The translations under genes were made by a program, and so were the position numbers. DNA of 64,000 bases from Streptomyces rubradiris (GTDB lineage: Bacteria; Actinomycetota; Actinomycetes; Streptomycetales; Streptomycetaceae): the NCBI RefSeq assembly GCF_016860525.1, contig NZ_BNEA01000015.1, positions 744,001 through 808,000 of the forward strand, written 5' to 3'. Shown piece by piece: positions 1 through 64,000 of the stretch; the first letter of the stretch is position 1; each line of letters starts with the position of its first letter. Under the pieces are notes generated by a model that had not been told where the DNA came from, did not search any database, and saw nothing but the letters and a program-made list of their open reading frames with translations.

Positions 1-728
1 CGGCGCTCGGTCCAGGTGCGGTGCCCGGCGTCGACGAGGGTGAGGCTGGTGACGGCCCGGGGTGCCGGGCTGACCACGATCACCTTGTTCGGCCGGTACC
101 CGGGCCACGGTGTGCCCCGCGCGCTGGCCCCGCCGCGGGTCGGCGCGGGCGGTGCGAGCGGGTTGCCGCAGGCGCAGCGCACCCGCGGCAGGCCCCGGTC
201 GTCCACCAGGACGGCGGTGCCCGCCTGGAGCACGGCCTGGTAGTCGTCCGCCCGGCGGGCCTGGTAGGCGTGGTTGGTGACGCGGGTGTCGGCGCCGAGC
301 ACGACCGGGGTCAGGCCGCGCAGATAGCCGGGGAGCGCCGCCCGCCGGACCCCGACGACACCGGCGAAGGCGTCGGCCCTGGCCGGGTCCGCGGCCAGGT
401 AGCGGATGTGCCGCTCGACATCGCAGCGGGCGACGCGCGGGCTGCCGCGGTACAGACCGGGGGTCGCCCCGGACACCGTACGGGCCGCGCGCAGGGGCGC
501 CGCCAGCTCACCGGCGGAGGCCTTGGCGCCGATCCGGGGGGACTCGGAGGCGGCGGGGCCGGTCGCCGTCGAGTCGGTGAAGGGCCCGGGCCCCCGCTCC
601 CCGGCGGCCTGGAGGAAGACGAGGTCGCCCACCCGGGTCTGCTTCACGCCCGCACCCGCGCAGCCGGCGGCCAGCAGCGCCACCGACAGCACGCAGGCCG
701 TGACCAGGGTTCGGGTGGGTATCCGCAC
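1..728 (-). CDS. DUF6777-type secreted lipoprotein (C-terminus beyond window)
   Basis: The minus-strand frame reads into the window edge, so the C-terminus is missing. I chose the GTG at 728 because GGAG lies six bases upstream (738-735) and because translation from there gives a classic lipoprotein signal: VRIPTRT, a hydrophobic run, then LLAAGC, where the cysteine would be lipidated. Further on the protein reads VGDLVFLQAAGERGPGPFTDS, TPGLYRGS, CDVERHIRYLAADP, YLRGLTPVVLGADTRVTNH and VRCACGNPL. From memory this is the conserved pattern of the actinobacterial DUF6777 lipoproteins. The function of that family is not known. The gene is divergent from the lipase-maturation-factor gene, with a 127-base spacer. 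The family call rests on recalled motifs, not on a search. Confidence 0.8.
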   Translation of the reverse strand, partial: MRIPTRTLVTACVLSVALLAAGCAGAGVKQTRVGDLVFLQAAGERGPGPFTDSTATGPAASESPRIGAKASAGELAAPLRAARTVSGATPGLYRGSPRVARCDVERHIRYLAADPARADAFAGVVGVRRAALPGYLRGLTPVVLGADTRVTNHAYQARRADDYQAVLQAGTAVLVDDRGLPRVRCACGNPLAPPAPTRGGASARGTPWPGYRPNKVIVVSPAPRAVTSLTLVDAGHRTWTER

Positions 729-855
729 CGCACACTCCACATCACTATGGGTGATTACGCCCTATTGTTGGCATTGCTCAGGTTTGGCTGGCAACTCGGG
801 GAACGCCGCGCCGGGAGTGGCGACGGCGACGCCGTACGGAAGGGCGCGCACAGCC

Positions 856-2259
856 GTGGACTGGTTCACCGCACCCGACTACTGGCTGAGCCGGCTGGTC
901 CTCCAGCGGGCTCTGGCCGCCGTCTACCTGGTCGCGTTCCTGACGGCGGCCCTGCAGTTCCGGGCCCTGCTGGGCGAACGCGGCATGCTGCCCGTCACCC
1001 GCTTCACGGCCCGGGTGCCCTTCCGGCGCGCCCCCAGCCTGTTCCAGCTGCACTACTCCGACCGCTTCTTCGCGGGGTGCGCCTGGGCGGGGTGCGCGGT
1101 GTCGGCGGCGCTGCTGGCCGGGGCGGACTCGGCGCTGCCGCTGTGGGCGGGGATCGTGCTGTGGCTGGTGCCGTGGGCGCTGTACCTGTCGATCGTGAAC
1201 GTGGGCCAGACGTGGTACGCGTTCGGCTGGGAGTCGCTGCTGCTGGAGACCGGTTTCCTGGCCGCGTTCCTCGGCAACGACGAGGTGGCGCCGCCGGTCG
1301 TCGTGCTCTTCCTGCTGCGCTGGATCCTGTTCCGGGTGGAGTTCGGCGCGGGGCTGATCAAGCTGCGTGGCGACGCCTGCTGGCGGAAGCTGACCTGTCT
1401 GGACTACCACCACGAGACCCAGCCGATGCCGGGCCCGCTGAGCTGGTTCTTCCACCATCTGCCCCGGCCGCTGCACCGGGTGGAGGTGGCCGCCAACCAC
1501 GTCACCCAGCTGGTCGTGCCGTTCCTGCTGTTCGCCCCGCAGCCCATCGCCTCGGCCGCCGCCGCCCTGATGATCGTCACCCAGCTGTGGCTGGTGCTCT
1601 CCGGGAACTTCTCCTGGCTGAACTGGATCACCATCGTGCTCGCCCTGTCCGCGCTGCGGCTGCCGGCGACGGCGCCCTCGGTGCCCGCGGCGCCGTTGTG
1701 GTACGAGGTGCTGGTGCTCGCGGTCGGCGCGCTGCTGGTCTTCCTCAGCTACCACCCCGTGCTGAACATGATCTCCCGCCGCCAGGTGATGAACCGCTCC
1801 TTCGACCCGCTGCACCTGGTGAACACCTACGGCGCGTTCGGCAGCGTCAGCCGGGTCCGCTACGAGGTGGTGGTCGAGGGCACCCTGGACGAGCGGCCGC
1901 ACGCGGACTCCGACTGGCGGGAGTACGACTTCAAGGGCAAGCCCGGTGATCCCCGGCGCTGGCCGCGCCAGTTCGCCCCCTACCACCTGCGCCTGGACTG
2001 GCTGATGTGGTTCGCCGCGCTGTCGCCCGCGTACGCCGGTGAGTGGTTCGGCGGCCTGGTGGAGCGCCTGCTGGAGAACGACCGGGACACCCTCAGGCTG
2101 CTGCGCCGTTCCCCGTTCCCGCCGGACACCCCGCCCCGCTATGTCCGCGCCCGGCTGTTCCGCTACCGGTACACCGGCTGGCGGGAGCTCCGGGAGACGG
2201 GGGCGTGCTGGGAGCGGACGTATGTGCGGGAGTATCTGCCGCCGACGCGGCTGGCGTAG
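856..2259 (+). CDS. Lipase maturation factor (LMF) family membrane protein
   Basis: A protein of 467 residues opening VDWFTAPDYWLSRLVLQRA and continuing with LAAVYLVAFLTAALQF, GERGMLPVTRF and several hydrophobic segments, for example around residues 75-120 and 205-260. The N-terminal opening, the phrase ESLLLETGFLAAF and the C-terminal soluble part with RRSPFPPDTPPRYVRARLF are typical of lipase maturation factor proteins. Eukaryotic members help fold secreted lipases; the role of bacterial members is unproven. I chose GTG at 856 because GGAAGG lies 12 bases before it and the family start follows directly. An in-frame GTG at 817 is the alternative and would add 13 residues. The long overlapping frames on both strands are GC-rich shadows. 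Confidence 0.85.
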   Translation: MDWFTAPDYWLSRLVLQRALAAVYLVAFLTAALQFRALLGERGMLPVTRFTARVPFRRAPSLFQLHYSDRFFAGCAWAGCAVSAALLAGADSALPLWAGIVLWLVPWALYLSIVNVGQTWYAFGWESLLLETGFLAAFLGNDEVAPPVVVLFLLRWILFRVEFGAGLIKLRGDACWRKLTCLDYHHETQPMPGPLSWFFHHLPRPLHRVEVAANHVTQLVVPFLLFAPQPIASAAAALMIVTQLWLVLSGNFSWLNWITIVLALSALRLPATAPSVPAAPLWYEVLVLAVGALLVFLSYHPVLNMISRRQVMNRSFDPLHLVNTYGAFGSVSRVRYEVVVEGTLDERPHADSDWREYDFKGKPGDPRRWPRQFAPYHLRLDWLMWFAALSPAYAGEWFGGLVERLLENDRDTLRLLRRSPFPPDTPPRYVRARLFRYRYTGWRELRETGACWERTYVREYLPPTRLA

Positions 2260-2302
2260 CCGGTTCGGAGGCGGCAGCCGGCTCAGGGGGCGTGGAGGCG
2301 GG

Positions 2303-3277
2303 TCACGGCGGCTCCTCCGCCGCCGGGGGCAGCAGGCCGTCGTCGCGCAGCTCCCGCCAGAAGGCGTCCGGCACCGGCGTGGTGAACTGCTCGGCGCAGT
2401 CGTGGACTTCGGCCGCCGAACGGGCGCCGGCCAGGACGCTCGCCACGGCCGGGTGCGCGGTGCAGAAGGCCAGGGCCGCGGCGCGCAGGGTGGTGCCGTG
2501 CCGCTCGGCCGCCGCCTTCAGCCGCAGGGCGCGGTCCAGCAACTCCCTCGGGGCGCGGGTGTAGTCGTACGTCGCCCCGGGCGCCGGCGCCGCCAGCAGA
2601 CCGGAGTTGAAGGCACCGCCGACGACCACCGCCACCCCGCGCCGCAGCGCTTCGGGCAGCAGCGCGTCGGCCGCGCTCTGGTCGAGCAGGGTGTACCGGC
2701 CGGCGCACAGCACCACGTCCACGTCGGTGTCGCGGACGAACCGGGTGAGCATCCCGGCCTGGTTCATGCCGGCGCCGATCGCGCCCACCACGCCTTCCGC
2801 GCGCAGCCGTTCCAGGGCCGGGTAGCCCTCTCGGAAGGCCTGTTCGGCGTGGTCGTCGGGGTCGTGGAGGTAGACGACGTCGACCCGGTCGAGGCCGAGG
2901 CGGTCCAGGCTCGCCTCCAGGGTGCGGCGGACGCCGTCGGCGCTGAAGTCCCACACGCGCCGGTGGGTCGCGGGGACGGCGTAGCCGTGGGCGCGGTCGT
3001 CGCCGGTGCCGTCGGCCGGCTCCAGGCGGCGGCCGACCTTGGTGGAGAGGGTGTAGCTCGCGCGGTCGTAGGCGCGCAGGGCCGCCCCCAGGCGCCGTTC
3101 GGACAGGCCGAGGCCGTAGTGCGGGGCGGTGTCGAAGTAGCGGATGCCGCGCTCCCAGGCGGCCCGGACCGCCGCGTGCGCCTGCTCCTCGCTCACCGGG
3201 GTGTACAGGTTGCCGAGGGCGGCGGCGCCGAAGCCGAGCCGGGTGACCTGGACGCCGGTGCGGCCGAGGACGGTCAC
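2303..3277 (-). CDS. Aldo/keto reductase, probable L-fucose dehydrogenase
   Basis: A 324-residue protein starting [20 protein letters not shown] and carrying the AKR marks: YFDTAPHYGLGLSERRLG (the catalytic Asp and Tyr region), LSTKVGRRLEP (the catalytic Lys) and VVYLHDPDDH (the His). AKRs of this sequence type include bacterial L-fucose dehydrogenases and pyridoxal or D-threo-aldose 1-dehydrogenases. The position as last gene of an operon with L-fuconate dehydratase and a KDF-type SDR makes L-fucose oxidation to L-fuconolactone the best call; that is inference from context. Its GTG start overlaps the stop of the SDR by four bases (GTGA), so the two are translationally coupled. Cytoplasmic, NAD(P)-dependent. 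Confidence 0.85.
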   Translation of the reverse strand: MTVLGRTGVQVTRLGFGAAALGNLYTPVSEEQAHAAVRAAWERGIRYFDTAPHYGLGLSERRLGAALRAYDRASYTLSTKVGRRLEPADGTGDDRAHGYAVPATHRRVWDFSADGVRRTLEASLDRLGLDRVDVVYLHDPDDHAEQAFREGYPALERLRAEGVVGAIGAGMNQAGMLTRFVRDTDVDVVLCAGRYTLLDQSAADALLPEALRRGVAVVVGGAFNSGLLAAPAPGATYDYTRAPRELLDRALRLKAAAERHGTTLRAAALAFCTAHPAVASVLAGARSAAEVHDCAEQFTTPVPDAFWRELRDDGLLPPAAEEPP

Positions 3278-4032
3278 CGGTGCGCCGCCGGCCGCGGCCT
3301 GAGGCCCTGCATGCCGCCGTCGACGGCGAGCGCGGTGCCGGTGGTGGCGCCGGCCAGGGGGCTGGCCAAGTAGGCGATGGCGGCGGCCACTTCGGCGGCG
3401 GAGACGAGTCGTCCGGTGGGCTGGCGGGCCTCCAGCGCGGCGCGTTCGGCGGCCGGGTCGGGGGCCGCGCCCAGCAGCCGGCCGATCCACGGGGTGTCCA
3501 CCGTACCGGGGTTGACGCAGGTGACGCGGATGCCCTCGCGGACGTGGTCGGCGGCCATGGCGAGGGTCAGGGAGTACACGGCGCCCTTGGTCGCGCTGTA
3601 CAGGGCGCGTTGCGGCAGGCCCGCGGTGGCCGCGACGGAGCAGGTGTTGACGATCGCGGCGTGGGCGGAGCGGCGCAGGTGGGGCAGGCAGGCGCGGGCG
3701 GTGCGGACCATGCCGAGAACGTTGACGTCGAAGACGTGCCGCCACTCGTCGTCGGTGTTGTCCTCGACGGTGCCCTGGGCGCCGACGCCCGCGTTGTTGA
3801 CCAGGATGTCCAGGCCGCCCAGCGCACCGGCGGCCTCCTGCACGGCGGCGCGCACCGAGGCGTCGTCGGTGACGTCGGCGCGCCAGGCCCGCAACGGTTC
3901 GGGCACCTGGGTGGGGTCCAGGTCGAGTACGGCGACCTGCGCGCCGCGCTCGGCGAGGAGAGCGGCGGTGGCCCGGCCGATGCCGGACGCGCCCCCGGTG
4001 ACCAGGGCCTTCAGGCCCGTGAATTCGCTCAT
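3274..4032 (-). CDS. SDR oxidoreductase, probable 2-keto-3-deoxy-L-fuconate dehydrogenase
   Basis: A 252-residue classical short-chain dehydrogenase. The Rossmann glycine motif is TGGASGIG near residue 12, the NNAG motif is [10 protein letters not shown], the catalytic Ser lies in VNTCS, and YSATK supplies Tyr and Lys. The C-terminal AVDGGMQG closure is typical. The family covers many substrates, so the call rests on context: the gene sits between L-fuconate dehydratase and the AKR, overlapping both by four bases (ATGA upstream, GTGA downstream). In the non-phosphorylative L-fucose pathway the enzyme after fuconate dehydratase is a 2-keto-3-deoxy-L-fuconate dehydrogenase of the SDR family, which fits exactly. 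Confidence 0.85.
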
Positions 4033-5369
4033 GCCGACTGTCCCTTCCGGTCGTCGGGACCGGCGGACCAGTAGGTGCCGCCGGGGAAGGTGTAGTGCGC
4101 GAGGGCTTCGGGGCGCAGGGCCGCGGAGAAGCCGGGCGCGGTGGGTGCCGTGTAGTGGCCCGCGCGGATCACCACCGGGTCGAGGAAGTGCTCGTGCAGG
4201 TGGTCGACGTACTCGATGACCCGGTCCTCGGTGCTGCCGGTGACGGCCACGTAGTCGAACATCGCCAGGTGCTGGACGAGTTCGCACAGGCCGACGCCGC
4301 CGGCGTGCGGGCACACGGGGACGCCGGACTTGGCGGCGAGCAGCAGGACGGCGAGGTTCTCGTTGACGCCGCCGACGCGGGCCGCGTCGAGTTGCACGAT
4401 GTCGACGGCGCCGGCCTGGAGGAGCTGTTTGAAGACGATCCGGTTGTGGGCGTGTTCGCCGGTGGCGACCTTGACCGGTGCCACGGCCCGGCGGATCGCC
4501 GCGTGGCCGAGGATGTCGTCGGGGCTGGTGGGCTCCTCGATCCAGTACGGGTCGAACGCGGCGAGCGCCTTGGTCCAGGAGATCGCCTCGTCCACGTTCC
4601 AGCGCTGGTTGGCGTCGACGGCCAGGCGGATGTCCGGTCCGACGGCCGCGCGGGCGACCCGGCAGCGGCGCACGTCGTCCGCGAGATCGGCGCCGACCTT
4701 CAGCTTGATCTGCCGGAAGCCGTCGGCCACCGCCTGGCGGGCGAGCCGGGCGAGCTTGTCGTCGTCGTAGCCGAGCCAGCCGGGCGAGGTGGTGTAGGCG
4801 GGGTAACCGGCCTCCAGCAGGCGGGCCGTGCGCCGGCCGGCGCCGACCCGGCCCCGGCGCAGCAGCGTCAGCGCCTCCTTGGGGGTGAGGGCGTCCGTCA
4901 GATAGCGGAAGTCGATCTGGCGCACCAGCCATTCGGGCTCGGCCTGGGCGAGCAGCCGCCACAGGGGCTTGCCCGCGCGCTTGGCGGCGAGGTCCCAGAC
5001 GGCGTTGACCACGGCGCCGGTCGCCATGTGCAGCACGCCCTTCTCGGGGCCGAGCCAGCGCAGTTGGCTGTCGCCGGTCAGGTCCCGGTACAGCGTGCCC
5101 GGGTCGGCGCACAGCTCCTCGACGGACCGGCCGACCACGTGGTGGCGCAGCGCGTGGATCGCGGCGACCTGGATCTCGTTGCCGCGTCCGATGGTGAACG
5201 CGAAGCCGTGTCCCTCCGGTCCGTCCTCGGCGTCGGTGCGCAGCACGAGGTAGGCGGCCGAGTAGTCGGGGTCCGGGTTCATCGCGTCGGAGCCGTCGAG
5301 TGCGCGCGAGGTGGGGAACCGGATGTCGTAGGTGTCGACCGCGGTGATGCGGGCGGGCGTCGGGGACAC
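4029..5369 (-). CDS. fucD: L-fuconate dehydratase (enolase superfamily)
   Basis: A 446-residue enolase-superfamily enzyme. Its N-terminus contains [20 protein letters not shown], almost the wording I recall for characterised L-fuconate dehydratases, and [10 protein letters not shown] follows. The barrel domain has [10 protein letters not shown] (the catalytic Lys of the KxK type), AVDANQRW and [10 protein letters not shown] (metal ligands), [10 protein letters not shown] (third metal ligand) and VCPHAGGVG (the catalytic His). It dehydrates L-fuconate to 2-keto-3-deoxy-L-fuconate in the cytoplasm. It is the first gene of a three-gene operon (fucD, SDR, AKR) joined by four-base overlaps, divergent from a GntR/FadR regulator. 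The GTG start at 5369 has only a weak AAAGG-type ribosome site. Confidence 0.93.
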
Positions 5370-5485
5370 GGGGGGCCTTTCGGTCCGGGCGGTGTTCGCG
5401 TGCGGCCAGCCGAGCGGGAGTGCGAGGTGTGAGGTTCGGGCGTGTCAGGGCGCGGGGATACGGCGGGGGTGACGCCGCATACTTA

Positions 5486-5497
5486 TCAGACCACTGA
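5486..5497. promoter_or_regulatory. Second GntR half-site region upstream of fucD
   Basis: TCAGACCACTGA, an inverted repeat of four-base arms, contains the heptamer GACCACT that also forms one arm of the perfect palindrome at 5545-5559. It lies 117 bases before the fucD start, where the fucD promoter would be expected (the adjoining bases are AT-rich for this genome). It is a plausible secondary binding site for the divergent GntR/FadR regulator. The match is to half a site only. Confidence 0.4.
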
Positions 5498-5544
5498 GCC
5501 GCTACGACAGCCTCGTGCACGGAATATCGTTGCCGTTCACTCGA

Positions 5545-5559
5545 AGTGGTCGGACCACT
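5545..5559. promoter_or_regulatory. Perfect palindrome, likely GntR/FadR operator
   Basis: AGTGGTC-G-GACCACT is a perfect 7-1-7 inverted repeat in the 233-base gap between fucD and the divergent regulator. FadR-subfamily GntR regulators commonly bind short palindromes of the TGGTnnnACCA kind, which this matches. It sits 43 bases before the regulator start, with a TAGACT hexamer at 5568-5573 that could be the regulator's -10 box. Binding is inferred, not shown. Confidence 0.65.
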
Positions 5560-5602
5560 GGCCTGGCTAGACTGCCACGCACCCGGTGAGTGGAGGAGTG
5601 GC

Positions 5603-6304
5603 GTGGACGATGCGGCCCCGCGCAAGGGCACGGTGACCCAGCGCGCCGTCGAGGAGATCAAGGCGATGATCGCCGAGGGCCGGCTGGAACCGGGCCAGCG
5701 GCTGCCCACCGAACGGGAACTCGCCGTACGGCTGGGCATGTCCCGCAGCTCGACGCGGGAGGCGATCCGCGCGCTGACGGTCATGGGTGTGCTGGACGCG
5801 CGGCACGGCTCGGGCATCTACGTCGGCGCGCTGGAGGCCGGCGACCTGCTGGAGACCTTCGGGGTGGTCGCGGACCTGTCCCGGGGGCCGCGCCTGGTGG
5901 AACTGCTCCAGGTGCGCCGGATCCTGGAGTCCGCGGCGGCCGCGCTGGCCGCCGCGCGCATCACCGACGAGCAACTTGCGGCGGTGGCGGCTCACTTGGC
6001 GGCGATGAACGCCACCGACGACCCGGAGGAGATCCTCGCCCACGACCTCGCCTTCCACCGCGAGATCGCGTCCGCCGCGGGCAACGCGACGATGGCCGCC
6101 ATCCTGGACGGCCTGTCCTCGCGCACCTTCCGCGCCCGCGTCCGGCGCGGCCACCAGGACCAGGACGCCATCACCCGCACCCGCCGCGAACACGCCGCCA
6201 TCCACCGCGCCCTCGCGGCCCGCGACCCGGAGGCCGCACGAGCGGCGGCAGCGGCCCACGTGGGCGAGGTGGAGGAGTGGCTGCGGGGCCGGGCCGGGGG
6301 CTAG
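5603..6304 (+). CDS. GntR-family (FadR subfamily) regulator of the fucose operon
   Basis: A 233-residue regulator. The N-terminal winged helix-turn-helix covers about residues 10-75 and contains LEPGQRLPTERELAVRLGMS and REAIRALTVMGVLDARHGSG, the GntR signature. The all-helical C-terminal FCD domain follows, with HDLAFHREIASAAGN and EHAAIHRALAARDPEAARAA, whose histidines are the usual metal or ligand contacts. I chose GTG at 5603 because GGAGGAG lies at 5592-5598; an upstream start in the same frame would lack this site. The gene is divergent from fucD and shares an intergenic palindrome with it. An L-fucose-derived effector is likely but inferred from the neighbours. Confidence 0.9.
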   Translation: MDDAAPRKGTVTQRAVEEIKAMIAEGRLEPGQRLPTERELAVRLGMSRSSTREAIRALTVMGVLDARHGSGIYVGALEAGDLLETFGVVADLSRGPRLVELLQVRRILESAAAALAAARITDEQLAAVAAHLAAMNATDDPEEILAHDLAFHREIASAAGNATMAAILDGLSSRTFRARVRRGHQDQDAITRTRREHAAIHRALAARDPEAARAAAAAHVGEVEEWLRGRAGG

Positions 6305-6321
6305 TGCCCGGCCCGGCCCCG

Positions 6322-6381
6322 CCTTGTGCCCGGCCTCGCGCCTGGCCTTGTGCCCGGCCTCGCGCCTGGCCGTGTGCCCGG
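6322..6381. repeat. Short tandem repeat, 24-bp unit, 2.5 copies
   Basis: Two identical 24-base units beginning CCTTGTGCCCGGCC start at 6322 and 6346, followed by a half unit at 6370 with one change. The array lies just after the stop of the GntR gene and just before the convergent stop of the GH38 gene. It codes for nothing visible and may be a polymerase-slippage product. Confidence 0.8.
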
Positions 6382-6416
6382 GGCGCGGCCGGCCGGGAGC
6401 GGCCGCGCCACGCCGG

Positions 6417-9400
6417 TCAGGGGCGGCCGAACCTGAGCGTGACGAGTTCGAACGGACGCAGGCGTACGGTGATCCGCTCGCCCTCGCGGGCCGGCGGCTC
6501 CGCGTCCGGCAGCGGGCGTTCCAGCAGGTCGGTGACGGTCACGCCGGTGAAAGCGAAGCCGGTCGTCAGGGTCGCCCGGGCCCGTCCGCCGTGGGCCTCG
6601 TGGAAGCGGACGACCACGTCCCCGCTGCCGTCGTCGGCGAGTTTCACCGCCGTCACCACCACCGCGTCGTCGTCCACGCCCACCAGCGGGGCCACCGCGC
6701 GGGCGCCGGTCGTGTGCCGCTCCGGCAGGTTGATCCGCCAGCCCTCGCGGACCGCGTCACCGACCGAGGCGCCGACGACCAAGGCGTGCCGGAAGCGGTG
6801 GACGCCCTGGTCGGTCTCCGGGTCGGGAAAGCGCGGGGCGCGCAACAGGGACACCCGGACCGTCGTGGTCGTACCGCGGTCGCCGTCCGCGCGGACCGTG
6901 CGGGTCACATCGTGGCCGTACGTCGAGTCGTTGACGACCGCCACGCCCCAGCCGGGCTCCTCCAGGTGCACGAAGCGATGGTTGCACGCCTCGAACTTGG
7001 CCGCCTCCCAGGAGGTGTTGGTGTGGGTGGGGCGGAAGGCGTGCCCGAACTGGGTCTCGGACGCGTACCGTTCGGCGTGCAGATCGAGCGGGAAGGCCAG
7101 CTTCAGGAACTTCTCCGTCTCGTGCCAGTCCACCTCGGTGTCGACGACCAGCCGGCGTTCACCCGGCGGCAGGGACAGCAGCTGGGTGACCCGGGACGAA
7201 CCGAAGGACCGGACGATCCGCACCGAGGCGCCGTCCTCGCCGGCCGTGACCGACTCGGCGCCGGTGAGGTCGGTGACGGTGTTGCGGTAGAAGGAGTCGA
7301 CGTCCCAGGCGTCCCACATGTTCGGGAAGTCCGGGTGGAGTTGGAGGAGGTTGGCGGCGGTCCCGGGGGCGATGGCCTCGCGGCCGGCGGCGGGATCGTG
7401 GACGGAGACGACCAGGCCCCGGGCGTCCACGGTGATCCGCAGCAGGCCGTTGTCCAGCCTGAACCCGCCGTCCTCCTGGGGCGTGAGGGTGCTGGTGCCG
7501 GGCGCGTCCGGGGTGGCGGCGGCGCCCGCCGGGACGCCGTGCCGGGCGTGCGGGGCGGAGTTGAACAGCAGCGGGGTCGTCCCCTCGCCCGCCAGGGCGC
7601 GCTGGGCCGCGTCGATGACCGCGGTCAGTTCCGCGGTCAGCCGCTCGTACGTCGCCCGGGCCTCCCGGTGCACCCAGGCGATGGACGAACCGGGCAGGAT
7701 GTCGTGGAACTGGTGCAGCAGCACCGTCTTCCAGAAGCGGTCCAAGTCCTCGTACGGGTAGGGGAACCCGGTGCGCACGGCGGCGGTCGCCGCCCAGAGC
7801 TCGGCCTCGCGCAGCAGGTGTTCGGCGCGCCGGTTGCCCTGCTTGGTCCGGGCCTGGCTGGTGAGGGTGGCGCGGTGCAGTTCGAGGTACAACTCCCCGA
7901 CCCAGACGGGTGGTTCGGGGTATTCGGCCTCGGCCTGCTCGAAGAAGGCGCGTGGGGTCTCCCAGCGGACGGTGGCCGAGCCCTCCAGGTCGCGCAGCCT
8001 GGCCGCCTTGGCGACCATCTCGCGTGTGGTGCCGCCGCCTCCGTCGCCCCAGCCGGTGGGGGCGAGGGAGTGCCGGGCCCTGCCCTTGTCCCGGAAGTTG
8101 CGTACCGCGTGGGCGATCTCGCTGCCCTTCATCGAGCAGTTGTAGGTGTCGACCGGCGGGAAGTGCGTGAAGATCCGGGTGCCGTCGATGCCCTCCCAGT
8201 GGAAGGTGTGGTGCGGGAACTTGTTGGTCTGCGACCAGGAGATCTTCTGGGTCAGCAGCCACTTGGAGCCGGCCGCCTTGATGATCTGCGGCAGTCCCGC
8301 GGCGAACCCGAAGGTGTCCGGCAGCCACGCCTCCTCGTTCTCGATGCCGAACTCGTCGAGGAAGAACCGCTTGCCGTGCGTGAACTGCCGGGCCATCGCC
8401 TCCGAGCCGGGCATGTTGGTGTCCGACTCCACCCACATCCCGCCGGCCGGCACGAACCGCCCCTCGGCGACGGCCTTCTTCACCCGCGCCCACACCTCGG
8501 GACGGTGCTCCTTCACCCACGCCCACTGCTGGGCCTGGGACATGGCGAAGACGAAGTCCGGCTCGTCCTCCAGCAGCGCGGTCATGTTGGACACCGTCCG
8601 GGCCACCTTGCGCACGGTCTCGCGCAGCGGCCACAGCCAGGCGGAGTCGATGTGGGCGTGCCCGACGGCGCCGATCCGGTGCGCGGAGGGGACGGCGGGG
8701 GCCGACAGCACGCCGGTGAGCCGTTCCCGGGCCCGGCCGGCGGTGGCGTTCACGTCCTGGAGATCGACGGTGTCCAGGGCCTGTTCGACCGCGCGCAGGA
8801 TGTCCCAGCGGCGCGGGGAGTCCACGGGCAGCTCGGCCATCAGCTCGCCGAGCACCTCCAGGTCCATGACCAACTGCCACACGGTCTCGTCGAACACGGC
8901 GAGGTCCATGCGGGCCAGGGTGTACTGGGGTTCGGTGCCGGCGGTGTCCTTGTCGCCGAGCCAGGTGGGCCGGAAGGGGTGGTAGTCGAGGATGACCGGG
9001 TTGGAGGCGGCCTCGATGTGCAGGCGCACCTCTTCGCCGCCCGCGACGGGCGCGCCGATCCGCACCCACTGGTTGCGCGGGTTGAGGCCCTTCACGGGGG
9101 TGCCGTCGGGCCGGTAGACCAGGCCCTCGCACTGGAAGCCGGGCATGTTCTCGTCGAAGCCCAGGTCGAGCAGGGCCTCGACGGTCCGCCCGGCCCACGC
9201 CTCGGGCACGGTCCCGGTCACCCGGAACCAGCTGGTGCCCCAGGGAGCACCCCAGCGGGCGCCCACCGCGATCGGCTCGGGCTCGGCGGCCAGCCCCTCG
9301 GCGACCGGCACCGGCTCGCCGGGCGCGTGCCACACCGCGACCTGGAGCGGCACGGACTCGGGGTACACGGCGGGGCGGATACGTTCGTCGAGCACGCGCC

Positions 9401-9437
9401 TGAGGCGGGCTTCCACCAGCGTGCGGTCGTCATGCAT
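6417..9437 (-). CDS. GH38 alpha-mannosidase, cytoplasmic
   Basis: A 1006-residue enzyme of normal length for bacterial GH38. The metal-binding motif GHAHIDSAWLWP places His260, His262 and Asp264. MWVESDTNMPG contains the probable nucleophile Asp339. PDTFGFAAGLPQI and WEGIDGTRIFTHFPP are further family blocks, and the C-terminal half has the beta-sandwich domains of the family. There is no signal peptide, so it should act on imported oligosaccharides. It is the last gene of the minus-strand operon (binding protein, two permeases, GH5, GH85, GH38), 29 bases after GH85. GGGAG stands eight bases before the ATG. The expected role is removal of alpha-linked mannose from N-glycan cores. The exact linkage cannot be read from sequence. 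Confidence 0.93.
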   Translation of the reverse strand: MHDDRTLVEARLRRVLDERIRPAVYPESVPLQVAVWHAPGEPVPVAEGLAAEPEPIAVGARWGAPWGTSWFRVTGTVPEAWAGRTVEALLDLGFDENMPGFQCEGLVYRPDGTPVKGLNPRNQWVRIGAPVAGGEEVRLHIEAASNPVILDYHPFRPTWLGDKDTAGTEPQYTLARMDLAVFDETVWQLVMDLEVLGELMAELPVDSPRRWDILRAVEQALDTVDLQDVNATAGRARERLTGVLSAPAVPSAHRIGAVGHAHIDSAWLWPLRETVRKVARTVSNMTALLEDEPDFVFAMSQAQQWAWVKEHRPEVWARVKKAVAEGRFVPAGGMWVESDTNMPGSEAMARQFTHGKRFFLDEFGIENEEAWLPDTFGFAAGLPQIIKAAGSKWLLTQKISWSQTNKFPHHTFHWEGIDGTRIFTHFPPVDTYNCSMKGSEIAHAVRNFRDKGRARHSLAPTGWGDGGGGTTREMVAKAARLRDLEGSATVRWETPRAFFEQAEAEYPEPPVWVGELYLELHRATLTSQARTKQGNRRAEHLLREAELWAATAAVRTGFPYPYEDLDRFWKTVLLHQFHDILPGSSIAWVHREARATYERLTAELTAVIDAAQRALAGEGTTPLLFNSAPHARHGVPAGAAATPDAPGTSTLTPQEDGGFRLDNGLLRITVDARGLVVSVHDPAAGREAIAPGTAANLLQLHPDFPNMWDAWDVDSFYRNTVTDLTGAESVTAGEDGASVRIVRSFGSSRVTQLLSLPPGERRLVVDTEVDWHETEKFLKLAFPLDLHAERYASETQFGHAFRPTHTNTSWEAAKFEACNHRFVHLEEPGWGVAVVNDSTYGHDVTRTVRADGDRGTTTTVRVSLLRAPRFPDPETDQGVHRFRHALVVGASVGDAVREGWRINLPERHTTGARAVAPLVGVDDDAVVVTAVKLADDGSGDVVVRFHEAHGGRARATLTTGFAFTGVTVTDLLERPLPDAEPPAREGERITVRLRPFELVTLRFGRP

Positions 9438-9466
9438 GCGGGGTGCTCCCTGCGGGTTCCGGGTGA

Positions 9467-11632
9467 TTACCAGGGGTGGGTGACGGTGACGGGGGCCGAG
9501 GCGTTGTAGAGCTCCCCCACGGCGCGCACTTCGAACCGTGCGGCCGGCTCGCCCTGCTCGGGCCGCAGGCCGGTGACGAACCAGGCGCGCTGGCCGGTGG
9601 CGCCGAGGAAGCGGCGGGTGCCGTCGGCCAGGAGGCGGTGGAGGGTGTAGTGGCGGACGGGGCCGGGGGCGGGGTTCCAGGCGAGCCGGAGGTCACCGCC
9701 GTTCGCCGCGGTGACGCGGGCGGCGGAGGGGGCGGCGGGGGCCGGCGGGGTGCCGTCGGGGCGGACGGCGAGGCCGCCGAGCCGCCAGCGCACCGGGGTC
9801 GCGCCGTCGGTGGGGGTGAGCCGGACGCCGAGAGCGTGCACGGTTCCGGAGAGGCCGGTGAGCGGGATGCTGACGGTCTGCCAGCTGTTGACCGAGTTCA
9901 CACGGGCGTGGGCGCTGCCGGAGTCTCCGCGCGCTTCTGGGTGAGCCGAGTTCACACCCTCTGGCGCCTGATCGGAGTTCACACCCGTCCCTCCGACCGT
10001 CGCCTGCCCCACAGCCCGCGTGTTGACCGAGTTCACAGCCAGATACCTGTACGGCGGCGTCTCCCCCGGTCCGCTCGGTGGCGCCGTTGCCACCGCCAGT
10101 TCGACGTTCACACCCCCAGACTCGCCCCGACACGTCAGGTCGACAACCGTGTTCACAGCGATCGGCAGCCGGGTCGCGTACAGGTCCAGCACCACTGGTT
10201 GATCGAGTTCACCCGCCACCAGCACGCTGCTCCCGCCTCGCCAGGCGTCGGCGAAGTCGAAGGCGACCGTCGGCCGCGTGCCCGCCGTCCGGACCACCCA
10301 CCGCCGTGACGGCAACCGGTCCTGGAGGCCGAGATGGTTCCAGGGGCTCTCCGAGACGACGGCCCCCTCCTCGTACCACCGCAGCCCGTGCCCCGTGTTG
10401 AACACGGTCGCGAACGGCACGGACGTCACCGTCGACCGGTCCGCCACGGACACCGCGGGCGCCCGCCACGGATCGCCCGGGTCGGGCCGCGACGGGTCCG
10501 CGGACCGACCGGTCCAGAACCGGTCGTCGGCCGCGTGGAAGTCCCCGGGGGCGCGGCGGTCGGCAGGCAGGTGGTTCCGGGTCCACTCGGGCCGGTAGAA
10601 CCCGATCGAGGTGACGTGCGGCTTCCCGGCCGGCACGATCGCGTCCCAGTTCACGTACGTGCCGGACCCGTTCGACTCGACATCGACGCCGGCCCACAGT
10701 TCGTAGCGGCTGCGCCCCAGCCGGTCCGCCTTCGTACCGGAGGACGCCAGCGAGGCCGCGCTCCACCGGAAGTCCACGAACATGCCGTCGGCGGCCTCGA
10801 AGAACGCCTGGTTCTGGCTGGTCAGCGCGCCCTGCCAGCTGACCGTGCCGTTCACGGTCAGCGCGTCGTACCAGGTCACCCGCTGTCCCTTGGCCGCCGC
10901 CAGCGCCCTCAGCTCCTTGACGAAGCCCAGCATGGCCGTGCCCAGCGCGGTGTTCCCGCCGCCCGTCTCGGCGTTCAGGAACCAGCCGTCGAAGCCGTAC
11001 GCCGCCGCCACCGCGACAAGTTGCGCGGCGAGCGGGTAGTGGCCGGTGGCGTCCTGCTGCACCAGGTCCCGGGTCCACTGGAGCTGTCCGCCGTAGGCCG
11101 CCGGTGGCAGGAAGACGTTCCCGAGGACGGGGACGCCGTGCCGGTGGGCCGCGTCGACGACCGGGGCGTTCGGGGCGAGGATCAGGCCCTCGCCGGCCGA
11201 GCCGCCCCAGAACACCAGCTCGTCGATGTACGCCCAGTGGGTGAGCGCGTAGTAGTCGGCGGTGGCCGAGCCCTGGGAGGGGTTGGCCGACGTCGGCCCG
11301 AAGGAGACCAGCGCCTGGACGCGGGCCTGCCCCGTGCGGGCGGTGGGGTTCGCCGGGGTCGGGGTGAAGCGCGGGGCGAGGGGCACGGTCGCGGCGTTGA
11401 AGGCGAGGTCGGGGTCGTCCGCGGCGCGCCAGCTCTTCAGGCTGCGCCAGGTGATGCCGGGGCCGGGGCTGCCGGCGGGCAGCGAGTCCGGGTACCAGTA
11501 GGCGGCGTACGGCGGGGTGGCGGCGGTGGCACGCGGGGCGGCCGTGGCGGGCGAGGCGGCCGTGGCGGGCGGTGCGGGGGCGAGGGCCGCGGCACCGGCG
11601 GCGATGAGGACGGTGCGTCTGCTGGGGTTCAC
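9467..11632 (-). CDS. GH85 endo-beta-N-acetylglucosaminidase, Tat-exported
   Basis: A 721-residue secreted enzyme. The N-terminus MNPSRRTVLIAAGAAAL has a twin-arginine motif and an Ala-rich cleavage region. The catalytic domain shows AAYWYPDSL, ELVFWGGSAGEG and GFDGWFLNAETGGG, where Asn220 and Glu222 form the N-x-E pair of GH85. A beta-sandwich domain follows, and a fibronectin-like domain closes the protein (VTAANGGDLRLAWNPAPGPVRHYTLH region). GH85 enzymes cut the chitobiose core of N-glycans, leaving one GlcNAc on the protein. Its ATG overlaps the GH5 stop by four bases. Residues about 473-580 contain an odd run of repeated Val-Asn-Ser tripeptides, described separately. Confidence 0.92.
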   Translation of the reverse strand: MNPSRRTVLIAAGAAALAPAPPATAASPATAAPRATAATPPYAAYWYPDSLPAGSPGPGITWRSLKSWRAADDPDLAFNAATVPLAPRFTPTPANPTARTGQARVQALVSFGPTSANPSQGSATADYYALTHWAYIDELVFWGGSAGEGLILAPNAPVVDAAHRHGVPVLGNVFLPPAAYGGQLQWTRDLVQQDATGHYPLAAQLVAVAAAYGFDGWFLNAETGGGNTALGTAMLGFVKELRALAAAKGQRVTWYDALTVNGTVSWQGALTSQNQAFFEAADGMFVDFRWSAASLASSGTKADRLGRSRYELWAGVDVESNGSGTYVNWDAIVPAGKPHVTSIGFYRPEWTRNHLPADRRAPGDFHAADDRFWTGRSADPSRPDPGDPWRAPAVSVADRSTVTSVPFATVFNTGHGLRWYEEGAVVSESPWNHLGLQDRLPSRRWVVRTAGTRPTVAFDFADAWRGGSSVLVAGELDQPVVLDLYATRLPIAVNTVVDLTCRGESGGVNVELAVATAPPSGPGETPPYRYLAVNSVNTRAVGQATVGGTGVNSDQAPEGVNSAHPEARGDSGSAHARVNSVNSWQTVSIPLTGLSGTVHALGVRLTPTDGATPVRWRLGGLAVRPDGTPPAPAAPSAARVTAANGGDLRLAWNPAPGPVRHYTLHRLLADGTRRFLGATGQRAWFVTGLRPEQGEPAARFEVRAVGELYNASAPVTVTHPW
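9896..10213. repeat. In-frame array of seven GTTCAC(A/C) elements inside the GH85 gene
   Basis: GTTCACA occurs at 9896, 9950, 9977, 10031, 10106 and 10151, and GTTCACC at 10207. The first six are spaced by multiples of three (54, 27, 54, 75 and 45 bases), so all are read in one frame as GTGAAC, giving Val-Asn, usually followed by Ser. Two copies extend to GTTGACCGAGTTCACA. The segment encodes VNSVNT, GVNSDQ, GVNSAH and ARVNSVNSW. Such regularity is not expected of a beta-sandwich domain and suggests repeat insertion within a surface loop. Confidence 0.6.
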
Positions 11633-12885
11633 GAGCGGGTGCCTCCTCGGAGGGCGGGGAGTACCTGGCCGGGCGTGACGACGTCGGTGATGCCGCGCGC
11701 GGCGAGGTGGTCCCGGTCGTCGGCTCGGGTGTCGAGCACGGTGGTCGGGCGGGTGCCGTCGGCGACGAGCCGGAAGTAGGCGTCGAAGACGTCGCCGCCG
11801 GGCGCGCAGCGGGAGCGGCGGTCCGGCGCGGCGGGGACGACGAGGGCCGTACGGCGCGCGGCCGGGGCGCGGTGGCCGGCGCGGGCGGCGTCGGCCAGCA
11901 CGCGGGCGATGTCCTTGGGCCGTCGTTCACCGGTGAACAGACCCAGGGAGTACTCGAGTTCGGGGAAGTCGGCGAGCGTGCGCGACACGTCGTGGGAGCA
12001 CCACCAGGTGATGCCCCACAGGTCGGGGCAGTCCAGCACGTTGCCGATCGTGGCTTCGGCGAAGGCGGCGGCGTGCTCGGCGGGCACCAGCGGCGCGGGG
12101 GCGCCGACCTCCTGGAGCCAGACCGGCCGGTGCGGGTCGTCCGCCCATGCCTTGGCGAGTTCGACCAGGTAGGCGGCGTGGTGCTCGGCGGGCACGGAGG
12201 TACGGCCGTGGCGTTGGGCGGTTCCGTTGAACACCCAGGAGTGCACGGCGGTGACGGCGCCGAGCCGGGCGGAGTGGGCGGGGGTGAAGGGCTGGTCGTC
12301 CTGGTACCAGGCGGCGTCGTAGGAGGCGTGCAGATGGAGACGGCCGGGGGCGCCCTCGGCGCAGGCGTCCAGCATCCGGGTGAGCCAGCGTCCGGCCTCG
12401 TCGGCGGTCACCGGGTCGGGGTCGGGGTGGGGGCCGGCGGCGAACTGGTTGACCTCGTTGCCGACGGTCATGCCGAGGAAGTGCGGCCGGTCGGCGAGGG
12501 CGGCGGCGAGGGTACGCAGATAGGCGGCCTGCCCGGCGGTGACGTCCGGGTCGGTGAAGAGGTTGCGGCGGTGCCAGGTACGGGTCCAGGCGGGCAGGAA
12601 GTCGAAGCTGGACAGGTGGCCCTGCAGTCCGTCCACGGCGGTGTCGAGGCCGCGTTCGGCGGCGGCGTCGGTGAGGGCCACGAGCTGCTCGACGGCGCGG
12701 GGGCGGATCAGGGTGCGGTTGGGCTGGAAGTACGGCCACAGCGGGAAGACGCGGATGTGGTCCAGGCCGAGCGCGGCGATGGCGTCGAGATCGGCGCGCA
12801 CGGAGTCGAGGTCGAAGTCCAGCCAGTGGTGGAACCAGCCTTGACTGGGCGTGTAGTTGACGCCGAAGCGTACGGCGGGAGGCAT
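11629..12885 (-). CDS. GH5 family glycoside hydrolase, probable N-glycan core beta-mannosidase
   Basis: A 418-residue cytoplasmic protein with a GH5-type barrel: FGVNYTPSQGWFHHW at the start, HIRVFPLWPYFQPN, GMTVGNEVNQF with the acid/base Glu near 144, and VWLQEVGAPAP with the nucleophile Glu near 259. ITWWCSHDV is the usual aromatic strand. The sequence type and the location between GH85 and a sugar importer fit subfamily GH5_18, whose characterised member from Bifidobacterium hydrolyses the Man-beta-1,4-GlcNAc unit of N-glycans. The subfamily is my inference. It lies 25 bases after the permease gene and overlaps GH85 by four bases. Confidence 0.8.
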   Translation of the reverse strand: MPPAVRFGVNYTPSQGWFHHWLDFDLDSVRADLDAIAALGLDHIRVFPLWPYFQPNRTLIRPRAVEQLVALTDAAAERGLDTAVDGLQGHLSSFDFLPAWTRTWHRRNLFTDPDVTAGQAAYLRTLAAALADRPHFLGMTVGNEVNQFAAGPHPDPDPVTADEAGRWLTRMLDACAEGAPGRLHLHASYDAAWYQDDQPFTPAHSARLGAVTAVHSWVFNGTAQRHGRTSVPAEHHAAYLVELAKAWADDPHRPVWLQEVGAPAPLVPAEHAAAFAEATIGNVLDCPDLWGITWWCSHDVSRTLADFPELEYSLGLFTGERRPKDIARVLADAARAGHRAPAARRTALVVPAAPDRRSRCAPGGDVFDAYFRLVADGTRPTTVLDTRADDRDHLAARGITDVVTPGQVLPALRGGTRS

Positions 12886-12910
12886 GCGGTGTCCTTGCGC
12901 TCGGGGGGGT

Positions 12911-13816
12911 TCAGCCCTTGACGGCGCCCTCGCCGACGCCTCGGAAGAAGTACCGCTGGAGGCAGGCGAACAGGGCGATGAGCGGCGCCACGGCGATGAC
13001 CGTGCCGGCGGCGACCAGGCGTTCGTCGTTGGCGAAGGTGCCGTGCAGATAGTTGAGGCCGATGGTCAGGGTGAACTTGGAGGGGTCGCTGAGCACGATC
13101 AGCGGCCACAGGAAGTCGTCCCAGGCGCCCATGAAGGCGAAGATCGCCACGACGGCGAGGGTGCCCTTGACCGAGGGCAGGGCGACCCGCAGGAACCGCT
13201 GCCAGACGTTGGCGCCGTCGACGTAGGCGGCCTCCTCGATCTCGTAGGGCAGGGCACGGAAGGCGCCCCGCATCAGCAGGACGTTCATCGCGCCGACGGC
13301 GCCGGGCAGGACGACGCCGATGAGCGTGTTGTTCAGGCCGAGTTCGCGCATGGTGGTGAACTGGGCGATGACGATGCCCTCGACGGGTACGAGCATCGCC
13401 AGCACGAAGACGAGCGTGGTCACGCGCCGGCCGCGGTAGCGCAGCCGGGCCAGGGCGTATCCGGCGAGGGCCGAACCGACGCAGTTGGTCACGACGTTGG
13501 CGGCGGCGACCTTCAGGGAGTTCAGGGCGTAGTCCCAGACCGGGATGGTGTCGGCGACCCGGGCGTAGTTGTGCAGGGTGGGATGGGCGGGCAGGAGGCG
13601 GGGCGGGGAGCTGTAGATGTCCTCGGTGGGGCCCTTGAGGGAGGTGGCCAGCTGCCAGAGGAACGGGCCGGTGGTCAGGGCGAGGACGGCGAGGAGCAGC
13701 AGGTACCGCCAGAGCAGTTCGCCGGGCCGCACGCGGCGGCCGTCGTCGTCGGTGACGCGGGGCTCCCGGACCGTGGCGGCGGGCCGCTCGGGGCGGACCT
13801 TCTCCAGGACGCTCAC
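12911..13816 (-). CDS. ABC sugar transporter permease (MalG/ThuG type)
   Basis: A 301-residue inner-membrane permease. A cytoplasmic N-terminal tail is followed by about six membrane segments. The EAA loop that docks the ATPase reads EEAAYVDGANVWQRFLRVALP. The phrases WDYALNSLKVA and FMGAWDDFLWPLIVL are typical of the second permease (MalG-like) of carbohydrate uptake family 1. Its GTG overlaps the stop of the first permease (GTGA), so the two are probably made in equal amounts. No ATPase gene is present here. Streptomyces sugar importers commonly share a single ATPase such as MsiK encoded elsewhere. Confidence 0.92.
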   Translation of the reverse strand: MSVLEKVRPERPAATVREPRVTDDDGRRVRPGELLWRYLLLLAVLALTTGPFLWQLATSLKGPTEDIYSSPPRLLPAHPTLHNYARVADTIPVWDYALNSLKVAAANVVTNCVGSALAGYALARLRYRGRRVTTLVFVLAMLVPVEGIVIAQFTTMRELGLNNTLIGVVLPGAVGAMNVLLMRGAFRALPYEIEEAAYVDGANVWQRFLRVALPSVKGTLAVVAIFAFMGAWDDFLWPLIVLSDPSKFTLTIGLNYLHGTFANDERLVAAGTVIAVAPLIALFACLQRYFFRGVGEGAVKG

Positions 13817-14700
13817 GCTTCCTCCTTCCGGTCGGCGCGCAGGACGAGCAGCATCAGGACGACGGTGACGGCGAACACGACGACGGAGAGGGCGGAGGCG
13901 TAGCCGACCCGGCCGGTCAGGCCGGTGCCGGTGCGCTGGACGAGCATGACCAGGGTGGTGTCCTCGCCGGCCGGGCCGCCGCTCGGGCCCGCCATCAGGT
14001 ACACCTCGGAGAACACCTTGAAGGCGGCGACCGAGGAGAGCGCGGCGACCAGCACCATGGTGGACCGTACGGCGGGCACGGTGACGGACAGGAAGCGGCG
14101 CACCGGTCCGGCCCCGTCGACGGCAGCGGCCTCGTGCAGTTCGCGTGGCACGTTCGCCAGCGCTGCCAGGTAGATGACCATGTAGTAGCCGAGGCCCTTC
14201 CACACGGTGACCGCCATGGCGCTGAACAGGAGCAGCCACTGGTCGCTGAGGAACCCGATCCGGCCGATGCCCACCGTCTCCAGCACCGAGTTGACCAGGC
14301 CGCGTTCGTCCAGCAGCCACACCCAGATCAGGCCCACCACGACGATCGAGGCGACGACGGGGGTGTAGAAGGCGGAGCGGAAGAAGGTGATCCCGGGGAT
14401 GTTCCGGCGCACCAGCAGGGCGAGCAGCAGCGGCAGGACGACGAGTGCGGGGACGACGACGAGGACGTAGAGGACGCTGTTGCGCAGGCCCGTCCAGAAC
14501 ATGTCGTCGTGGAGCAGTTCGCGGAAGTTGGCGAGCCCGACGAAGCGGCCGGGGAGCAGGGTGCGGCGGTCGGTGAAGGAGTTCACCAGGGTGGAGACGA
14601 AGGGGTACAGCACGAAGGCGCCGGCGATCAGCAGTCCTGGTGCGGCGAACAGCCAGGGACTGGTGGGCAGTTGCCGCCGTACGCGCAGGGGTGCGGCCAT
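13813..14700 (-). CDS. ABC sugar transporter permease (MalF type)
   Basis: A 295-residue inner-membrane protein beginning MAAPLRVRRQLPTSPWLFAA, with six predicted membrane spans. Its EAA motif is ELHEAAAVDGAGPVRRFLSV, in the position expected of MalF/UgpA-type permeases. GLANFRELLHDDMFWTGLRN is the standard periplasmic-entry block. It starts six bases after the binding-protein stop and overlaps the next permease. With the binding protein and its partner it should import the oligosaccharides released by GH85. Confidence 0.92.
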   Translation of the reverse strand: MAAPLRVRRQLPTSPWLFAAPGLLIAGAFVLYPFVSTLVNSFTDRRTLLPGRFVGLANFRELLHDDMFWTGLRNSVLYVLVVVPALVVLPLLLALLVRRNIPGITFFRSAFYTPVVASIVVVGLIWVWLLDERGLVNSVLETVGIGRIGFLSDQWLLLFSAMAVTVWKGLGYYMVIYLAALANVPRELHEAAAVDGAGPVRRFLSVTVPAVRSTMVLVAALSSVAAFKVFSEVYLMAGPSGGPAGEDTTLVMLVQRTGTGLTGRVGYASALSVVVFAVTVVLMLLVLRADRKEEA

Positions 14701-14706
14701 GGCGGG

Positions 14707-15990
14707 TCAGCCCCGGAGCAACCGGTCGGCGGCCCTGACAGCGTTGTCGAGGGCTTCCTCGGGGCTCTCCTTGCCCTGGAGCGCCTTGGCGACCTCGTTG
14801 CGCAGCGCGGTCTTCATCTGCTCGCTGAACAGCACGGGCGTGTAGTTGACCGCGTCCTTCAGTGACTTGGCGGCGGCGACGCGTACCCGGGTCTCGTCGG
14901 TGCCGTCCTCCCTGGTGAAGTACGGGTCGTCGAGCGAGCCGGCGGTGCTCGGGAACACGGCGACCCGCTTGGCGAAGGCCATCTGGTTCCGGGCGTCGGT
15001 GACGAAGTGGGCGAAGGCGACGGCGGCCGGGGTGTGCCGCGTGCGGGAGTTGACCATCACGCCCATCACGTACATGTTGACGTGTCCGGTGCTGGTGATC
15101 TGGTCGGTGATGCCGATGTTCCGGTACAGGCTCGGGGCGTTCTTCTTGAAGTTGCCGAGGTCCAGGGCGCTGCCGGGGTTCATGGCGACGGCGCCGGTGA
15201 GGAACTTCTTGCCGGCCGACTCGCCGGTGGCGGTCAGGGCCTGCGGGTCGAGGGCCTTGGCGTCGTACAACTGCTTGTACTTGGTGAGCAGTTCGACGCC
15301 CTTGGGGTCGTTGAAGGTGAATGCGGTGCCCTGTTCGTTCATGAGCGGGACGCCGTAGCGGCCGAAGTCCTCGATGGTGGGCACGTTGGCGAGGGTGGCG
15401 ACCTTTCCGCCGCTCTTCTCGGCCATTTCCAGGGCGGTGGCGAAGAGTTCGTCGTATGTCCTCGGGGGCTTCCGGGGGTCGAGTCCGGCCTTTTCGAAGA
15501 GGGCTTTGTTGTAGAAGAGCGGGCCGGTGTTGAGGTACCAGGGGAAGGCGTAGGTGCCGGTCGTGCCGGGGACCTGGTGTCCGGCCCAGGCGCCGGGCAG
15601 GTATTCCTTCCGGTAGCGGGCGGCGGCCTTGTCGAGGTCCAGCGCGAGGCCCGCCCGGGCGAGCGGGGCGACGAGGTCCGGGGAGACGTTGACGACGTCG
15701 GGCAGGGTGCCGCCGCCCGCGTCCGCGCTGATCTTGTCGGCGTATCCCTCGGCGGGCTGGTCGATCCACTTGACGTGGGTGTCCGGGTACTTCTCCTCGA
15801 AGGCCGCGATCAGATCCTCGAAGTAGTCCTTGAAGTTGGCGCGCAGGTTCCAGGTCTGGAAGGTGATGTCGCCCTCCACCTTGCCGGAGGCGTCGCCCGT
15901 GCCGCCGGCACCGCCGCCCGAGCCGCAGGCGCTCAGCGGCAGGACGAGGGCGACGGCGACGGCGGTGAGGGCTCTGCGGGAGATGGGCAC
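14707..15990 (-). CDS. Extracellular sugar-binding lipoprotein of the N-glycan importer
   Basis: A 427-residue family-1 solute-binding protein. I chose GTG at 15990 because AGGGAG stands eight bases before it and the product opens with a proper lipoprotein signal, VPISRRALTAVAVALVLPLSAC, with lipid attachment at the Cys. The upstream frame to 16083 would bury the signal peptide. The body shows ITFQTWNLRANFKDYFEDL, PDVVNVSPDLVAPLARAG, PWYLNTGPLFYNKALFEKAG and VAVFPSTAGSL, typical of binding proteins for oligosaccharides. It is the first gene of the operon and faces the divergent LacI gene. N-glycan oligomannose as ligand is inferred from the co-operonic GH85, GH38 and GH5 enzymes. Confidence 0.9.
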   Translation of the reverse strand: MPISRRALTAVAVALVLPLSACGSGGGAGGTGDASGKVEGDITFQTWNLRANFKDYFEDLIAAFEEKYPDTHVKWIDQPAEGYADKISADAGGGTLPDVVNVSPDLVAPLARAGLALDLDKAAARYRKEYLPGAWAGHQVPGTTGTYAFPWYLNTGPLFYNKALFEKAGLDPRKPPRTYDELFATALEMAEKSGGKVATLANVPTIEDFGRYGVPLMNEQGTAFTFNDPKGVELLTKYKQLYDAKALDPQALTATGESAGKKFLTGAVAMNPGSALDLGNFKKNAPSLYRNIGITDQITSTGHVNMYVMGVMVNSRTRHTPAAVAFAHFVTDARNQMAFAKRVAVFPSTAGSLDDPYFTREDGTDETRVRVAAAKSLKDAVNYTPVLFSEQMKTALRNEVAKALQGKESPEEALDNAVRAADRLLRG

Positions 15991-16144
15991 GGACACGGCT
16001 CCCTTGCTGTGTCGGGGCTGTGGGTGGCGCGAAAGACCTTGCACAGGGCGTTCCGGGAAAGTCAATGGATTCGTCGCCGCCAAAGCATTCCGTCCGGCAC
16101 AAGTGCAGGTCGGCGTCTACTCGCCGGGACCTTGCAAGAGTTGA

Positions 16145-16158
16145 CTAATGCGCTTTAG
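16145..16158. promoter_or_regulatory. LacI-type operator candidate 1
   Basis: CTAATGCGCTTTAG is a 14-base near-palindrome centred on a CpG step, with one mismatched pair of positions, the usual form of LacI/GalR operators. It lies in the 218-base gap between the binding-protein gene and the divergent LacI gene, immediately after a TTGACT hexamer. Confidence 0.6.
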
Positions 16159-16168
16159 GGTCTTGACA

Positions 16169-16182
16169 CTCAAGCGCTTCAG
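16169..16182. promoter_or_regulatory. LacI-type operator candidate 2
   Basis: CTCAAGCGCTTCAG contains the perfect core AAGCGCTT and overlaps the end of a consensus TTGACA hexamer (16163-16168). Its centre is 24 bases from that of the first site, a little over two helical turns. It lies 26 bases before the LacI start. Repression of both directions by the adjacent LacI protein is the simplest reading. Confidence 0.65.
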
Positions 16183-16208
16183 CGGTTCCCTGCCGAAGGG
16201 GAGGAAAC

Positions 16209-17318
16209 GTGCCGACCAGACGGTCCCCCGCCCGCCGGCCCACGATGAAGGACATCGCCCGGCGTGCCGGGGTGTCCGAGAGCGCCGTGTCCTTCGCGCT
16301 CAACGACCGCCCCGGCGTCTCGGAGGCCACCCGGGCCCGGGTGCGCCGCGTCGCCGAACAGCTGGGCTGGCGGCCGAGTACGGCCGCCCGCGCGCTGTCC
16401 GGGGAGGGCGCGGCCACGGTCGGCTTCGTGCTGGCCCGCCCGGCGACCACGCTGGGCGTCGACTCCTTCTTCCTCCAGCTCGTCTCCGGCATCCAAGGGG
16501 TGCTGGCGGAGCGCCACTTGGGCCTGCTGTTCCAGGTGGTGGAGGACGTGGCCGGCGAGTGCGCGGTGTACCGGCGCTGGTGGGCCGAGCACCGGGTGGA
16601 CGGCGTGCTGGTGGTCGATCCGCGCGCCGACGATCCGCGTCCCGGTCTGCTGGACGAACTGTCCCTGCCGGCCGTGGTGATCGGCGGCGCCCCGGACGAG
16701 CGGCATCCGGGGCTGTCCACGGTCTGGGCGGACGACGCGGGCGCGATGGCCTCGGTGGTGGGCGAGTTGACCGCTCTGGGCCATCGCCGGATCGTGCACA
16801 TCGCCGGCCTGCCGGGCCTCGCGCACACCCAGCGCCGCATCCGCACACTGCGCGCCGAGGCGGAGCGGCGGGGGCTCGCCGAGGTGGAGTCGGTGACGAC
16901 CGACTACTCCGGCACCGAGGCCGCCGTCGTCACCCGCCGGGTCCTGCGCGGCCCCGCTCCCCCGACGGCCCTGGTGTACGACACCGATGTGATGGCCGTC
17001 GCCGGTCTCGCCGCCGCCGCGGAGCTGGGCTTCTCGGTGCCGGCCGATCTGTCGGTGGTGGCCTGGGAGGACTCGGCCCTGTGCCGCATGGTCACGCCGT
17101 GGCTGTCGGCGCTGTCCCGGGACAGCGTGGAGTTCGGGTCGACAGCGGCCCGGGAGCTGCTGGCCCTGCTGGACGGCGGCCCGGCCCGGACGGTACGGGT
17201 ACCGGTCCCCCGGCTGATCGAGCGGGACAGCACGGGCCCGGCACGAACGGACCGGCGATCACGCCTCGGGACCGGGAACGGCGTTACGGGCGACGGTGGT
17301 TCGGACGCCGACGCGTGA
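16209..17318 (+). CDS. LacI-family regulator of the N-glycan operon
   Basis: A 369-residue LacI/GalR regulator. The HTH and hinge read TMKDIARRAGVSESAVSFAL and VRRVAEQLGWRPSTAARALSG. The periplasmic-binding-like effector domain follows (VGFVLARP, VDGVLVVDPR, HRRIVHIAGLPG, LVYDTDVMAVAGLAAAAELG and DLSVVAWEDS). GTG at 16209 follows AGGGGAGGAAAC, a strong ribosome site. It is divergent from the importer/glycosidase operon and flanked by two operator-like palindromes. A mannose-containing oligosaccharide as inducer is inferred. The last 40 residues are charged and disordered. Between its stop and the amidase start, 268 bases show no gene or clear signal. Confidence 0.92.
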   Translation: MPTRRSPARRPTMKDIARRAGVSESAVSFALNDRPGVSEATRARVRRVAEQLGWRPSTAARALSGEGAATVGFVLARPATTLGVDSFFLQLVSGIQGVLAERHLGLLFQVVEDVAGECAVYRRWWAEHRVDGVLVVDPRADDPRPGLLDELSLPAVVIGGAPDERHPGLSTVWADDAGAMASVVGELTALGHRRIVHIAGLPGLAHTQRRIRTLRAEAERRGLAEVESVTTDYSGTEAAVVTRRVLRGPAPPTALVYDTDVMAVAGLAAAAELGFSVPADLSVVAWEDSALCRMVTPWLSALSRDSVEFGSTAARELLALLDGGPARTVRVPVPRLIERDSTGPARTDRRSRLGTGNGVTGDGGSDADA

Positions 17319-17586
17319 ACCAACGGCCGGGCCACGGCCAGAAAGCCGAACCGGCACCCGGGGCTGCGGGCACGCCCCTGGAACCGACCGAACCCCGGGC
17401 ACCGAACCGCTGCGACACCCGGGCCGCCGGCACGGAGACGACCCGCCGGCCGGGCCGCGAGCGCCGGCCCCGGTCCGTCGGCCCCTCGACGTACCGGGCC
17501 CGGCGGTGCACAGTTCTCCCTACGCGCCTTCATACCGACGGGTAACCGAGGGGGGCGCGCAGCCTACGAACACCCGAGGAGCGTCC

Positions 17587-18927
17587 GTGAGCAACTGGGC
17601 CGGCCGGAGTGCCGCCGAGATCGCCGCCGCCGTCCGCGAGAAGCGGGTCACACCCCGGGAGGTGGTGGCCGAACATCTCACGCGGATCGAGCGGTCGGAC
17701 GGCCGGGTCGGGGCGTTCCGGAAGGTCCGGGCGCGGGCGGCGCTCGTCGAGGCCGACGAGGTGGCCGCCCGGGCGGAACTGGCCGAACTGCCGCTCGCGG
17801 GCGTGCCGGTGGCGGTCAAGGACAACCTGGCGGTGCGCGGCGAGTCGTGCCGCAACGGCTCCGCCGCCACCCCGGACACCCCGGCCGCCGAGGACCATGT
17901 GACGGTGGCCCGGCTGCGCGCGGCGGGGGCGGTGGTGGTCGGCCTGACGAACGTGCCCGAGCTGTGCGTCTTCGGCACCACGGAGGGCCCGTACGGCATC
18001 GCCCGCAATCCCTGGGATCCGTCCCGCACGGCGGGCGGCTCCTCCGGCGGCAGCGCGGCGGCGGTGGCCGCCGGGCTGGTGCCGCTGGCGCTCGGCAACG
18101 ACGGGATGGGCTCGCTGCGCATCCCGGCCGCGAACTGCGGGCTGGTCACGCTGAAGCCGGGGCACGCGGTGGTGCCGGCCGGGATCGGCCACGGCGACTG
18201 GTTCGGCATGTCGGAGAACGGGCCGCTGGCCACGACGGTGGAGGATCTGCGGCTGATGCTGGGCGTCCTCGCCGACGCGGAGTTCGTACGGCGGGAGGAG
18301 CGGGGCCCGTTGAGGATCGCCGTCGCGCTGCGCAGCCCGCTCGCCGGGGTGCCGGTGAGCCGGCCGTATACGGACGCGGTGCGGCGGGCGGCCGGGGCGC
18401 TGGCCCGGTCCGGGCACCGGGTGCGGCGGGCGGAACCGCCGTACCCGCCCTCCCTCGGGGTGACCGCGCTCCGGCACTGGACGGCAGGGACGGCGATGGA
18501 CGCGGAGGGCCTGGACCCGGCCCGGCTGGCCCGCCGGACCCGGGTGCACGCGGCCGTGGGCCGCCGCTTCACCCGCGCGGTCCGCACCGGGGCCGCCCGG
18601 GACCGGCTGCGCGCCCGGCTGACGCCGTTCTTCACCGAGCACGACATGCTGCTCACCCCGGCCCTGGCCCGCCGCTCCCCGCAGGCCGGGCCGTGGCACG
18701 AGCGCGGCTGGCTGCGCAACGTCCTCGCCAACTCCGCCTGTTCGCCGTTCACTCCGCCGTGGAACCTGACCGGCTGGCCGGCGATGTCCGTGCCGGTCGG
18801 CACCCTGCCCTCGGGCGCCCCCTGCGCCGTACAGCTGGTGGGCCGGCCGGGCACGGAGTCCCTGCTACTGGGCGTGGCCGAGGAGTTGGCGGAGCTGATC
18901 CCCTGGCGGCGGACGGCGGGAGCGTGA
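17587..18927 (+). CDS. Amidase signature family hydrolase
   Basis: A 446-residue protein with the amidase-signature triad: Lys in VPVAVKDN, the cis-Ser and nucleophile Ser in the Gly/Ser-rich block RTAGGSSGGSAAAVAAGLVPLALGN, and RIPAANCGLVTLKPGH after it. GTG at 17587 has GAGGAG five bases upstream. The family cleaves carboxamides of very different kinds (aryl amides, indoleacetamide, peptides), and nothing here fixes the substrate. It stands alone, convergent with the GNAT gene ten bases downstream. Confidence 0.88.
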   Translation: MSNWAGRSAAEIAAAVREKRVTPREVVAEHLTRIERSDGRVGAFRKVRARAALVEADEVAARAELAELPLAGVPVAVKDNLAVRGESCRNGSAATPDTPAAEDHVTVARLRAAGAVVVGLTNVPELCVFGTTEGPYGIARNPWDPSRTAGGSSGGSAAAVAAGLVPLALGNDGMGSLRIPAANCGLVTLKPGHAVVPAGIGHGDWFGMSENGPLATTVEDLRLMLGVLADAEFVRREERGPLRIAVALRSPLAGVPVSRPYTDAVRRAAGALARSGHRVRRAEPPYPPSLGVTALRHWTAGTAMDAEGLDPARLARRTRVHAAVGRRFTRAVRTGAARDRLRARLTPFFTEHDMLLTPALARRSPQAGPWHERGWLRNVLANSACSPFTPPWNLTGWPAMSVPVGTLPSGAPCAVQLVGRPGTESLLLGVAEELAELIPWRRTAGA

Positions 18928-18937
18928 CGAACAGGGC

Positions 18938-19423
18938 CTACTCCAGCGACCGGTACATGATGTGCAGCCCCACCCTGCCGTGCCGCGGGTGCTCGAACGC
19001 CTCCGGGACCGTGCCGAGGATCGTGAAGCCGAGGGACGTCCACAGGGCGACGGCGGGGTTGGTCTCGACCACGGCGTTGAAGACCATCGCGCGGTAGCCG
19101 TGCGTCCGGGCCTCGGCCAGCACGTGGACGGCGAGGGCACGGCCGATGCCGCGGCCGGTGTGGTCGGGGTCGACCATGAAGCCGGCGTTGGCGACGCGGG
19201 CGGCGGGTCCGCCGTAGTTGGGCGTGAGGTAGGCCGACCCGACCACGGCTCCGCCGGCGTCCTCGGCGACGTAGACCCGCTTGGCCGGGCTCATCCACAG
19301 CTCGCGGGCCGCTTCCTCGGTGGTGTGGGGGTCCCAGGCGTAGGTCTCGGCGGCGGCGACGATCCGGTGCCAGAAAGGCCAGATCCGCGGCCAGTCCCCG
19401 GCCGTGGCTTCTCTGATCAGCAT
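18938..19423 (-). CDS. GNAT-family N-acetyltransferase
   Basis: A 161-residue protein starting MLIREATAGDWPRIWPFWH. The acetyl-CoA loop is HTGRGIGRALAVHVLAEA, and FNAVVETNPAVALWTSLGF is the standard GNAT C-terminal block. The form resembles phosphinothricin/amino-acid acetyltransferases, but this subgroup is too broad to name a substrate. The ATG at 19423 removes an N-terminal extension from the open frame that lacks family sequence. Confidence 0.88.
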   Translation of the reverse strand: MLIREATAGDWPRIWPFWHRIVAAAETYAWDPHTTEEAARELWMSPAKRVYVAEDAGGAVVGSAYLTPNYGGPAARVANAGFMVDPDHTGRGIGRALAVHVLAEARTHGYRAMVFNAVVETNPAVALWTSLGFTILGTVPEAFEHPRHGRVGLHIMYRSLE

Positions 19424-19481
19424 GGGCGCGAGTCTGTCACGCCCACACGGACGGCGATCGCGGCGGGCCGGGGCGGGAGGG

Positions 19482-19655
19482 TCAGTCCACGCTCGGCAGG
19501 ATGTGCGGCTCGGCCAGGTCGTCCTCGTAGCCGGCGAGGCGGATCGGGGCGGAGCGGGCCCACACCTCAAGGCTGCCGAGTTCTCCGGGCCTGCGGCGCC
19601 CGCGCTCCGCGCGTTCCTCGGGGCGTTGTTCGCGATTCGTCTTCTCCGGTGTCAC
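19482..19655 (-). CDS. Small conserved-looking hypothetical protein, 57 residues
   Basis: A short gene beginning VTPEKTNREQRPEERAERG and ending LAEPHILPSVD, with VWARSAPIRLAGYEDDL between. AGGAG stands six bases before the GTG at 19655, and the codons keep the GC bias of real genes. It resembles small Streptomyces proteins of unknown function. No domain is recognisable. The N-terminal half is charged and the C-terminal half mixed. It lies 58 bases upstream of the GNAT gene on the same strand and may share its transcript. Confidence 0.6.
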   Translation of the reverse strand: MTPEKTNREQRPEERAERGRRRPGELGSLEVWARSAPIRLAGYEDDLAEPHILPSVD

Positions 19656-20150
19656 CGCGCACTCCTTATGTGTCGGGTCACCCTCGGGGCATACCGGACA
19701 GTCGACGCCATGGCGCCGGGCGCCCGCTCGGGTCTGGTGGGAAAGCCGATTACGGACGCGGTGGCGCCGGTTTCCGCTGCCGGAGCGAACCGTTGTGGAC
19801 CGGCGTGCCCCAGGACGGACGGTGGGTGTGGGTGAGACCCCGTACTGTTGTCCGCCGACTCCCAGATTAACCAAATGAGCGGACATCCGCTCGATAGGGA
19901 ATGCAAACAAGGTGTAACCACTGTGCTTCGCGCGGCCTCCCAATAGCCCCCAATATGGGGCCTTTTCCCACAAGATGCTCACTCGTACGACGTCCGGAAT
20001 CACCCGTACGGCGGATATGAACGAACGCCTCTTCGAAATAAGTTGGGGAACGGTTGACCGACCCGGCGCAGTTCAAGTGTCGTTGGCCGGGCGGCAAACC
20101 GGCCATGGTCTGCTGACGCGGCAACGGCTGTCTCGCGGAAGGACTGACGC
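19656..20150. other. Intergenic region, 495 bases, no gene seen
   Basis: This spacer separates the small minus-strand protein from the plus-strand HD-like gene and should carry both promoters. It is less GC-rich than its surroundings near 19860-20050. The short frames here lack ribosome sites and third-position bias. GGAAGGA at 20136-20142 is the ribosome site of the gene at 20151. No terminator or riboswitch is evident. Confidence 0.6.
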
Positions 20151-20546
20151 ATGGAGCTGCGCAGCGTCGAGGAGCTGATGGATCTGCTGGACGCCGGTCG
20201 GCACCGGCACGCGCTGCGGACCGCCGCGCTGCTGCGCCGCGGCCGCCCCGCCGACAAGGAGCTCCAAGTGGCGGGCCTGGTCAGGGGCATTGGACCGGTG
20301 CTGTGCGCGGGCGACGAGGCGGCCCGGGCCGACAGTGCGGCACAGGCGGTGCGTTCCCTGCTCGGGGAGCGGGTGTCCCGGCTGGTCCGCGCGGACGCGG
20401 ACCCGGCCGACGACGATGTGCTGCGGCTGTGCCAGGCCGAGGAGGAGGCCGGCACGGCCGCCTTCGACGCGGGCGTGCTGGAGGACTGGCGCACCGTGCT
20501 GGAGCTGGTGGCGGCCGGCACGTGCCGGCTCGGCGCGGTCGACTGA
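20151..20546 (+). CDS. Shortened HD-domain relative lacking the HD residues
   Basis: A 131-residue protein starting MELRSVEELMDLLDAG. The block TAALLRRGRPADKELQVAGL resembles small HD-domain hydrolases (PhnZ-like oxygenase/hydrolase group), where it is followed by VHDIG. Here residues 44-48 read VRGIG, so the paired His-Asp metal ligands are lost. The expected central part (further His ligands, usually about 50 residues) is also missing: the sequence passes from LLGERVSRLVRADAD straight to the C-terminal VLEDWRTVLELVAAG. The gene has a good GGAAGGA ribosome site. It is either a decayed copy or a non-catalytic relative. Confidence 0.65.
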   Translation: MELRSVEELMDLLDAGRHRHALRTAALLRRGRPADKELQVAGLVRGIGPVLCAGDEAARADSAAQAVRSLLGERVSRLVRADADPADDDVLRLCQAEEEAGTAAFDAGVLEDWRTVLELVAAGTCRLGAVD

Positions 20547-20582
20547 GACACGGCCGGCCGATCCACGGCGCCCGCCGGGCCG

Positions 20583-20668
20583 CGGTCGCGCCCGGGCGCG
20601 GTGGACCGGGGTCGCTCCCGGGCGCGGTGGACCGGGGTCGCTCCCGGGCGTGGTGGACCGGGGCGCGC
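20583..20668. repeat. Tandem repeat, 26-bp unit, about three copies
   Basis: Copies of GGGTCGCTCCCGGGCG followed by a GGTGGACCG-type tail recur every 26 bases with single-base changes. The array lies between the HD-like gene and the convergent SDR gene. Its GC-rich palindromic content (CCCGGGCG) could fold as a weak terminator, but there is no single clean hairpin. Confidence 0.7.
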
Positions 20669-20691
20669 CCCGGCCAACACCCGCCCGCCGC

Positions 20692-22185
20692 TCACCACTT
20701 GCCGGGCGCGTAGTCCTTCAGGAAGACGCCGTACAGGTCCTCGCCCGCCTCGCCGCGCACGACCGGGTCGTAGACGCGGGCGGCGCCGTCGACCAGGTCG
20801 AGCGGGGCGTGGAAGCCGGCCTCGGCGAGACGCAGCTTGTCGTAGTGGGGGCGCTCGTCGGTGATCCAGCCGGTGTCGACCGAGGTCATCAGGATCCGGT
20901 CGGACTCGAACATCTCCTGGGCGCTGGTCCGCGTCACCATGTTCATCGCGGCCTTGGCGGCGTTGGTGTTCGGGTGGCCCGCGCCCTTGTAGCCACGGCT
21001 GAAGACGCCCTCCATGGCCGAGACGTTCACGATGTACGCCCGTCCGCTCGCCGCCTTGCGCGCGGCCTCGGCCATGGCCGGGCGGAGCTTGCTGATCAGG
21101 ATGAACGGCGCGGTGTAGTTGCAGAGCTGGGTCTCCAGCAGCTCCACCGGGGAGATCTGGTCGATGGTCTGCACCCAGGTGTTGGTGTCGACGACGTCCG
21201 GGAGCAGACCGCCCGCGTCGATGGCGGTGCCGTCGAGGTGTCGGGCGACGCTGGCGTTGCCCGCGACCAGGGCGAGGTCGGCTACCTTCTGCGCGTCCAG
21301 CCCGCTGGTGCCGACGGGCAGCGCGGCCAGGCCGTCGACCGCGCCGGAGTTGAAGGCGCCGATGACGTGGTGGGCGGGCAGTTCGCCGGCGGGCAGCGGG
21401 GCGCTCTCGCCATCGACCAGGGCGGCGTAGGCGGAGGGCAGGCGGCGCACGGTCTGCGTGGCGTTGTTGATCAGGATGTCCAGCGGGCCGGCCTCGGCGA
21501 CCCGGTCGGCCAGTGCGACGGCCTGGGCCGGGTCGCGCAGGTCGATGCCGACGACCTCCAGCCGGTGCAGCCAGTCCGCCGAGTCCTCCATCGCCTTGAA
21601 ACGGCGGATGGCGTCCTTCGGGAACCGGGTCGTGACGGTCGTGTGCGCGCCGTCGCGCAGCAGCCGCAGCGCGATGTACATGCCGATCTTGGCCCGGCCG
21701 CCGGTGAGCAGGGCGCGCTTGCCGGTGAGGTCGGCACGGGCGTCCCGCTTGGCGCGGTTGACGGTGGCGCAGTCGGGACAGAGCTGGTGGTAGAAGTAGT
21801 CGACTTCCACGTACCGCGTCTTGCAGGTGTAGCAGGAGCGCGGGCGCTGGAGTATCCCCGCGATCCTGCCCTCCTCGACCTTGGAGGACGGCAGGATGCC
21901 CTCGGTCTCGTCGTCGATGCGCTCGGCCGAGCCGGTGGCGGTGGCCTCGGTGACGGCGCGGTCGTGGGCGGTCTTGGCGGCCCGGCGCTCCTGGCGGCGG
22001 CGCTGCTTGACCGTGCGGTAGATGTGCGAGGTGGCCCGGCGCACCTTGATCGCGTCGGGGTGGTCGACGTCGAGCCGGTCCAGTTCCTCCAGCACGCTCA
22101 GGCAGACGGCGAGCCGCTCGGGGTCGATACCGGGCCCGTAGACCATCTCGTCCATGGACGCCGAACCGTCCTCTGTCACCGTCAT
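20692..22185 (-). CDS. SDR-family protein with N-terminal zinc ribbon
   Basis: A 497-residue protein. Residues 1-130 form a charged helical region and a zinc-ribbon-like pair, CYTCK and CPDC, about 20 residues apart. The SDR domain follows: TGKRALLTGGRAKIGMYIAL (a variant glycine motif), DILINNATQTV, IVNVSAMEGVF and the active-site region KGAGHPNTNAAKAAMN, where a Tyr is followed by an Asn-rich stretch, not the classical YxxxK. The altered motif suggests an atypical SDR. Such long SDRs with Cys pairs recur in Streptomyces, and their substrate is not known to me. The ATG at 22185 is used as read; an internal Met near residue 11 is possible. Confidence 0.8.
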   Translation of the reverse strand: MTVTEDGSASMDEMVYGPGIDPERLAVCLSVLEELDRLDVDHPDAIKVRRATSHIYRTVKQRRRQERRAAKTAHDRAVTEATATGSAERIDDETEGILPSSKVEEGRIAGILQRPRSCYTCKTRYVEVDYFYHQLCPDCATVNRAKRDARADLTGKRALLTGGRAKIGMYIALRLLRDGAHTTVTTRFPKDAIRRFKAMEDSADWLHRLEVVGIDLRDPAQAVALADRVAEAGPLDILINNATQTVRRLPSAYAALVDGESAPLPAGELPAHHVIGAFNSGAVDGLAALPVGTSGLDAQKVADLALVAGNASVARHLDGTAIDAGGLLPDVVDTNTWVQTIDQISPVELLETQLCNYTAPFILISKLRPAMAEAARKAASGRAYIVNVSAMEGVFSRGYKGAGHPNTNAAKAAMNMVTRTSAQEMFESDRILMTSVDTGWITDERPHYDKLRLAEAGFHAPLDLVDGAARVYDPVVRGEAGEDLYGVFLKDYAPGKW

Positions 22186-22436
22186 CGCGCTGCCGTTCCC
22201 CTGGTCACCCGAGCGGCGCTCCGACTCGCGTCCGCTTTCGAACAGCGAATTTTACGGAGCGCCGGGCCGGTGGGCCAAACCGCCGCCGATTCCGGTGCCC
22301 GCGGACCACCGGCGTCCCGCTCCGCCGCCGGGTCCGCCCGCACCCGTCGCGGAGCCGCGCGGAGGACACGGCCGGCACCCCAGGGCCGCCCGAGGCCGCT
22401 CCCGCCAAGGGCCGCGAGCCGGCCCCGGGACCGGTC

Positions 22437-22690
22437 CCCGCCAAGCGGTACGCGCCCGATCCCGGGGCCGGCCCCCGCCAAGCATTACGCGCCCGCCCCC
22501 GAGACCGGCCCCCCGACGAACCAGGACAGCCAGCCCCCGAGCCGCCCCCGCCAGGCGGCGCGCCTGAGCCGATCCCCGCACAGGGGTACACGCCGAACCC
22601 CGAGACCGAACCCCCGACAAACCGGGACAGCCAGCCCCTTCAGCCGCCCCCGCCAAGCGGCACGCGCGGGCCGGCCCCCGCCAAGCGGTG
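22437..22690. repeat. Degenerate GC-rich repeat array in a 540-base gene-free stretch
   Basis: The element CCCCCGCCAAGCGG, with small changes, occurs five times (about 22437, 22472, 22544, 22646 and 22675). A longer block beginning CCCCGAGACCG and containing GGACAGCCAGCCCC occurs twice, about 101 bases apart (22497 and 22598). The whole gap 22186-22724, upstream of the SDR gene and downstream of the acyltransferase gene, shows no credible gene. Short open frames here lack ribosome sites and family sequence. Confidence 0.65.
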
Positions 22691-22724
22691 CGCGTCGGGA
22701 CCGGAGGCCGCCGGGGGCCGGTGC

Positions 22725-24056
22725 TCAGCGGTCGCAGACCGACAGCAGGGTCGCCACCTCCGCCGACACCGCCCGCGCGAGCCGCTCCAGGTCCGGTACG
22801 GCCCGCGCGTCGGCGACCAGCCCGTAGTGCACGCGCCCGCGGTACGTGGAGATCGCGACCGCGAGGGCCTGGCCGGGGGCGAGCGGGGCCAGCGGATACA
22901 CCTCGGTCAGCTCCTGGCCGCCGAGCCGGAGCCCGAAGCCGGGCAGCGGCACGCTGGTGACCAGGATGTCGAACCACAGCCGGGCCGCCTGGCCGACCAG
23001 CGGCCCGCCGAGCCGGTGGGCGAGGGCCGGGACGTGGTCGGCGAGCAGGGCCACCGCGCCGGCGCCCCGGTCGGGCCCCGCGTCCTTGTTGCGGACCATC
23101 GCGGTGCGCACGGTGCGCAGCCGGCCGAGCGGGTCGCTCTCGTGCACCGGGAGCCGTATCAGATAACCGGAGAGCCGGTTGCCCTGCGGCTGGGCGGCGT
23201 GCGGCCGGCGCCGGGACACCGGGATCAGGGCGCGGGGCGCCACGCCCTCGCTGCCGTCGCCGCGCTCGTCCAGCCAGCGGCGCAGGGCACCGGCGACGAC
23301 GGCGATGAGGACGTCGTTGACCGTGCCTCCGGCGCTCTTGCGCACCCGGTGCACCTCGTCGATGTCGAGGACGACCCCGGCGACGCGGCGGGTGCCGCTG
23401 GGCTCGGCGGTGAGCGCGGCGCACGGGCGCATGCCGAGGGTGGACCGGGCCAGCGAGGCGCCGATGTCCAGCGCCCGGCCCATGTCGGTGAGCACCCCCC
23501 GGACCAGCCCGGGGACCCGCGCGGGCAGCCGGCGCGCGTCGGGCAGCGGGCCGCGCGGCGGCTCGACGACGCGGGGCGCGCGCTCGGGCAGGCCGACGGG
23601 GTCCAGGATGCCGGCGGCGAGCTTCAGGGCGCGCAACCCGTCGGCGAGGGCGTGGTGGAACTTGAAGAGCACCGCGAAGGAGACCCCGTCGGCGCCGGGC
23701 AGCACATGCGCCTCCCACGGTGGCCGGCCGCGCTCCAGCGGGCGCTGCATCAGCCGGCCGGCGGCCGCGTGGAAGTCGTCGGCGGGGGCGTGCAGCCGGA
23801 CGTGGTCGAGGGGGTCGAAGCGCGGGTCGGTCTCGCGGGCGGCGCCGCCGAAGGCGAGCGGCTGCCACAGGTCGCGGATGCGCAGGCGCAGCCCGGGGAC
23901 GGCGGCGGCGCGGGCGGCGAGCAGGTCGGCGGCGTGCGCCCCGGCGGTCGGCGAGTGCGCGCCGAAGATCCCGAGCGCGCCGAGGTGCATCGGGTGCCGG
24001 TCGGTCTCCATGTTCCAGAAGGCCAGGTCCAAAGGAGCGAGCAGGTCGGAAGTCAC
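22725..24056 (-). CDS. Wax ester synthase/diacylglycerol acyltransferase family protein
   Basis: A 443-residue acyltransferase of the bacterial WS/DGAT family. It begins VTSDLLAPLDLAFWNMET and has PMHLGALGIF. The catalytic motif is HHALADG (HHxxxDG) near residue 145. Further blocks are VNDVLIAVVAGALRRWL and the C-terminal FDILVTSVPLPG. These enzymes esterify fatty acyl-CoA to diacylglycerol or fatty alcohols and are membrane-associated. The GTG has GAGG upstream. It lies 23 bases after the GH92 stop on the same strand, so the two may be cotranscribed, though no functional link is obvious. Confidence 0.9.
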   Translation of the reverse strand: MTSDLLAPLDLAFWNMETDRHPMHLGALGIFGAHSPTAGAHAADLLAARAAAVPGLRLRIRDLWQPLAFGGAARETDPRFDPLDHVRLHAPADDFHAAAGRLMQRPLERGRPPWEAHVLPGADGVSFAVLFKFHHALADGLRALKLAAGILDPVGLPERAPRVVEPPRGPLPDARRLPARVPGLVRGVLTDMGRALDIGASLARSTLGMRPCAALTAEPSGTRRVAGVVLDIDEVHRVRKSAGGTVNDVLIAVVAGALRRWLDERGDGSEGVAPRALIPVSRRRPHAAQPQGNRLSGYLIRLPVHESDPLGRLRTVRTAMVRNKDAGPDRGAGAVALLADHVPALAHRLGGPLVGQAARLWFDILVTSVPLPGFGLRLGGQELTEVYPLAPLAPGQALAVAISTYRGRVHYGLVADARAVPDLERLARAVSAEVATLLSVCDR

Positions 24057-24079
24057 GGGCTTGCCTCACGCGTCGGCGG

Positions 24080-26401
24080 TCATTTCAGGACGGGCGGCGC
24101 CGCTTCGGGTGCGGTGCCCCACGCCGACGGGCGCGGGCCGACCGTGAAGGCGAGGGAGCGCAGGGAGCGCAGCGCGCCCGTCGTCAGATAGGTCCGGTCG
24201 TGCGGGGTGCCGTCGGCGCGTACCGCCTGGACGTAGCGATCGGTGGCCGAGGTGCCGGGCGCCGTCACGGTCAGCCGGCCGCTCGGCCAGTGACGGCGGT
24301 CCAGGGCCAGGTCGACCCGGTCGAACACGGGGGTGGTCAGGCCCCAGGTTCCGTAGCCGGGCTGGACCGGGAAGAGCCCGATGGCCGACAGCACGTGCCA
24401 GGCGGACATGGTGCCCAGGTCGTCGTTGCCGGTGAGGCCCTCGGGGCTGTCGGTGAACAGGGTCAGCGCCGCGTGCACCACGTCCGTCGTCTTCCAGGGC
24501 CGGCCGGTGGAGAGGTAGGTGTAGGGCGCGATGAGGTCCGGCTCGTTCATCGGGTTGTAGACCGCGGCGTTGTAGTAGGCGTACGGGTCGCCGTGCACCC
24601 ACACCTCGCGCGCGGTCCTCTCCGGGTCGGCGAGCAGCCGGTCGTAGGCGAAGAAGGCGTCGAGGCGGGCGTCGGCCGCGCCCCTGCCGCCGATCAGCCC
24701 GACCAGGCCGGGCACGTCCTGCGGGACGAGCCACTGGTACTGCCAGGCCGTGCCCTCGTGGAAGCCGCTGCCGCGGGCCGGGTCGGCCGGGCCGGCGAAG
24801 GCGCCGGAGGCGTCCCGGGCGCGGAAGAAGCCGGTGGCAGGGTCGAAGATGTTGCGGTAGTTGCGCGAACGGGCGGCGTAGCGGGCGGCGTCCTCGTGGT
24901 GCCCGAGGCCGCGGGCCATCTGCGCCAGCATGGCGTCGGCGAGCGCGTACTCCAGGGTGACCGAGGCGCCGTAGTGGAAGTCGGAGTCGCCCATCTTGGC
25001 GTACGGGCGGTCCTTGACCCAGGGCGCGAAGCCGCGCGCGATGTACTCGGCGTTGGCCTCCCGGCCGACGCCCGGGTGGGCGGCGGGCGGCACGCCGTCG
25101 GCGTTCTCGCGCAGCGCCCGGTAGGCCCGCTCCTCGAAGCCCTTCAGCAGGCCCGAGTGGTAGGCGGTGGTCAGGAAGGGGGTGACCGGGTCGCCGGTCA
25201 TGATGTTGGTCTCGACCGGGCCGTAGCCCCACTTGGGCAGCCAGCCGCCGTCCTCGGCGACCGCGACCACCGACCGGGCCATGTCCCGGGCCTCGCGCGG
25301 CGCGAGCAGGGCGAGCAGCTGGGCCTGGGTGCGGTAGGTGTCCCACAGCGACCAGTTCTGGTAGTAGGTGAACCCCCGGGCGCGGTGGACGCGGCGGTCC
25401 CAGCCGAAGTAGCGGCCGTCGGCGTCGCCGCCGATGTTGGGCGCCAGGTACGACCGGTAGAGCGAGGAGTAGAAGGTCCGGCGCAGCGCGGGCGTGCCGC
25501 CCCGCACCCGGACGGCGGTCAGCCGCCCCTCCCACTCCTCGCGGGCCCGGCGGCGCACGGTGTCGAAGGAGCGGCCGCCCTCGGCGCGCAGGTTGGTCGC
25601 GGCGCCGCGCGCGTCCACGTACGACAGCGCGGTGGTCGCCTCGACCACGCGGTCGCCGGTGGTGTCGAAGCGGACGTAGGCGCCGTCGGCTCCGGTGCGG
25701 GCGCCGGGGGTGACGGTGCGGCCGTCCCAGGTGCCGTAGGCGGTGAAGGGCCGGCTGAAGCGGGTGATCGTGTGGACGGTGTAGGGGCCGGTGTCCCGGC
25801 AGAAGCCGTGGCCGGTGATCTCGGTGCGCACGGTGCGGTCGTCAAGGATCTCCACCGCGCTGCGCACCGGCTTGTGCAGCGCCTGGGCCGCGTTCAGCAG
25901 GATGTTGGCCTTGCCGGTGGCCGGGAAGGTGTAGCGCTGCACGCCGGTACGGGCGGTGGCGGTCAGCTCGGCGCTGATGCCGGAGGCGAGGCCGACCCGG
26001 TAGTAGCCGGGGCTCGCCTCCTCGTCGTCGTGCGAGAAGGCCGCCGCGTACCGGGCGTAGTCCGTCTGGGTGACGTCGCCGGTGGTGGGCAGCACGGGGA
26101 GGTCGCCGCCGATGCGGCAGCCGACCCCCGAGAGGTGGACCAGGGAGAAGCCGCGGATACGGTTCTGCGCGTAGTCGTAGCCGGTGGTGTGCCCGGTGTC
26201 CGGGGAGAGCTGCACCATGCCGAAGGGCACGGCCGCGCCGGGGAAGGTGTTGCCCTCGTTCCGGCTGCCGATGAACGGGTTGACCAGCTCGGTGAGGCGG
26301 TCGCCGGGCGGCTCCCCGGCCCGTGCGGCGGGGGTGGCGATCAGCGCCGAGGCTGCCATCACCCCGGCCATGCACCAGCGCGTGCGCCGGGTCCCTCTCA
26401 T
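24080..26401 (-). CDS. Secreted GH92 alpha-mannosidase
   Basis: A 773-residue enzyme. I chose ATG at 26401 because GGAGG stands eight bases upstream and a Sec signal peptide follows (MRGTRRTRWCMAGVMAASAL then ATPAARA). The upstream open frame would hide this signal. Family blocks are VNPFIGSRNEGNTFPGA, PFGMVQLSPDT, GFSLVHLSGVGC, YQNWSLWDTYRTQAQ and, near the end, GNDDLGTMSAWHVLSAIGLF, the most conserved GH92 segment. GH92 enzymes are calcium-dependent alpha-mannosidases, mostly acting on the alpha-1,2 branches of high-mannose N-glycans. It fits as an extracellular trimming partner of the GH85/GH38 locus 8 kb away. Confidence 0.93.
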   Translation of the reverse strand: MRGTRRTRWCMAGVMAASALIATPAARAGEPPGDRLTELVNPFIGSRNEGNTFPGAAVPFGMVQLSPDTGHTTGYDYAQNRIRGFSLVHLSGVGCRIGGDLPVLPTTGDVTQTDYARYAAAFSHDDEEASPGYYRVGLASGISAELTATARTGVQRYTFPATGKANILLNAAQALHKPVRSAVEILDDRTVRTEITGHGFCRDTGPYTVHTITRFSRPFTAYGTWDGRTVTPGARTGADGAYVRFDTTGDRVVEATTALSYVDARGAATNLRAEGGRSFDTVRRRAREEWEGRLTAVRVRGGTPALRRTFYSSLYRSYLAPNIGGDADGRYFGWDRRVHRARGFTYYQNWSLWDTYRTQAQLLALLAPREARDMARSVVAVAEDGGWLPKWGYGPVETNIMTGDPVTPFLTTAYHSGLLKGFEERAYRALRENADGVPPAAHPGVGREANAEYIARGFAPWVKDRPYAKMGDSDFHYGASVTLEYALADAMLAQMARGLGHHEDAARYAARSRNYRNIFDPATGFFRARDASGAFAGPADPARGSGFHEGTAWQYQWLVPQDVPGLVGLIGGRGAADARLDAFFAYDRLLADPERTAREVWVHGDPYAYYNAAVYNPMNEPDLIAPYTYLSTGRPWKTTDVVHAALTLFTDSPEGLTGNDDLGTMSAWHVLSAIGLFPVQPGYGTWGLTTPVFDRVDLALDRRHWPSGRLTVTAPGTSATDRYVQAVRADGTPHDRTYLTTGALRSLRSLAFTVGPRPSAWGTAPEAAPPVLK

Positions 26402-26553
26402 ATCGGTGACCTCCGCGGGTTGGACATCGTTGCCTGCATCCTGAAGGCCGCGAGGCACGAACCCGGGCATTCAGGGTGATTGGCGTGCGACGCGTCGCAC
26501 CGAGGGGGCTCTCGTCGAGGGCGGAACGCCGGGTAGGGGGTGCGGGAGAGCGG

Positions 26554-27279
26554 TCAGCCCGGTGGGCGGGTGTGGCAGCAGTCGCCGCAGAGTCCGCCGC
26601 CGGGCACCCGGTAGTACAGGCAGCAGCTGCGGCGCCGGAAGGACGCGCCGGTGCGCACTCCGGTGGCGTCGAGCAGCGGATGGGCGAACAGTTCGCCGGT
26701 GAGGGCGCGGGTGCGGGCCGCCACGTCGGCACGGCCGTGGGCGCGGGCCCAGCGGCCCAGTTCCCGGGCGGTCGCGGCCAGCGCGGAGCCCGCGTTGCCC
26801 CACAGCAGGCCGGCCGCGACGCCGTAGCGGGCCCGCAGCACCGCCGTCAGGGGCTCCAGATGGCCGTGCAGCACGGTGGCGGCCAGCGTGGCCGCGTCCC
26901 CGGGCAGGGCGCGCACCTCGGTGAGCCACAGATCGTCGGGGGCGGTGGCGTCCACGTCCCAGCGCAGCAGGCGCGGGTCCAGGTCTGGCAACCGGCCGTA
27001 CAGCACGGCGCAGCCCAGGGCCGCCGACCACAGCCGGGCGGCCAGCCCCTGCTGGGCGAGGGAGGCGGCCACCCGGGGCTCGGCGGTCCGCAGCCGCTCC
27101 CCCACCACCGCGACTCGCGCGGCGACCGGATCCCGGCCGGACGGCGGCACCCGCGCGTAGCCGTCCGCGAGGGCCGGGAGCCGCCACGGACCGGCGGCGC
27201 CGGGCGGGCCGGGGAGGGTGCGCAGCACGAAGAAGCCGCCGAGCGGGCGGAGTGCGGCGAGATCGCGGTCGAGATCCAC
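26554..27279 (-). CDS. Ferric-reductase-like (FhuF C-terminal) 2Fe-2S protein
   Basis: A 241-residue protein whose C-terminus carries RRSCCLYYRVPGGGLCGDCC, the four-cysteine pattern (CC...C..C) of the FhuF-type 2Fe-2S centre. The rest, helical with GLLWGNAGSALAATARELG, matches the ferric-siderophore reductase form. It probably releases iron from siderophores in the cytoplasm. The GTG at 27279 has GGAG seven bases upstream. The gene lies 152 bases upstream of GH92 on the same strand and is divergent from the DMT transporter gene. Confidence 0.82.
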   Translation of the reverse strand: MDLDRDLAALRPLGGFFVLRTLPGPPGAAGPWRLPALADGYARVPPSGRDPVAARVAVVGERLRTAEPRVAASLAQQGLAARLWSAALGCAVLYGRLPDLDPRLLRWDVDATAPDDLWLTEVRALPGDAATLAATVLHGHLEPLTAVLRARYGVAAGLLWGNAGSALAATARELGRWARAHGRADVAARTRALTGELFAHPLLDATGVRTGASFRRRSCCLYYRVPGGGLCGDCCHTRPPG

Positions 27280-27498
27280 GACAGCACTCCTACCAGGCGC
27301 GTCGCCGAAGCGGTGCGGCGGGTGCCCGCCCGGCGTCAGGCCGCCAAGGGATGGGCGGCACGTCGGCATACTGCGAAAGCAGTAGGCGGCATTGCGCTCA
27401 GGGACGACGACGGGCGGATCACGAGCGGGCAGAGTGTCGACCATGGAAGCCGATCGCATACGGGCCCGGGACACCCACCGCCCCCAGAGGAGACGCCG

Positions 27499-30257
<2,759 letters not shown>

Positions 30258-30349
30258 TCACCAACACGTTCGCCGTCACAGCACGTCAGGATAAGCAGGG
30301 CCCCGTACTGACGGAGCCGTAGACATGAGGCAACCAGGGAGCAGGCGGT

Positions 30350-31789
30350 ATGAGCACTTCAGCGCAGATCGGTGTCACGGGCCTCGCGGTGATGGGCCGC
30401 AACCTCGCACGGAACTTCGCGCGCAACGGCTACACGGTCGCCGTGCACAACCGTACGGTGTCGCGTACGAAGGCGCTGGTGGAGGAGTTCGGGCAGGAGG
30501 GCGACTTCGTCGCGGCCGAGACCGCCGAGGAGTTCGTGGCGGCGCTGGAGCGCCCCCGCCGTCTGGTCGTCATGGTCAAGGCGGGCGAGCCGACGGACGC
30601 GGTGATCCAGGAGTTCGCCCCGCTGCTGGAGCCCGGTGACATGATCATCGACGGGGGCAACGCACACTTCGCGGACACCCGGCGCCGGGAGCGGGAGCTG
30701 CGCGAGCGGGGCATCCACTTCGTCGGCGCGGGCATCTCCGGCGGCGAGGAGGGCGCGCTGCACGGACCGAGCATCATGCCGGGCGGGTCCGTGGAGTCGT
30801 ACCAGTCGCTGGGCCCGATGCTGGAGAAGATCTCGGCGAAGGCCGCGGACGGCGCGCCGTGCGTGACGCACGTGGGCCCCGACGGTGCCGGGCACTTCGT
30901 GAAGATGGTCCACAACGGCATCGAGTACGCCGACATGCAGCTGATCGGGGAGGCGTACCAGCTGCTGCGCGATGTCGCCGGGTACTCCCCCGCGCAGATC
31001 GCGGACATCTTCCGCACCTGGAACACGGGCCGGCTGGACTCGTACCTGATCGAGATCACCGCCGAGGTGCTGTCCCACGTGGACGCGGCCACCGGCAAGC
31101 CGTTCGTGGACGTGGTGGTGGACCAGGCCGAGCAGAAGGGCACCGGCCGCTGGACCGTGCAGATCGCGCTGGACCTGGGCGTCCCGGTGTCCGGCATCGC
31201 CGAGGCGGTGTTCGCCCGGTCCCTGTCCGGGCACGCGGCGCTGCGGTCCGCCTCGCGGGACCTGGCCGGACCGCAGCCCTCCGCGCTGAGCGAACCGGAG
31301 GCCGCCGCCTTCGCCGACCGGGTGGAACAGGCGCTGTACGCCTCCAAGATCGTGTCGTACACCCAGGGCTTCCACGAGATCGCGGCCGGCAGCGAGGAGT
31401 ACGGCTGGGACATCGACCTCGGCGCGGTGGCCTCCATCTGGCGGGGCGGCTGCATCATCCGCGCCGCTTTCCTGGACCGCATCCGCGCGGCCTACGACGC
31501 CCGGCCCGACCTGCCGAGCCTGCTCTCGGACGAGACGTTCGCCCGCGAGATCGCCGACGCGCAGGACGACTGGCGGGAGGTGCAGATCGCGGCGGTACGG
31601 CAGGGAGTGGCGACGCCCGGCTTCGCGGCGGCCCTGGCGTACTACGACGGCCTGCGCTCCCCGCGCCTGCCAGCGGCGCTGACCCAGGGCCAGCGGGACT
31701 TCTTCGGCGCGCACACCTACCGCAGGGTGGACCGCGAGGGGGCGTTCCACACGCTGTGGGGCGGGGACCGCGGCGAGGTCACGGCATAG
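30350..31789 (+). CDS. gnd: 6-phosphogluconate dehydrogenase, decarboxylating
   Basis: A 479-residue cytoplasmic enzyme of full length for the NADP type. It begins MSTSAQIGVTGLAVMGRNLA, with the dinucleotide-binding turn, and NRTVSRTKALVEEF follows. GAGISGGEEGALHGPSIMPG is the substrate-binding block. HFVKMVHNGIEYADMQ carries the catalytic Lys and adjacent residues, and ISYTQGF-like VSYTQGFHEIAAGS and the C-terminal RRVDREGAFHTLW complete it. It converts 6-phosphogluconate to ribulose 5-phosphate in the pentose phosphate pathway. The ATG follows GGGAGCAGGCGGT. It is single, with a strong hairpin after the stop. Confidence 0.96.
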   Translation: MSTSAQIGVTGLAVMGRNLARNFARNGYTVAVHNRTVSRTKALVEEFGQEGDFVAAETAEEFVAALERPRRLVVMVKAGEPTDAVIQEFAPLLEPGDMIIDGGNAHFADTRRRERELRERGIHFVGAGISGGEEGALHGPSIMPGGSVESYQSLGPMLEKISAKAADGAPCVTHVGPDGAGHFVKMVHNGIEYADMQLIGEAYQLLRDVAGYSPAQIADIFRTWNTGRLDSYLIEITAEVLSHVDAATGKPFVDVVVDQAEQKGTGRWTVQIALDLGVPVSGIAEAVFARSLSGHAALRSASRDLAGPQPSALSEPEAAAFADRVEQALYASKIVSYTQGFHEIAAGSEEYGWDIDLGAVASIWRGGCIIRAAFLDRIRAAYDARPDLPSLLSDETFAREIADAQDDWREVQIAAVRQGVATPGFAAALAYYDGLRSPRLPAALTQGQRDFFGAHTYRRVDREGAFHTLWGGDRGEVTA

Positions 31790-31802
31790 GCGGGCGGTGG
31801 TT

Positions 31803-31837
31803 CCCCGTGCCCCGGGGACGCTGTCCGGGGCACGGGG
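31803..31837 (+). terminator. Hairpin terminator after gnd
   Basis: A perfect 13-base inverted repeat, CCCCGTGCCCCGG and its complement, with a nine-base loop, begins 14 bases after the gnd stop. No T-run follows, which is normal for Streptomyces terminators. Confidence 0.75.
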
Positions 31838-31943
31838 ACTGGGCACACGGGGACGGGGCATGGGGCACTCCCGGGCCGCGACTACGGGTGTGCCGGTGGC
31901 TGGGCGGGCGGTTCCCCGTGCGCTCCCCCTCACTCGGTGGTGC

Positions 31944-32216
31944 TCAGGTGAGGGGAGGGCCCGGTTCGGGGTTCGGCACCGGTTCCGGGCCCGGGGGGAT
32001 GGGGGACGGGGACGGTTCCGGCGGGCCCGGGTGGGGCGGTGCCGGAGGCGGTGTGGGACCGGGGCCCGGCGGGGGCGGGGTCGGCTGCGGGACCGGCTCG
32101 GGCGGCGGCACCGGGGTGGGGTAGGGGTCCGGCGGAGTCGGGCTCGGGCCCGGACCGGGTGCCGGGCCGGGCGGGACGGGGTCGGGCGGGACCGGGTCGG
32201 GGTGCGGGTTGGTCAT
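31944..32216 (-). CDS. Small proline-rich protein, 90 residues
   Basis: The frame reads MTNPHPDPVPPDPVPPGP and continues almost wholly in Pro, Gly, Pro-Glu and Pro-Thr steps to the stop. GGAGGA precedes the ATG at 32216 by four bases, a proper ribosome site, which is the main reason to accept it. There is no signal peptide and no cysteine. Such composition can also arise by chance in GC-rich repeats, so this is a moderate call. Function unknown. Confidence 0.5.
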   Translation of the reverse strand: MTNPHPDPVPPDPVPPGPAPGPGPSPTPPDPYPTPVPPPEPVPQPTPPPPGPGPTPPPAPPHPGPPEPSPSPIPPGPEPVPNPEPGPPLT

Positions 32217-32372
32217 CGTGTCCTCCGGGCTGTCACGGGACGTCGCCTCTGGACTACTCCCCCGCCTACCCGGTGCCCGCGCGGCCACTCACCCGACGGC
32301 GGCACCGGACGGACCCGGCCCCGTGCCGGCGCGGCCCTGCCTCGGGGTGACGGGCTCGCCTCCGGGCGCGCG

Positions 32373-33164
32373 TCACCGCTTGTGCGCGGTGGTGAGGAAG
32401 TCCAGGACGAGCCGCCCGGCGTGGGTGCGGAACTCCTCGAAGTAGGCGTGCCGGGCACCGGGGATCAGGTGCAGCCGGGCGCCGGGGATGCGGTCGGCGA
32501 GCAGGGGCGCGTTGGCGGTGGGATTGAGCAGGTCGTCGCTGCCGTGGACGACCAGGGTGGGCGCGCTGATGGCCGGCAGGAGGTCCCAGGCGTCGTGCCG
32601 GTCGCCGGCCGCGAGGTGGTGGCGCCGGGCGTGGACGGGCATGCCGGGGTCTCCGAGGGTGTGGTGCGGGATGGGGTGGGAGGCCAGCCATCCAGGGGTG
32701 TACATCAGCTCCAGCAGGGCCTGTCGCGCGGCTCCGGGCCGAGGCCGCGTCAGGGCCCGGCGGACGTCGGCGCCGCGTTCGACGCCGTGCGGGCCGCCGG
32801 GTGAGGTGCAGCCGAGGACCAGGGCGCCCACCCGGTGGGGGTGGCGGGCCGCGAGTTGCTGGGCCACCCGTCCGCCCATGGACGTGCCGTAGACGTCGGC
32901 CCGGTCGATGCCGAGTTCGTCGAGGACGGCGATGACGTCCTGGGCGAACAGCTCGGTGCTGTAGGGGGCGTCGGGCTTGTCACTGTCGCCGGTGCCCCGG
33001 TAGTCGAGCGTGAGGGTGCTGCGGGCGGGGTGGAAGTCGGCGCGTACGGTGTCCCACCAGTGGTGGCTGTTGGCCTGGCCCGCCAGCAGGACCAGCGGCG
33101 GCGCCCCCCGGCCCCGGAGCTGGTAGGCGATGCGGGTTCCGTCCGGCGTCGTGGCGTAGGTCAT
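32373..33164 (-). CDS. Alpha/beta-fold hydrolase
   Basis: A 263-residue hydrolase with TPDGTRIAYQLRGRGAPPL at the start and the nucleophile elbow GTSMGGRVAQQLAA near residue 95. The acid Asp lies in VVHGSDDLLNP and the catalytic His in PGARHAYFEEF. This is the standard esterase/lactonase form. The closest general pattern is the 3-oxoadipate enol-lactonase/haloperoxidase group, but the substrate is open. GAGGAAG lies upstream of the ATG at 33164. LysE follows on the same strand 51 bases upstream. Confidence 0.88.
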   Translation of the reverse strand: MTYATTPDGTRIAYQLRGRGAPPLVLLAGQANSHHWWDTVRADFHPARSTLTLDYRGTGDSDKPDAPYSTELFAQDVIAVLDELGIDRADVYGTSMGGRVAQQLAARHPHRVGALVLGCTSPGGPHGVERGADVRRALTRPRPGAARQALLELMYTPGWLASHPIPHHTLGDPGMPVHARRHHLAAGDRHDAWDLLPAISAPTLVVHGSDDLLNPTANAPLLADRIPGARLHLIPGARHAYFEEFRTHAGRLVLDFLTTAHKR

Positions 33165-33215
33165 CGGCTTCTTCCTCGTCTCCCGTGCGGTGGGCGAAGT
33201 ACTCGCGTCCGGTCC

Positions 33216-33839
33216 TCAGACACCCGCTGTCACCGCGGCGCCCAGCCCCAGCAGGACGGCGCCGGTGGTCACGCTGAGTCCCCGCAGGACGGCCGGCCGC
33301 GACACCAGGGCGCGCCCCCGGCCGACGGCCCAGGTGAGCAGCGTGTACCAGGAGGCGCTGACGAGCGCCCACAGGGCTCCCAGGGCGACGGTCGACAGGA
33401 ACACCGGGCCGTCGGAGGTCACGAACTGGGGCAGCACCGAGACGGCGAACACGCCCGCCTTGGGGTTGCCGAGGTTGGTGCTCAGGCCGGTGAGGTATCC
33501 GCCCGCGAAGCCGCTGCGGCCCCCTTCGTCGCGGGGCGGGCGGGCGGAGCCGGTGGTGAGCGCGGTCCGCAGCGTCTTCAGCCCGAGGATCATCAGCACG
33601 ACGCCGCCCGCGATCCGGAGCACGGCGTACGCGGTGGGGCTGGCCAGCAGGACGGCGGACAGCCCGGCCGCGGCGGCCGTGGACCACAGCAGGAAGCCGC
33701 TGGCATTGCCCGCGAGCGTGCCCCGGAGCGTATGCCGGCGGCCTTCCAGGGCCTGCCGGATCATCAGGGCCTGGCTCGCGCCTGGCAGCATCGCCAGCAG
33801 CAGGGTGGTGACGAGGAAAGCGGGCACATGCGTGGGCAT
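33216..33839 (-). CDS. LysE-family amino acid exporter
   Basis: A 207-residue membrane protein with about six spans. It has AMLPGASQALMIRQALEGRR, then GNASGFLLWSTAAAAGL, VLRIAGGVVLMILGLKTLR and LSTNLGNPKAGVFAVSVLPQF, the most conserved LysE/RhtB block. It exports amino acids or similar compounds. It is divergent from a LysR gene, the usual LysE/LysG arrangement, so the LysR protein is probably its activator. Confidence 0.9.
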   Translation of the reverse strand: MPTHVPAFLVTTLLLAMLPGASQALMIRQALEGRRHTLRGTLAGNASGFLLWSTAAAAGLSAVLLASPTAYAVLRIAGGVVLMILGLKTLRTALTTGSARPPRDEGGRSGFAGGYLTGLSTNLGNPKAGVFAVSVLPQFVTSDGPVFLSTVALGALWALVSASWYTLLTWAVGRGRALVSRPAVLRGLSVTTGAVLLGLGAAVTAGV

Positions 33840-33948
33840 GGGAAAAGAACCCTTCCGGGGACCGTGTCCGATGGGTGTGCCCCCACCCTTCCCCTCCCGC
33901 GCTCGTAAGAGAAGTTAAAAGAGAGGGGTGCAGCGTTAGGATCGGTGA

Positions 33949-34893
33949 ATGGTGGTGGATCCGGGACAGCTGCGGCTTCTCGCGTTGATCGAGCGGCACG
34001 GCTCCCTGACGGCGGCGGCTCGCGCACTGCACCTCACGCCCGCCGCGGTCACCCAGCAGGTGGCCAAGGCCGAGCGGGACTGGCAGGTGCCGCTGGTCGT
34101 GCGGGGGCCTCGCGGGGCCTCGCTCACCGCGGCCGGTGAGCTGCTGGCCTCGCACGGCCGGACCGTGGAGGAGGCGGCGGACAGGGCGCAGGCGGAACTG
34201 GCCGCGCTGCTCGGTCACCTCTCGCTGCGGCTGCGCATCGGGACGTTCCAGGCGGCCGCCCTGCACCTGCTGCCACCGGCCCTGACGGCGCTGCGCCACC
34301 GCCACCCGGACGCCGATGTCTCGGTCGTGGACGTGGTGTCGGGACGCGGGGCGGACGAGATCGGCGCGGGACGCCTGGACGTGGCCATCGTCGCGTCCTG
34401 GGGCACGCCGCTCGCGCCGCCCCCGCACATACGGGCCCACCCGCTCCTGCTGGACCCGATGGTCGTGGTGCTCCCCGACGACCATCCCCTGGCCACCGGG
34501 CAGCCCGCGGACACCGAACTCCGCCTGGAACAGCTGCGCGACGAGTCGTGGGTTTCCATCCTGGCCGGCCACGCCGCCCGCGAACAGTTCCACGACGCGG
34601 CCCGCGAGGCCGGCTTCACTCCCACCGTGCGGTTCGAGACGGAGTCCTACGACGTCGCCCAGGCCCTCGTCGGCACGGGCATCGCGGTGGCCCTGGTCTC
34701 ACGCCTGGCCCTGACCCACGCGCCCGGCACCACCCATCGCGAACTGGCCCGCCCCAGGCCCTACCGCCAGCTCTACGCCGTGACCAAGGCCGACGCCGGC
34801 CTCACCCCGCTCGCGGACCTGCTCATCGGCCTCCTACGCGATGTCGCCCGCGACATCACCGCCTCCTGGGAGGCGAGCTCCCGTTCGGCCTGA
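33949..34893 (+). CDS. LysR-family regulator, probably controlling the LysE exporter
   Basis: A 314-residue LysR protein. The winged HTH is DPGQLRLLALIERHGSLTAA followed by RALHLTPAAVTQQVAKAE. The effector domain includes LRIGTFQAAALHLLPPALTA, HPDADVSVVDV, PLLLDPMVVVLPDDHPLA and VGTGIAVALVSRLAL. The start codon is ATG at 33949. The 109-base gap to LysE contains an AT-rich stretch (AAGAGAAGTTAAAAGAGAGG) where the shared promoter probably lies. Confidence 0.9.
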   Translation: MVVDPGQLRLLALIERHGSLTAAARALHLTPAAVTQQVAKAERDWQVPLVVRGPRGASLTAAGELLASHGRTVEEAADRAQAELAALLGHLSLRLRIGTFQAAALHLLPPALTALRHRHPDADVSVVDVVSGRGADEIGAGRLDVAIVASWGTPLAPPPHIRAHPLLLDPMVVVLPDDHPLATGQPADTELRLEQLRDESWVSILAGHAAREQFHDAAREAGFTPTVRFETESYDVAQALVGTGIAVALVSRLALTHAPGTTHRELARPRPYRQLYAVTKADAGLTPLADLLIGLLRDVARDITASWEASSRSA

Positions 34894-34916
34894 GCCCACG
34901 GGACCACCGGCCGGTG

Positions 34917-35426
34917 TCAGGCCGGTGCGTCCGTGCGCCCGGCTGGAAGACCGGGATGCCGTGCCAGCCGCGAGGCTTCGGCCGTGACCTCGGCGTCGAC
35001 CTGTGCCGGTGTCGCGTCGCCGTATTCGAGGAGGTCGTACGCGTCGTCCAGCTCGGCGAGCCGCTCGGCCAGCGGCAGTTCGTGCCCGAACCGCCGGTGG
35101 ATCCGGAAGGCCAGCTCCCGCGGCGTCAGCTCGCCGGCCAGCATCCGGGCGGCAAGCGCTCGTACGGCGGCCTCCTGGCCGGCAACACTGCCCACCGCGG
35201 GGAAGGTGAGGCCCAGCTCATCGAGTGCCGGGGGCAGGAGGCCGGGAACGTCGTGATCCGCCTCCGCGCGGGTGCACGCCGCCAACATCCGCAGGGCGGG
35301 GCCGTCCAGGCCGGCGACGAGTGCGTCACAGGCGGCGGTGACGACGTCGGTGGCGCGGATCTCACCCACGCTCCACAGAGCGGCACGGTCCTGAAGCCGG
35401 CGGGCGGCTGATTCGGTCGACGGCAT
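34917..35426 (-). CDS. Hypothetical protein, 169 residues
   Basis: The frame has real-gene codon bias and reads MPSTESAARRLQDRAALWSV, ATDVVTAACDALVAGLDG and HRRFGHELPLAERLAELDDA. It is mostly helical, soluble and acidic, with no signal peptide. It looks like a Streptomyces family of unknown function with repeated helical hairpins. It is convergent with the LysR gene. No motif gives a function. Confidence 0.65.
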   Translation of the reverse strand: MPSTESAARRLQDRAALWSVGEIRATDVVTAACDALVAGLDGPALRMLAACTRAEADHDVPGLLPPALDELGLTFPAVGSVAGQEAAVRALAARMLAGELTPRELAFRIHRRFGHELPLAERLAELDDAYDLLEYGDATPAQVDAEVTAEASRLARHPGLPAGRTDAPA

Positions 35427-35559
35427 CTGATCATGATCCCGTCGGTGGGCTGACCAGGTCGAGCGGGTTTCGCGGGCGGGCTGGACGGTCGTGTGGACGG
35501 CGGACAGGGCGTGCGGTCTCGATCAGGCGCCGCACGCCCCTGGACCACCGGTCAGCCGG

Positions 35560-35967
35560 TCAGCCTCCTACGGCCTGCGGGCTGCGCTGCTGGTCCGAGC
35601 CGGGCACCGGCTCGGACGGGTCGGCGCCGAGGGACACGATCCGGTTGCCGGCGTCGACATGCACGACCCGGGGCCGCAGCTCACGGGCCTCCGCGTCGGT
35701 GACCTGCGCATAGCTGATGATGATCACCAGGTCACCGGGGTGGACGAGATGGGCCGCCGCCCCGTTGATCCCGACGACCCCCGAGCCGCGCTCCCCCTCG
35801 ATGACGTACGTCTCCAGCCGGGCACCGTTGGTGACGTCCACGATGTGCACCAGTTCCCCGGGCAGCAGATCGGCGGCGTCGAGGAGATCGGCGTCGATGG
35901 TCACCGATCCCACGTAGTGCAGGTCGGCCTGGGTGACGGTGGCGCGGTGGATCTTGGACTTGAACAT
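35560..35967 (-). CDS. panD: Aspartate 1-decarboxylase precursor
   Basis: A 135-residue pyruvoyl enzyme. It opens [20 protein letters not shown], and the self-cleavage site is Gly24-Ser25 in YVGSVTID. Later blocks are [37 protein letters not shown] and [10 protein letters not shown]. It makes beta-alanine for pantothenate and coenzyme A. I chose the ATG at 35967 over the longer frame because the family begins MF(R/K)(S/T)K. No other pantothenate gene adjoins it. It is the last ordinary chromosomal gene before the aconitase remnant and the defence island. Confidence 0.95.
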
Positions 35968-36224
35968 GGTACGAAACACGAAGAAACTCCCGAAATGTCT
36001 GCTCCCTGCCCACTTCACGCAGGTCAAGGGCGGTTCCCGGAGCCTACAACCATTCGCACGTTCGGTCAGCTCTCTCCAGGTCTTTCAGGACTCATGCTGA
36101 CCACTTGCCGACTTTCCTGACGCATCGTCAAGCCACGGCAGGAGGTCTTCGCCAGCCCTCCCGGCATTCCCATCGTCAGGGCCCTCCACACCTGACCGGC
36201 CTGTAGGCTGCGACGCCCGAACAC

Positions 36225-36560
36225 GTGGGTCCGACGCTGGCAAAGGCACTGTTGCACCTCGGCGACTCCATCACCGCCGACCACATCTCCCCCGCCGGAC
36301 GCATCCCCGCCCACAGCGCCGCCGGCCGCTGGCCGACCGAGCGGGGCGCGTCGCCCGCCGGGACCTCAACCAGTACTCCATCCGCCGCATCAACCACGAG
36401 GTCATGCTGCGTGGCGCCTTCACCAACCCTGCCGTCACCAACCTCCTCCTCGACGACCGGCCCGCTCCGGGCGGCCACACCTACACGGCCGACCGCCCGC
36501 GCGTACTGCCCGTCCACGAGGCTGCCCCCCACCTACCGGGAAGCCGGCTACGACCTGGTT
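36225..36560 (+). pseudogene. Aconitase C-terminal remnant with two frameshifts
   Basis: Frame 1 reads LLHLGDSITADHISPAGRIP and PAHSAAGRW. After a one-base shift near 36332, another frame reads VARRDLNQYSIRRINHEVML and RGAFTNPAVTNLL, then GGHTYTADRPRVLPVHEAA. A second shift in the run of six Cs near 36525-36530 restores TYREAGYDLV. These are consecutive blocks of the aconitase swivel domain (the family phrase is GDSITTDHISPAG). About 110 of roughly 900 residues remain and no start or stop fits. From 36561 to 36843 nothing further is recognisable. The remnant lies between panD and the defence island and marks a past rearrangement. Confidence 0.82.
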
Positions 36561-36843
36561 AATGTTGACAATGCCCGCGCCCACAGTGCCCGCCCCGCAG
36601 GGAGACACACCGGACGATACTTTCGGTCCTGTCCGGCGCTCCCCGTCCGGCTATCCGTCGGCTTCCGACCCCTCGCGCAACCAGAGCGGACAATACGCGG
36701 GGACGAATTCGACCCGGATCCGACCGGGGCTACTCGGAGCCGATCAGGGTACATGTCGGCGGCGGCTGAACTCCTCGAGTGATGCCGAGAGAACAGTAGC
36801 CCCCTGTTTCGATTCCGAGAGGGCCGAGGTCGGACGGGTCTGC

Positions 36844-39800
36844 TCAAGTGCCCGCTTCCAGCCTTCTGTCAGCACCCCAGGCCTCATCGTGCAGATCTGG
36901 TTCCGCCGACAGCCCTGCCGCGTCCGCGACATCCGGGTCCACTTCGGCCTCATACTCTGCTGCACCACCGGCAGCCTGCTCCCCTGAGCTGTCGCTCTCG
37001 TCCTCCTCAGCCGATTCTCCCTCCGCGAACATGGGCAGAACATAAGCCTGAGCGAGCCCAGCCAGGTGAAGAGGCAGTGGTAGAGACAGCGACGCCGGAT
37101 AGTCCGGTGCTTGACGCAGTTGGTGCATGGCCAGGGCCAGCACCTCCGGCTCGTCGGGCTTCCCCGCCTGATCCGAGAAGTCGTCACTCGCATGACATCC
37201 AAGTACCGCGATCTCGACAAGGGCGGGGTTCCAGGCGCCTTTGCCCGCTTGCGAAACGAGGTTACCGGCCGCGGTGACTCTGGTGGCGAGCCTGTCGAGT
37301 GCAGGAGAGACCGGCTGGGATCCGGGGCGTTCCGTGGTGCTGTAGAACACCCTCTCGTCTGGCGAGCGCTGACCATCGCCGCTGATGTCCGCCGCCCAGA
37401 ATCCGGCCGGCTGCCCATTCGGCTCGCCCTTCTCCGCCAGGCCCCACCACTGGGCGGTCTCCCTCCCCGTCCGCCCGCGTACGCGCACCAGGCGGAGCTC
37501 GTCGTCGAGCCGTCCCGCGGGCGCATGTCCCGTCCGGAGGAGGTCCCGGATGACCTGACCATCCTGCAGCCACGGCCAGTGCAGCCTGCTGTTCTGGGCA
37601 TGAGTGATGAGGGCCGTGGGGCGTCCGCGCAGAGACTGAAGCATCCGCTGCAGGAAGCTTGCGGTCTCCTGGCGCTGCTGAGCCAGGTTGGCACGCCACT
37701 GTTTAGGGGTGACCCATCGCGCCTGTGGGCTCGTGCCGTCGCGCTGCCCGGGGATGGCAGGGGACGGCTCCGCGAACTCCTCCGGATCGATCTCGGCCTT
37801 TTTCACCAAGCTGAGCAGAAAGCGCGGATAGGGGATCCATTCGCAGGCGTCGTCATCCCACCCGCGGACCAATGCGAGGTCCGTGGCTTCCGGAAGCGGC
37901 GTGACGAGCACGGCGACTGGCAGATGCCTGGGCAAGCGGGTGGGGCCGTCCTTGCGCCGCTTCACCATCCACAGCGCGGCGTACTGAAGATCGTTGGGAA
38001 GGTCGGCACCGAGCGTGTGCTGGGGCAGTACGCGCACACCGAGCTGCCGCAGTCCGTCCAGCCAGGCATTGTGGGCTCGGTGCTCCAGACTGTCGGCGTT
38101 GTCGATCCCGCGTTCCTCGGAGGATGTGACAACGAACTGCGTCAGGAGCCCGGCGTCGGCGCAGCCGAGGCGGATGGCGAACTTCGGGTCCGTCTCGCGG
38201 GGTTTGAAGGTGCTACGGTGTGCGATCTCGACCAGGGCGAGTCCGGGGCGAGACGGGTCGGCCCCGTCCCGGCTCAGCCATTCGCGGAGATCGCGTCGGC
38301 GCCGCATGATCCCGTCGGCGATGCGCGCTCCCTTTCCCTTGACCACCGCATCGGGGCGCAGCCGGTCACCGAGCCCGTCGGCCAGCGGCAGACAGCGCAA
38401 CCTCAGGATCAGTTCCGGTGTCTGCCACTCCAACACGACAGGTGAGCCAGGGCGGGCCTCGTCGAAGTCCTGGTCCGTCACCCCGGCGCTGTCCGGGTCG
38501 CCGGGACCGTCCAGGCCGAGTGCCTGGGCGAAGGCCGTGACTCCCTGGCGTCGTACCTCGGCGGTCTGCCACAGCAGCCGGGCCTCCACGACAGGACGTC
38601 CGGTGTCGGTGGAGTCCAGACCGGTGAGGCGGGAAAGCGCAGCGAGGGCGGTGCGCCGGGCCTGAGCAGCGCGCAGCTCCTCGGCTTTTTTCTCCGCGTC
38701 GCCCTTCGGCTTGGCGCGCCGGTTCGCAGGGGCGGCGATGCCGCGTCCCCGACCGCGCACCAGGTCCGGAACGCGCACTACACCTTCGGGCAGCGCCTGC
38801 TCCGCCCACGCGGTGAGTTCGGACAGCTGGTGCGTCATAAGGCCCCGGCCCACCTCGTGGACACCCATGCGGGTGCTGTGGACCACGCAGGCGCGTACCC
38901 CGGGACCGTCCTTGATCCACTCGGTGGGTTCCGAGAGGAGCTGGTCGATGTCCGGAAAGTGACCGGTGACGCTGAGCGTGCGCAGGATGCCCGCCGGGTC
39001 GTTCTCGACCCAGGCGAATCCGTCGGAGTCCCGGTCGCGCCGAAGGCGGGCCAGAGCGTACCGCTCGGTGGCCGGCGCACCGGGCAGCCAGGGGATGCGC
39101 GGCCGGAGATAGATGGTGGTCGCCTCACGGTACGGAAGATTCAGACGCTTGGTGTCCGCCCTCGGGTGTGTGGCCCACCGACGTACGCCCCAGTGGAAGT
39201 GCAACCGGGGCCGGGGGTCGAACGGGGTGGTGTGCAGGGAGATGTTCAGCACGATGGAGAACCACCATTCCCTGCGCTTGATCGTGCGGCTCAGGGGCTG
39301 GGACATCAGCTCGGCCCCCTGGTCGCGGGGGCCTCGGGGGAGCGCGCGGAAGCGGAGCTCACCACCGTCGAAGGGGTACGGATCCAACGTGAGAATCCGG
39401 CGCGCGAGCGCGTCGGTCGCGAGCTGGAACTGCCGGGGTTCCGGAGCGGCCGTGCCGCCCTTCGTGGGCGACGCGGCCAGCAACTCCACGCCACGCACCG
39501 GTTCCCACCCTGGGAGGTTCTGCTTCAACTCGGCACTACAACGGAGAAGAAGGGAGCGGAAGCCAGGGTCGTCTGCCGCTCCCGTGGGCCCGAGTGTGCG
39601 CAGCCAGGCGTCGAGCAGCTTGCCCAGAGTCCCGTCCGGGAGCGGGTCCGGCGCCCCGTCCGGTACGTACATCCAGAAGTCGTCTGGGGGCATGGCCCCT
39701 TGGCCCACAGGCGGTTTGGGCCGCGGCCGGACGACGATGTCGGGTGCGAGCGTCTGCAGTACGGCGTCCAGGCGCCGGGTGGGGACGGTCTTGTGCCGCT

Positions 39801-39939
39801 TGTCCTCGTCACGCCCGTGGTTGTGGAGTTCCAGCAGTCCTTGTTGCCAGTGCTCGGGAAACCGGAGCGCGCGGAAGTCCTCTGTCCAGGCTCCTTCGTC
39901 GCTCAGGTGGTAGGCGGCTCTGCGGATCTTCTTGTACAT
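36844..39939 (-). CDS. pPIWI_RE-family Argonaute relative
   Basis: A 1031-residue protein that I read as a pPIWI_RE protein. The N-terminal third (YKKIRRAAYHLSDEGAW, RREWWFSIVLNISLHTTPF, LHFHWGVRRW) matches the X domain of that family. A MID-like and an RNase H/PIWI-like region follow (LALVEIAHRSTFKPRETDPK, PTRLPRHLPVAVLVTPLPEA, PTALITHAQNSRLHWPWLQD). Glu909 in NPALVEIAVL is a candidate for the conserved E, and LSLPLPLHLAGLAQAYV is the expected C-terminal block. An acidic tail runs from about 971. AGGAGG precedes the ATG by five bases. It is the last gene of a four-gene operon, 80 bases after the helicase. The family is proposed to guide restriction of invading DNA. Catalysis and guide type are not shown here. 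Confidence 0.8.
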   Translation of the reverse strand: MYKKIRRAAYHLSDEGAWTEDFRALRFPEHWQQGLLELHNHGRDEDKRHKTVPTRRLDAVLQTLAPDIVVRPRPKPPVGQGAMPPDDFWMYVPDGAPDPLPDGTLGKLLDAWLRTLGPTGAADDPGFRSLLLRCSAELKQNLPGWEPVRGVELLAASPTKGGTAAPEPRQFQLATDALARRILTLDPYPFDGGELRFRALPRGPRDQGAELMSQPLSRTIKRREWWFSIVLNISLHTTPFDPRPRLHFHWGVRRWATHPRADTKRLNLPYREATTIYLRPRIPWLPGAPATERYALARLRRDRDSDGFAWVENDPAGILRTLSVTGHFPDIDQLLSEPTEWIKDGPGVRACVVHSTRMGVHEVGRGLMTHQLSELTAWAEQALPEGVVRVPDLVRGRGRGIAAPANRRAKPKGDAEKKAEELRAAQARRTALAALSRLTGLDSTDTGRPVVEARLLWQTAEVRRQGVTAFAQALGLDGPGDPDSAGVTDQDFDEARPGSPVVLEWQTPELILRLRCLPLADGLGDRLRPDAVVKGKGARIADGIMRRRRDLREWLSRDGADPSRPGLALVEIAHRSTFKPRETDPKFAIRLGCADAGLLTQFVVTSSEERGIDNADSLEHRAHNAWLDGLRQLGVRVLPQHTLGADLPNDLQYAALWMVKRRKDGPTRLPRHLPVAVLVTPLPEATDLALVRGWDDDACEWIPYPRFLLSLVKKAEIDPEEFAEPSPAIPGQRDGTSPQARWVTPKQWRANLAQQRQETASFLQRMLQSLRGRPTALITHAQNSRLHWPWLQDGQVIRDLLRTGHAPAGRLDDELRLVRVRGRTGRETAQWWGLAEKGEPNGQPAGFWAADISGDGQRSPDERVFYSTTERPGSQPVSPALDRLATRVTAAGNLVSQAGKGAWNPALVEIAVLGCHASDDFSDQAGKPDEPEVLALAMHQLRQAPDYPASLSLPLPLHLAGLAQAYVLPMFAEGESAEEDESDSSGEQAAGGAAEYEAEVDPDVADAAGLSAEPDLHDEAWGADRRLEAGT

Positions 39940-40019
39940 GTGTTCCTCCTTCAGGCGGGATGCGGGAGCGGAAAGCTCAGCGGGTGGATCCGTCGGCTCC
40001 CTGCTGAGCGGCTACAGCG

Positions 40020-43000
40020 TCACCGGGGTGGGTCCTCGCGGGTCTGTACGCCGATGCCGCACAGGGCCTCGTACAGGGGCTGGTAGAGCAGCCTGACCAG
40101 TGCGGGGTCAGATGGGTCTGGAAACCTTCCCGGGTCGATGCCTGGGGCGAAGTAGGGAGCCAATACGTCCCGCAACCTGACCAGCAGGCCGGGATCGTCG
40201 AGCCAACGAGGGAGTCGCCCCGACGAGAGCCTCCGAGTCCGTTCGGAGGCAAGCCGAGGGGCGAACGCGGCATCGACGAACACGACACGCGCCGGCACGC
40301 CGCCGCGTACCAGACGGCCGATCACCTGCCAGATGGTGACCAACTGGTCCCACGCGAAAGAGGTCTTCTCCTTGTCGGACAACGCTGAGTAGATGTAGCG
40401 CCGCGACAGCAGATGCCGCCATACCGCGCGGGCGGTCGCCCGGAAGGCGCCACCCGCTGCGTTGAGGCCCCCGGCCTTGCTTACCAGCTCGCCGAAGGTG
40501 CCCTGATCAAGTCCGGGCTGGTTACGTGCGAAGCGCGTGGCCCAGTCGTTGACGGCGAAGACAGCGAGGGACAGGTCGTCGGGGCGCGGATGCGGGCGGG
40601 CAAGGAAGAACACCGTCCCGAACGCGGCTACCCGCTCCTCGCCCGGACGCTGCGGTGCCGTGAGGATGTTGTGTCCGCGTTCGATGGCCAACAGTGGGGC
40701 CACTAGCAGTTCGGCGTCCGGATCATCGGCGAAGGAGGCGAGGTCGCCACGCCGCACGGCGCCCGCCCGGGGGCCTTGAGTGGCAGCCGGGGCCTCGCCG
40801 TCGACTGCCGCCTCCAGCTCGGCGTCGTCCGCGACGAGCACGCGGACCCGCCCCCGCCAGCGCGGGATCTCGTCCAGGCAGTCGGCTGCCACCGATGCCT
40901 CCCGGTAGCTGCCCACGAGGAGCAGCGCACGGCGGCGCCGTTCGTCTGCGATCTGCGCGAGTTCACGCTGGAGCGGGCCCGCACTGCCGTCGCGGCGGGG
41001 TCGTGCCAGCCGGTGTACGAGCATGCGCAGAACATCGTCGCGTTTGTCGGGGTCCTGTCCGGACAGGCGGATCGGGCGCCCCGCGTCGTCGTACTGGAAC
41101 TCTGTGCGGAATACGGTGTCCCGGATGGAGCGGAGTGCCTGTGGTTGTGGCTTGAGCACCGCTCGCACAGGGGCGAGCACGTGGGCACGGGTCGAGGTGC
41201 CTGCCCAGCTGGTGCCCGACATCAGCAGCACATGTGGTCCGTTCACGTCGTGTTCCGGGTCGGCGCCGAGCTGCGGAAGGGAGAGAAGGAGTTCCCGGCC
41301 CACTCCGGCGCACCGGAAAAAGCGCAGGGTCCCGGTGCGCCGACCGTCGCGCTCTGTCCCCGTATCCCGCTCCTCAATCAGGTACTGAAAGCCGATCACG
41401 TTCCCCATGGGGGCCTCGGGCAGCAGGGGGGCGTAGTCGAGGGGCGGTCGCCGGGTGAGGTCGTGTCCCCCCGGATCGAGCCGCAGGGCCGCCTCGACTT
41501 GGGGCCACAAGAAAGTGACACGGTCCAGGCGCTGGTGGAGCGCGGCGAGGATGAGGGTGAACTCCAGTCGGCGTGCGTTTGCTTCCAGCCAGGCATCCGT
41601 CAGGGGGACGTCTTCAGGGGCAGTCTTCCCCTGGGCGCCAGATGCCTGAGCCGGCCTCTGGTCCGGGCCCGGTGCACCGTCGAGAAGGTCCTCCAGCAGG
41701 CCGCGAACTCGGCGACGGGTGTGCCTCTCGTTGAGTGTGTGCAGCAGATCCTGTGCGAGGTCGGCCATCGCGTCCGCGGCCGTGCCGTGCGGCCCTCGAT
41801 CACCGAGCGGGTCGTCGCGGAAGGTGTCGAAAAGCTTGGTCACCTCGTCGCGGCGGGCGGCCCACGGGTCGCCGACCGCAGCAGGGGCGTCACCTGTCCC
41901 TGTGTCCAGGCCCTCGTCGTCACCGTAGAGGTCGGCCTCGTCCTCGATGTCGTATTCGCCGTCGGCCTCCCCCTCTCTCCGTGCAGGCGGGTACCAGGCG
42001 TGGAGCAGCTTCTCCTGAAGGGTCCAGGCGCTGAAATAGTCGATCTGCACCCACTTCCGCAGCTTCGCGTCCCCGATGAGTATGGCGTACAGCCGGTCGG
42101 CTGCGGAGCCTACGACATCCAGGGCGGCGGAGAAGCGTTCGACGTCCTGGTCGGACAGCTGGAGGCGACCCTGCCGGGCCAGCTCCGCGATCTCGTGCGT
42201 CTGCAGCTGGTCCAGCCAGGATTCGAGCCCCTTCGTTACCAGAGTGGCCGAGGGTGCGAACATTTGGTCGAGTTGCATCTGCACCCGGTCGGCCTCGTCC
42301 ACGATCACGATGTCGCTCCGCAGACAGGCCAGCTCCAGGTAGCGCAGCCGCTCGGCGTTGAGCTGGCGTGGCACCGGGGTCTGGACGAGACTCGCCGGGT
42401 TGGCCACCCAGATGAGCGCGTCCACGAGGTCCCTGGCCGCGGAGTGGCGGGGACAGGCGCTCCAGAGTGGGCAAGCGTGCGGGTCCCGGAGCTCCTCCAG
42501 GTCCGAGCCGTCGCCGAAGTCCTCGGAGCCACTGTCGTCGGGGCGTTCGCCGCGGGCTCGGGCGAGTTCCCGGGTGATCCTGGCGGCCGTGGACTCGTCC
42601 TTCCCGTCCTGCTGACGGACCGGGTGGAGGCTGCCGCACGGTGCGTCCGCGTAGCGCAGGGGTGCGGCCGAGTCGAGGACGCGCAGGGCATCCAGGGGAC
42701 ACGCGGTGCTCAGATGGGTGAACGCAGAGCTGGTGTGGGTGAGCAGGGAGTGTCCGCCGCGGCTGGCGAGCCGACGGTGGAGCCGCTGAGTGTGCTGCTG
42801 CCGGGTGGTGCCGCCCTGGACGATCGCCGCGCGCAGACCGAGTCCGCGGAACAGTGCGGTCAGCGCCAGCTGTTCCGCGACGTCACCGACGACGAGCGTC
42901 GTACGCAGGCCCTTGCGGTGCGCCCACACCGCGAGCAGCGTCATCAGGGTCGATTTTCCGGCGCCGACCATTCCCACGAGGTGCGTGAGTTGGTCGAGCG

Positions 43001-43745
43001 GCAGAGCGTCGGCCTTCTCGAACCCTGTTCCGTCGGCGGTGCGGGTGTCCAGTTCCAGTCGCGACAGGCGCTCGGCCCAGTTGCCCGGCTTCAGACCGCG
43101 CGTGCGCTCCGCCTCATCCATCCACTGTGCGATCCCCGCGAGTTCGGCGAGGGACACGTTCAACCGCGTCGATCGGCCAGGGCGTCCGGCGCCGAGGTCG
43201 TGACCCGATGGCGGATCGAGAACCAGGTCGGCCGACAGCGTGACGGATGTATACCTGCGGCGGTCCACTAAACGGTACGTGCCCTCGCTCGCCTGCGGAA
43301 GCGGATTGCTGGCGTAGTCGGGTAGCCGGCTCAGAGCGGTGTCGTACACCTCGAAGCGGTGTGCGGCCACGGGCGGACTGACGCGCCGGGCAGGACCGCC
43401 GCCGGGCGGGACACGGTAGCCACGCAGCCGCTCCGGCAGGTCGAGATAGGCCTCCAGGCTCTGCTGCCAGACGCGGTGGCGGCGCATGGGCCACAGCAGG
43501 TGACGGGCAGCGGTCAGCGCCAGTTCGTCGGCGGGGCGGGTGACGAGTCCGGCGGCTCGGGCGAAGGGGTAGCCGCCGAGGAGCACCCAGGTGCCATCGA
43601 CGGAGAGGCCCGGATCGAGAGTTTCCAGCAGACGCAGGCCCAGTTCGACCTGACACAGAAGCGCGGGCTTCGTTCCCGCGTGTTCCTGCGGCCAGGGGCC
43701 GAAGTCCTTGACGAGCTGCTGGTACCAGCCGTTGCGATCACGCAC
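40020..43745 (-). CDS. DinG/XPD-like helicase of the pPIWI_RE island with four conserved-type cysteines
   Basis: A large helicase, 1241 residues from the GTG at 43745. I chose that start because GGAG lies six bases before it and the resulting GTGCGTGA overlap with the endonuclease stop copies the eight-base overlap seen one gene upstream. The open frame itself runs to 43814. An N-terminal domain (CQVELGLRLL, LLGGYPFARA) may be the island-specific Z-type domain. Walker A GMVGAGKST is at about 261-266 and Walker B IVIVDEADR at about 483-486. Cys349, Cys370, Cys425 and Cys431 lie between them, where DinG/XPD helicases bind a 4Fe-4S cluster. The C-terminal part has the helicase block VIGRLVRGGVPARVVFVDAA. 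It should unwind or remodel nucleic acid for the PIWI protein. Confidence 0.8.
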   Translation of the reverse strand: MRDRNGWYQQLVKDFGPWPQEHAGTKPALLCQVELGLRLLETLDPGLSVDGTWVLLGGYPFARAAGLVTRPADELALTAARHLLWPMRRHRVWQQSLEAYLDLPERLRGYRVPPGGGPARRVSPPVAAHRFEVYDTALSRLPDYASNPLPQASEGTYRLVDRRRYTSVTLSADLVLDPPSGHDLGAGRPGRSTRLNVSLAELAGIAQWMDEAERTRGLKPGNWAERLSRLELDTRTADGTGFEKADALPLDQLTHLVGMVGAGKSTLMTLLAVWAHRKGLRTTLVVGDVAEQLALTALFRGLGLRAAIVQGGTTRQQHTQRLHRRLASRGGHSLLTHTSSAFTHLSTACPLDALRVLDSAAPLRYADAPCGSLHPVRQQDGKDESTAARITRELARARGERPDDSGSEDFGDGSDLEELRDPHACPLWSACPRHSAARDLVDALIWVANPASLVQTPVPRQLNAERLRYLELACLRSDIVIVDEADRVQMQLDQMFAPSATLVTKGLESWLDQLQTHEIAELARQGRLQLSDQDVERFSAALDVVGSAADRLYAILIGDAKLRKWVQIDYFSAWTLQEKLLHAWYPPARREGEADGEYDIEDEADLYGDDEGLDTGTGDAPAAVGDPWAARRDEVTKLFDTFRDDPLGDRGPHGTAADAMADLAQDLLHTLNERHTRRRVRGLLEDLLDGAPGPDQRPAQASGAQGKTAPEDVPLTDAWLEANARRLEFTLILAALHQRLDRVTFLWPQVEAALRLDPGGHDLTRRPPLDYAPLLPEAPMGNVIGFQYLIEERDTGTERDGRRTGTLRFFRCAGVGRELLLSLPQLGADPEHDVNGPHVLLMSGTSWAGTSTRAHVLAPVRAVLKPQPQALRSIRDTVFRTEFQYDDAGRPIRLSGQDPDKRDDVLRMLVHRLARPRRDGSAGPLQRELAQIADERRRRALLLVGSYREASVAADCLDEIPRWRGRVRVLVADDAELEAAVDGEAPAATQGPRAGAVRRGDLASFADDPDAELLVAPLLAIERGHNILTAPQRPGEERVAAFGTVFFLARPHPRPDDLSLAVFAVNDWATRFARNQPGLDQGTFGELVSKAGGLNAAGGAFRATARAVWRHLLSRRYIYSALSDKEKTSFAWDQLVTIWQVIGRLVRGGVPARVVFVDAAFAPRLASERTRRLSSGRLPRWLDDPGLLVRLRDVLAPYFAPGIDPGRFPDPSDPALVRLLYQPLYEALCGIGVQTREDPPR

Positions 43746-44931
43746 CTTTTGCTCCTGCTCCTTCTGCTTCCGCGGTCGACGGAGCGATACGAGCCTCGGG
43801 CCCTCGCTCGCCACGCAACCGAAACCGCGCCGCCTTCACTAGCTGTTCGTCCGTCAGCAGCCGCAGGCCGCCGGCGGACGCCGGGCGCTCCTGGTCGAAA
43901 ACGTCGAGATAGTCCCGCCGCGTGCGCACCCGGAACCGCGGTACCACCCAGCAGGCCTCGTGGTAGGGCGGCTCCGGTCGGACGGGCTCCGCAGTGCTGC
44001 CGAGCAGCCCGGGAAACGCCCAGTCCTTGACGTCGACGGCCCACACGTACCCGTCGGGAAAGGTGATCCTCAGGTCGTACGCGTCGAACCCTGGCCACAT
44101 CTCCACGCCTAGTCCCAGGTCTCGTAGGGCCTGTTCCAGCTCGGTCTCCGCCCTGCCGGGGCCGGTCACGAACTGTCTGAGGGGCCTGCGCAGTTGGCGC
44201 AGCTCACCGGTTTCGGCCGGGTCGAGCAGGCGGCCGTGCGGTGCGTCTCCTTCATGCCGGCACTGGTCCCGTTCGCACCACCAACCGCCTCCGGCCAGCG
44301 GTGTGAGTAGGGTCAGGCACCGCCCGCAGGTGAGGTAGGAGCCGTCCCTACGGTGACTGGCGGGCACCGGCGCATAGATCTCCTCGATCAGGAACCTCAC
44401 CGGATCGAGGAACAGGTCCGTGCTGACGTCGGACCACTCGGCCTCGGTGAGCACAGGGCGGTCGACGAGCAGGCGGCGGAACGCCGTGTACGACTCGGGG
44501 GACGAGGCGTCGCGGCATGCCCGCATGGCTTCATGGACGACAAGTCGGTCGTACTGGCGAGCGGTGCTGCCGCCGCGCCCCTCGACGGCCAGTTCCTGGC
44601 AGAGCTGTGTCGGCTCCCCCGAGTCCTCGTCGATCAGCCGGTCGTCGCCGGTGAAGAGCCCGTCGGGTAGCCGGTCGAGCGGCCAGCTGCCCAGCGGCCG
44701 TGTGCGGCACCACCGGACCATCTCGGGCACCCCGGCCGGCGGACGTGCGCCGTTGCGCAGGCACTGCAGCACGAGCGCGTCCAGGGCCCTCTGGGCATCG
44801 GCCGGATAAGGCAGCCTGAAGGAGTCGAGCCGGGTAACCGCGTCGAGCCGAACGACGGCGGTCGCGACATCACGCAGCAGAACGACGTCCGGGTTGGCAA
44901 GCCAGTCAGGAAGATGCGGTCGATCAGTCAT
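43738..44931 (-). CDS. PD-(D/E)xK endonuclease with zinc ribbon, pPIWI_RE island REase
   Basis: A 397-residue protein. A helical N-terminal domain (DWLANPDVVLLRDVATAVVR) leads to a zinc ribbon with Cys202, Cys205, Cys219 and Cys224 (TCGRCLTLL, WWCERDQC). The nuclease core follows: TELEQALRDLG with Glu264, AYDLRITFPDG with Asp286, and VWAVDVKDWA with Asp300 and Lys302. This E...D...DxK order is that of restriction-type endonucleases and matches the REase named with pPIWI_RE proteins. Both ends overlap neighbours by eight bases (ATGACTGA with the nuclease gene, GTGCGTGA with the helicase). It is probably the DNA-cutting subunit, which is inferred. Confidence 0.82.
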   Translation of the reverse strand: MTDRPHLPDWLANPDVVLLRDVATAVVRLDAVTRLDSFRLPYPADAQRALDALVLQCLRNGARPPAGVPEMVRWCRTRPLGSWPLDRLPDGLFTGDDRLIDEDSGEPTQLCQELAVEGRGGSTARQYDRLVVHEAMRACRDASSPESYTAFRRLLVDRPVLTEAEWSDVSTDLFLDPVRFLIEEIYAPVPASHRRDGSYLTCGRCLTLLTPLAGGGWWCERDQCRHEGDAPHGRLLDPAETGELRQLRRPLRQFVTGPGRAETELEQALRDLGLGVEMWPGFDAYDLRITFPDGYVWAVDVKDWAFPGLLGSTAEPVRPEPPYHEACWVVPRFRVRTRRDYLDVFDQERPASAGGLRLLTDEQLVKAARFRLRGERGPEARIAPSTAEAEGAGAKGA

Positions 44932-46675
44932 GCGGGTTCCCTCGATCGGGGTCCCAGGCCGACGCATCCTCCAGCGTGCCGGTGGCACGCGGATGATCGG
45001 CCGTGTAGGCGGTGCCGGGACCGCACCAGGTGCGTGCCTGGCAGCCGTGGCAGTGCCGCCCCGTCCTGGGTTCGTACGACGTGTCGTTCAGCAGGGGCTG
45101 GGCGATCTCGGCGATGACCTCGCGGGCCTCTGTGACGGTCTCCGGATGGGCAGGGTCGATACGTTCCAGGCGACTGAGGCCCCGGTCAGCTCGCAGGTGC
45201 TCCAGCTCGATCCAGGAACGCCGCGCCCCGGTGCCGACGGCTCCGGCGGAGAACAGCAGTACCGCCAGCGCGAGCTGTGGATATGACCGCAGGAGGGACC
45301 GCCCCTCCCACAGAGGCCGGGAGGAGGTCTTGGTCTCCCGCCAGATCCACCGGCCGCGGAAGGTGTACAGGAGGTCGGGCACGGCCAGGACGACGACGTC
45401 GAGTTCAGGGACGTAGGCGGTCACCGTGTGCTGCACAAGCACCTGCTCCTCGGGGGCGATCCCGTCCAGAGGGCACAGCGCGCGGTGCTCGTCGAGCATC
45501 CGGGCGGCCTCCCACGCCGACGGACCGTCCAGGTTGTACTCCCCTGCCACCTCGAATTCGTCGGGGCGGGGCAGGCTCCGGCACGTGCGCGCAGGGCGTA
45601 CGGAGTGCCGCTTGTTCAGCCAGTCGTCGACGGCCCGGCCCCGGCGTGCGCCGTCGCCCTCCTCGGCCAGGTTGTCGAGGTGGAGCCGTCGGACCAAGTG
45701 GTACTGGGCCGGGCACTCGCCGTACAGGCGCAGGTCCCAGGCGGACAGAGAGCGCCGTTTGTGGGCCTGCGTCGAAGGCGTGCCTCCCCACAGATCCGGG
45801 GTCCTGCGCAGCGCGGTGCACCGGCTGATGCCCTTGCACTCGACGCAGCTCTCGCCGGGTCGCGTGCCGGTCCCGGTGGCCACATGGTGGAAGACAGGTG
45901 CGGTGTCGGCGGTAAAGCGCTCCGCCGCCTGCGCGGACCTCCAGTCCAGCAGCAGGGTGGCACTGCCGTCCGCGCACCCGAAGTCGAACACGCGCACCCG
46001 GTCCGGTGGACGCCCGGGGTTGGTCGGCGCCTCAGGCGGAGCGACACGGGCTCGGCGCCGAGGAGTCTCCTCGCCTTTGGCCATGACATGGGCGATGGCA
46101 GCCTTCTCCGCCGCTGGACGGTCTTCCTTGGCTCTACCCAGCGACGGAATCCAGAGCTCCCTGAGGGAGCCGTCCGCGGACGCGTAGGGTCGGCCCCAGA
46201 CGGTGTGCTCGTACTGCCGTGCCCCACGTGCGTCGGGCACCTCCCGCCGGGCGGTGCGCACCGTCCATCCCGACCGGACCGGCGCGGTCGATGGCAGCCC
46301 TGCCGCCCTGGCCTGCGACTGCTCACGCTCACGGGCGACGGCATACCGTTCCAGCGCCTGCGCTGTCCACTCCAGCAGGGCCGGATGCACGACTGCGCCA
46401 CGTCCGCGGAATACCCCACGAGTACTGCGGAGTTCGGCGAGCACCCGCCCAAGTGGCCACCCTTCGTGTTCCCAGAGGTCGAGCGCGGCGAACAGGGGCC
46501 CGAACGCGAACTCCTCGCGTGGTGCGGGGCGAAACGGTGTGGGCGGATCCGCGGTGACCATCGGCCGCACGGCGGTCCGCAGGTGGGATGGGCAGGCGGC
46601 GGGAGCCGGACGGGCGTGTCTGGGGCTCACTTTGATCAGCCATCCGTGCCCTGCGGTTCCCGGCGGATTCTGCAT
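44924..46675 (-). CDS. Cas4/AddB-like Fe-S PD-(D/E)xK nuclease, first gene of the pPIWI_RE operon
   Basis: A 583-residue protein. The ATG at 46675 follows GGGGGA by four bases. Residues 1-300 are of unknown type and include a CxxCxxxxxC triad (277, 280, 286). The nuclease half begins with SAWDLRLYGECP (Cys321), has VVLAVPDLLYTF with Asp434, IWRETKTSS with Glu447 and Lys449, then the QxxxL-type YPQLALAV, and ends with HCHGCQARTWC (Cys542, 545 and 551). One cysteine before the core and three after it is the iron-staple layout of AddB, Cas4 and Dna2. Such nucleases trim single-stranded ends. It is not one of the three standard pPIWI_RE genes but is tightly coupled to them. Confidence 0.78.
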   Translation of the reverse strand: MQNPPGTAGHGWLIKVSPRHARPAPAACPSHLRTAVRPMVTADPPTPFRPAPREEFAFGPLFAALDLWEHEGWPLGRVLAELRSTRGVFRGRGAVVHPALLEWTAQALERYAVAREREQSQARAAGLPSTAPVRSGWTVRTARREVPDARGARQYEHTVWGRPYASADGSLRELWIPSLGRAKEDRPAAEKAAIAHVMAKGEETPRRRARVAPPEAPTNPGRPPDRVRVFDFGCADGSATLLLDWRSAQAAERFTADTAPVFHHVATGTGTRPGESCVECKGISRCTALRRTPDLWGGTPSTQAHKRRSLSAWDLRLYGECPAQYHLVRRLHLDNLAEEGDGARRGRAVDDWLNKRHSVRPARTCRSLPRPDEFEVAGEYNLDGPSAWEAARMLDEHRALCPLDGIAPEEQVLVQHTVTAYVPELDVVVLAVPDLLYTFRGRWIWRETKTSSRPLWEGRSLLRSYPQLALAVLLFSAGAVGTGARRSWIELEHLRADRGLSRLERIDPAHPETVTEAREVIAEIAQPLLNDTSYEPRTGRHCHGCQARTWCGPGTAYTADHPRATGTLEDASAWDPDRGNPHD

Positions 46676-46772
46676 TGATTCCCCCTGGTGAGGACAGCGC
46701 GAGCGATCGAGGACAGGGCTCAGCCGGAACGCAGGCAACGCTCCAGCGTGCACTTCACAATGCCATAAATCT

Positions 46773-46787
46773 GTGAACTAAGTCCAT
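46773..46787. promoter_or_regulatory. Island operator candidate, copy 1 (imperfect)
   Basis: GTGAACTAAGTCCAT matches 12 of 15 bases of the perfect inverted repeat at 53275. It lies in the 185-base gap between the pPIWI_RE operon (minus) and kinase 1 (plus), 97 bases before the nuclease start and 73 before the kinase start. A TACGCT hexamer at 46817-46822 could be a -10 box for the kinase. Confidence 0.5.
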
Positions 46788-46860
46788 AGACGAAACGATC
46801 CACTTCCGTTTCACGCTACGCTGAGATGCACCAAGTGGTGCAGGCGTACGGAGGGGCGCA

Positions 46861-48333
46861 GTGGTGGACAGCGGTTCACAGGAGTTCCGCGCGGGCGAAG
46901 TGGTCGAGGGTCGCTACGAGTTGGCCGAGTCGATCGGCAAGGGCGGCATGGCGCAGGTGTGGCGTGCCGCAGACCGCGAAACCGGTCTCGACGTAGCGGT
47001 GAAGTTCCTCCGCCCTGACTCAGAGGACCTGCGCCAGCTCGACACCCTCGCGCGGCAGGAGGAACTCGACGTGCTCCGTGCCCGATTCCGGCGCGAGACA
47101 ATGCTCCTGGGCAGGCTGGACCACCCGGGCATCCCGGAGCTCTATGGGCACGGGTCGCACCGGGGAATGCCGTACATGGCGATGCGCCACGTCCCCGGTG
47201 TGAACCTGCACAAGTTCCTCGGCGAGCACGGCCCGCTCACGCTCACCGTGGCCGCCGCCGTCGCGGCGCAGGTGGCGGACGCCCTGGCCTGCGCGCACAC
47301 GCTGCCCGTGGTGCACCGGGACCTCAAGCCGCAGAACATCATGATCTCGGACGACGGTGTCGCCGTCCTCATCGACTTCGGCATCGCCAAGCCCTTGGGA
47401 ATGGGCGTCACTCAGTACACACGGCACGGCTCGACACTGGGGAGCCGCGGCTACCAGGCGCCAGAGCAGATCCTGGAGAAGGAGCCCACCACTCGCACCG
47501 ACGTCTACTGCTTCGGTTGTGTCTGCTACGAGCTCTTCGTCGGCCGACCACCTTTCGTCGCCGACGGGACGAAGGGCATGGTCGAGCAGCACCTGCACGA
47601 CGACCCTCTGCCCCTCGCGGTCCACGCCGCCGGAATTCCCGGCTCCCTGGACGACCTTGTGCTCCGGATGCTCGCCAAGGCCCCCGAGCGCCGGCCGACC
47701 GTCGAAGAGGTCCGAGAGGTCCTGGCCGCGCTGACGCCACGCCCTGGTGATCCCGAACCGCGTCCGCGGCTGAAGCGCGATCCCACGGCGCCCTTCCGGC
47801 TCCCGCGGGAGCGGCCGATCCGTCGGCAGCCGCCCGCTCCCTCGCCGTCCGCTCCCGCGGCTCACGACGAGTGGCTCGACGCGCGTGCCGTCGAGAAGCT
47901 GTGCGACGAGGCTCAGCGGGAGATTCACGACGGCGACCCAGACCACGCAGTACGTCGGCTTGAAGGGCTCGCAGAACGGGCGCGCGACGAGTGGGGATCA
48001 CGGCGGCCGTTGGTCCGCCGGGTCTGGGAGCTTACGGCGGAGGGCCTGCGCCTGGCCGGGGAGTGCGGCCCGGCCGCCCGCTTCTACGAGAGCATCGCGA
48101 GCGAACTCGTGCACGGCGACGGTCCCGAGGAACGGGCGTGCCGGGCGGTGCTGCGGCTGCGGGCGGCCGAGTGCCGGCTCGCGTTCGGCGAGATCGAGGA
48201 GGCGATCGCCGCTGTGGAGGCGGCAGGCCACGTGGCGGCCGGGCTGCCCGCCTCACTGGCGGCGCGCGTGGAGGAGGTACGCCGCGAGGTCGACCTCGAC
48301 GTCACCGAACGGCTCGCCGGTCCGGAGTCCTGA
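46861..48333 (+). CDS. Soluble Ser/Thr protein kinase with C-terminal helical-repeat region (kinase 1)
   Basis: A 490-residue Hanks-type kinase. The Gly loop is ESIGKGGMAQVW, the ATP Lys is Lys48, HRDLKPQN holds the catalytic Asp154, and IDFGIAKP holds the metal-binding Asp172. GSRGYQAPEQIL is the activation-loop end. After a Pro-rich linker (about 290-330), residues 335-490 form amphipathic helices like TPR repeats (HDEWLDARAVEKLCDEAQRE region). There is no membrane span and no PASTA domain. The GTG at 46861 follows GGAGGGGCGCA. Divergent from the pPIWI_RE operon and convergent with the methylase. A regulatory or toxic role in the island is inferred. Confidence 0.88.
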   Translation: MVDSGSQEFRAGEVVEGRYELAESIGKGGMAQVWRAADRETGLDVAVKFLRPDSEDLRQLDTLARQEELDVLRARFRRETMLLGRLDHPGIPELYGHGSHRGMPYMAMRHVPGVNLHKFLGEHGPLTLTVAAAVAAQVADALACAHTLPVVHRDLKPQNIMISDDGVAVLIDFGIAKPLGMGVTQYTRHGSTLGSRGYQAPEQILEKEPTTRTDVYCFGCVCYELFVGRPPFVADGTKGMVEQHLHDDPLPLAVHAAGIPGSLDDLVLRMLAKAPERRPTVEEVREVLAALTPRPGDPEPRPRLKRDPTAPFRLPRERPIRRQPPAPSPSAPAAHDEWLDARAVEKLCDEAQREIHDGDPDHAVRRLEGLAERARDEWGSRRPLVRRVWELTAEGLRLAGECGPAARFYESIASELVHGDGPEERACRAVLRLRAAECRLAFGEIEEAIAAVEAAGHVAAGLPASLAARVEEVRREVDLDVTERLAGPES

Positions 48334-48469
48334 AACCGGGATACGGCCGGACCCCCTCGGGCGAGGACAGGCATCCGGCCCTCGGGGCTCGGCAAGACCA
48401 CGCGCCGTAAGCCGAAACTAGCCTGATCGCCGAGGTCCGAGGCTGCGCACCGCCCGGCCCGGCGCCTTG

Positions 48470-50512
48470 TCATGCCTCGGCAGTCATCCGCCCGGCGGCC
48501 AGCTCATCAGCGAGGTCGCGAACGAGTCCGGTTCCGAGGGTGTGCAGTTGTCTGACGGTCTTCTCGAAGTCCGCCACCTGCCGGAAAACCTCACCGTAAC
48601 GCCGCTGTTCCGCCAGGCCGATCTGGCGGACCTGCAGTTTGCGGACGTCCACGCGCGAGGAACTCGACGCGTGGGTACCGGCCTGGCGAGCGTTGGCAGG
48701 AGCCCGCAGCGATCCCGCGAGGAACCAGGCGTCGAGTTGGTCCGGATGCACCGTGAGCGCGTACAGCTGGGGCCCGAGGGCCGTCGGCGGGCCGTCGTGG
48801 ACCCAGGCGGCGAAAGCCCTCGCCACACCGACCACGATGACATCCCCCGGTTGCGCGAGGACAGCTGCTGTCGCCTCGGCATCCGCCCGGGTCAGCCAGC
48901 CATGGGGCTCACCGTCCATCAGCAGGTCGGGCACCGTCAGCAGGGGAACGCCGTCGTCGGCAGGCCGACCTTCACAAACCGTCCCCTCCGTCGGCTGCTG
49001 CCCTCCGCGCAGAGTGAGTGCTTCCGCGCGGGCAAGTTCACCCACGGTCGTGGTCGGCTGTGCACCGGCCTCGCCGCCGGCGAATTCGAGGGAGGACAAG
49101 TGCCCGCCCGTGTCCCCGAGAGCGGCCACTAGCCGGTCGAATTCCTTCCACGATTCCGCCCGTTGGGAGCCGACTGCGGACGGCGGCGGCGTGATGTGAC
49201 GCCCGGGCGTCAGATCGACTTCGTCGTCGAGAAGGTCGATGACCGGTAGCGAGGTGACGAACTGCGGCCGCGTGTCTGCCCGCTCGCCCGGTTGACCTGC
49301 CGCGCCGAGCGCCGACCGGACGAACGCGGCGAGTGCTCCCCAGTCGGGTACGGCATCGTGTGCGGACGTCCTCGGAAAGCGGGAAGCGGCGTCGACGAGC
49401 AGTAGCTCCCCAGAGCCCTGCGGACCTGAGCCGAACCGAGGCATGTACAGCACCCACAACTGGAGCGAGACGCTGTGTGGTGCCGCACAGCCCGGGGGCA
49501 GAGCCACGACGGCCCGCAACAGCCCGGAGCGCAGCAGCGACCCCCTAATCCTCCTGCCCGCCCTGCGAGAGGCCACCGCCGGCGGCAGGAGAACCACCGC
49601 GGCACCACCCGGTTCCAAGCGGGCGACACAGTGCTGCACCCAGGCGAGTTCGGGTTCGGTGCGGGGTGGCATCCCGTGCACCCAACGCGCGTCTGTAGCG
49701 AGTTCCTCATAACCCCAGTCCCGCTCGTTGAACGGGGGGTTGCACAGCACCACGTCCGCTCGGACATCGGCCAGGGGATCCGCGCGCAGCGAATCCGCGG
49801 ACCGGACATCCGCCGTGATGGACCCCTCGGCGGTTCGGGACAGCAAAGCGAGACGGGCGTCCGCCAGTGCGGCCAGCACCGGGTCGCGGTCGCAGCCGAG
49901 CAGGGTGACCGGCGCGTGGGCGGCGGCGGCCGCGGCGAGCAGGTGCCCCGTACCACACCCGGGGTCGAGCACGGTGTGGATGTCGCCGTGCCCGCCGGCG
50001 TCCGCGCCCAACCGCACCCCCTGGGCGAGATCGACCATGAGCGCGGCGAGCGGTTCTGGCGTTGTGCTGATCTGCCGTACGTTGGCGTCGAGCCAGCGCC
50101 GCAGCAGGAACTCGAAGGCGTCCGACGGGCCCTCACGCCGCCCGAGATTCGCCGCCTTCTGCGCCAACTCGCGCGCCTCGGCAGAGAGATGTATGCCCAC
50201 AGGTCCGTGTGCGTCGCCGCTCATGAGGCGGCCCGCGGCCGCGATGGCGAAGCCTGTGGCATCACGGCCACCCAGCGCCTCGAACTGCGGCCAGAGCCAC
50301 TCGCGCTCCGCGGCTTTCTTCAACTTGCCATTGTCACGCAGCCATGCCTCGATCTCGGTCAGTGAGAATTGTGGGCTCACGTCCGTGCCGCCGATACGGG
50401 CGGGAAACGACTCGTGCCGACGGCGCCAGTTACTTACGGCGGCACGTCCCACACCAGCAAGCCGCGCGATTTCGGCCAAGGTTACTGGCACGGCGGGCGT
50501 CGTCGACACCAT
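48470..50512 (-). CDS. N6-adenine DNA methylase with N-terminal HTH and specificity-like C-terminus
   Basis: A 680-residue protein. Residues 10-60 form an HTH (TLAEIARLAGVGRAAVSNWR). The methylase has motif I VLDPGCGTGHLL at about 181-192 and the catalytic NPPF at 258-261 (CNPPFNERDWG), the type I HsdM-like form. From about 480 the sequence resembles an HsdS half (LTLRGGQQPTEG, VPLLTVPDLLMDG, VDVRKLQVRQIGLAEQRRY and a final coiled coil). It may therefore recognise and methylate DNA alone. I chose ATG at 50512 because GGGAG stands five bases before it. No HsdR gene is adjacent. It is divergent from kinase 2 and convergent with kinase 1. Confidence 0.86.
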   Translation of the reverse strand: MVSTTPAVPVTLAEIARLAGVGRAAVSNWRRRHESFPARIGGTDVSPQFSLTEIEAWLRDNGKLKKAAEREWLWPQFEALGGRDATGFAIAAAGRLMSGDAHGPVGIHLSAEARELAQKAANLGRREGPSDAFEFLLRRWLDANVRQISTTPEPLAALMVDLAQGVRLGADAGGHGDIHTVLDPGCGTGHLLAAAAAAHAPVTLLGCDRDPVLAALADARLALLSRTAEGSITADVRSADSLRADPLADVRADVVLCNPPFNERDWGYEELATDARWVHGMPPRTEPELAWVQHCVARLEPGGAAVVLLPPAVASRRAGRRIRGSLLRSGLLRAVVALPPGCAAPHSVSLQLWVLYMPRFGSGPQGSGELLLVDAASRFPRTSAHDAVPDWGALAAFVRSALGAAGQPGERADTRPQFVTSLPVIDLLDDEVDLTPGRHITPPPSAVGSQRAESWKEFDRLVAALGDTGGHLSSLEFAGGEAGAQPTTTVGELARAEALTLRGGQQPTEGTVCEGRPADDGVPLLTVPDLLMDGEPHGWLTRADAEATAAVLAQPGDVIVVGVARAFAAWVHDGPPTALGPQLYALTVHPDQLDAWFLAGSLRAPANARQAGTHASSSSRVDVRKLQVRQIGLAEQRRYGEVFRQVADFEKTVRQLHTLGTGLVRDLADELAAGRMTAEA

Positions 50513-50610
50513 GGATCTCCCTGGCACTCCGATGAAAAACGACCATTCGACTTCCTAGGTGCTCAAAACAAGCCACCCTGCCCCGCCCTGCCTGTCAGGC
50601 TACTACGCCC

Positions 50611-50625
50611 GTTGACTTTGTTCAC
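50611..50625. promoter_or_regulatory. Island operator candidate, copy 2 (imperfect)
   Basis: GTTGACTTTGTTCAC matches 12 of 15 bases of the perfect site at 53275, with the right half GTTCAC identical. It lies in the 243-base gap between the methylase (minus) and kinase 2 (plus). It contains TTGACT, which could also be a -35 box. Confidence 0.5.
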
Positions 50626-50755
50626 AGTCCGCAAAGCGCCGAATCGGATGGCATCTGGCCATACGATCGCTCCTTACGGAGTCCACCACACGCGGCGGAC
50701 GAGGTCGTGGAAGACCACGGTCGGCAGTCTTCGGCGGAGTAGGAGAGGGAAGGCC

Positions 50756-51694
50756 ATGCCCACCCCACACAAAGGCCCCGTGCTCGGGGAGCGTTACCGC
50801 CTGGAGCGCCCGCTCGGCCGGGGCAGCATGGGACGCGTCTGGGAGGGGCGTGACCTGCGGCTGGGGCGCCGGGTCGCCGTCAAGACGGTCATCGTGGATC
50901 CCGAGGCCGACCCTGACGACCAGGAGCGTTTCCGACGCCGCTTCGACCGTGAGGCCAGGGCCGCCGCGGCACTGGACAGTGCCAATGTCGCGACCGTATT
51001 CGACGCGGGCGTCACTGACGGCGAGCACTGGCTCGTGATGCAGCTCGTGGAGGGGGCAACGCTGGGTGAAGCACTGGACGAGCGCGGGCCGCTCGACGTG
51101 CACTCGGCCGCCGCCACAGGGGCCCAGATCTGTGCCGGTCTGGCCGCGGCGCATGCGGCGGGGCTCGTGCACCGCGATCTCAAACCCGAGAACGTCATGA
51201 TCCGCCGCGACGGCGTCGTGAAGATCCTCGACTTCGGGCTGGTGAAGCTGGTGGCGGACAACGGCCCCACTCTCACGGCGACCGGGCAGCAACCAGGCAA
51301 CCTCCTGTACGCCTCCCCCGAGCTGCTGTCCGGGGAACCGCCTCTGGACGGCCGCAGTGACCTCTACAGCGTCGGCTGCCTGCTGCACCACCTGTTGGCA
51401 GGCGCCCCTCCGTTCCCGCCCGGCGCGCCCATGGCCGTGCTGCACCGGCACCTGAACCAGCCCCCGCCCGCACTATCGGACCTCGGTGTGGACGTGCCGG
51501 ACCGCCTGCAGGCGCTGCTCTTCTCACTCATGGCCAAGGAACGTGACGACCGCCCCGGCTCGGCGGCCGATGTCTACACCGCCCTCGGCCCCTGGCTGCC
51601 CGCCTCCTCGGCGGGGCTCTCGGCGGCGCACCGGTTCGGCCCCGAGGACCCCGCCCGTCCGTTCGTCCTGCCGCAGGGTCCTTACCCACTGTGA
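50756..51694 (+). CDS. Minimal soluble Ser/Thr protein kinase (kinase 2)
   Basis: A 312-residue kinase made almost only of the catalytic domain: Gly loop RPLGRGSMGRVW, Lys43, HRDLKPEN with Asp141, LDFGLVK with Asp159, and YASPELLSGEP. A tail of about 40 residues is disordered. There is no membrane span or sensor domain. GGAGAGGGAAGG precedes the ATG at 50756. It is followed by kinase 3 on the same strand after 91 bases, so the two may form one transcript. Confidence 0.88.
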   Translation: MPTPHKGPVLGERYRLERPLGRGSMGRVWEGRDLRLGRRVAVKTVIVDPEADPDDQERFRRRFDREARAAAALDSANVATVFDAGVTDGEHWLVMQLVEGATLGEALDERGPLDVHSAAATGAQICAGLAAAHAAGLVHRDLKPENVMIRRDGVVKILDFGLVKLVADNGPTLTATGQQPGNLLYASPELLSGEPPLDGRSDLYSVGCLLHHLLAGAPPFPPGAPMAVLHRHLNQPPPALSDLGVDVPDRLQALLFSLMAKERDDRPGSAADVYTALGPWLPASSAGLSAAHRFGPEDPARPFVLPQGPYPL

Positions 51695-51785
51695 TGCGGC
51701 CGCTACGTGCGCAGTTGCCCGGGGCAAGTGAGAAGATGCCGGGAGAGGGCGCACGCACAGACGGGACTCAGGGGGCCGAAGAGGC

Positions 51786-53267
51786 GTGGGAACAGTCATC
51801 CGGGAGCGTTACGAACTCGGCGACCGCCTCGGGCGTGGCGGTATGGGGGAGGTCTGGGCGGCCAGAGATCTTCAGCTGGACCGGGTGGTCGCGGTGAAGC
51901 TCCTACGCTCCAAGGGGGAGGGCGGAGGCCAGGACGGGGGCCTCACCCGCCTTGAGCGCCGTTTCGCGCGAGAGGCGCAGCTCACGGCCCGGATCGGGCA
52001 CCCTGGCGTACCGGCGGTGTTCGAGACCGGCCGTCACGACGGCGAGACGTTGTACATCGCCATGGAACTCGTCGACGGGCAGACCCTGTCCGCCCGTCTC
52101 CGCGCACAGGGCCCACTCCCCGTCCGGCTGGCCGCGCTCGTGGCCGTGCAGACCGCCGATGTCCTGGCACACGCCCACCGCATCGGCGTCGTCCACCGCG
52201 ATCTGAAGCCGTCGAACCTCATGCTCACGGGGAACAACACCGTCAAGGTCCTCGACTTCGGGATCGCATCCGCCCTGGAACCCGACCCGGACGAGCCACG
52301 ACTCACGGGGACAAACGAGGTCCCCGGGACCCCGGGCTTCATCTCTCCTGAACAGGGCCTGGGCGAGCCTGCGACCACGCGGAGTGATCTCTACGCGCTG
52401 GGCTGCGTACTGTACGAGGCATTGACCGGGCGGCCTCCATTCGAGATCGCGCCGGGCGCGTCGCCCTTCTTCCTGGTCTACAAGCACATCCAGGACAAGC
52501 CCCGCCCGGTGAGTGAGCTGCGGCCCGGCGTCCCGCACATCTTCGCCGATCTCGTGATGCGCCTGCTGGCGAAGGATCCGGGGGATCGCCCTTCGGTACA
52601 GGAAGTGCAGACGGTGGCCCGGGCATGGACCGAGCAGCAGCCACCCCTGATCACCGATGCCCCGTCGGCTCTGCCCCGCCCCGCATCCGCTGCCGATGAC
52701 GCGGATCCCCCTTCCGCAGCCTCCCTCACCGAGGAACTCCGCCGGCTCTCCGGGCGCGGCGAACACGCGGCGGCCGCAGCGCTCATCGACTCGCATCTGC
52801 GCAGGACACGGCGCCCCGTGGACGACCCCGAGCTCCTGCCGCTGCGGCTCACCCGCTGCGAGCTGCTGTTGTCCTGCGAGGACTTCACGCAGGCGTACGA
52901 CAGTTACTTCCAGCTGGGTGGGGCGCTGCGCCGAAGCCGCCCCGCCACCGACCGGGACGTCCTCGCCTGCCGGGCGGGGGCGGCCAAGTGCCTGGCCGAG
53001 CTCGGCCGCACCACGGAGGCCCTGCACGAGTTCGAGGCGATGTTGCCGGTGCAGCAGCATGCTTTCGGCGCCACCGACGGCAGGGTCTTCGACACCCGGT
53101 ATGAGATCGCCTCGCTCGTGGCACGCGGCGGACAGGTTCGCCCCGCTCGCGACCAGCTGGCCGCACTCCGGGACGACCAGCGGCGCGTCCTTCCTGCGAG
53201 CGACCAACGGCACACCAAGGTCGAGGAGCTCATCGCCCGCTTTGATCAGTTCCTCGCCGCCACCTGA
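51786..53267 (+). CDS. Soluble Ser/Thr protein kinase with C-terminal TPR-like region (kinase 3)
   Basis: A 493-residue kinase with DRLGRGGMGEVW, Lys38, HRDLKPSN with Asp139, LDFGIASA with Asp157 and GTPGFISPEQGL. Residues about 310-490 form helical repeats (AALIDSHLRRTRR, FTQAYDSYFQLGGAL, TTEALHEFEAMLPVQQ) like those ending kinase 1, suggesting a shared protein-binding role. There is no membrane segment. The GTG start at 51786 has only a weak ribosome site (GGGGGCCGAAG), so translation may be coupled to or follow kinase 2. The next gene is the SNF2 helicase. Confidence 0.87.
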   Translation: MGTVIRERYELGDRLGRGGMGEVWAARDLQLDRVVAVKLLRSKGEGGGQDGGLTRLERRFAREAQLTARIGHPGVPAVFETGRHDGETLYIAMELVDGQTLSARLRAQGPLPVRLAALVAVQTADVLAHAHRIGVVHRDLKPSNLMLTGNNTVKVLDFGIASALEPDPDEPRLTGTNEVPGTPGFISPEQGLGEPATTRSDLYALGCVLYEALTGRPPFEIAPGASPFFLVYKHIQDKPRPVSELRPGVPHIFADLVMRLLAKDPGDRPSVQEVQTVARAWTEQQPPLITDAPSALPRPASAADDADPPSAASLTEELRRLSGRGEHAAAAALIDSHLRRTRRPVDDPELLPLRLTRCELLLSCEDFTQAYDSYFQLGGALRRSRPATDRDVLACRAGAAKCLAELGRTTEALHEFEAMLPVQQHAFGATDGRVFDTRYEIASLVARGGQVRPARDQLAALRDDQRRVLPASDQRHTKVEELIARFDQFLAAT

Positions 53268-53274
53268 GGCATGC

Positions 53275-53289
53275 GTGAACTATGTTCAC
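53275..53289. promoter_or_regulatory. Island operator candidate, copy 3 (perfect inverted repeat)
   Basis: GTGAAC-TAT-GTTCAC is a perfect 6-3-6 inverted repeat eight bases after the kinase 3 stop and 118 bases before the SNF2 helicase start. TTCACA (53285-53290) and TACGCT (53307-53312), 16 bases apart, form a possible promoter that the palindrome would cover. Related sites stand at 46773 and 50611. Confidence 0.6.
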
Positions 53290-53407
53290 ACACACCTAAG
53301 CTCTGTTACGCTCCCCTTCTCAGAGCCCGCGCCAAGTGTTCCGAATTGCGTAGGCTCAGCGCCGTACGTACAGGGCGCGTACCGGCAAGGGAAAGGGAGC
53401 GGCGGGC

Positions 53408-56400
53408 ATGACGCAGACGGCTCGGCGGGAGCGCGAGGCAGGGGTGGCGGACCAGCTCCCGGAGGAGGGCGAGCTGGTCGAGGTCCGCGGTCAGAGCTGG
53501 GTCGTGGCACGGGTCGAGGCAGCCCCCGCCGTCGCCGGCCGGGCCGCGACGCTGGTCCATTTGCAGTCGGTCGCGGACGGCCGCTTCGGGGACACCCTGT
53601 CGGTCATATGGGAGGTCGAGCCTGGACGCCGGGTCCTGAACCGCGGCTCGCTGCCCGACACCTCCACCGGCCAGTTCGACCCACCCGGACGTCTCGCCGC
53701 GTTCCTCGACGCCGTCCGCTGGTCGGCGGTCGCCTCCGCCGACGTCAGTACGCTCCAGGCCCCCTTCCGCTCCGGTGTGGCCGTCGAGCCGTACCAGCTC
53801 GAACCCGTCTCCCGCGCCGTCGGTGCCCCGCGTGTCAACCTGCTGCTCGCCGACGACGTGGGTCTCGGCAAGACTATCGAGGCCGGGCTGGTCGTGCAGG
53901 AGCTGCTGCTGCGGGGTCGGGCCCGCAGGGTCATGATCGTCTGTCCAGCCGGACTGACCCTGAAGTGGCGTGACGAGATGCACGACAAGTTCGGCCTCGA
54001 CTTCACCATCGTCGACTCGGAGCACTGCGCCCGGCTGCGCCGCACCCACGGCACCGCGGCCAACCCCTTCCGCGTCCACCCGCTGACCATCGTCTCGCTG
54101 CCCTGGCTGCGGGGCGCGAAGGCGCAGCGCCTCCTGGACGAAGTGGTGCCGGCCCGGGAGGAGACCACGGAGAACGGAGCGCGTCGGCGCCGCTTCTTCG
54201 ACCTCCTGGTCCTGGATGAGGCCCACCACGTGGCACCTGCCGCGCCGAAGCAGGTGTACGCCGTCGACTCCCAGCAGACCAAGCTGATCCGCCGCCTGGT
54301 GCCCCACTTCGAGCACCGCCTCTTCCTCTCGGCCACCCCGCACAACGGCTATCCCGAGTCGTACACCGCACTGCTGGAGCTCATCGACGACCAGAAATTT
54401 GCCCGCGGCGTCGAACCCGACAAGCAGTCGCGTGACGAAACGGTCGTCCGGCGCCTCAAGTCCAGCGTCATGAACCCCGACGGCACCCCGCGATTCCGTA
54501 CCCGCAGAACCCGCGAACTGCCCGTCGAGTACACGGACCAGGAGCGCGAGGTCCACGGCCTGCTCAGCAGTTTCGCCGACCTGCGCAAGCAGCGTATGGC
54601 GCCCAAGGCTCGCGGTGGCCGCCGCGCAGCCGACCTGGTCACCCTGCTGCTGAAGAAACGCCTGTTCTCCTCCCCCGCCGCCTTCCTGCACACCGTGCAG
54701 GTCTACCTCTCACACCTGGACGACACCAAGGGTCGCCCGCGCTCCGCCGCCGCCGAAGTCCCCAACTGGCTGGACGAGTTCCCGGACCTGGCCGCCGAAC
54801 TCGACGACCTCGGCCTCGCCGACGCCGAGGACGACGCCCTCACCCGCTCCACCAGCCTGACCCCGCAGGAGGACGGCGAGGAGCTGAAGCTGCTCCAGCA
54901 GATGGAGCGCTGGGCCCTCACCCACGAGGCCGCCGCCGACTCCAAGGCCGAGGTGCTGATCCGCGAGCTCAAGGCGATCTGCCGCCCGGACCAGCACTGG
55001 ACCAACGAGCGTGTCGTGGTCTTCACCGAGTACCGCGACACCCAGAAGTGGCTGTTCAACCTGCTCCAGCAGCACGAGCTCAGCGACGGCGGCCGGGTCG
55101 CAGTCCTCCACGGCGGCCTGGGCACCGAGGAGCGCGAGAAGATCCGGCTGGGTTTCCAGGCCCACCCCGCCACCGAGGAGGGCAAGGTCCGCATCCTGCT
55201 GGCCACCGACGCCGCCAGCGAGGGCATCGACCTCCAGAACCACTGCCACCGGCTGTTCAACTACGACATCCCCTTCAACCCCAACAAGCTCGAACAGCGC
55301 ATCGGCCGCATCGACCGCTGGGGCCAGAAGAAGGACCCGGAGATCACCCACTTCATCGGCGCCGGCTGGGAGAAAGCCACGGCCGGCTCCTACGAGGCGG
55401 ACCTGGAGTTCCTCTCCCGTGTCGCCCGCAAGGTCGCCCGGATGGAAGCGGACCTCGGCTCCGTCAACGCCGTCATCGCCGACGCCGTACAGCGCCGCAT
55501 GACGGGCGACCAGACCCCCGTGGACATCGAGGACGCCAAGCCGAAGCAGATCGCCGGACGGCGCACCGGCGGCGACATCGCCTCGGAGCAGAATGTCACC
55601 GCGCAGGCCAAGCGCCTCGCCGACCAGTACCAGGAGACGGTCGACGCGCTGGGCCTGACCCCGGCCAATATCAAGCGCGTGGTCGACACCGCGCTCGCCC
55701 TGGACCACCAGCAGCCGCTCACGCCGTACTACAGCGAGGACTTCGACGGAGGCCTGTACGAGGTCCCGCCCCTGTCCGGCACATGGGAGCGGGCCACGCG
55801 CGGCTTGGCCCACCGCCTGCGCCCGACCGAACTGCGTCCGGTCACCTTCGACCCGCAGATCGCCGCTCAGGGCCGCGACGACATCGTCCTCGCCCACCTC
55901 AAGCATCCGCTGGTGGCTCTCTCCACAAGACTGCTCACCGCGGCCGTGTGGAACGCGGACAGCGTGGGCCTGCACCGCGTCACGGCGGTCGTCACGGACG
56001 ACCCGGACATCCAGACGACCCTCGTCTCGGCCTACGCGCGCTACGTACTCGTGGCTTCCGACGGCACCCGCCTGCACGAGGAAATCCTCTACGCGGGAGG
56101 CTGGTTCGGCGACACGGGCCGCTTCCGCCGCTGGGACTCGGTCCGCACCCAGGGCGCCGCCCTGGCCCGCGCCCTCACCGACGGCACCGAGGCCTCCGCC
56201 CCCCTGCGCCAGGAGATGGTGAACGCCTGGCCCAAACTCAAAGACCCCCTGCACGACTCCCTCACCGCCCGCGCCCGCGAACGCCGCGCCTCCCTGGAGA
56301 CCGCCCTCGCCAACCGCCGCGGCGAGGAGGAGGCCCGCATCCAGGCCACCCTCGACCGCTTCGAGGCCACCCTGCGCGCCAAACTCAAGGAAGAGGGCGA

Positions 56401-56626
56401 CGACGCCGGCGAGCAGATCGCGCTCTTCGGCACCCGCGAGGTGACCACGGCCGAGCAGCGCCAGTACCGCGAGGACCGGGACCGGTGGGAGGCCCGCATC
56501 CGGGAGATCCCCGCCGAACGCGAACGCGAACTCGCCGCCATCGCCGCCCGCTACGAGGAGCCGCGCTCCCACCTCTTCCCCGTCGCCGTCGTCTTCGTGA
56601 TCCCCACAAAGGAAGCCCGCCGATGA
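53408..56626 (+). CDS. SNF2/DEAH helicase, DrmD-like
   Basis: A 1072-residue helicase. Walker A is LLADDVGLGKTIEAG (about 147-160), DEAH is at about 270-273 (LLVLDEAHHVAP), FLSATPHNGYPESYTALLEL is motif III, and the second lobe has FTEYRDTQ, LATDAASEGIDLQ and QRIGRIDRWGQ. The phrases RARRVMIVCPAGLTLKWRDE and VVRRLKSSV and the length match what I recall of DrmD, the SNF2-like helicase of class 1 DISARM. The C-terminal 150 residues are coiled coil. Its stop overlaps the next methylase start (ATGA). No drmA, drmB or drmC lies in the window, so this is a DISARM-like pair, not a complete system. Confidence 0.87.
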   Translation: MTQTARREREAGVADQLPEEGELVEVRGQSWVVARVEAAPAVAGRAATLVHLQSVADGRFGDTLSVIWEVEPGRRVLNRGSLPDTSTGQFDPPGRLAAFLDAVRWSAVASADVSTLQAPFRSGVAVEPYQLEPVSRAVGAPRVNLLLADDVGLGKTIEAGLVVQELLLRGRARRVMIVCPAGLTLKWRDEMHDKFGLDFTIVDSEHCARLRRTHGTAANPFRVHPLTIVSLPWLRGAKAQRLLDEVVPAREETTENGARRRRFFDLLVLDEAHHVAPAAPKQVYAVDSQQTKLIRRLVPHFEHRLFLSATPHNGYPESYTALLELIDDQKFARGVEPDKQSRDETVVRRLKSSVMNPDGTPRFRTRRTRELPVEYTDQEREVHGLLSSFADLRKQRMAPKARGGRRAADLVTLLLKKRLFSSPAAFLHTVQVYLSHLDDTKGRPRSAAAEVPNWLDEFPDLAAELDDLGLADAEDDALTRSTSLTPQEDGEELKLLQQMERWALTHEAAADSKAEVLIRELKAICRPDQHWTNERVVVFTEYRDTQKWLFNLLQQHELSDGGRVAVLHGGLGTEEREKIRLGFQAHPATEEGKVRILLATDAASEGIDLQNHCHRLFNYDIPFNPNKLEQRIGRIDRWGQKKDPEITHFIGAGWEKATAGSYEADLEFLSRVARKVARMEADLGSVNAVIADAVQRRMTGDQTPVDIEDAKPKQIAGRRTGGDIASEQNVTAQAKRLADQYQETVDALGLTPANIKRVVDTALALDHQQPLTPYYSEDFDGGLYEVPPLSGTWERATRGLAHRLRPTELRPVTFDPQIAAQGRDDIVLAHLKHPLVALSTRLLTAAVWNADSVGLHRVTAVVTDDPDIQTTLVSAYARYVLVASDGTRLHEEILYAGGWFGDTGRFRRWDSVRTQGAALARALTDGTEASAPLRQEMVNAWPKLKDPLHDSLTARARERRASLETALANRRGEEEARIQATLDRFEATLRAKLKEEGDDAGEQIALFGTREVTTAEQRQYREDRDRWEARIREIPAERERELAAIAARYEEPRSHLFPVAVVFVIPTKEARR

Positions 56627-59600
56627 GCCCCCGCCCTGCCGTCTCCCGAGGACTCGCCGCCGCCAAGGCCAAGGCGCTCGACGGCCGAGCCCAGCACCAG
56701 GAGTGGCTCGACCTCACCGAGGTCTCCGGCCCCTTCCTCACCATGCCGGTGCTCCTGGAGGCCTGGCCCCAGCTCGACGCCCTCGACAAGGACCAGCGCA
56801 CCCGTCTGCGAGCCCACCACGCCGACTGGCAGACGGACACGACCGCCCACCGCGATGAGTGGGTGGCGTACGTCCTGCGCTCGCTCCTGGAGTGGGGCGA
56901 CGCGCTGGTGTTGCGTCAGGGTGAGGCAGAGGACGTACCGGACCTGGTCCTGGACCGCTTCACGGTCGATGTCCCCGAGCACGGAGCCCGCCTGCGCGCG
57001 GACTTCGCCCTCGTCGAGCCGGGTACGGACATCGCGGCCGAGCCGGACACAGATTCGGCGGCCGAGCGCGTCCGCGTGCTGGGCATGCTGGTACCGGCGG
57101 GCACGGCCCCGACAGCGCGCCCGGCGTGGGGCGACGACTGGTCGGCGAGCCACGCGGACCGCCTGGCCCGCCTCCTGCGCCACCACGGCGTCTCACTCGG
57201 CCTGCTCACGGACGGCCGCTGGTGGTGCCTGGTCTGGGCCCCGGTCGGCGGCGTCACAACGACGGCCGTCTTCGACGCCATCGGCTGGAACGAGGCCGCG
57301 GAACGCAACGTCGTACGCGCCTTCGTGTCGCTCCTGCGCCGTCGCCGCTTCTTCGAGTACGCCGAGTCCGAGACGCTGGTCGGCCTGCTGAAGAAGAGCC
57401 TGGACGCGGGCGACGAGGTCACGGACGCGCTCGGTGTGCAGGTGCGCCAGGCTGTCGAGCTGCTGGTGGACGCGATCGGCCGTGCTGATGCGAGGGCTAT
57501 GGAGAACGGCGCGCCGGGATTGCGGGCGAGTGGGGTCGAGGCGAGCGAGGTCTACCGAGCTGCGGTCGCGGTGATGATGCGGGTGGTGTTCCTGCTGTTC
57601 GCCGAGGAGCGCGGCCTGCTCCCGGCGGACAACGAGGTGTACGCCAAGTCGTACTCCGCACGTTTCCTGCGCGCTGAGCTGAAGGCACGGGCGGACGCGG
57701 AAGGCGAGGCGTCACTGGAGCACACGACGGCGGCCTGGCACCGCCTGATCGCCCTGTTCCACGCGGTGCACGGCGGCGTGAAGCACCCGGAACTCGAACT
57801 CCCCGCGTACGACGGCTCGATCTTCGACCCGGACAAATACCCCTGGCTGGAGAAGAGTTCGCCTCTCCTCCCCATCGACGACCGCACGGTCCTGCACATG
57901 CTCCAGGCAGTGCAGGAGGTCCGCGTCGGCACCGGGCGACAGCGCGAGACGCGCACGCTGAGCTTCCGGGCGCTGAACGTCGAGCAGATCGGTTACGTGT
58001 ACGAGGGTCTGCTGTCGTACGACGGTGAGCGTGCCGTGGAGACGATGGTTGGCCTGATCGGGCCGGCCGGCATGGAGCACGAGGTTCCGCTGCGGGAGCT
58101 GGAGGCGCTGGCGGCGGAGTCGAGGGGCAGCGTGAAGACGCTGGCCAAGAAGATCTACGACAAGTGGAAGGACCCGAAGCCGCCGGCGAGCGTGGCGAAA
58201 CTGGAGAAGCTGCTGGCGCCCGGGAAGCCGGAGGAAGTCACGGAGGCGCAGCGGCTCCTGCAGGCCGCGTGCAAGGACGCGGACCTCACGGAGCGGCTGG
58301 TGCCGTTCTTCGGGGTCCTGCGGCGCGATCTGCGGGACCTGCCGGTGGTGATTCCGGCGGGCGCGCTGTTCGTCACGGAGTCGTCGCTGCGGAAGAACAC
58401 GGGGACGCACTACACGCCTCGGTCGCTGGCGGAGGAGGTCGTCCGGCATGCGCTGGAGCCGCTGGTGTATGAGCCGGGGCCGCTTCAGACGGCGGATGAG
58501 TCGGCTTGGGTGCCGAAGTCCTCGGAACAGATCCTTGAGTTGAAGGTCGCCGACATCGCGATGGGGTCGGCGGCGTTCCTGGTGGCGGCTTGCCGTTATC
58601 TAGGCGACCGGTTGATCGAGGCGTGGGCTCGGGAGGGCCGCGAGCAGGCGGTCGCTTATCGGGCCGGGCAGGACGTGGACCAGGTCACGGCGGCGGACGC
58701 GGAGTCCGACCCGGTGGTGATCGAGGCCCGGCGTCAGATCATCGAGCACTGCCTGTATGGGGTGGACATCAACCCCATGGCAGTGGAGATGGCAAAGCTG
58801 TCGCTGTGGCTGGTGTCGATGGACCCGGAGCGGCCGTTCACGTTTCTGGATGACCGGTTGGTGGCGGGGGATTCGCTGCTGGGTGTCACTTCACTGGAGC
58901 AGTTGAAGGCTGTGCACCTGGATGTGGCCAAGGGTGACCTGTTGGGAGCTGCGGCCGACACCGAGAGGCTGGTAAGTGAGGTGGTGGCGTTGCGGCACGC
59001 CATCACGGAGAAGGGGGACGGGACACAGGCTCTGGCGGAGAAGCGGGAACTGCTGGAGGAGATCCGGAAGAAGACGGCCAAGCTGCGGCTGGTGGGGGAT
59101 CTGGTCGTAGGGGCTGCGCTGGCGACATGCGCCTCGGGGCGGGTGCCCTGGTACGAGGAGGAGGGCGGCGAACGGCTTCGGGATCTGTTTCCGGTGGCTG
59201 CTCGGGTGGCTCGGGAGGTTGTGCCTGAATCCGTGGCAGAGAATTCGGCGACGGTTCGGGAGGCTCGGGCGCAGGCGCGGGCTTGGCTGGATAGTGAGCT
59301 GCCCAACGGTGGGATGCGGCGGATTTCGGTTCATTGGCCATTGGAGTTTGCGGAAGTGTTTACAGAGAGGGGTGGATTTGATGCCTTGGTCGGCAATCCA
59401 CCCTTCTTGGGGGGAAAGAAGCTCACTGGCGCGCTCGGCGAAGCCTACCGAGAATACATGGTCGACTTTCTCGCTAACAGTAAGCGCGGCAGCGCAGATT
59501 TGGTATCCTATTTCACATTGCGCGCACATGACCTGTTGAACCGCAATGGGCAGAGCGGCCTAATCGCAACCAACACCTTGGCGCAAGGAGATACCCGCGA

Positions 59601-60936
59601 AGTCGGATTGGATCAACTTCACGCCGCCGGGGTTGAGATTCGCCGAGCAGTGAAAAGCGCACCGTGGCCTTCTGCTTCCGCGATGCTTGAATACTGCGCG
59701 ATCTGGACCAGTTCAGGACTAATGGCGAAAAACGCCAACAGAGTAATTGACGGGACCGTGGTACCGAACGGGATTGCTACGTCGCTGAATCCCGCCACGC
59801 GGGAGGCGTCATGGGCGGAGCCCCTGCGCCGCAACAGTCAGCTCTCCCACATCGGCTCGCTAGTGTTGGGGCTTGGTTTTACCTTGCCTGAGACCAGAGC
59901 TAAATCCTGGATCAGCGAGGATACCCGGTACTCGGAAGTGCTCTTCCCATACATAAACGGCCAGGACCTAAACAGCCACCCCGAGCATGGAACAGATCGC
60001 TGGATCATCAATTTCCACGACTGGCCACTCCACAAAGCCATGGAGTTCCCACTCGCATTCAACCAGGTCGAGGCCCTGGTAAAACCAGAGCGGGATTTGA
60101 ACAAGAGAAAAGTCTATCGCGAACGCTGGTGGCAATACGGCGAGAAGCAAAAGTCAATGGTTGCTGCTATCGCGCCACTGGACCGCTGCATCGTTATCAC
60201 CCGCGTGAGCAAGGTGGTTATGCCGGTCATGGTGCCGACTGGGCAGGTCTTCAGCGATGCAACTGTCGTCTTCGCTTCGGATGACTACGCATTTCTGTCC
60301 GTTCTCAGCAGCGCTGTCCACTATTGGTGGGCGATCGATCGTGCGTCCACCATGAAGGGAGACCTCCGCTACACACCCACCGACGTTTTCGAGCCATTTA
60401 TCTACCCACACCTTAACGATCGCCTTCGCACAGCCGGAACTCGCCTGCACAAGCACCGCAGCGAACTCATGATGCGCCGCAACATCGGCCTGACAGGCAC
60501 GTACAGCCTCTTGCATGACCCCGCCTGTCAGGATGAGGACATTGTTCAACTCCGCAGTATTCACCAGGAGATCGACAAGGCCACCGTCGAGGCCTACGGC
60601 TGGCGCGATCTGCTGGACGAGACTGGGTCAACGCCGCCCACAGACCCCACCCACGAGACCTTCCCTCTCGACCACGGCTTCCACGAGACGGACCAGGGCA
60701 CGCGCTACACCATCGGCCTGCTCGCCCGCACCGAGATCATCGACCGGCTTCGCCAGCTCAACCACCAGGCGTACGCTGATGAGGTCTTCCTCGGGCTGCA
60801 CAAGAAGCCGAAGAAGTACCCAGACATGCCTCCACCCTCCGAGGAAGCCCAGCGCAAGAAGGCGGAGCAGAAGCAGACCGCGACCGTCGACTTCGAAGAC
60901 GGCGGCCTCTTCCGGCCCGAGGGCACCATCTTCTGA
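56623..60936 (+). CDS. Eco57I-type adenine methylase, DrmMI-like, 1437 residues
   Basis: The N-terminal 600 residues are helical with partial nuclease-like or scaffold character (MSPRPAVSRGLAAAKAKALD, ERGLLPADNEVYAKSYS). The methylase follows: HYTPRSLAEEVVRHALEPLV, motif I VADIAMGSAAFLVAACRYLG (about 640-660), GVDINPMAVEMAKLSLWL, and the catalytic FDALVGNPPFLGG (NPPF at about 924). After this comes the target-recognition region to about 1320. The size and fold are those of PglX/DrmMI-type methylases, which mark host DNA in BREX and DISARM. It is cotranslated with the helicase. The stretch 59380-60560 is clearly less GC-rich than the rest, suggesting an exchanged recognition domain. Confidence 0.88.
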   Translation: MSPRPAVSRGLAAAKAKALDGRAQHQEWLDLTEVSGPFLTMPVLLEAWPQLDALDKDQRTRLRAHHADWQTDTTAHRDEWVAYVLRSLLEWGDALVLRQGEAEDVPDLVLDRFTVDVPEHGARLRADFALVEPGTDIAAEPDTDSAAERVRVLGMLVPAGTAPTARPAWGDDWSASHADRLARLLRHHGVSLGLLTDGRWWCLVWAPVGGVTTTAVFDAIGWNEAAERNVVRAFVSLLRRRRFFEYAESETLVGLLKKSLDAGDEVTDALGVQVRQAVELLVDAIGRADARAMENGAPGLRASGVEASEVYRAAVAVMMRVVFLLFAEERGLLPADNEVYAKSYSARFLRAELKARADAEGEASLEHTTAAWHRLIALFHAVHGGVKHPELELPAYDGSIFDPDKYPWLEKSSPLLPIDDRTVLHMLQAVQEVRVGTGRQRETRTLSFRALNVEQIGYVYEGLLSYDGERAVETMVGLIGPAGMEHEVPLRELEALAAESRGSVKTLAKKIYDKWKDPKPPASVAKLEKLLAPGKPEEVTEAQRLLQAACKDADLTERLVPFFGVLRRDLRDLPVVIPAGALFVTESSLRKNTGTHYTPRSLAEEVVRHALEPLVYEPGPLQTADESAWVPKSSEQILELKVADIAMGSAAFLVAACRYLGDRLIEAWAREGREQAVAYRAGQDVDQVTAADAESDPVVIEARRQIIEHCLYGVDINPMAVEMAKLSLWLVSMDPERPFTFLDDRLVAGDSLLGVTSLEQLKAVHLDVAKGDLLGAAADTERLVSEVVALRHAITEKGDGTQALAEKRELLEEIRKKTAKLRLVGDLVVGAALATCASGRVPWYEEEGGERLRDLFPVAARVAREVVPESVAENSATVREARAQARAWLDSELPNGGMRRISVHWPLEFAEVFTERGGFDALVGNPPFLGGKKLTGALGEAYREYMVDFLANSKRGSADLVSYFTLRAHDLLNRNGQSGLIATNTLAQGDTREVGLDQLHAAGVEIRRAVKSAPWPSASAMLEYCAIWTSSGLMAKNANRVIDGTVVPNGIATSLNPATREASWAEPLRRNSQLSHIGSLVLGLGFTLPETRAKSWISEDTRYSEVLFPYINGQDLNSHPEHGTDRWIINFHDWPLHKAMEFPLAFNQVEALVKPERDLNKRKVYRERWWQYGEKQKSMVAAIAPLDRCIVITRVSKVVMPVMVPTGQVFSDATVVFASDDYAFLSVLSSAVHYWWAIDRASTMKGDLRYTPTDVFEPFIYPHLNDRLRTAGTRLHKHRSELMMRRNIGLTGTYSLLHDPACQDEDIVQLRSIHQEIDKATVEAYGWRDLLDETGSTPPTDPTHETFPLDHGFHETDQGTRYTIGLLARTEIIDRLRQLNHQAYADEVFLGLHKKPKKYPDMPPPSEEAQRKKAEQKQTATVDFEDGGLFRPEGTIF

Positions 60937-60983
60937 AGTACGCCATCAGTCAGCTCAGTGCCAGGCCCTGATTGACCGCACAT

Positions 60984-61033
60984 CCGGTTCTCTGCTTGCC
61001 GATAGCTGCAGCTATCGGCAAGCAGAGAACCGG
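60984..61033. terminator. Perfect 50-base palindrome after the methylase gene
   Basis: The arm CCGGTTCTCTGCTTGCCGAT continues AGCT to the centre GC, and the complement follows without mismatch to 61033. The two arms of 24 bases surround two central bases. It starts 48 bases after the methylase stop and 61 bases before the next ATG. It may end transcription, but it lacks a loop and a T-run and could instead be a recombination or binding site. Confidence 0.7.
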
Positions 61034-61094
61034 CCACCCACCATCGCAGTCGCCACCTGCGACCGCCACACCGAGACCCCCACCGCGAGGCCCC

Positions 61095-63563
61095 ATGTCC
61101 CCATCCGACGTCGGCTTCGACCACCGCCTCGTCCAGACCGGCGTCATCGGTCACGCGAACTCCGACCATCCGGTCATCCTGCCGATGGACGCGTACGAGC
61201 TGGACCTCTGGCGCAAGGCGCACCCGAGCTACACCTAGTGGTGCGGCATCCAACTCGGCGGATGTGGTGGTGAGCTGAGCGACAAGCGGTACACCGACAA
61301 GGTCTGTCACTTCGCCCACCACCCCAGCGCTCCGACCTGCCACCGCACCGCGAACGGCGAATCCAGTGCCGACCACCTGTTCATCAAGCGTGCTGTGCAG
61401 CGGCTGCTCGAAAAGGAGAAGGTGCGCGGCACAGTACAGACGAGGAACCTCGGCACCGGACCCGGCGACGCCGTGGACGTGCACCTTCCTGACTCCCGGC
61501 GCCGCCTCCGCTTCCAGCTCGCCTCCCTCGACCACCGCGCCTGGCGACGTGCTGTCGACGAACTCGCCGGTGACGCCGACGACCTCGACTGGGTCTTCGG
61601 ACCTGACACACCCGTCACCCGGGACCTCGCCGGCCGCCACGGCTTCTGCCTGCGCGTGCGAAGCGAGACCGTGGGCGGCGAGCGCCGTGTGCACATCGGG
61701 GCCGAGACCCAGGACCGTCAGATCCAATGGACCCCGCTCGACGAGTGCGTGTTGACCCCGAACGGGCTCTCCACACCGGATGTAGAGACGATCCGGTTGC
61801 CCCTCCCCCGCCCGAAACCGCCGTCGTTCCCGATCCTCGGCAGCCTGCTCTTCGCACTGGTACCCGAGGCCGAGGTCCCCATCTCCTCCCCCTTCGCCGC
61901 CGATGACCGGCACCTCGTCGTCGCGGACGTCAGGCCCACCGACAGCCCCATCGTCCGTGCCCTGCTCTCCCTGCCCGGCGATACGGATCTGCCTCCAGTC
62001 GAGCACGTCTACCGCATCCCCGACTCCGCTCGGATGCTCGTCACGGAGGATGGCGGGTGGGCTATCCGGGCCAACCGGTATCTCCGACTCGATGCCCACG
62101 AAGCCCAGCGCACCGGACTGTGGACACCGGCTCCGGTCTCCGACACTCCGACCGCCGCACCGGTCCTGTCCCCGCGCAACGCGACGACTACCCCGCAACA
62201 AGGCGCCGAGTCCCAGACCCAGGCCCAGCCTTCCGCTCACCAGGACGACGCAGCGCAGCCCCAGGCGTCTACCGCCCTCAACCGGAGCGACCTCATCATG
62301 GCGGTGCGTGAAGCTCTCATGCAGTGCGCGTGCGAGGCGACCACAACGACATGGCCGCAGTTGGCGCAGGCCGTCGGGTGTGAACTCGATGACCTCAGCC
62401 AACATGAGCGCCGCGATCTCCTTGTCGAGGTCGACACCCCGCTCTGGGGCAACGTCCCGGTCCTGTCCGCTCTCATACGCCAGGGGAGACACCCCCTCCC
62501 TTACTTGGACCAGGTGCTTGCCGGCCTTGGAGTAGGGTTCGCTCAGTCTTCGCCCTGGATCCCGGAGTGGGCGTCCGTCGAAGCCGAACGGGCCTTCGCC
62601 GCGTACAGTCGGCCGCCGCGGGCCATGCCACCGCGTCTGGACCTGTCTCCAACTCGGAAGCAGCCGTCGCGCTCGCAGGCCGACGGCCAGGCGGTGACAA
62701 AGCAGTCGACGAGACGCGGGTCGGGCACTGTCGGGAGCGGTTCCTCGAAAGCTCCCATCAGGGTAATTCCCCCCAGCGAAAGCACGATGGCGCGAGTGCA
62801 GACCCTCATTGACGAGTATCGCGAACTCCGCGCTCGGCTGACGCAGTTGGCAGGGAAAAAGAAGAAGGTCGAGAACAAAGTGCTTCTCGATGCAGAGGCA
62901 TGGCTGTCGTTTCACGGCCGACCAGCGCTAGCGCAGGCTATGCCACAGCAACAGAGAACTCGCCTCGCCTCACTGGCCGGTAACCACGTCACGCACTTGC
63001 TTGAGGTCCAGATCAAACTGCTCCGTCGCACGATCAAAGAGGAAGAGATCCTGATCAAGTACGAGCGCCGACGCAATCCACCGAACGAGGAATCACTCTC
63101 TGCCGTGCCTGCCACCGGCGCTCCCGTTACCCCCGTGCCGGCCACGTCCTCGACGCCATCCAAGACTTCGGCCAGCAAGGCAGAAGAACGGCTCAGGCGG
63201 CAGTTGGTCCGAACGGCGAGCCTCGGGGAGACCATCCCCCTCCTCGATCTGGAAGGCGGTCGCACGCTCCCGGACGACACGCTTCGTCGGATGCTGACGG
63301 CAATAGACCGCTCAGTGAGCCCGGACGTCCCCCTGCTCTCTGCCCTCGTCACCGCGCCCGACGGCGGCCCCGTTCTGTTCTTCCGCCGGCTCCTCAGCGA
63401 CCTCGGCCTCGCTGTCCCGCACTCAAACGAGGTGCTCCTCATGGTCTGGCGCAGGGAACAAGAACGGGCCCATGCGACGTACGCTGACCCGCCGCGTCCC
63501 CTGCCGCCTCGCCTCGTGCCGATGGCGCAGGGCGGTCAGCGGGCCGAGGCGCCCCCGACGTAG
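61095..63563 (+). pseudogene. CoiA-like protein gene interrupted by one in-frame amber codon
   Basis: ATG at 61095 opens a frame of 47 codons (MSPSDVGFDHRLVQTGVIGH onward) that meets TAG at 61236-61238. The same frame then continues unbroken to 63563. The parts on both sides belong together: HPSYT, stop, WCGIQLGGCGG, then VCHFAHHP and TCHRT, a zinc-type cysteine/histidine cluster seen in CoiA-like proteins, and SADHLFIKRAVQRLL, a nuclease-like core. Later parts contain a coiled coil (about 560-660) and two related domains (about 400-515 and 700-810). It is either a recent nonsense mutant, a readthrough gene, or restarted at GTG 61395. GAGG stands before the ATG. CoiA relatives act on incoming DNA. 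Confidence 0.75.
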
Positions 63564-64000
63564 GGCAGGAAGGCCACCCAGGCTTCCCGAGCGAGGAACA
63601 GCTTCGGCCCTCGCTTGTCCTTGGAGTCGCGTACGAGGATCGTCCCGAGCGTCTCGGCGACCTCGATGCAATCGCCTCCGCCCGAGCCGCTGTAACTACT
63701 TTTCCGCCACGTCAACCTGCCGTTGCCACCCGTGGCCTGCCCCTTGCTCATGCCGCTCCTGCAAGTTGCTCGAGGATCGTAAGCGAACCGACTCACCGCC
63801 TCCGCCTCGATCCCCGCAAAGTCCCCGAAGAACTTGGGTAGTTTGGCCCGGTCCACATCCTCCTGGAGCTCCGCAAGCACCCCGCCCGCCTCAAGAACAC
63901 GCTCCGCCGCCTCTGTGAACGCGGCCTTCGCCGGTCGGCGACCCTGCTCGATCGAGGCCACCTGCTCGCATGAGTAGCCGACAGCGTCTGCCAGTTCCTG
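63536..64000 (-). CDS. Shortened HTH (XRE/DUF5753-type) regulator fused in frame to DUF397 (N-terminus beyond window)
   Basis: The frame enters from the window edge as QELADAVGYSCEQVASIEQG, an XRE helix-turn-helix. It continues RVLEAGGVLAELQEDVDRA and AKLPKFFGDFAGIEAEAVSR, the start of a DUF5753 region, then FAYDPRATCRSG and directly MSKGQATGGNGRLTWRKSSY and the rest of a DUF397 domain (CIEVAETLGTILVRDSKD, FLAREAWVAFLPY). Such proteins normally have about 150 more DUF5753 residues and a separate DUF397 gene. GGAG four bases before the ATG at 63751 marks the old DUF397 start (71 residues), which may still be used. The stop overlaps the CoiA-like gene by 28 bases. Confidence 0.78.
   Translation of the reverse strand, partial: QELADAVGYSCEQVASIEQGRRPAKAAFTEAAERVLEAGGVLAELQEDVDRAKLPKFFGDFAGIEAEAVSRFAYDPRATCRSGMSKGQATGGNGRLTWRKSSYSGSGGGDCIEVAETLGTILVRDSKDKRGPKLFLAREAWVAFLPYVGGASAR

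Follow-up and report, generated by a model that had tools for sequence, protein, structure and literature searches.

Introduction

The closest described relative of the locus analysed here is the pPIWI-RE system, presented in 2013 by Burroughs, Iyer and Aravind as an island of three genes in fixed order: an REase with a Y domain and a zinc ribbon, a DinG helicase with a Z domain, and the pPIWI_RE protein, which carries X, MID and RNaseH domains and a conserved R and E. In the main text of that paper (PMC3702460) the REase gene comes first and no methylase is associated with the triad, for which an R-loop-directed, methylase-free (Mcr-like) mode of restriction was proposed. We found no established biological mechanism for pPIWI-RE in the literature. 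For PsPIWI-RE, the only tested relative for which we found a paper (PMC10991935), that paper describes binding of 21-nt DNA and RNA guides, weak guided cleavage by the protein itself, and a ciprofloxacin and cell-division phenotype upon deletion.

Further systems resemble or adjoin parts of the locus. Argonaute-associated Cas4 family protein 1 (ACE1; PDB entries 9iac and 9iab) is, going by its structure entries, a RecB/Cas4-type protein linked to the Argonaute family, whose partner is titled Argonaute and not pPIWI-RE. BREX type 2/Pgl and MADS combine an N6-adenine methyltransferase with a Ser/Thr kinase. Finally, class 1 DISARM is directly adjacent to the operon studied here and shares an operator with it, yet it is a separate effector.

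Results and Discussion

A pPIWI-RE operon of four genes

The window, a stretch of 64,000 nucleotides from Streptomyces rubradiris, contains four minus-strand genes, NUC, REase, DinG and PIWI (Table 1). NUC and REase overlap by eight bases (ATGACTGA, 44931-44924), as do REase and DinG (GTGCGTGA, 43745-43738), and an 80-nt gap (39940-40019) separates DinG from PIWI, so the coordinates bear out the single overlapping operon proposed in the first-pass annotation. The NUC start is the one kept in most of the related loci aligned.

A profile search with the four proteins returned strong pPIWI_RE matches for the 1031-residue PIWI: pPIWI_RE_X (PF13111, 434 bits), MID_pPIWI_RE (PF18157, 138 bits) and RNaseH_pPIWI_RE (PF13032, 265 bits). 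The helicase matched pPIWI_RE_Z (PF18155, 184 bits), the REase matched pPIWI_RE_Y (PF18156, 197 bits) and pPIWI_RE_REase (PF18154, 135 bits), and NUC matched PDDEXK_1 at 69 bits (68.8). These domains, the gene order and the close or overlapping gene ends agree with PMC3702460 in identifying the last three genes as the published triad. Unlike the triad, the operon opens with a nuclease gene, and in the present lineage a kinase and a DNA methyltransferase accompany it; it is an atypical member, a variant of the three-gene system. The nuclease had been placed outside the known description of pPIWI-RE. This stands for the main text of the 2013 paper, in which "Cas4", "RecB" and "Fe-S" have zero occurrences, but PADLOC-DB 2.0.0 already lists it as PprPDDEXK. 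The PADLOC names for the quartet are PprPIWI (1281 bits), PprDinG (1010), PprRE (441) and PprPDDEXK (600), and all four component matches of Ppr are present together here. Since PprPDDEXK has been in PADLOC-DB (2023) and Cas4-family partners of other Argonautes are known, the nuclease itself is not new. The newer result is the link to a kinase and a methyltransferase, together with the operator described below, contrary to the published picture of a system with no methylase. The reading we favour, with a probability of roughly 0.55, is that of a four-enzyme pPIWI-RE defence effector led by NUC and tied here to the methyltransferase and kinase through a shared operator.

Table 1. Coordinates of the genes and operator copies in the window.
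Feature	Coordinates	Strand	Remarks
PIWI (pPIWI_RE protein)	39939-36844	-	fourth gene of quartet, 1031 aa
DinG helicase	43745-40020	-	third gene of quartet
REase	44931-43738	-	second gene of quartet
NUC	46675-44924	-	first gene of quartet, 583 aa
Operator-like element	46772..46785	-	GGACTTAGTTCACA; between divergent kinase and NUC genes
STK, Ser/Thr protein kinase	46861..48333	+	divergent from NUC; Pfam Pkinase 152 bits
MTase, HTH-N6-adenine DNA methyltransferase	48470..50527	-	N6_Mtase 97.5 bits, HTH_17 20 bits
Operator copy	50611..50627	+	GTTGACTTTGTTCACAG; between MTase and kinase 2
KIN2, kinase 2	50756..51694	+	Pfam Pkinase
KIN3, kinase 3	51786..53267	+	Pfam Pkinase
Operator copy	53275..53291	+	perfect palindrome GTGAAC-TAT-GTTCAC; just upstream of drmD
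drmD, class 1 DISARM SNF2-like helicase	53408..56626	+	PADLOC DrmD 1412 bits
drmMI, DISARM methyltransferase	56623..60936	+	PADLOC DrmMI 1761 bits, longer open frame

The nuclease is inherited with the triad

The association of NUC with REase is more than chance. The first-pass annotation had made its reading depend on the nuclease accompanying pPIWI_RE in related strains, and a survey of 392 Streptomyces genomes with REase as the anchor yielded 54 loci with a recognised PIWI, of which 53 have NUC directly upstream of REase; for 50 of these 53, REase could begin in frame at a start that overlaps the NUC stop or is no more than 30 nt away. In a sample of 150 genomes, all full-length NUC genes (25/25) adjoin REase; the three other matches to the NUC profile were weak and all in long proteins, and the one inspected carries UvrD_C and PDDEXK_1. 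Across 31 loci, NUC distances correlate with those of DinG (r 0.977) and PIWI (r 0.964), so that NUC tracks the triad genes as closely as they track each other (0.969-0.973). In the DinG tree, 56 of the NUC loci belong to one clade of 57 rows (SH-aLRT 100). NUC occurs mainly in a single actinobacterial branch. It is missing from the five plasmid triads of other phyla that were examined (5/5) and from divergent Streptomyces triads, and is thus not essential to every pPIWI-RE system.

NUC as the probable cutter

The AlphaFold2 model of NUC (pLDDT 90.3) supports the Cas4/AddB-like identity first given to this gene, in that Foldseek places the fold in the RecB/AdnA/Cas4 type, with AdnA as the best match and ACE1 and the Cas4-type SSO0001 also found. 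The ACE1 alignment has an E value of 4e-7 to 3e-6 and a TM score of 0.56-0.62 by target length; with 266-269 residues in its solved chains, roughly half the length of NUC, ACE1 would lack the second, N-terminal copy discussed below. NUC shows the features of a PDDEXK_1 nuclease, namely the profile match, the catalytic D, the ExK and Q motifs and the fold. As in RecB/AddB/AdnA-type PD-(D/E)XK nucleases, the catalytic pattern (D434, E447, K449 and Q467) and a four-cysteine pattern suggestive of an Fe-S cluster (C321/C542/C545/C551) lie in the C-terminal half, and across 59 quartet loci each of these residues is kept in 97% or more. Unlike those nucleases, NUC has no helicase domain, and its N-terminal half repeats the strand and helix order with cysteines of its own (C28/C277/C280/C286). 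This half looks like a degenerate copy of the C-terminal domain (hhalign P 4e-4, probability 35%), and H357/C365/H397/C401 may form an extra metal site. An assignment to Cas4 proper was rejected, since the PADLOC Cas4 match is weak and partial (E 0.0019, residues 468-579 of a 609-aa frame only) and the scan of the genes between 34.9 and 63.6 kb found no cas gene.

The partner enzymes are less uniform in their active sites. The REase consists of the pPIWI_RE_Y domain, a zinc ribbon (C202, C205, C219) and an REase domain with D286, D300 and K302. The cysteines are present in 59/59 loci, D286 and D300 each in 45/59 and K302 in 46/59. All three REase-domain residues are missing in the type-D loci (13/13); judged by these residues, this sub-lineage has an REase that lost its active site and a NUC that kept its own. 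DinG is an SF2 helicase with an N-terminal Z domain, a Walker A motif GAGKST, a DEAD box at 483 and cysteines at 349/370/425/431; K264, D483, E484, D486 and the four cysteines are found in 59/59 loci. In PIWI, R816 (57/59) and E909 (56/59) are presumably the hallmark R/E pair of pPIWI_RE. The first RNase H strand as modelled (673-681) has no conserved acid, and residue 780, the last of strand 775-780, is a His in 41/59 loci. It is Asp in 11/59, 8 of these type D, so the loss of the catalytic Asp is not uniform. By the alignments and this model, whose mean pLDDT is 64.8, with most of 789-908 below 50 and low confidence for the RNaseH part, the two catalytic Asp positions are probably not acidic and PIWI is probably unable to cut alone. 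With the type-D REase lacking its active site, NUC intact and PIWI probably unable to cut, NUC looks like the main cutter of the quartet.

Another role for NUC would be guide-making: the Fe-S nuclease could trim or resect DNA into single-stranded PIWI guides, as Cas4 does with prespacers, and leave destruction to the REase or PIWI. The RecB/Cas4-type fold, the presence of ACE1 among the best Foldseek matches, the weak Cas4 match and the guide binding described in PMC10991935 are all consistent with such a role. Plasmid triads of other phyla without NUC argue against it, in that guides can arise without this protein, and so does the type-D lineage, where a lost REase site and a PIWI that seems mostly unable to cut leave NUC as the cutter. 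We consider guide-making rather unlikely.

A kinase and a methyltransferase accompany the quartet

The island had been drawn as four genes; these hold, but it extends past them to the divergent kinase and the methyltransferase. Among the 36 named loci, STK is present in 33 and MTase in 32, and in a DinG sub-clade of 28 rows both occur in every locus that could be tested (27/27). The kinase residues K48, D154, N159 and D172 are kept in 28/28 type-A rows. MTase has an alternative ATG start at 50512, a C-terminus resembling a specificity subunit, and an NPPF motif at 263, in which PP is found in 28/28 type-A rows and N263 in 24/28; as the latter is replaced in four, some MTases may be inactive. 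The N-terminus of MTase carries an HTH, always of a single type, in 22/23, 9/9, 5/5 and 4/4 loci. PADLOC matches link the kinase to PD-T4-6 and mad6 and the MTase to type I MTase models, with no Ppr model for either among the best 25 of 37 and best 25 of 33 matches. The pairing of methyltransferase and kinase is like that of BREX type 2/Pgl and MADS (mad6 225 bits, mad2 72 bits, mad1 23 bits), whereas the effector here is pPIWI-RE; no other BREX type 2 or MADS genes were seen among the genes scanned (best 25 matches each), and the full set is thus not there.

The quartet could nevertheless operate as Burroughs and colleagues suggested, by R-loop-directed restriction of the Mcr-like kind, with the adjacent kinase and methyltransferase as separate entities. 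The main text of PMC3702460 proposes this for the triad, and 24/53 quartets, those of types C and D, lack a methyltransferase of this kind, which rules out methylation as the general self mark. Against this stand the retention of MTase and kinase in all 27 testable sub-clade loci despite identities down to about 30% (31 loci) and the occurrence of the same operator at the quartet promoter and at MTase. We hold this explanation to be unlikely.

A shared operator probably links the quartet to DISARM

A palindrome with the approximate consensus GTGAAC-N3-GTTCAC stands before the quartet, the methyltransferase, drmD and drmA. With at most two mismatches it precedes NUC in 23/23 type-A survey loci and in 32/33 named loci; the exception, L028, is also the one locus with the kinase and without MTase. 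Outside type A it was found before NUC in 1/6 type-B, 0/11 type-C and 0/13 type-D loci. Before MTase it is present in 18/22 type-A loci and in 9/9 loci, DISARM or other, whose MTase falls in the same clade, with a poor fit in L094 (3.5 bits) and L158 (-2.1 bits).

The neighbouring class 1 DISARM is complete (drmA, drmB, drmC, drmD and drmMI); drmA, drmB and drmC come next, beyond the window, and DrmA, DrmB and DrmC were found in L099. The operator precedes drmD in 7/8 DISARM loci with MTase versus 1/9 without it. Given the copies before the quartet, the methyltransferase, drmD and drmA, the quartet and DISARM probably belong to a common regulon. If so, two defence systems would be wired together beyond mere clustering. 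The HTH of MTase may be the operator's reader, as their correlation suggests; the poor fit in L094 and L158 counts against it, and a kinase or another regulator could also play this part.

MTase, the kinases and the operator might instead be components of DISARM or form a module apart, the quartet being merely a neighbour in a defence island. The same MTase does occur with KIN2, KIN3 and drmD and no PIWI (L080, L081, L082, L084, L085, L251), in other genomes KIN2 is a neighbour of this MTase family and of DISARM, and in an MTase-anchored sample of 150 genomes the quartet was found in the fetched stretch of only 10/20 close relatives, the other 10/20 being without it. However, in a tree whose rows were chosen mainly through PIWI, MTases linked to DISARM branch from within those linked to PIWI; MTase is missing in 9/17 DISARM loci with fetched flank, and the operator in 8 of these 9; and the operator is still there in type-A quartets, such as L086 and L089, whose fetched flanks contain no drmD. 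We consider ownership by DISARM or a separate module quite unlikely.

A proposed scheme for the four-enzyme effector

In the defence effector that we favour, pPIWI_RE, probably non-cutting, would recognise foreign nucleic acid through a guide that it binds or through an RNA-DNA hybrid, and the DinG helicase would open it. Where the zinc-ribbon REase retains its active site, it may nick or cut the opened target, which the Fe-S nuclease would degrade. The deletion phenotype and the weak guided cleavage of PsPIWI-RE speak against this reading. MTase would mark host DNA, and its HTH, with the shared operator, would probably set the timing of expression of the quartet and the adjacent DISARM. The scheme makes the self mark, the cutter and the switch of pPIWI-RE testable. 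It is tempting to go further and to speculate, tentatively and with the balance somewhat against it, that a single HTH-methyltransferase is both self-marker and master regulator of two unrelated machines, the pPIWI-RE complex and DISARM, with the kinases relaying an infection signal. Guide-type restriction would then be one arm of a composite defence, licensed by methylation and regulated together with the rest.

A function in chromosome maintenance (replication, R-loop or gyrase-related) instead of defence would accord with the deletion phenotype in PMC10991935, but is very improbable given the patchy distribution (72/392 genomes), the complete DISARM alongside and the occurrence of remnants. 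The latter, seen in some genomes, are fragmented or shortened forms of the locus (L188; L033, L035 and L036).

The pPIWI-RE operon is led by a nuclease gene

Four genes lie on the minus strand of the window, in the order NUC (an Fe-S nuclease of the PD-(D/E)XK type), REase, DinG (a helicase) and PIWI (the pPIWI_RE protein). Their tight coupling, already described in the first-pass annotation, was confirmed: the end of NUC and the start of REase both lie inside ATGACTGA, the end of REase and the start of DinG both lie inside GTGCGTGA, and DinG and PIWI are 80 nt apart. The 1031-aa PIWI protein had been taken for a pPIWI_RE family member, and the profile search agreed, with matches to the Pfam domains pPIWI_RE_X, MID and RNaseH. 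The helicase matched pPIWI_RE_Z, the REase gene product pPIWI_RE_Y and REase, and the product of the leading gene, NUC, matched PDDEXK_1. All four proteins also match Ppr models of PADLOC-DB, where NUC corresponds to PprPDDEXK (600 bits); the nuclease is therefore already in that database. The earlier statement that it falls outside the known description holds for the available part of the published account, which has three genes, REase leading and no methylase (PMC3702460), but not for PADLOC-DB. In the titles and abstract beginnings found in the open literature, with few subscription papers and no preprints, the quartet is not named as a clade; the same titles and abstract beginnings name neither a methyltransferase-kinase partner of pPIWI-RE nor an operator common to the quartet and DISARM. 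They do not name an association of the nuclease with pPIWI-RE either. For other Argonautes, Cas4-like partners are on record in PDB titles and in the beginning of the PMC10653904 abstract.

The genome of this strain contains two pPIWI-RE quartets. The second one is diverged (see the table) and has a short divergent kinase, while no methyltransferase of the kind discussed below was found there. Its two stops within the PIWI match had suggested a pseudogene; this was dropped, as the match lies inside one open frame.

NUC accompanies most, but not all, of the surveyed pPIWI-RE triads

When genome contigs were searched with the PIWI protein, 36 loci were obtained from actinobacteria (the named loci), namely from Streptomyces, Nocardia, Umezawaea, Micromonospora, Actinoplanes and others, and NUC was present in 33. 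As to the other three, at most 130 nt lie between the contig start and the first DinG match in L031, L033 has lost the 5' half of its operon and has a truncated REase, and L036 is a mere PIWI remnant. L035 was counted as NUC-positive; REase and DinG were not found there. Since a PIWI protein scan favours close relatives, a further survey, of 392 Streptomyces genomes, used the REase Y domain as its anchor; 72 of these genomes had a match above the cut-off. All 76 distinct places above the cut-off, the window among them, were retrieved and annotated by means of profiles derived from the named loci (our REase profile missed four of these places and our DinG profile three). NUC lies directly upstream of REase in 55 of the 76. 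The PIWI profile also matched in 54 places, 53 of which have NUC, the exception being L191; in 50 of these 53 quartets NUC ends at most 30 nt from a possible start of REase or overlaps with it. The remaining survey places are divergent, and in the two that were checked (L199 and L192) the third gene is PprPIWI according to PADLOC. With the PprPDDEXK profile, 25 full-length matches were obtained in 150 Streptomyces genomes, and every one adjoins an REase survey place, as counted by eye from the coordinates. Three further matches were weak (20-24 bits) and in long proteins, and the one examined has UvrD_C and PDDEXK_1 domains. Absence of the nuclease from the pPIWI_RE operons of related strains, which would have refuted the first-pass reading, was not observed.

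One clade of the 82-row DinG tree, with 57 rows (SH-aLRT 100), consists of 56 NUC loci and L031, where the contig ends. Together with the 53 of 54 PIWI-positive loci and the complete NUC-REase adjacency, this clade rejects a purely local acquisition of NUC. A universal pPIWI-RE component is rejected as well: NUC is absent from the plasmid triads (REase, DinG and PIWI) of Nostoc (L095), Aulosira (L214), Calothrix (L215), Azospirillum (L213) and a Streptomyces plasmid (L212), and from 21 of the 76 Streptomyces places, two of which (L190 and L211) have less than about 1 kb of contig 5' of REase and cannot be judged. The divergent triads L192 and L193 do have NUC, so NUC was gained or exchanged more than once; its distribution requires three changes on the DinG tree, in which long branches leave the deep positions unsure. 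An unusual long frame in L193 was dropped, being an out-of-frame upstream extension of the ordinary helicase frame. Relatives of NUC and PIWI were also sought in viral contigs, and none was confirmed. Distant relatives of NUC occur on two plasmids, each followed by a hypothetical gene and then by an ImmA/IrrE peptidase gene on the opposite strand.

Features located in this analysis (window positions unless a contig, locus or protein is named)
Feature	Position	Remark
NUC first half	strands 136-140, 154-158, 162-166, 171-178; helix 188-200	AlphaFold2 model
NUC first half, continued	strands 226-233, 239-246; helices 247-267, 275-278	AlphaFold2 model
NUC second half	strands 418-422, 427-431, 435-439, 442-450; helix 466-476	AlphaFold2 model
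NUC second half, continued	strands 488-494, 502-506; helices 511-530, 540-544	AlphaFold2 model
Complete class 1 DISARM and two upstream kinases	50369-60936 and C15:811312-817807 (L099 6313-12808)	adjoins quartet
722-aa protein between drmMI and drmA	61395-63563 (+)	no Pfam or PADLOC match
Second quartet of the same genome	C1:541184-551070 (in L073)	identity PIWI 34%, DinG 41%, NUC 34%
Distant NUC relative, plasmid	L096 11593-15295	26-28% identity; no triad
Distant NUC relative, plasmid	L097 11524-15095	26-28% identity; no triad
Short kinase and 943-aa NB-ARC/TPR protein	L182 11222-15028	type D; adjoin NUC
Divergent cassette	L163 2755-7896 (-)	type C; AAA protein and three proteins without Pfam match
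Paralogous HTH-methyltransferase, same genome	C15:4819148	

NUC is the nuclease with the most constant predicted active site

Residues C28, C277, C280, C286, C321, H357, C365, H397 and C401 of NUC are conserved to at least 97% in 59 quartet loci, as are D434, E447, K449, Q467, E490, E492, C542, C545 and C551; the fragmented L188 was left out of these residue counts and kept in the distance correlations described below. C321 with C542, C545 and C551 is the Fe-S pattern of AddB and Cas4, and D434, the E-x-K and Q467 match RecB-type motifs. When the two halves of NUC were compared by hhalign, the P value was 4e-4, whereas five column shuffles gave 0.14-0.62; the probability was only 35%. In the AlphaFold2 model (pLDDT 90.3) the secondary structure elements follow in identical order in both halves. 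On these two grounds it is very likely that the first half represents a degenerate copy. A Foldseek search of the PDB with the model gave 18 matches at E <= 0.001, the best including AdnA, ACE1, Cas4-type SSO0001, RecE, EXO5, Dna2, MGME1 and AddAB; of these, ACE1 is an Argonaute-associated protein of the Cas4 family. The corresponding PDB sequence search with the NUC profile yielded one chance match (E 0.91).

According to PMC10991935, D525 and D610 of PsPIWI-RE are required for cleavage and are kept by few family members. Judged by spacing, they would correspond to a position in the first RNase H strand and to residue 780 of the window PIWI protein. The model of this protein has a pLDDT of 64.8 and is poor in the RNase H region, where strands 673-681 and 775-780 lie. 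Residues 677-679 are non-acidic, and at position 780, 41 of 59 loci have His, 11 have Asp and one has Glu. Foldseek gave 40 PDB matches for the PIWI model at E <= 0.001, titled as Argonaute or PIWI proteins, and a PDB sequence search with the PIWI profile gave no match at E <= 5. The REase catalytic residues D286, D300 and K302 are kept in 45, 45 and 46 of 59 loci, respectively. D286 and D300 are lost in L161, and all three are gone in 13/13 loci of type D (e.g. L073, L165, L182), a quartet sub-lineage that retains the zinc-ribbon cysteines of REase and the active site of NUC despite this loss. The Walker lysine, DEAD box and four cysteines of DinG are kept in 59/59 loci; a PDB sequence search with DinG gave no match at E <= 1. 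Given the residue loss in REase and the mostly non-acidic PIWI positions, NUC is the nuclease with the most constant predicted active site in the quartet.

Gene content, gene order, co-occurrence and the operator described below are direct observations, and to these we fit our favoured model, in which all enzyme activities are those predicted for the proteins. PIWI would recognise a hybrid or guided target, DinG would open it, and NUC would degrade the opened target, with REase making the first cut where it is still active. In type A, the sub-lineage of the window, methylation by the neighbouring methyltransferase would spare host DNA, and a kinase would tune the response. Alternatively, NUC may possibly make guides.

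A methyltransferase and a kinase flank the type-A quartets

A Ser/Thr kinase divergent from NUC (STK) is found beside it in 33 of the 36 named loci, and an HTH-N6-adenine methyltransferase (MTase) in 32, on the far side of PIWI in L017 and L019; L028 has the kinase and no MTase within the stretch examined. Among the 53 Streptomyces survey quartets, 25 have both genes, three the MTase alone, 14 a kinase alone and 11 neither. Type A is one DinG sub-clade of 28 rows, in which both genes are present in 27 and one row is cut. The flanks of the other sub-clades were judged from the representatives L182, L163 and L180. A reversed methyltransferase with HsdM is present in type B (L180). In type C the cassette of L163 occupies the place of kinase and MTase, and the gene map of L178 is similar; the type-D neighbours of NUC are listed in the table.

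Distances in 31 loci, compared without a housekeeping-gene control, gave correlations of 0.963-0.977 among NUC, REase, DinG and PIWI, of 0.889-0.939 for MTase and STK against the quartet genes, and of 0.939 for MTase against STK. Within type A, K48, D154, N159 and D172 of STK are kept in 28/28, as is the PP of the MTase NPPF motif, with N263 in 24/28. The MTase, kinases and operator might nevertheless be a separate module, with the quartet as a mere neighbour. An MTase-anchored recount speaks for this: of the 20 closest MTase places in 150 genomes, only 10 have the quartet, eight have drmD (two have both) and four have neither, counts that are valid for the retrieved stretches, that of G116 being short. 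We nonetheless consider a separate module unlikely. In the MTase tree, DISARM-linked forms are nested among PIWI-linked ones, the rows having been picked mainly via PIWI.

An operator is shared by the quartet and a DISARM neighbour

Two further kinase genes are located to the right of the MTase, as are drmD and drmMI; drmA, drmB and drmC are found further on, outside the window. The 722-aa protein encoded between drmMI and drmA has a 48% identical relative near a PIWI-free locus of the same MTase clade (L102).

The kinase-NUC intergenic region contains GGACTNAGTTCACA, a palindromic element that we call the operator. With up to two mismatches it occurs in 23/23 type-A survey loci and in 32/33 named loci, against a shuffled mean of 0.05 loci; the one named locus without it is L028, which also lacks the MTase. 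Elsewhere it was found in 1/6 loci of type B, 0/11 of type C and 0/13 of type D. In the 9.05-Mb genome of the strain, the pattern has three sites at up to one mismatch, none of them outside this island: one precedes NUC, one is at C15:809490 and one directly precedes drmA. The reversed control pattern has no site. A related pattern has eight sites at up to one mismatch, four of them in the island; one lies about 110 bp before a paralogous HTH-methyltransferase, and the others include one inside a predicted gene of the window and two further sites. At up to two mismatches there were 21 sites, versus eight for the control.

The 47 distinct sites upstream of NUC, one of them of type B, served to derive a weight matrix, which can therefore give independent matches only at MTase, drmD and drmA. 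At the MTase promoter it reached at least 16 bits in 18/22 loci of type A, 9/9 DISARM or other loci and 1/5 of type B, with L153 left out of the scan. It also detected the operator before three of seven generic methyltransferases; the one in the strain's own genome scores 5.4, as scanning started within the gene, and the related-pattern scan found its site. Upstream of drmD, at least 13.4 bits were reached in 7/8 loci with the MTase, the eighth (G085) having an interrupted drmD, in 1/9 where the retrieved flank shows no MTase and in 0/6 where the flank was not retrieved. Loci recurring under other ids in the drmD scan (L080, L081, L082, L084, L085 and L090) were counted once, and a threshold of about 13 is not strict, since among five shuffled versions of one locus there was one that scored 14 bits. 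The drmD site, GTGAAC-TAT-GTTCAC, is a perfect palindrome.

A LexA or CRP box was rejected on the spacing of those boxes, and a methylation target was set aside, there being too few genome sites within one mismatch. The simplest reading of the sites is that the MTase, or a regulator travelling with it, would read the operator and control both effectors. A precedent is offered by restriction-modification systems whose methyltransferase carries a regulatory HTH domain (M.SsoII type). The printed alignment rows of the MTase HTH read AVSNWR[RK]R[HY]. Paralogous HTH-methyltransferases with the same HTH are present elsewhere in the genome of the strain and in L069-L072, four having a similar upstream site, and in L069, L071 and L072 a kinase follows the methyltransferase on the same strand.
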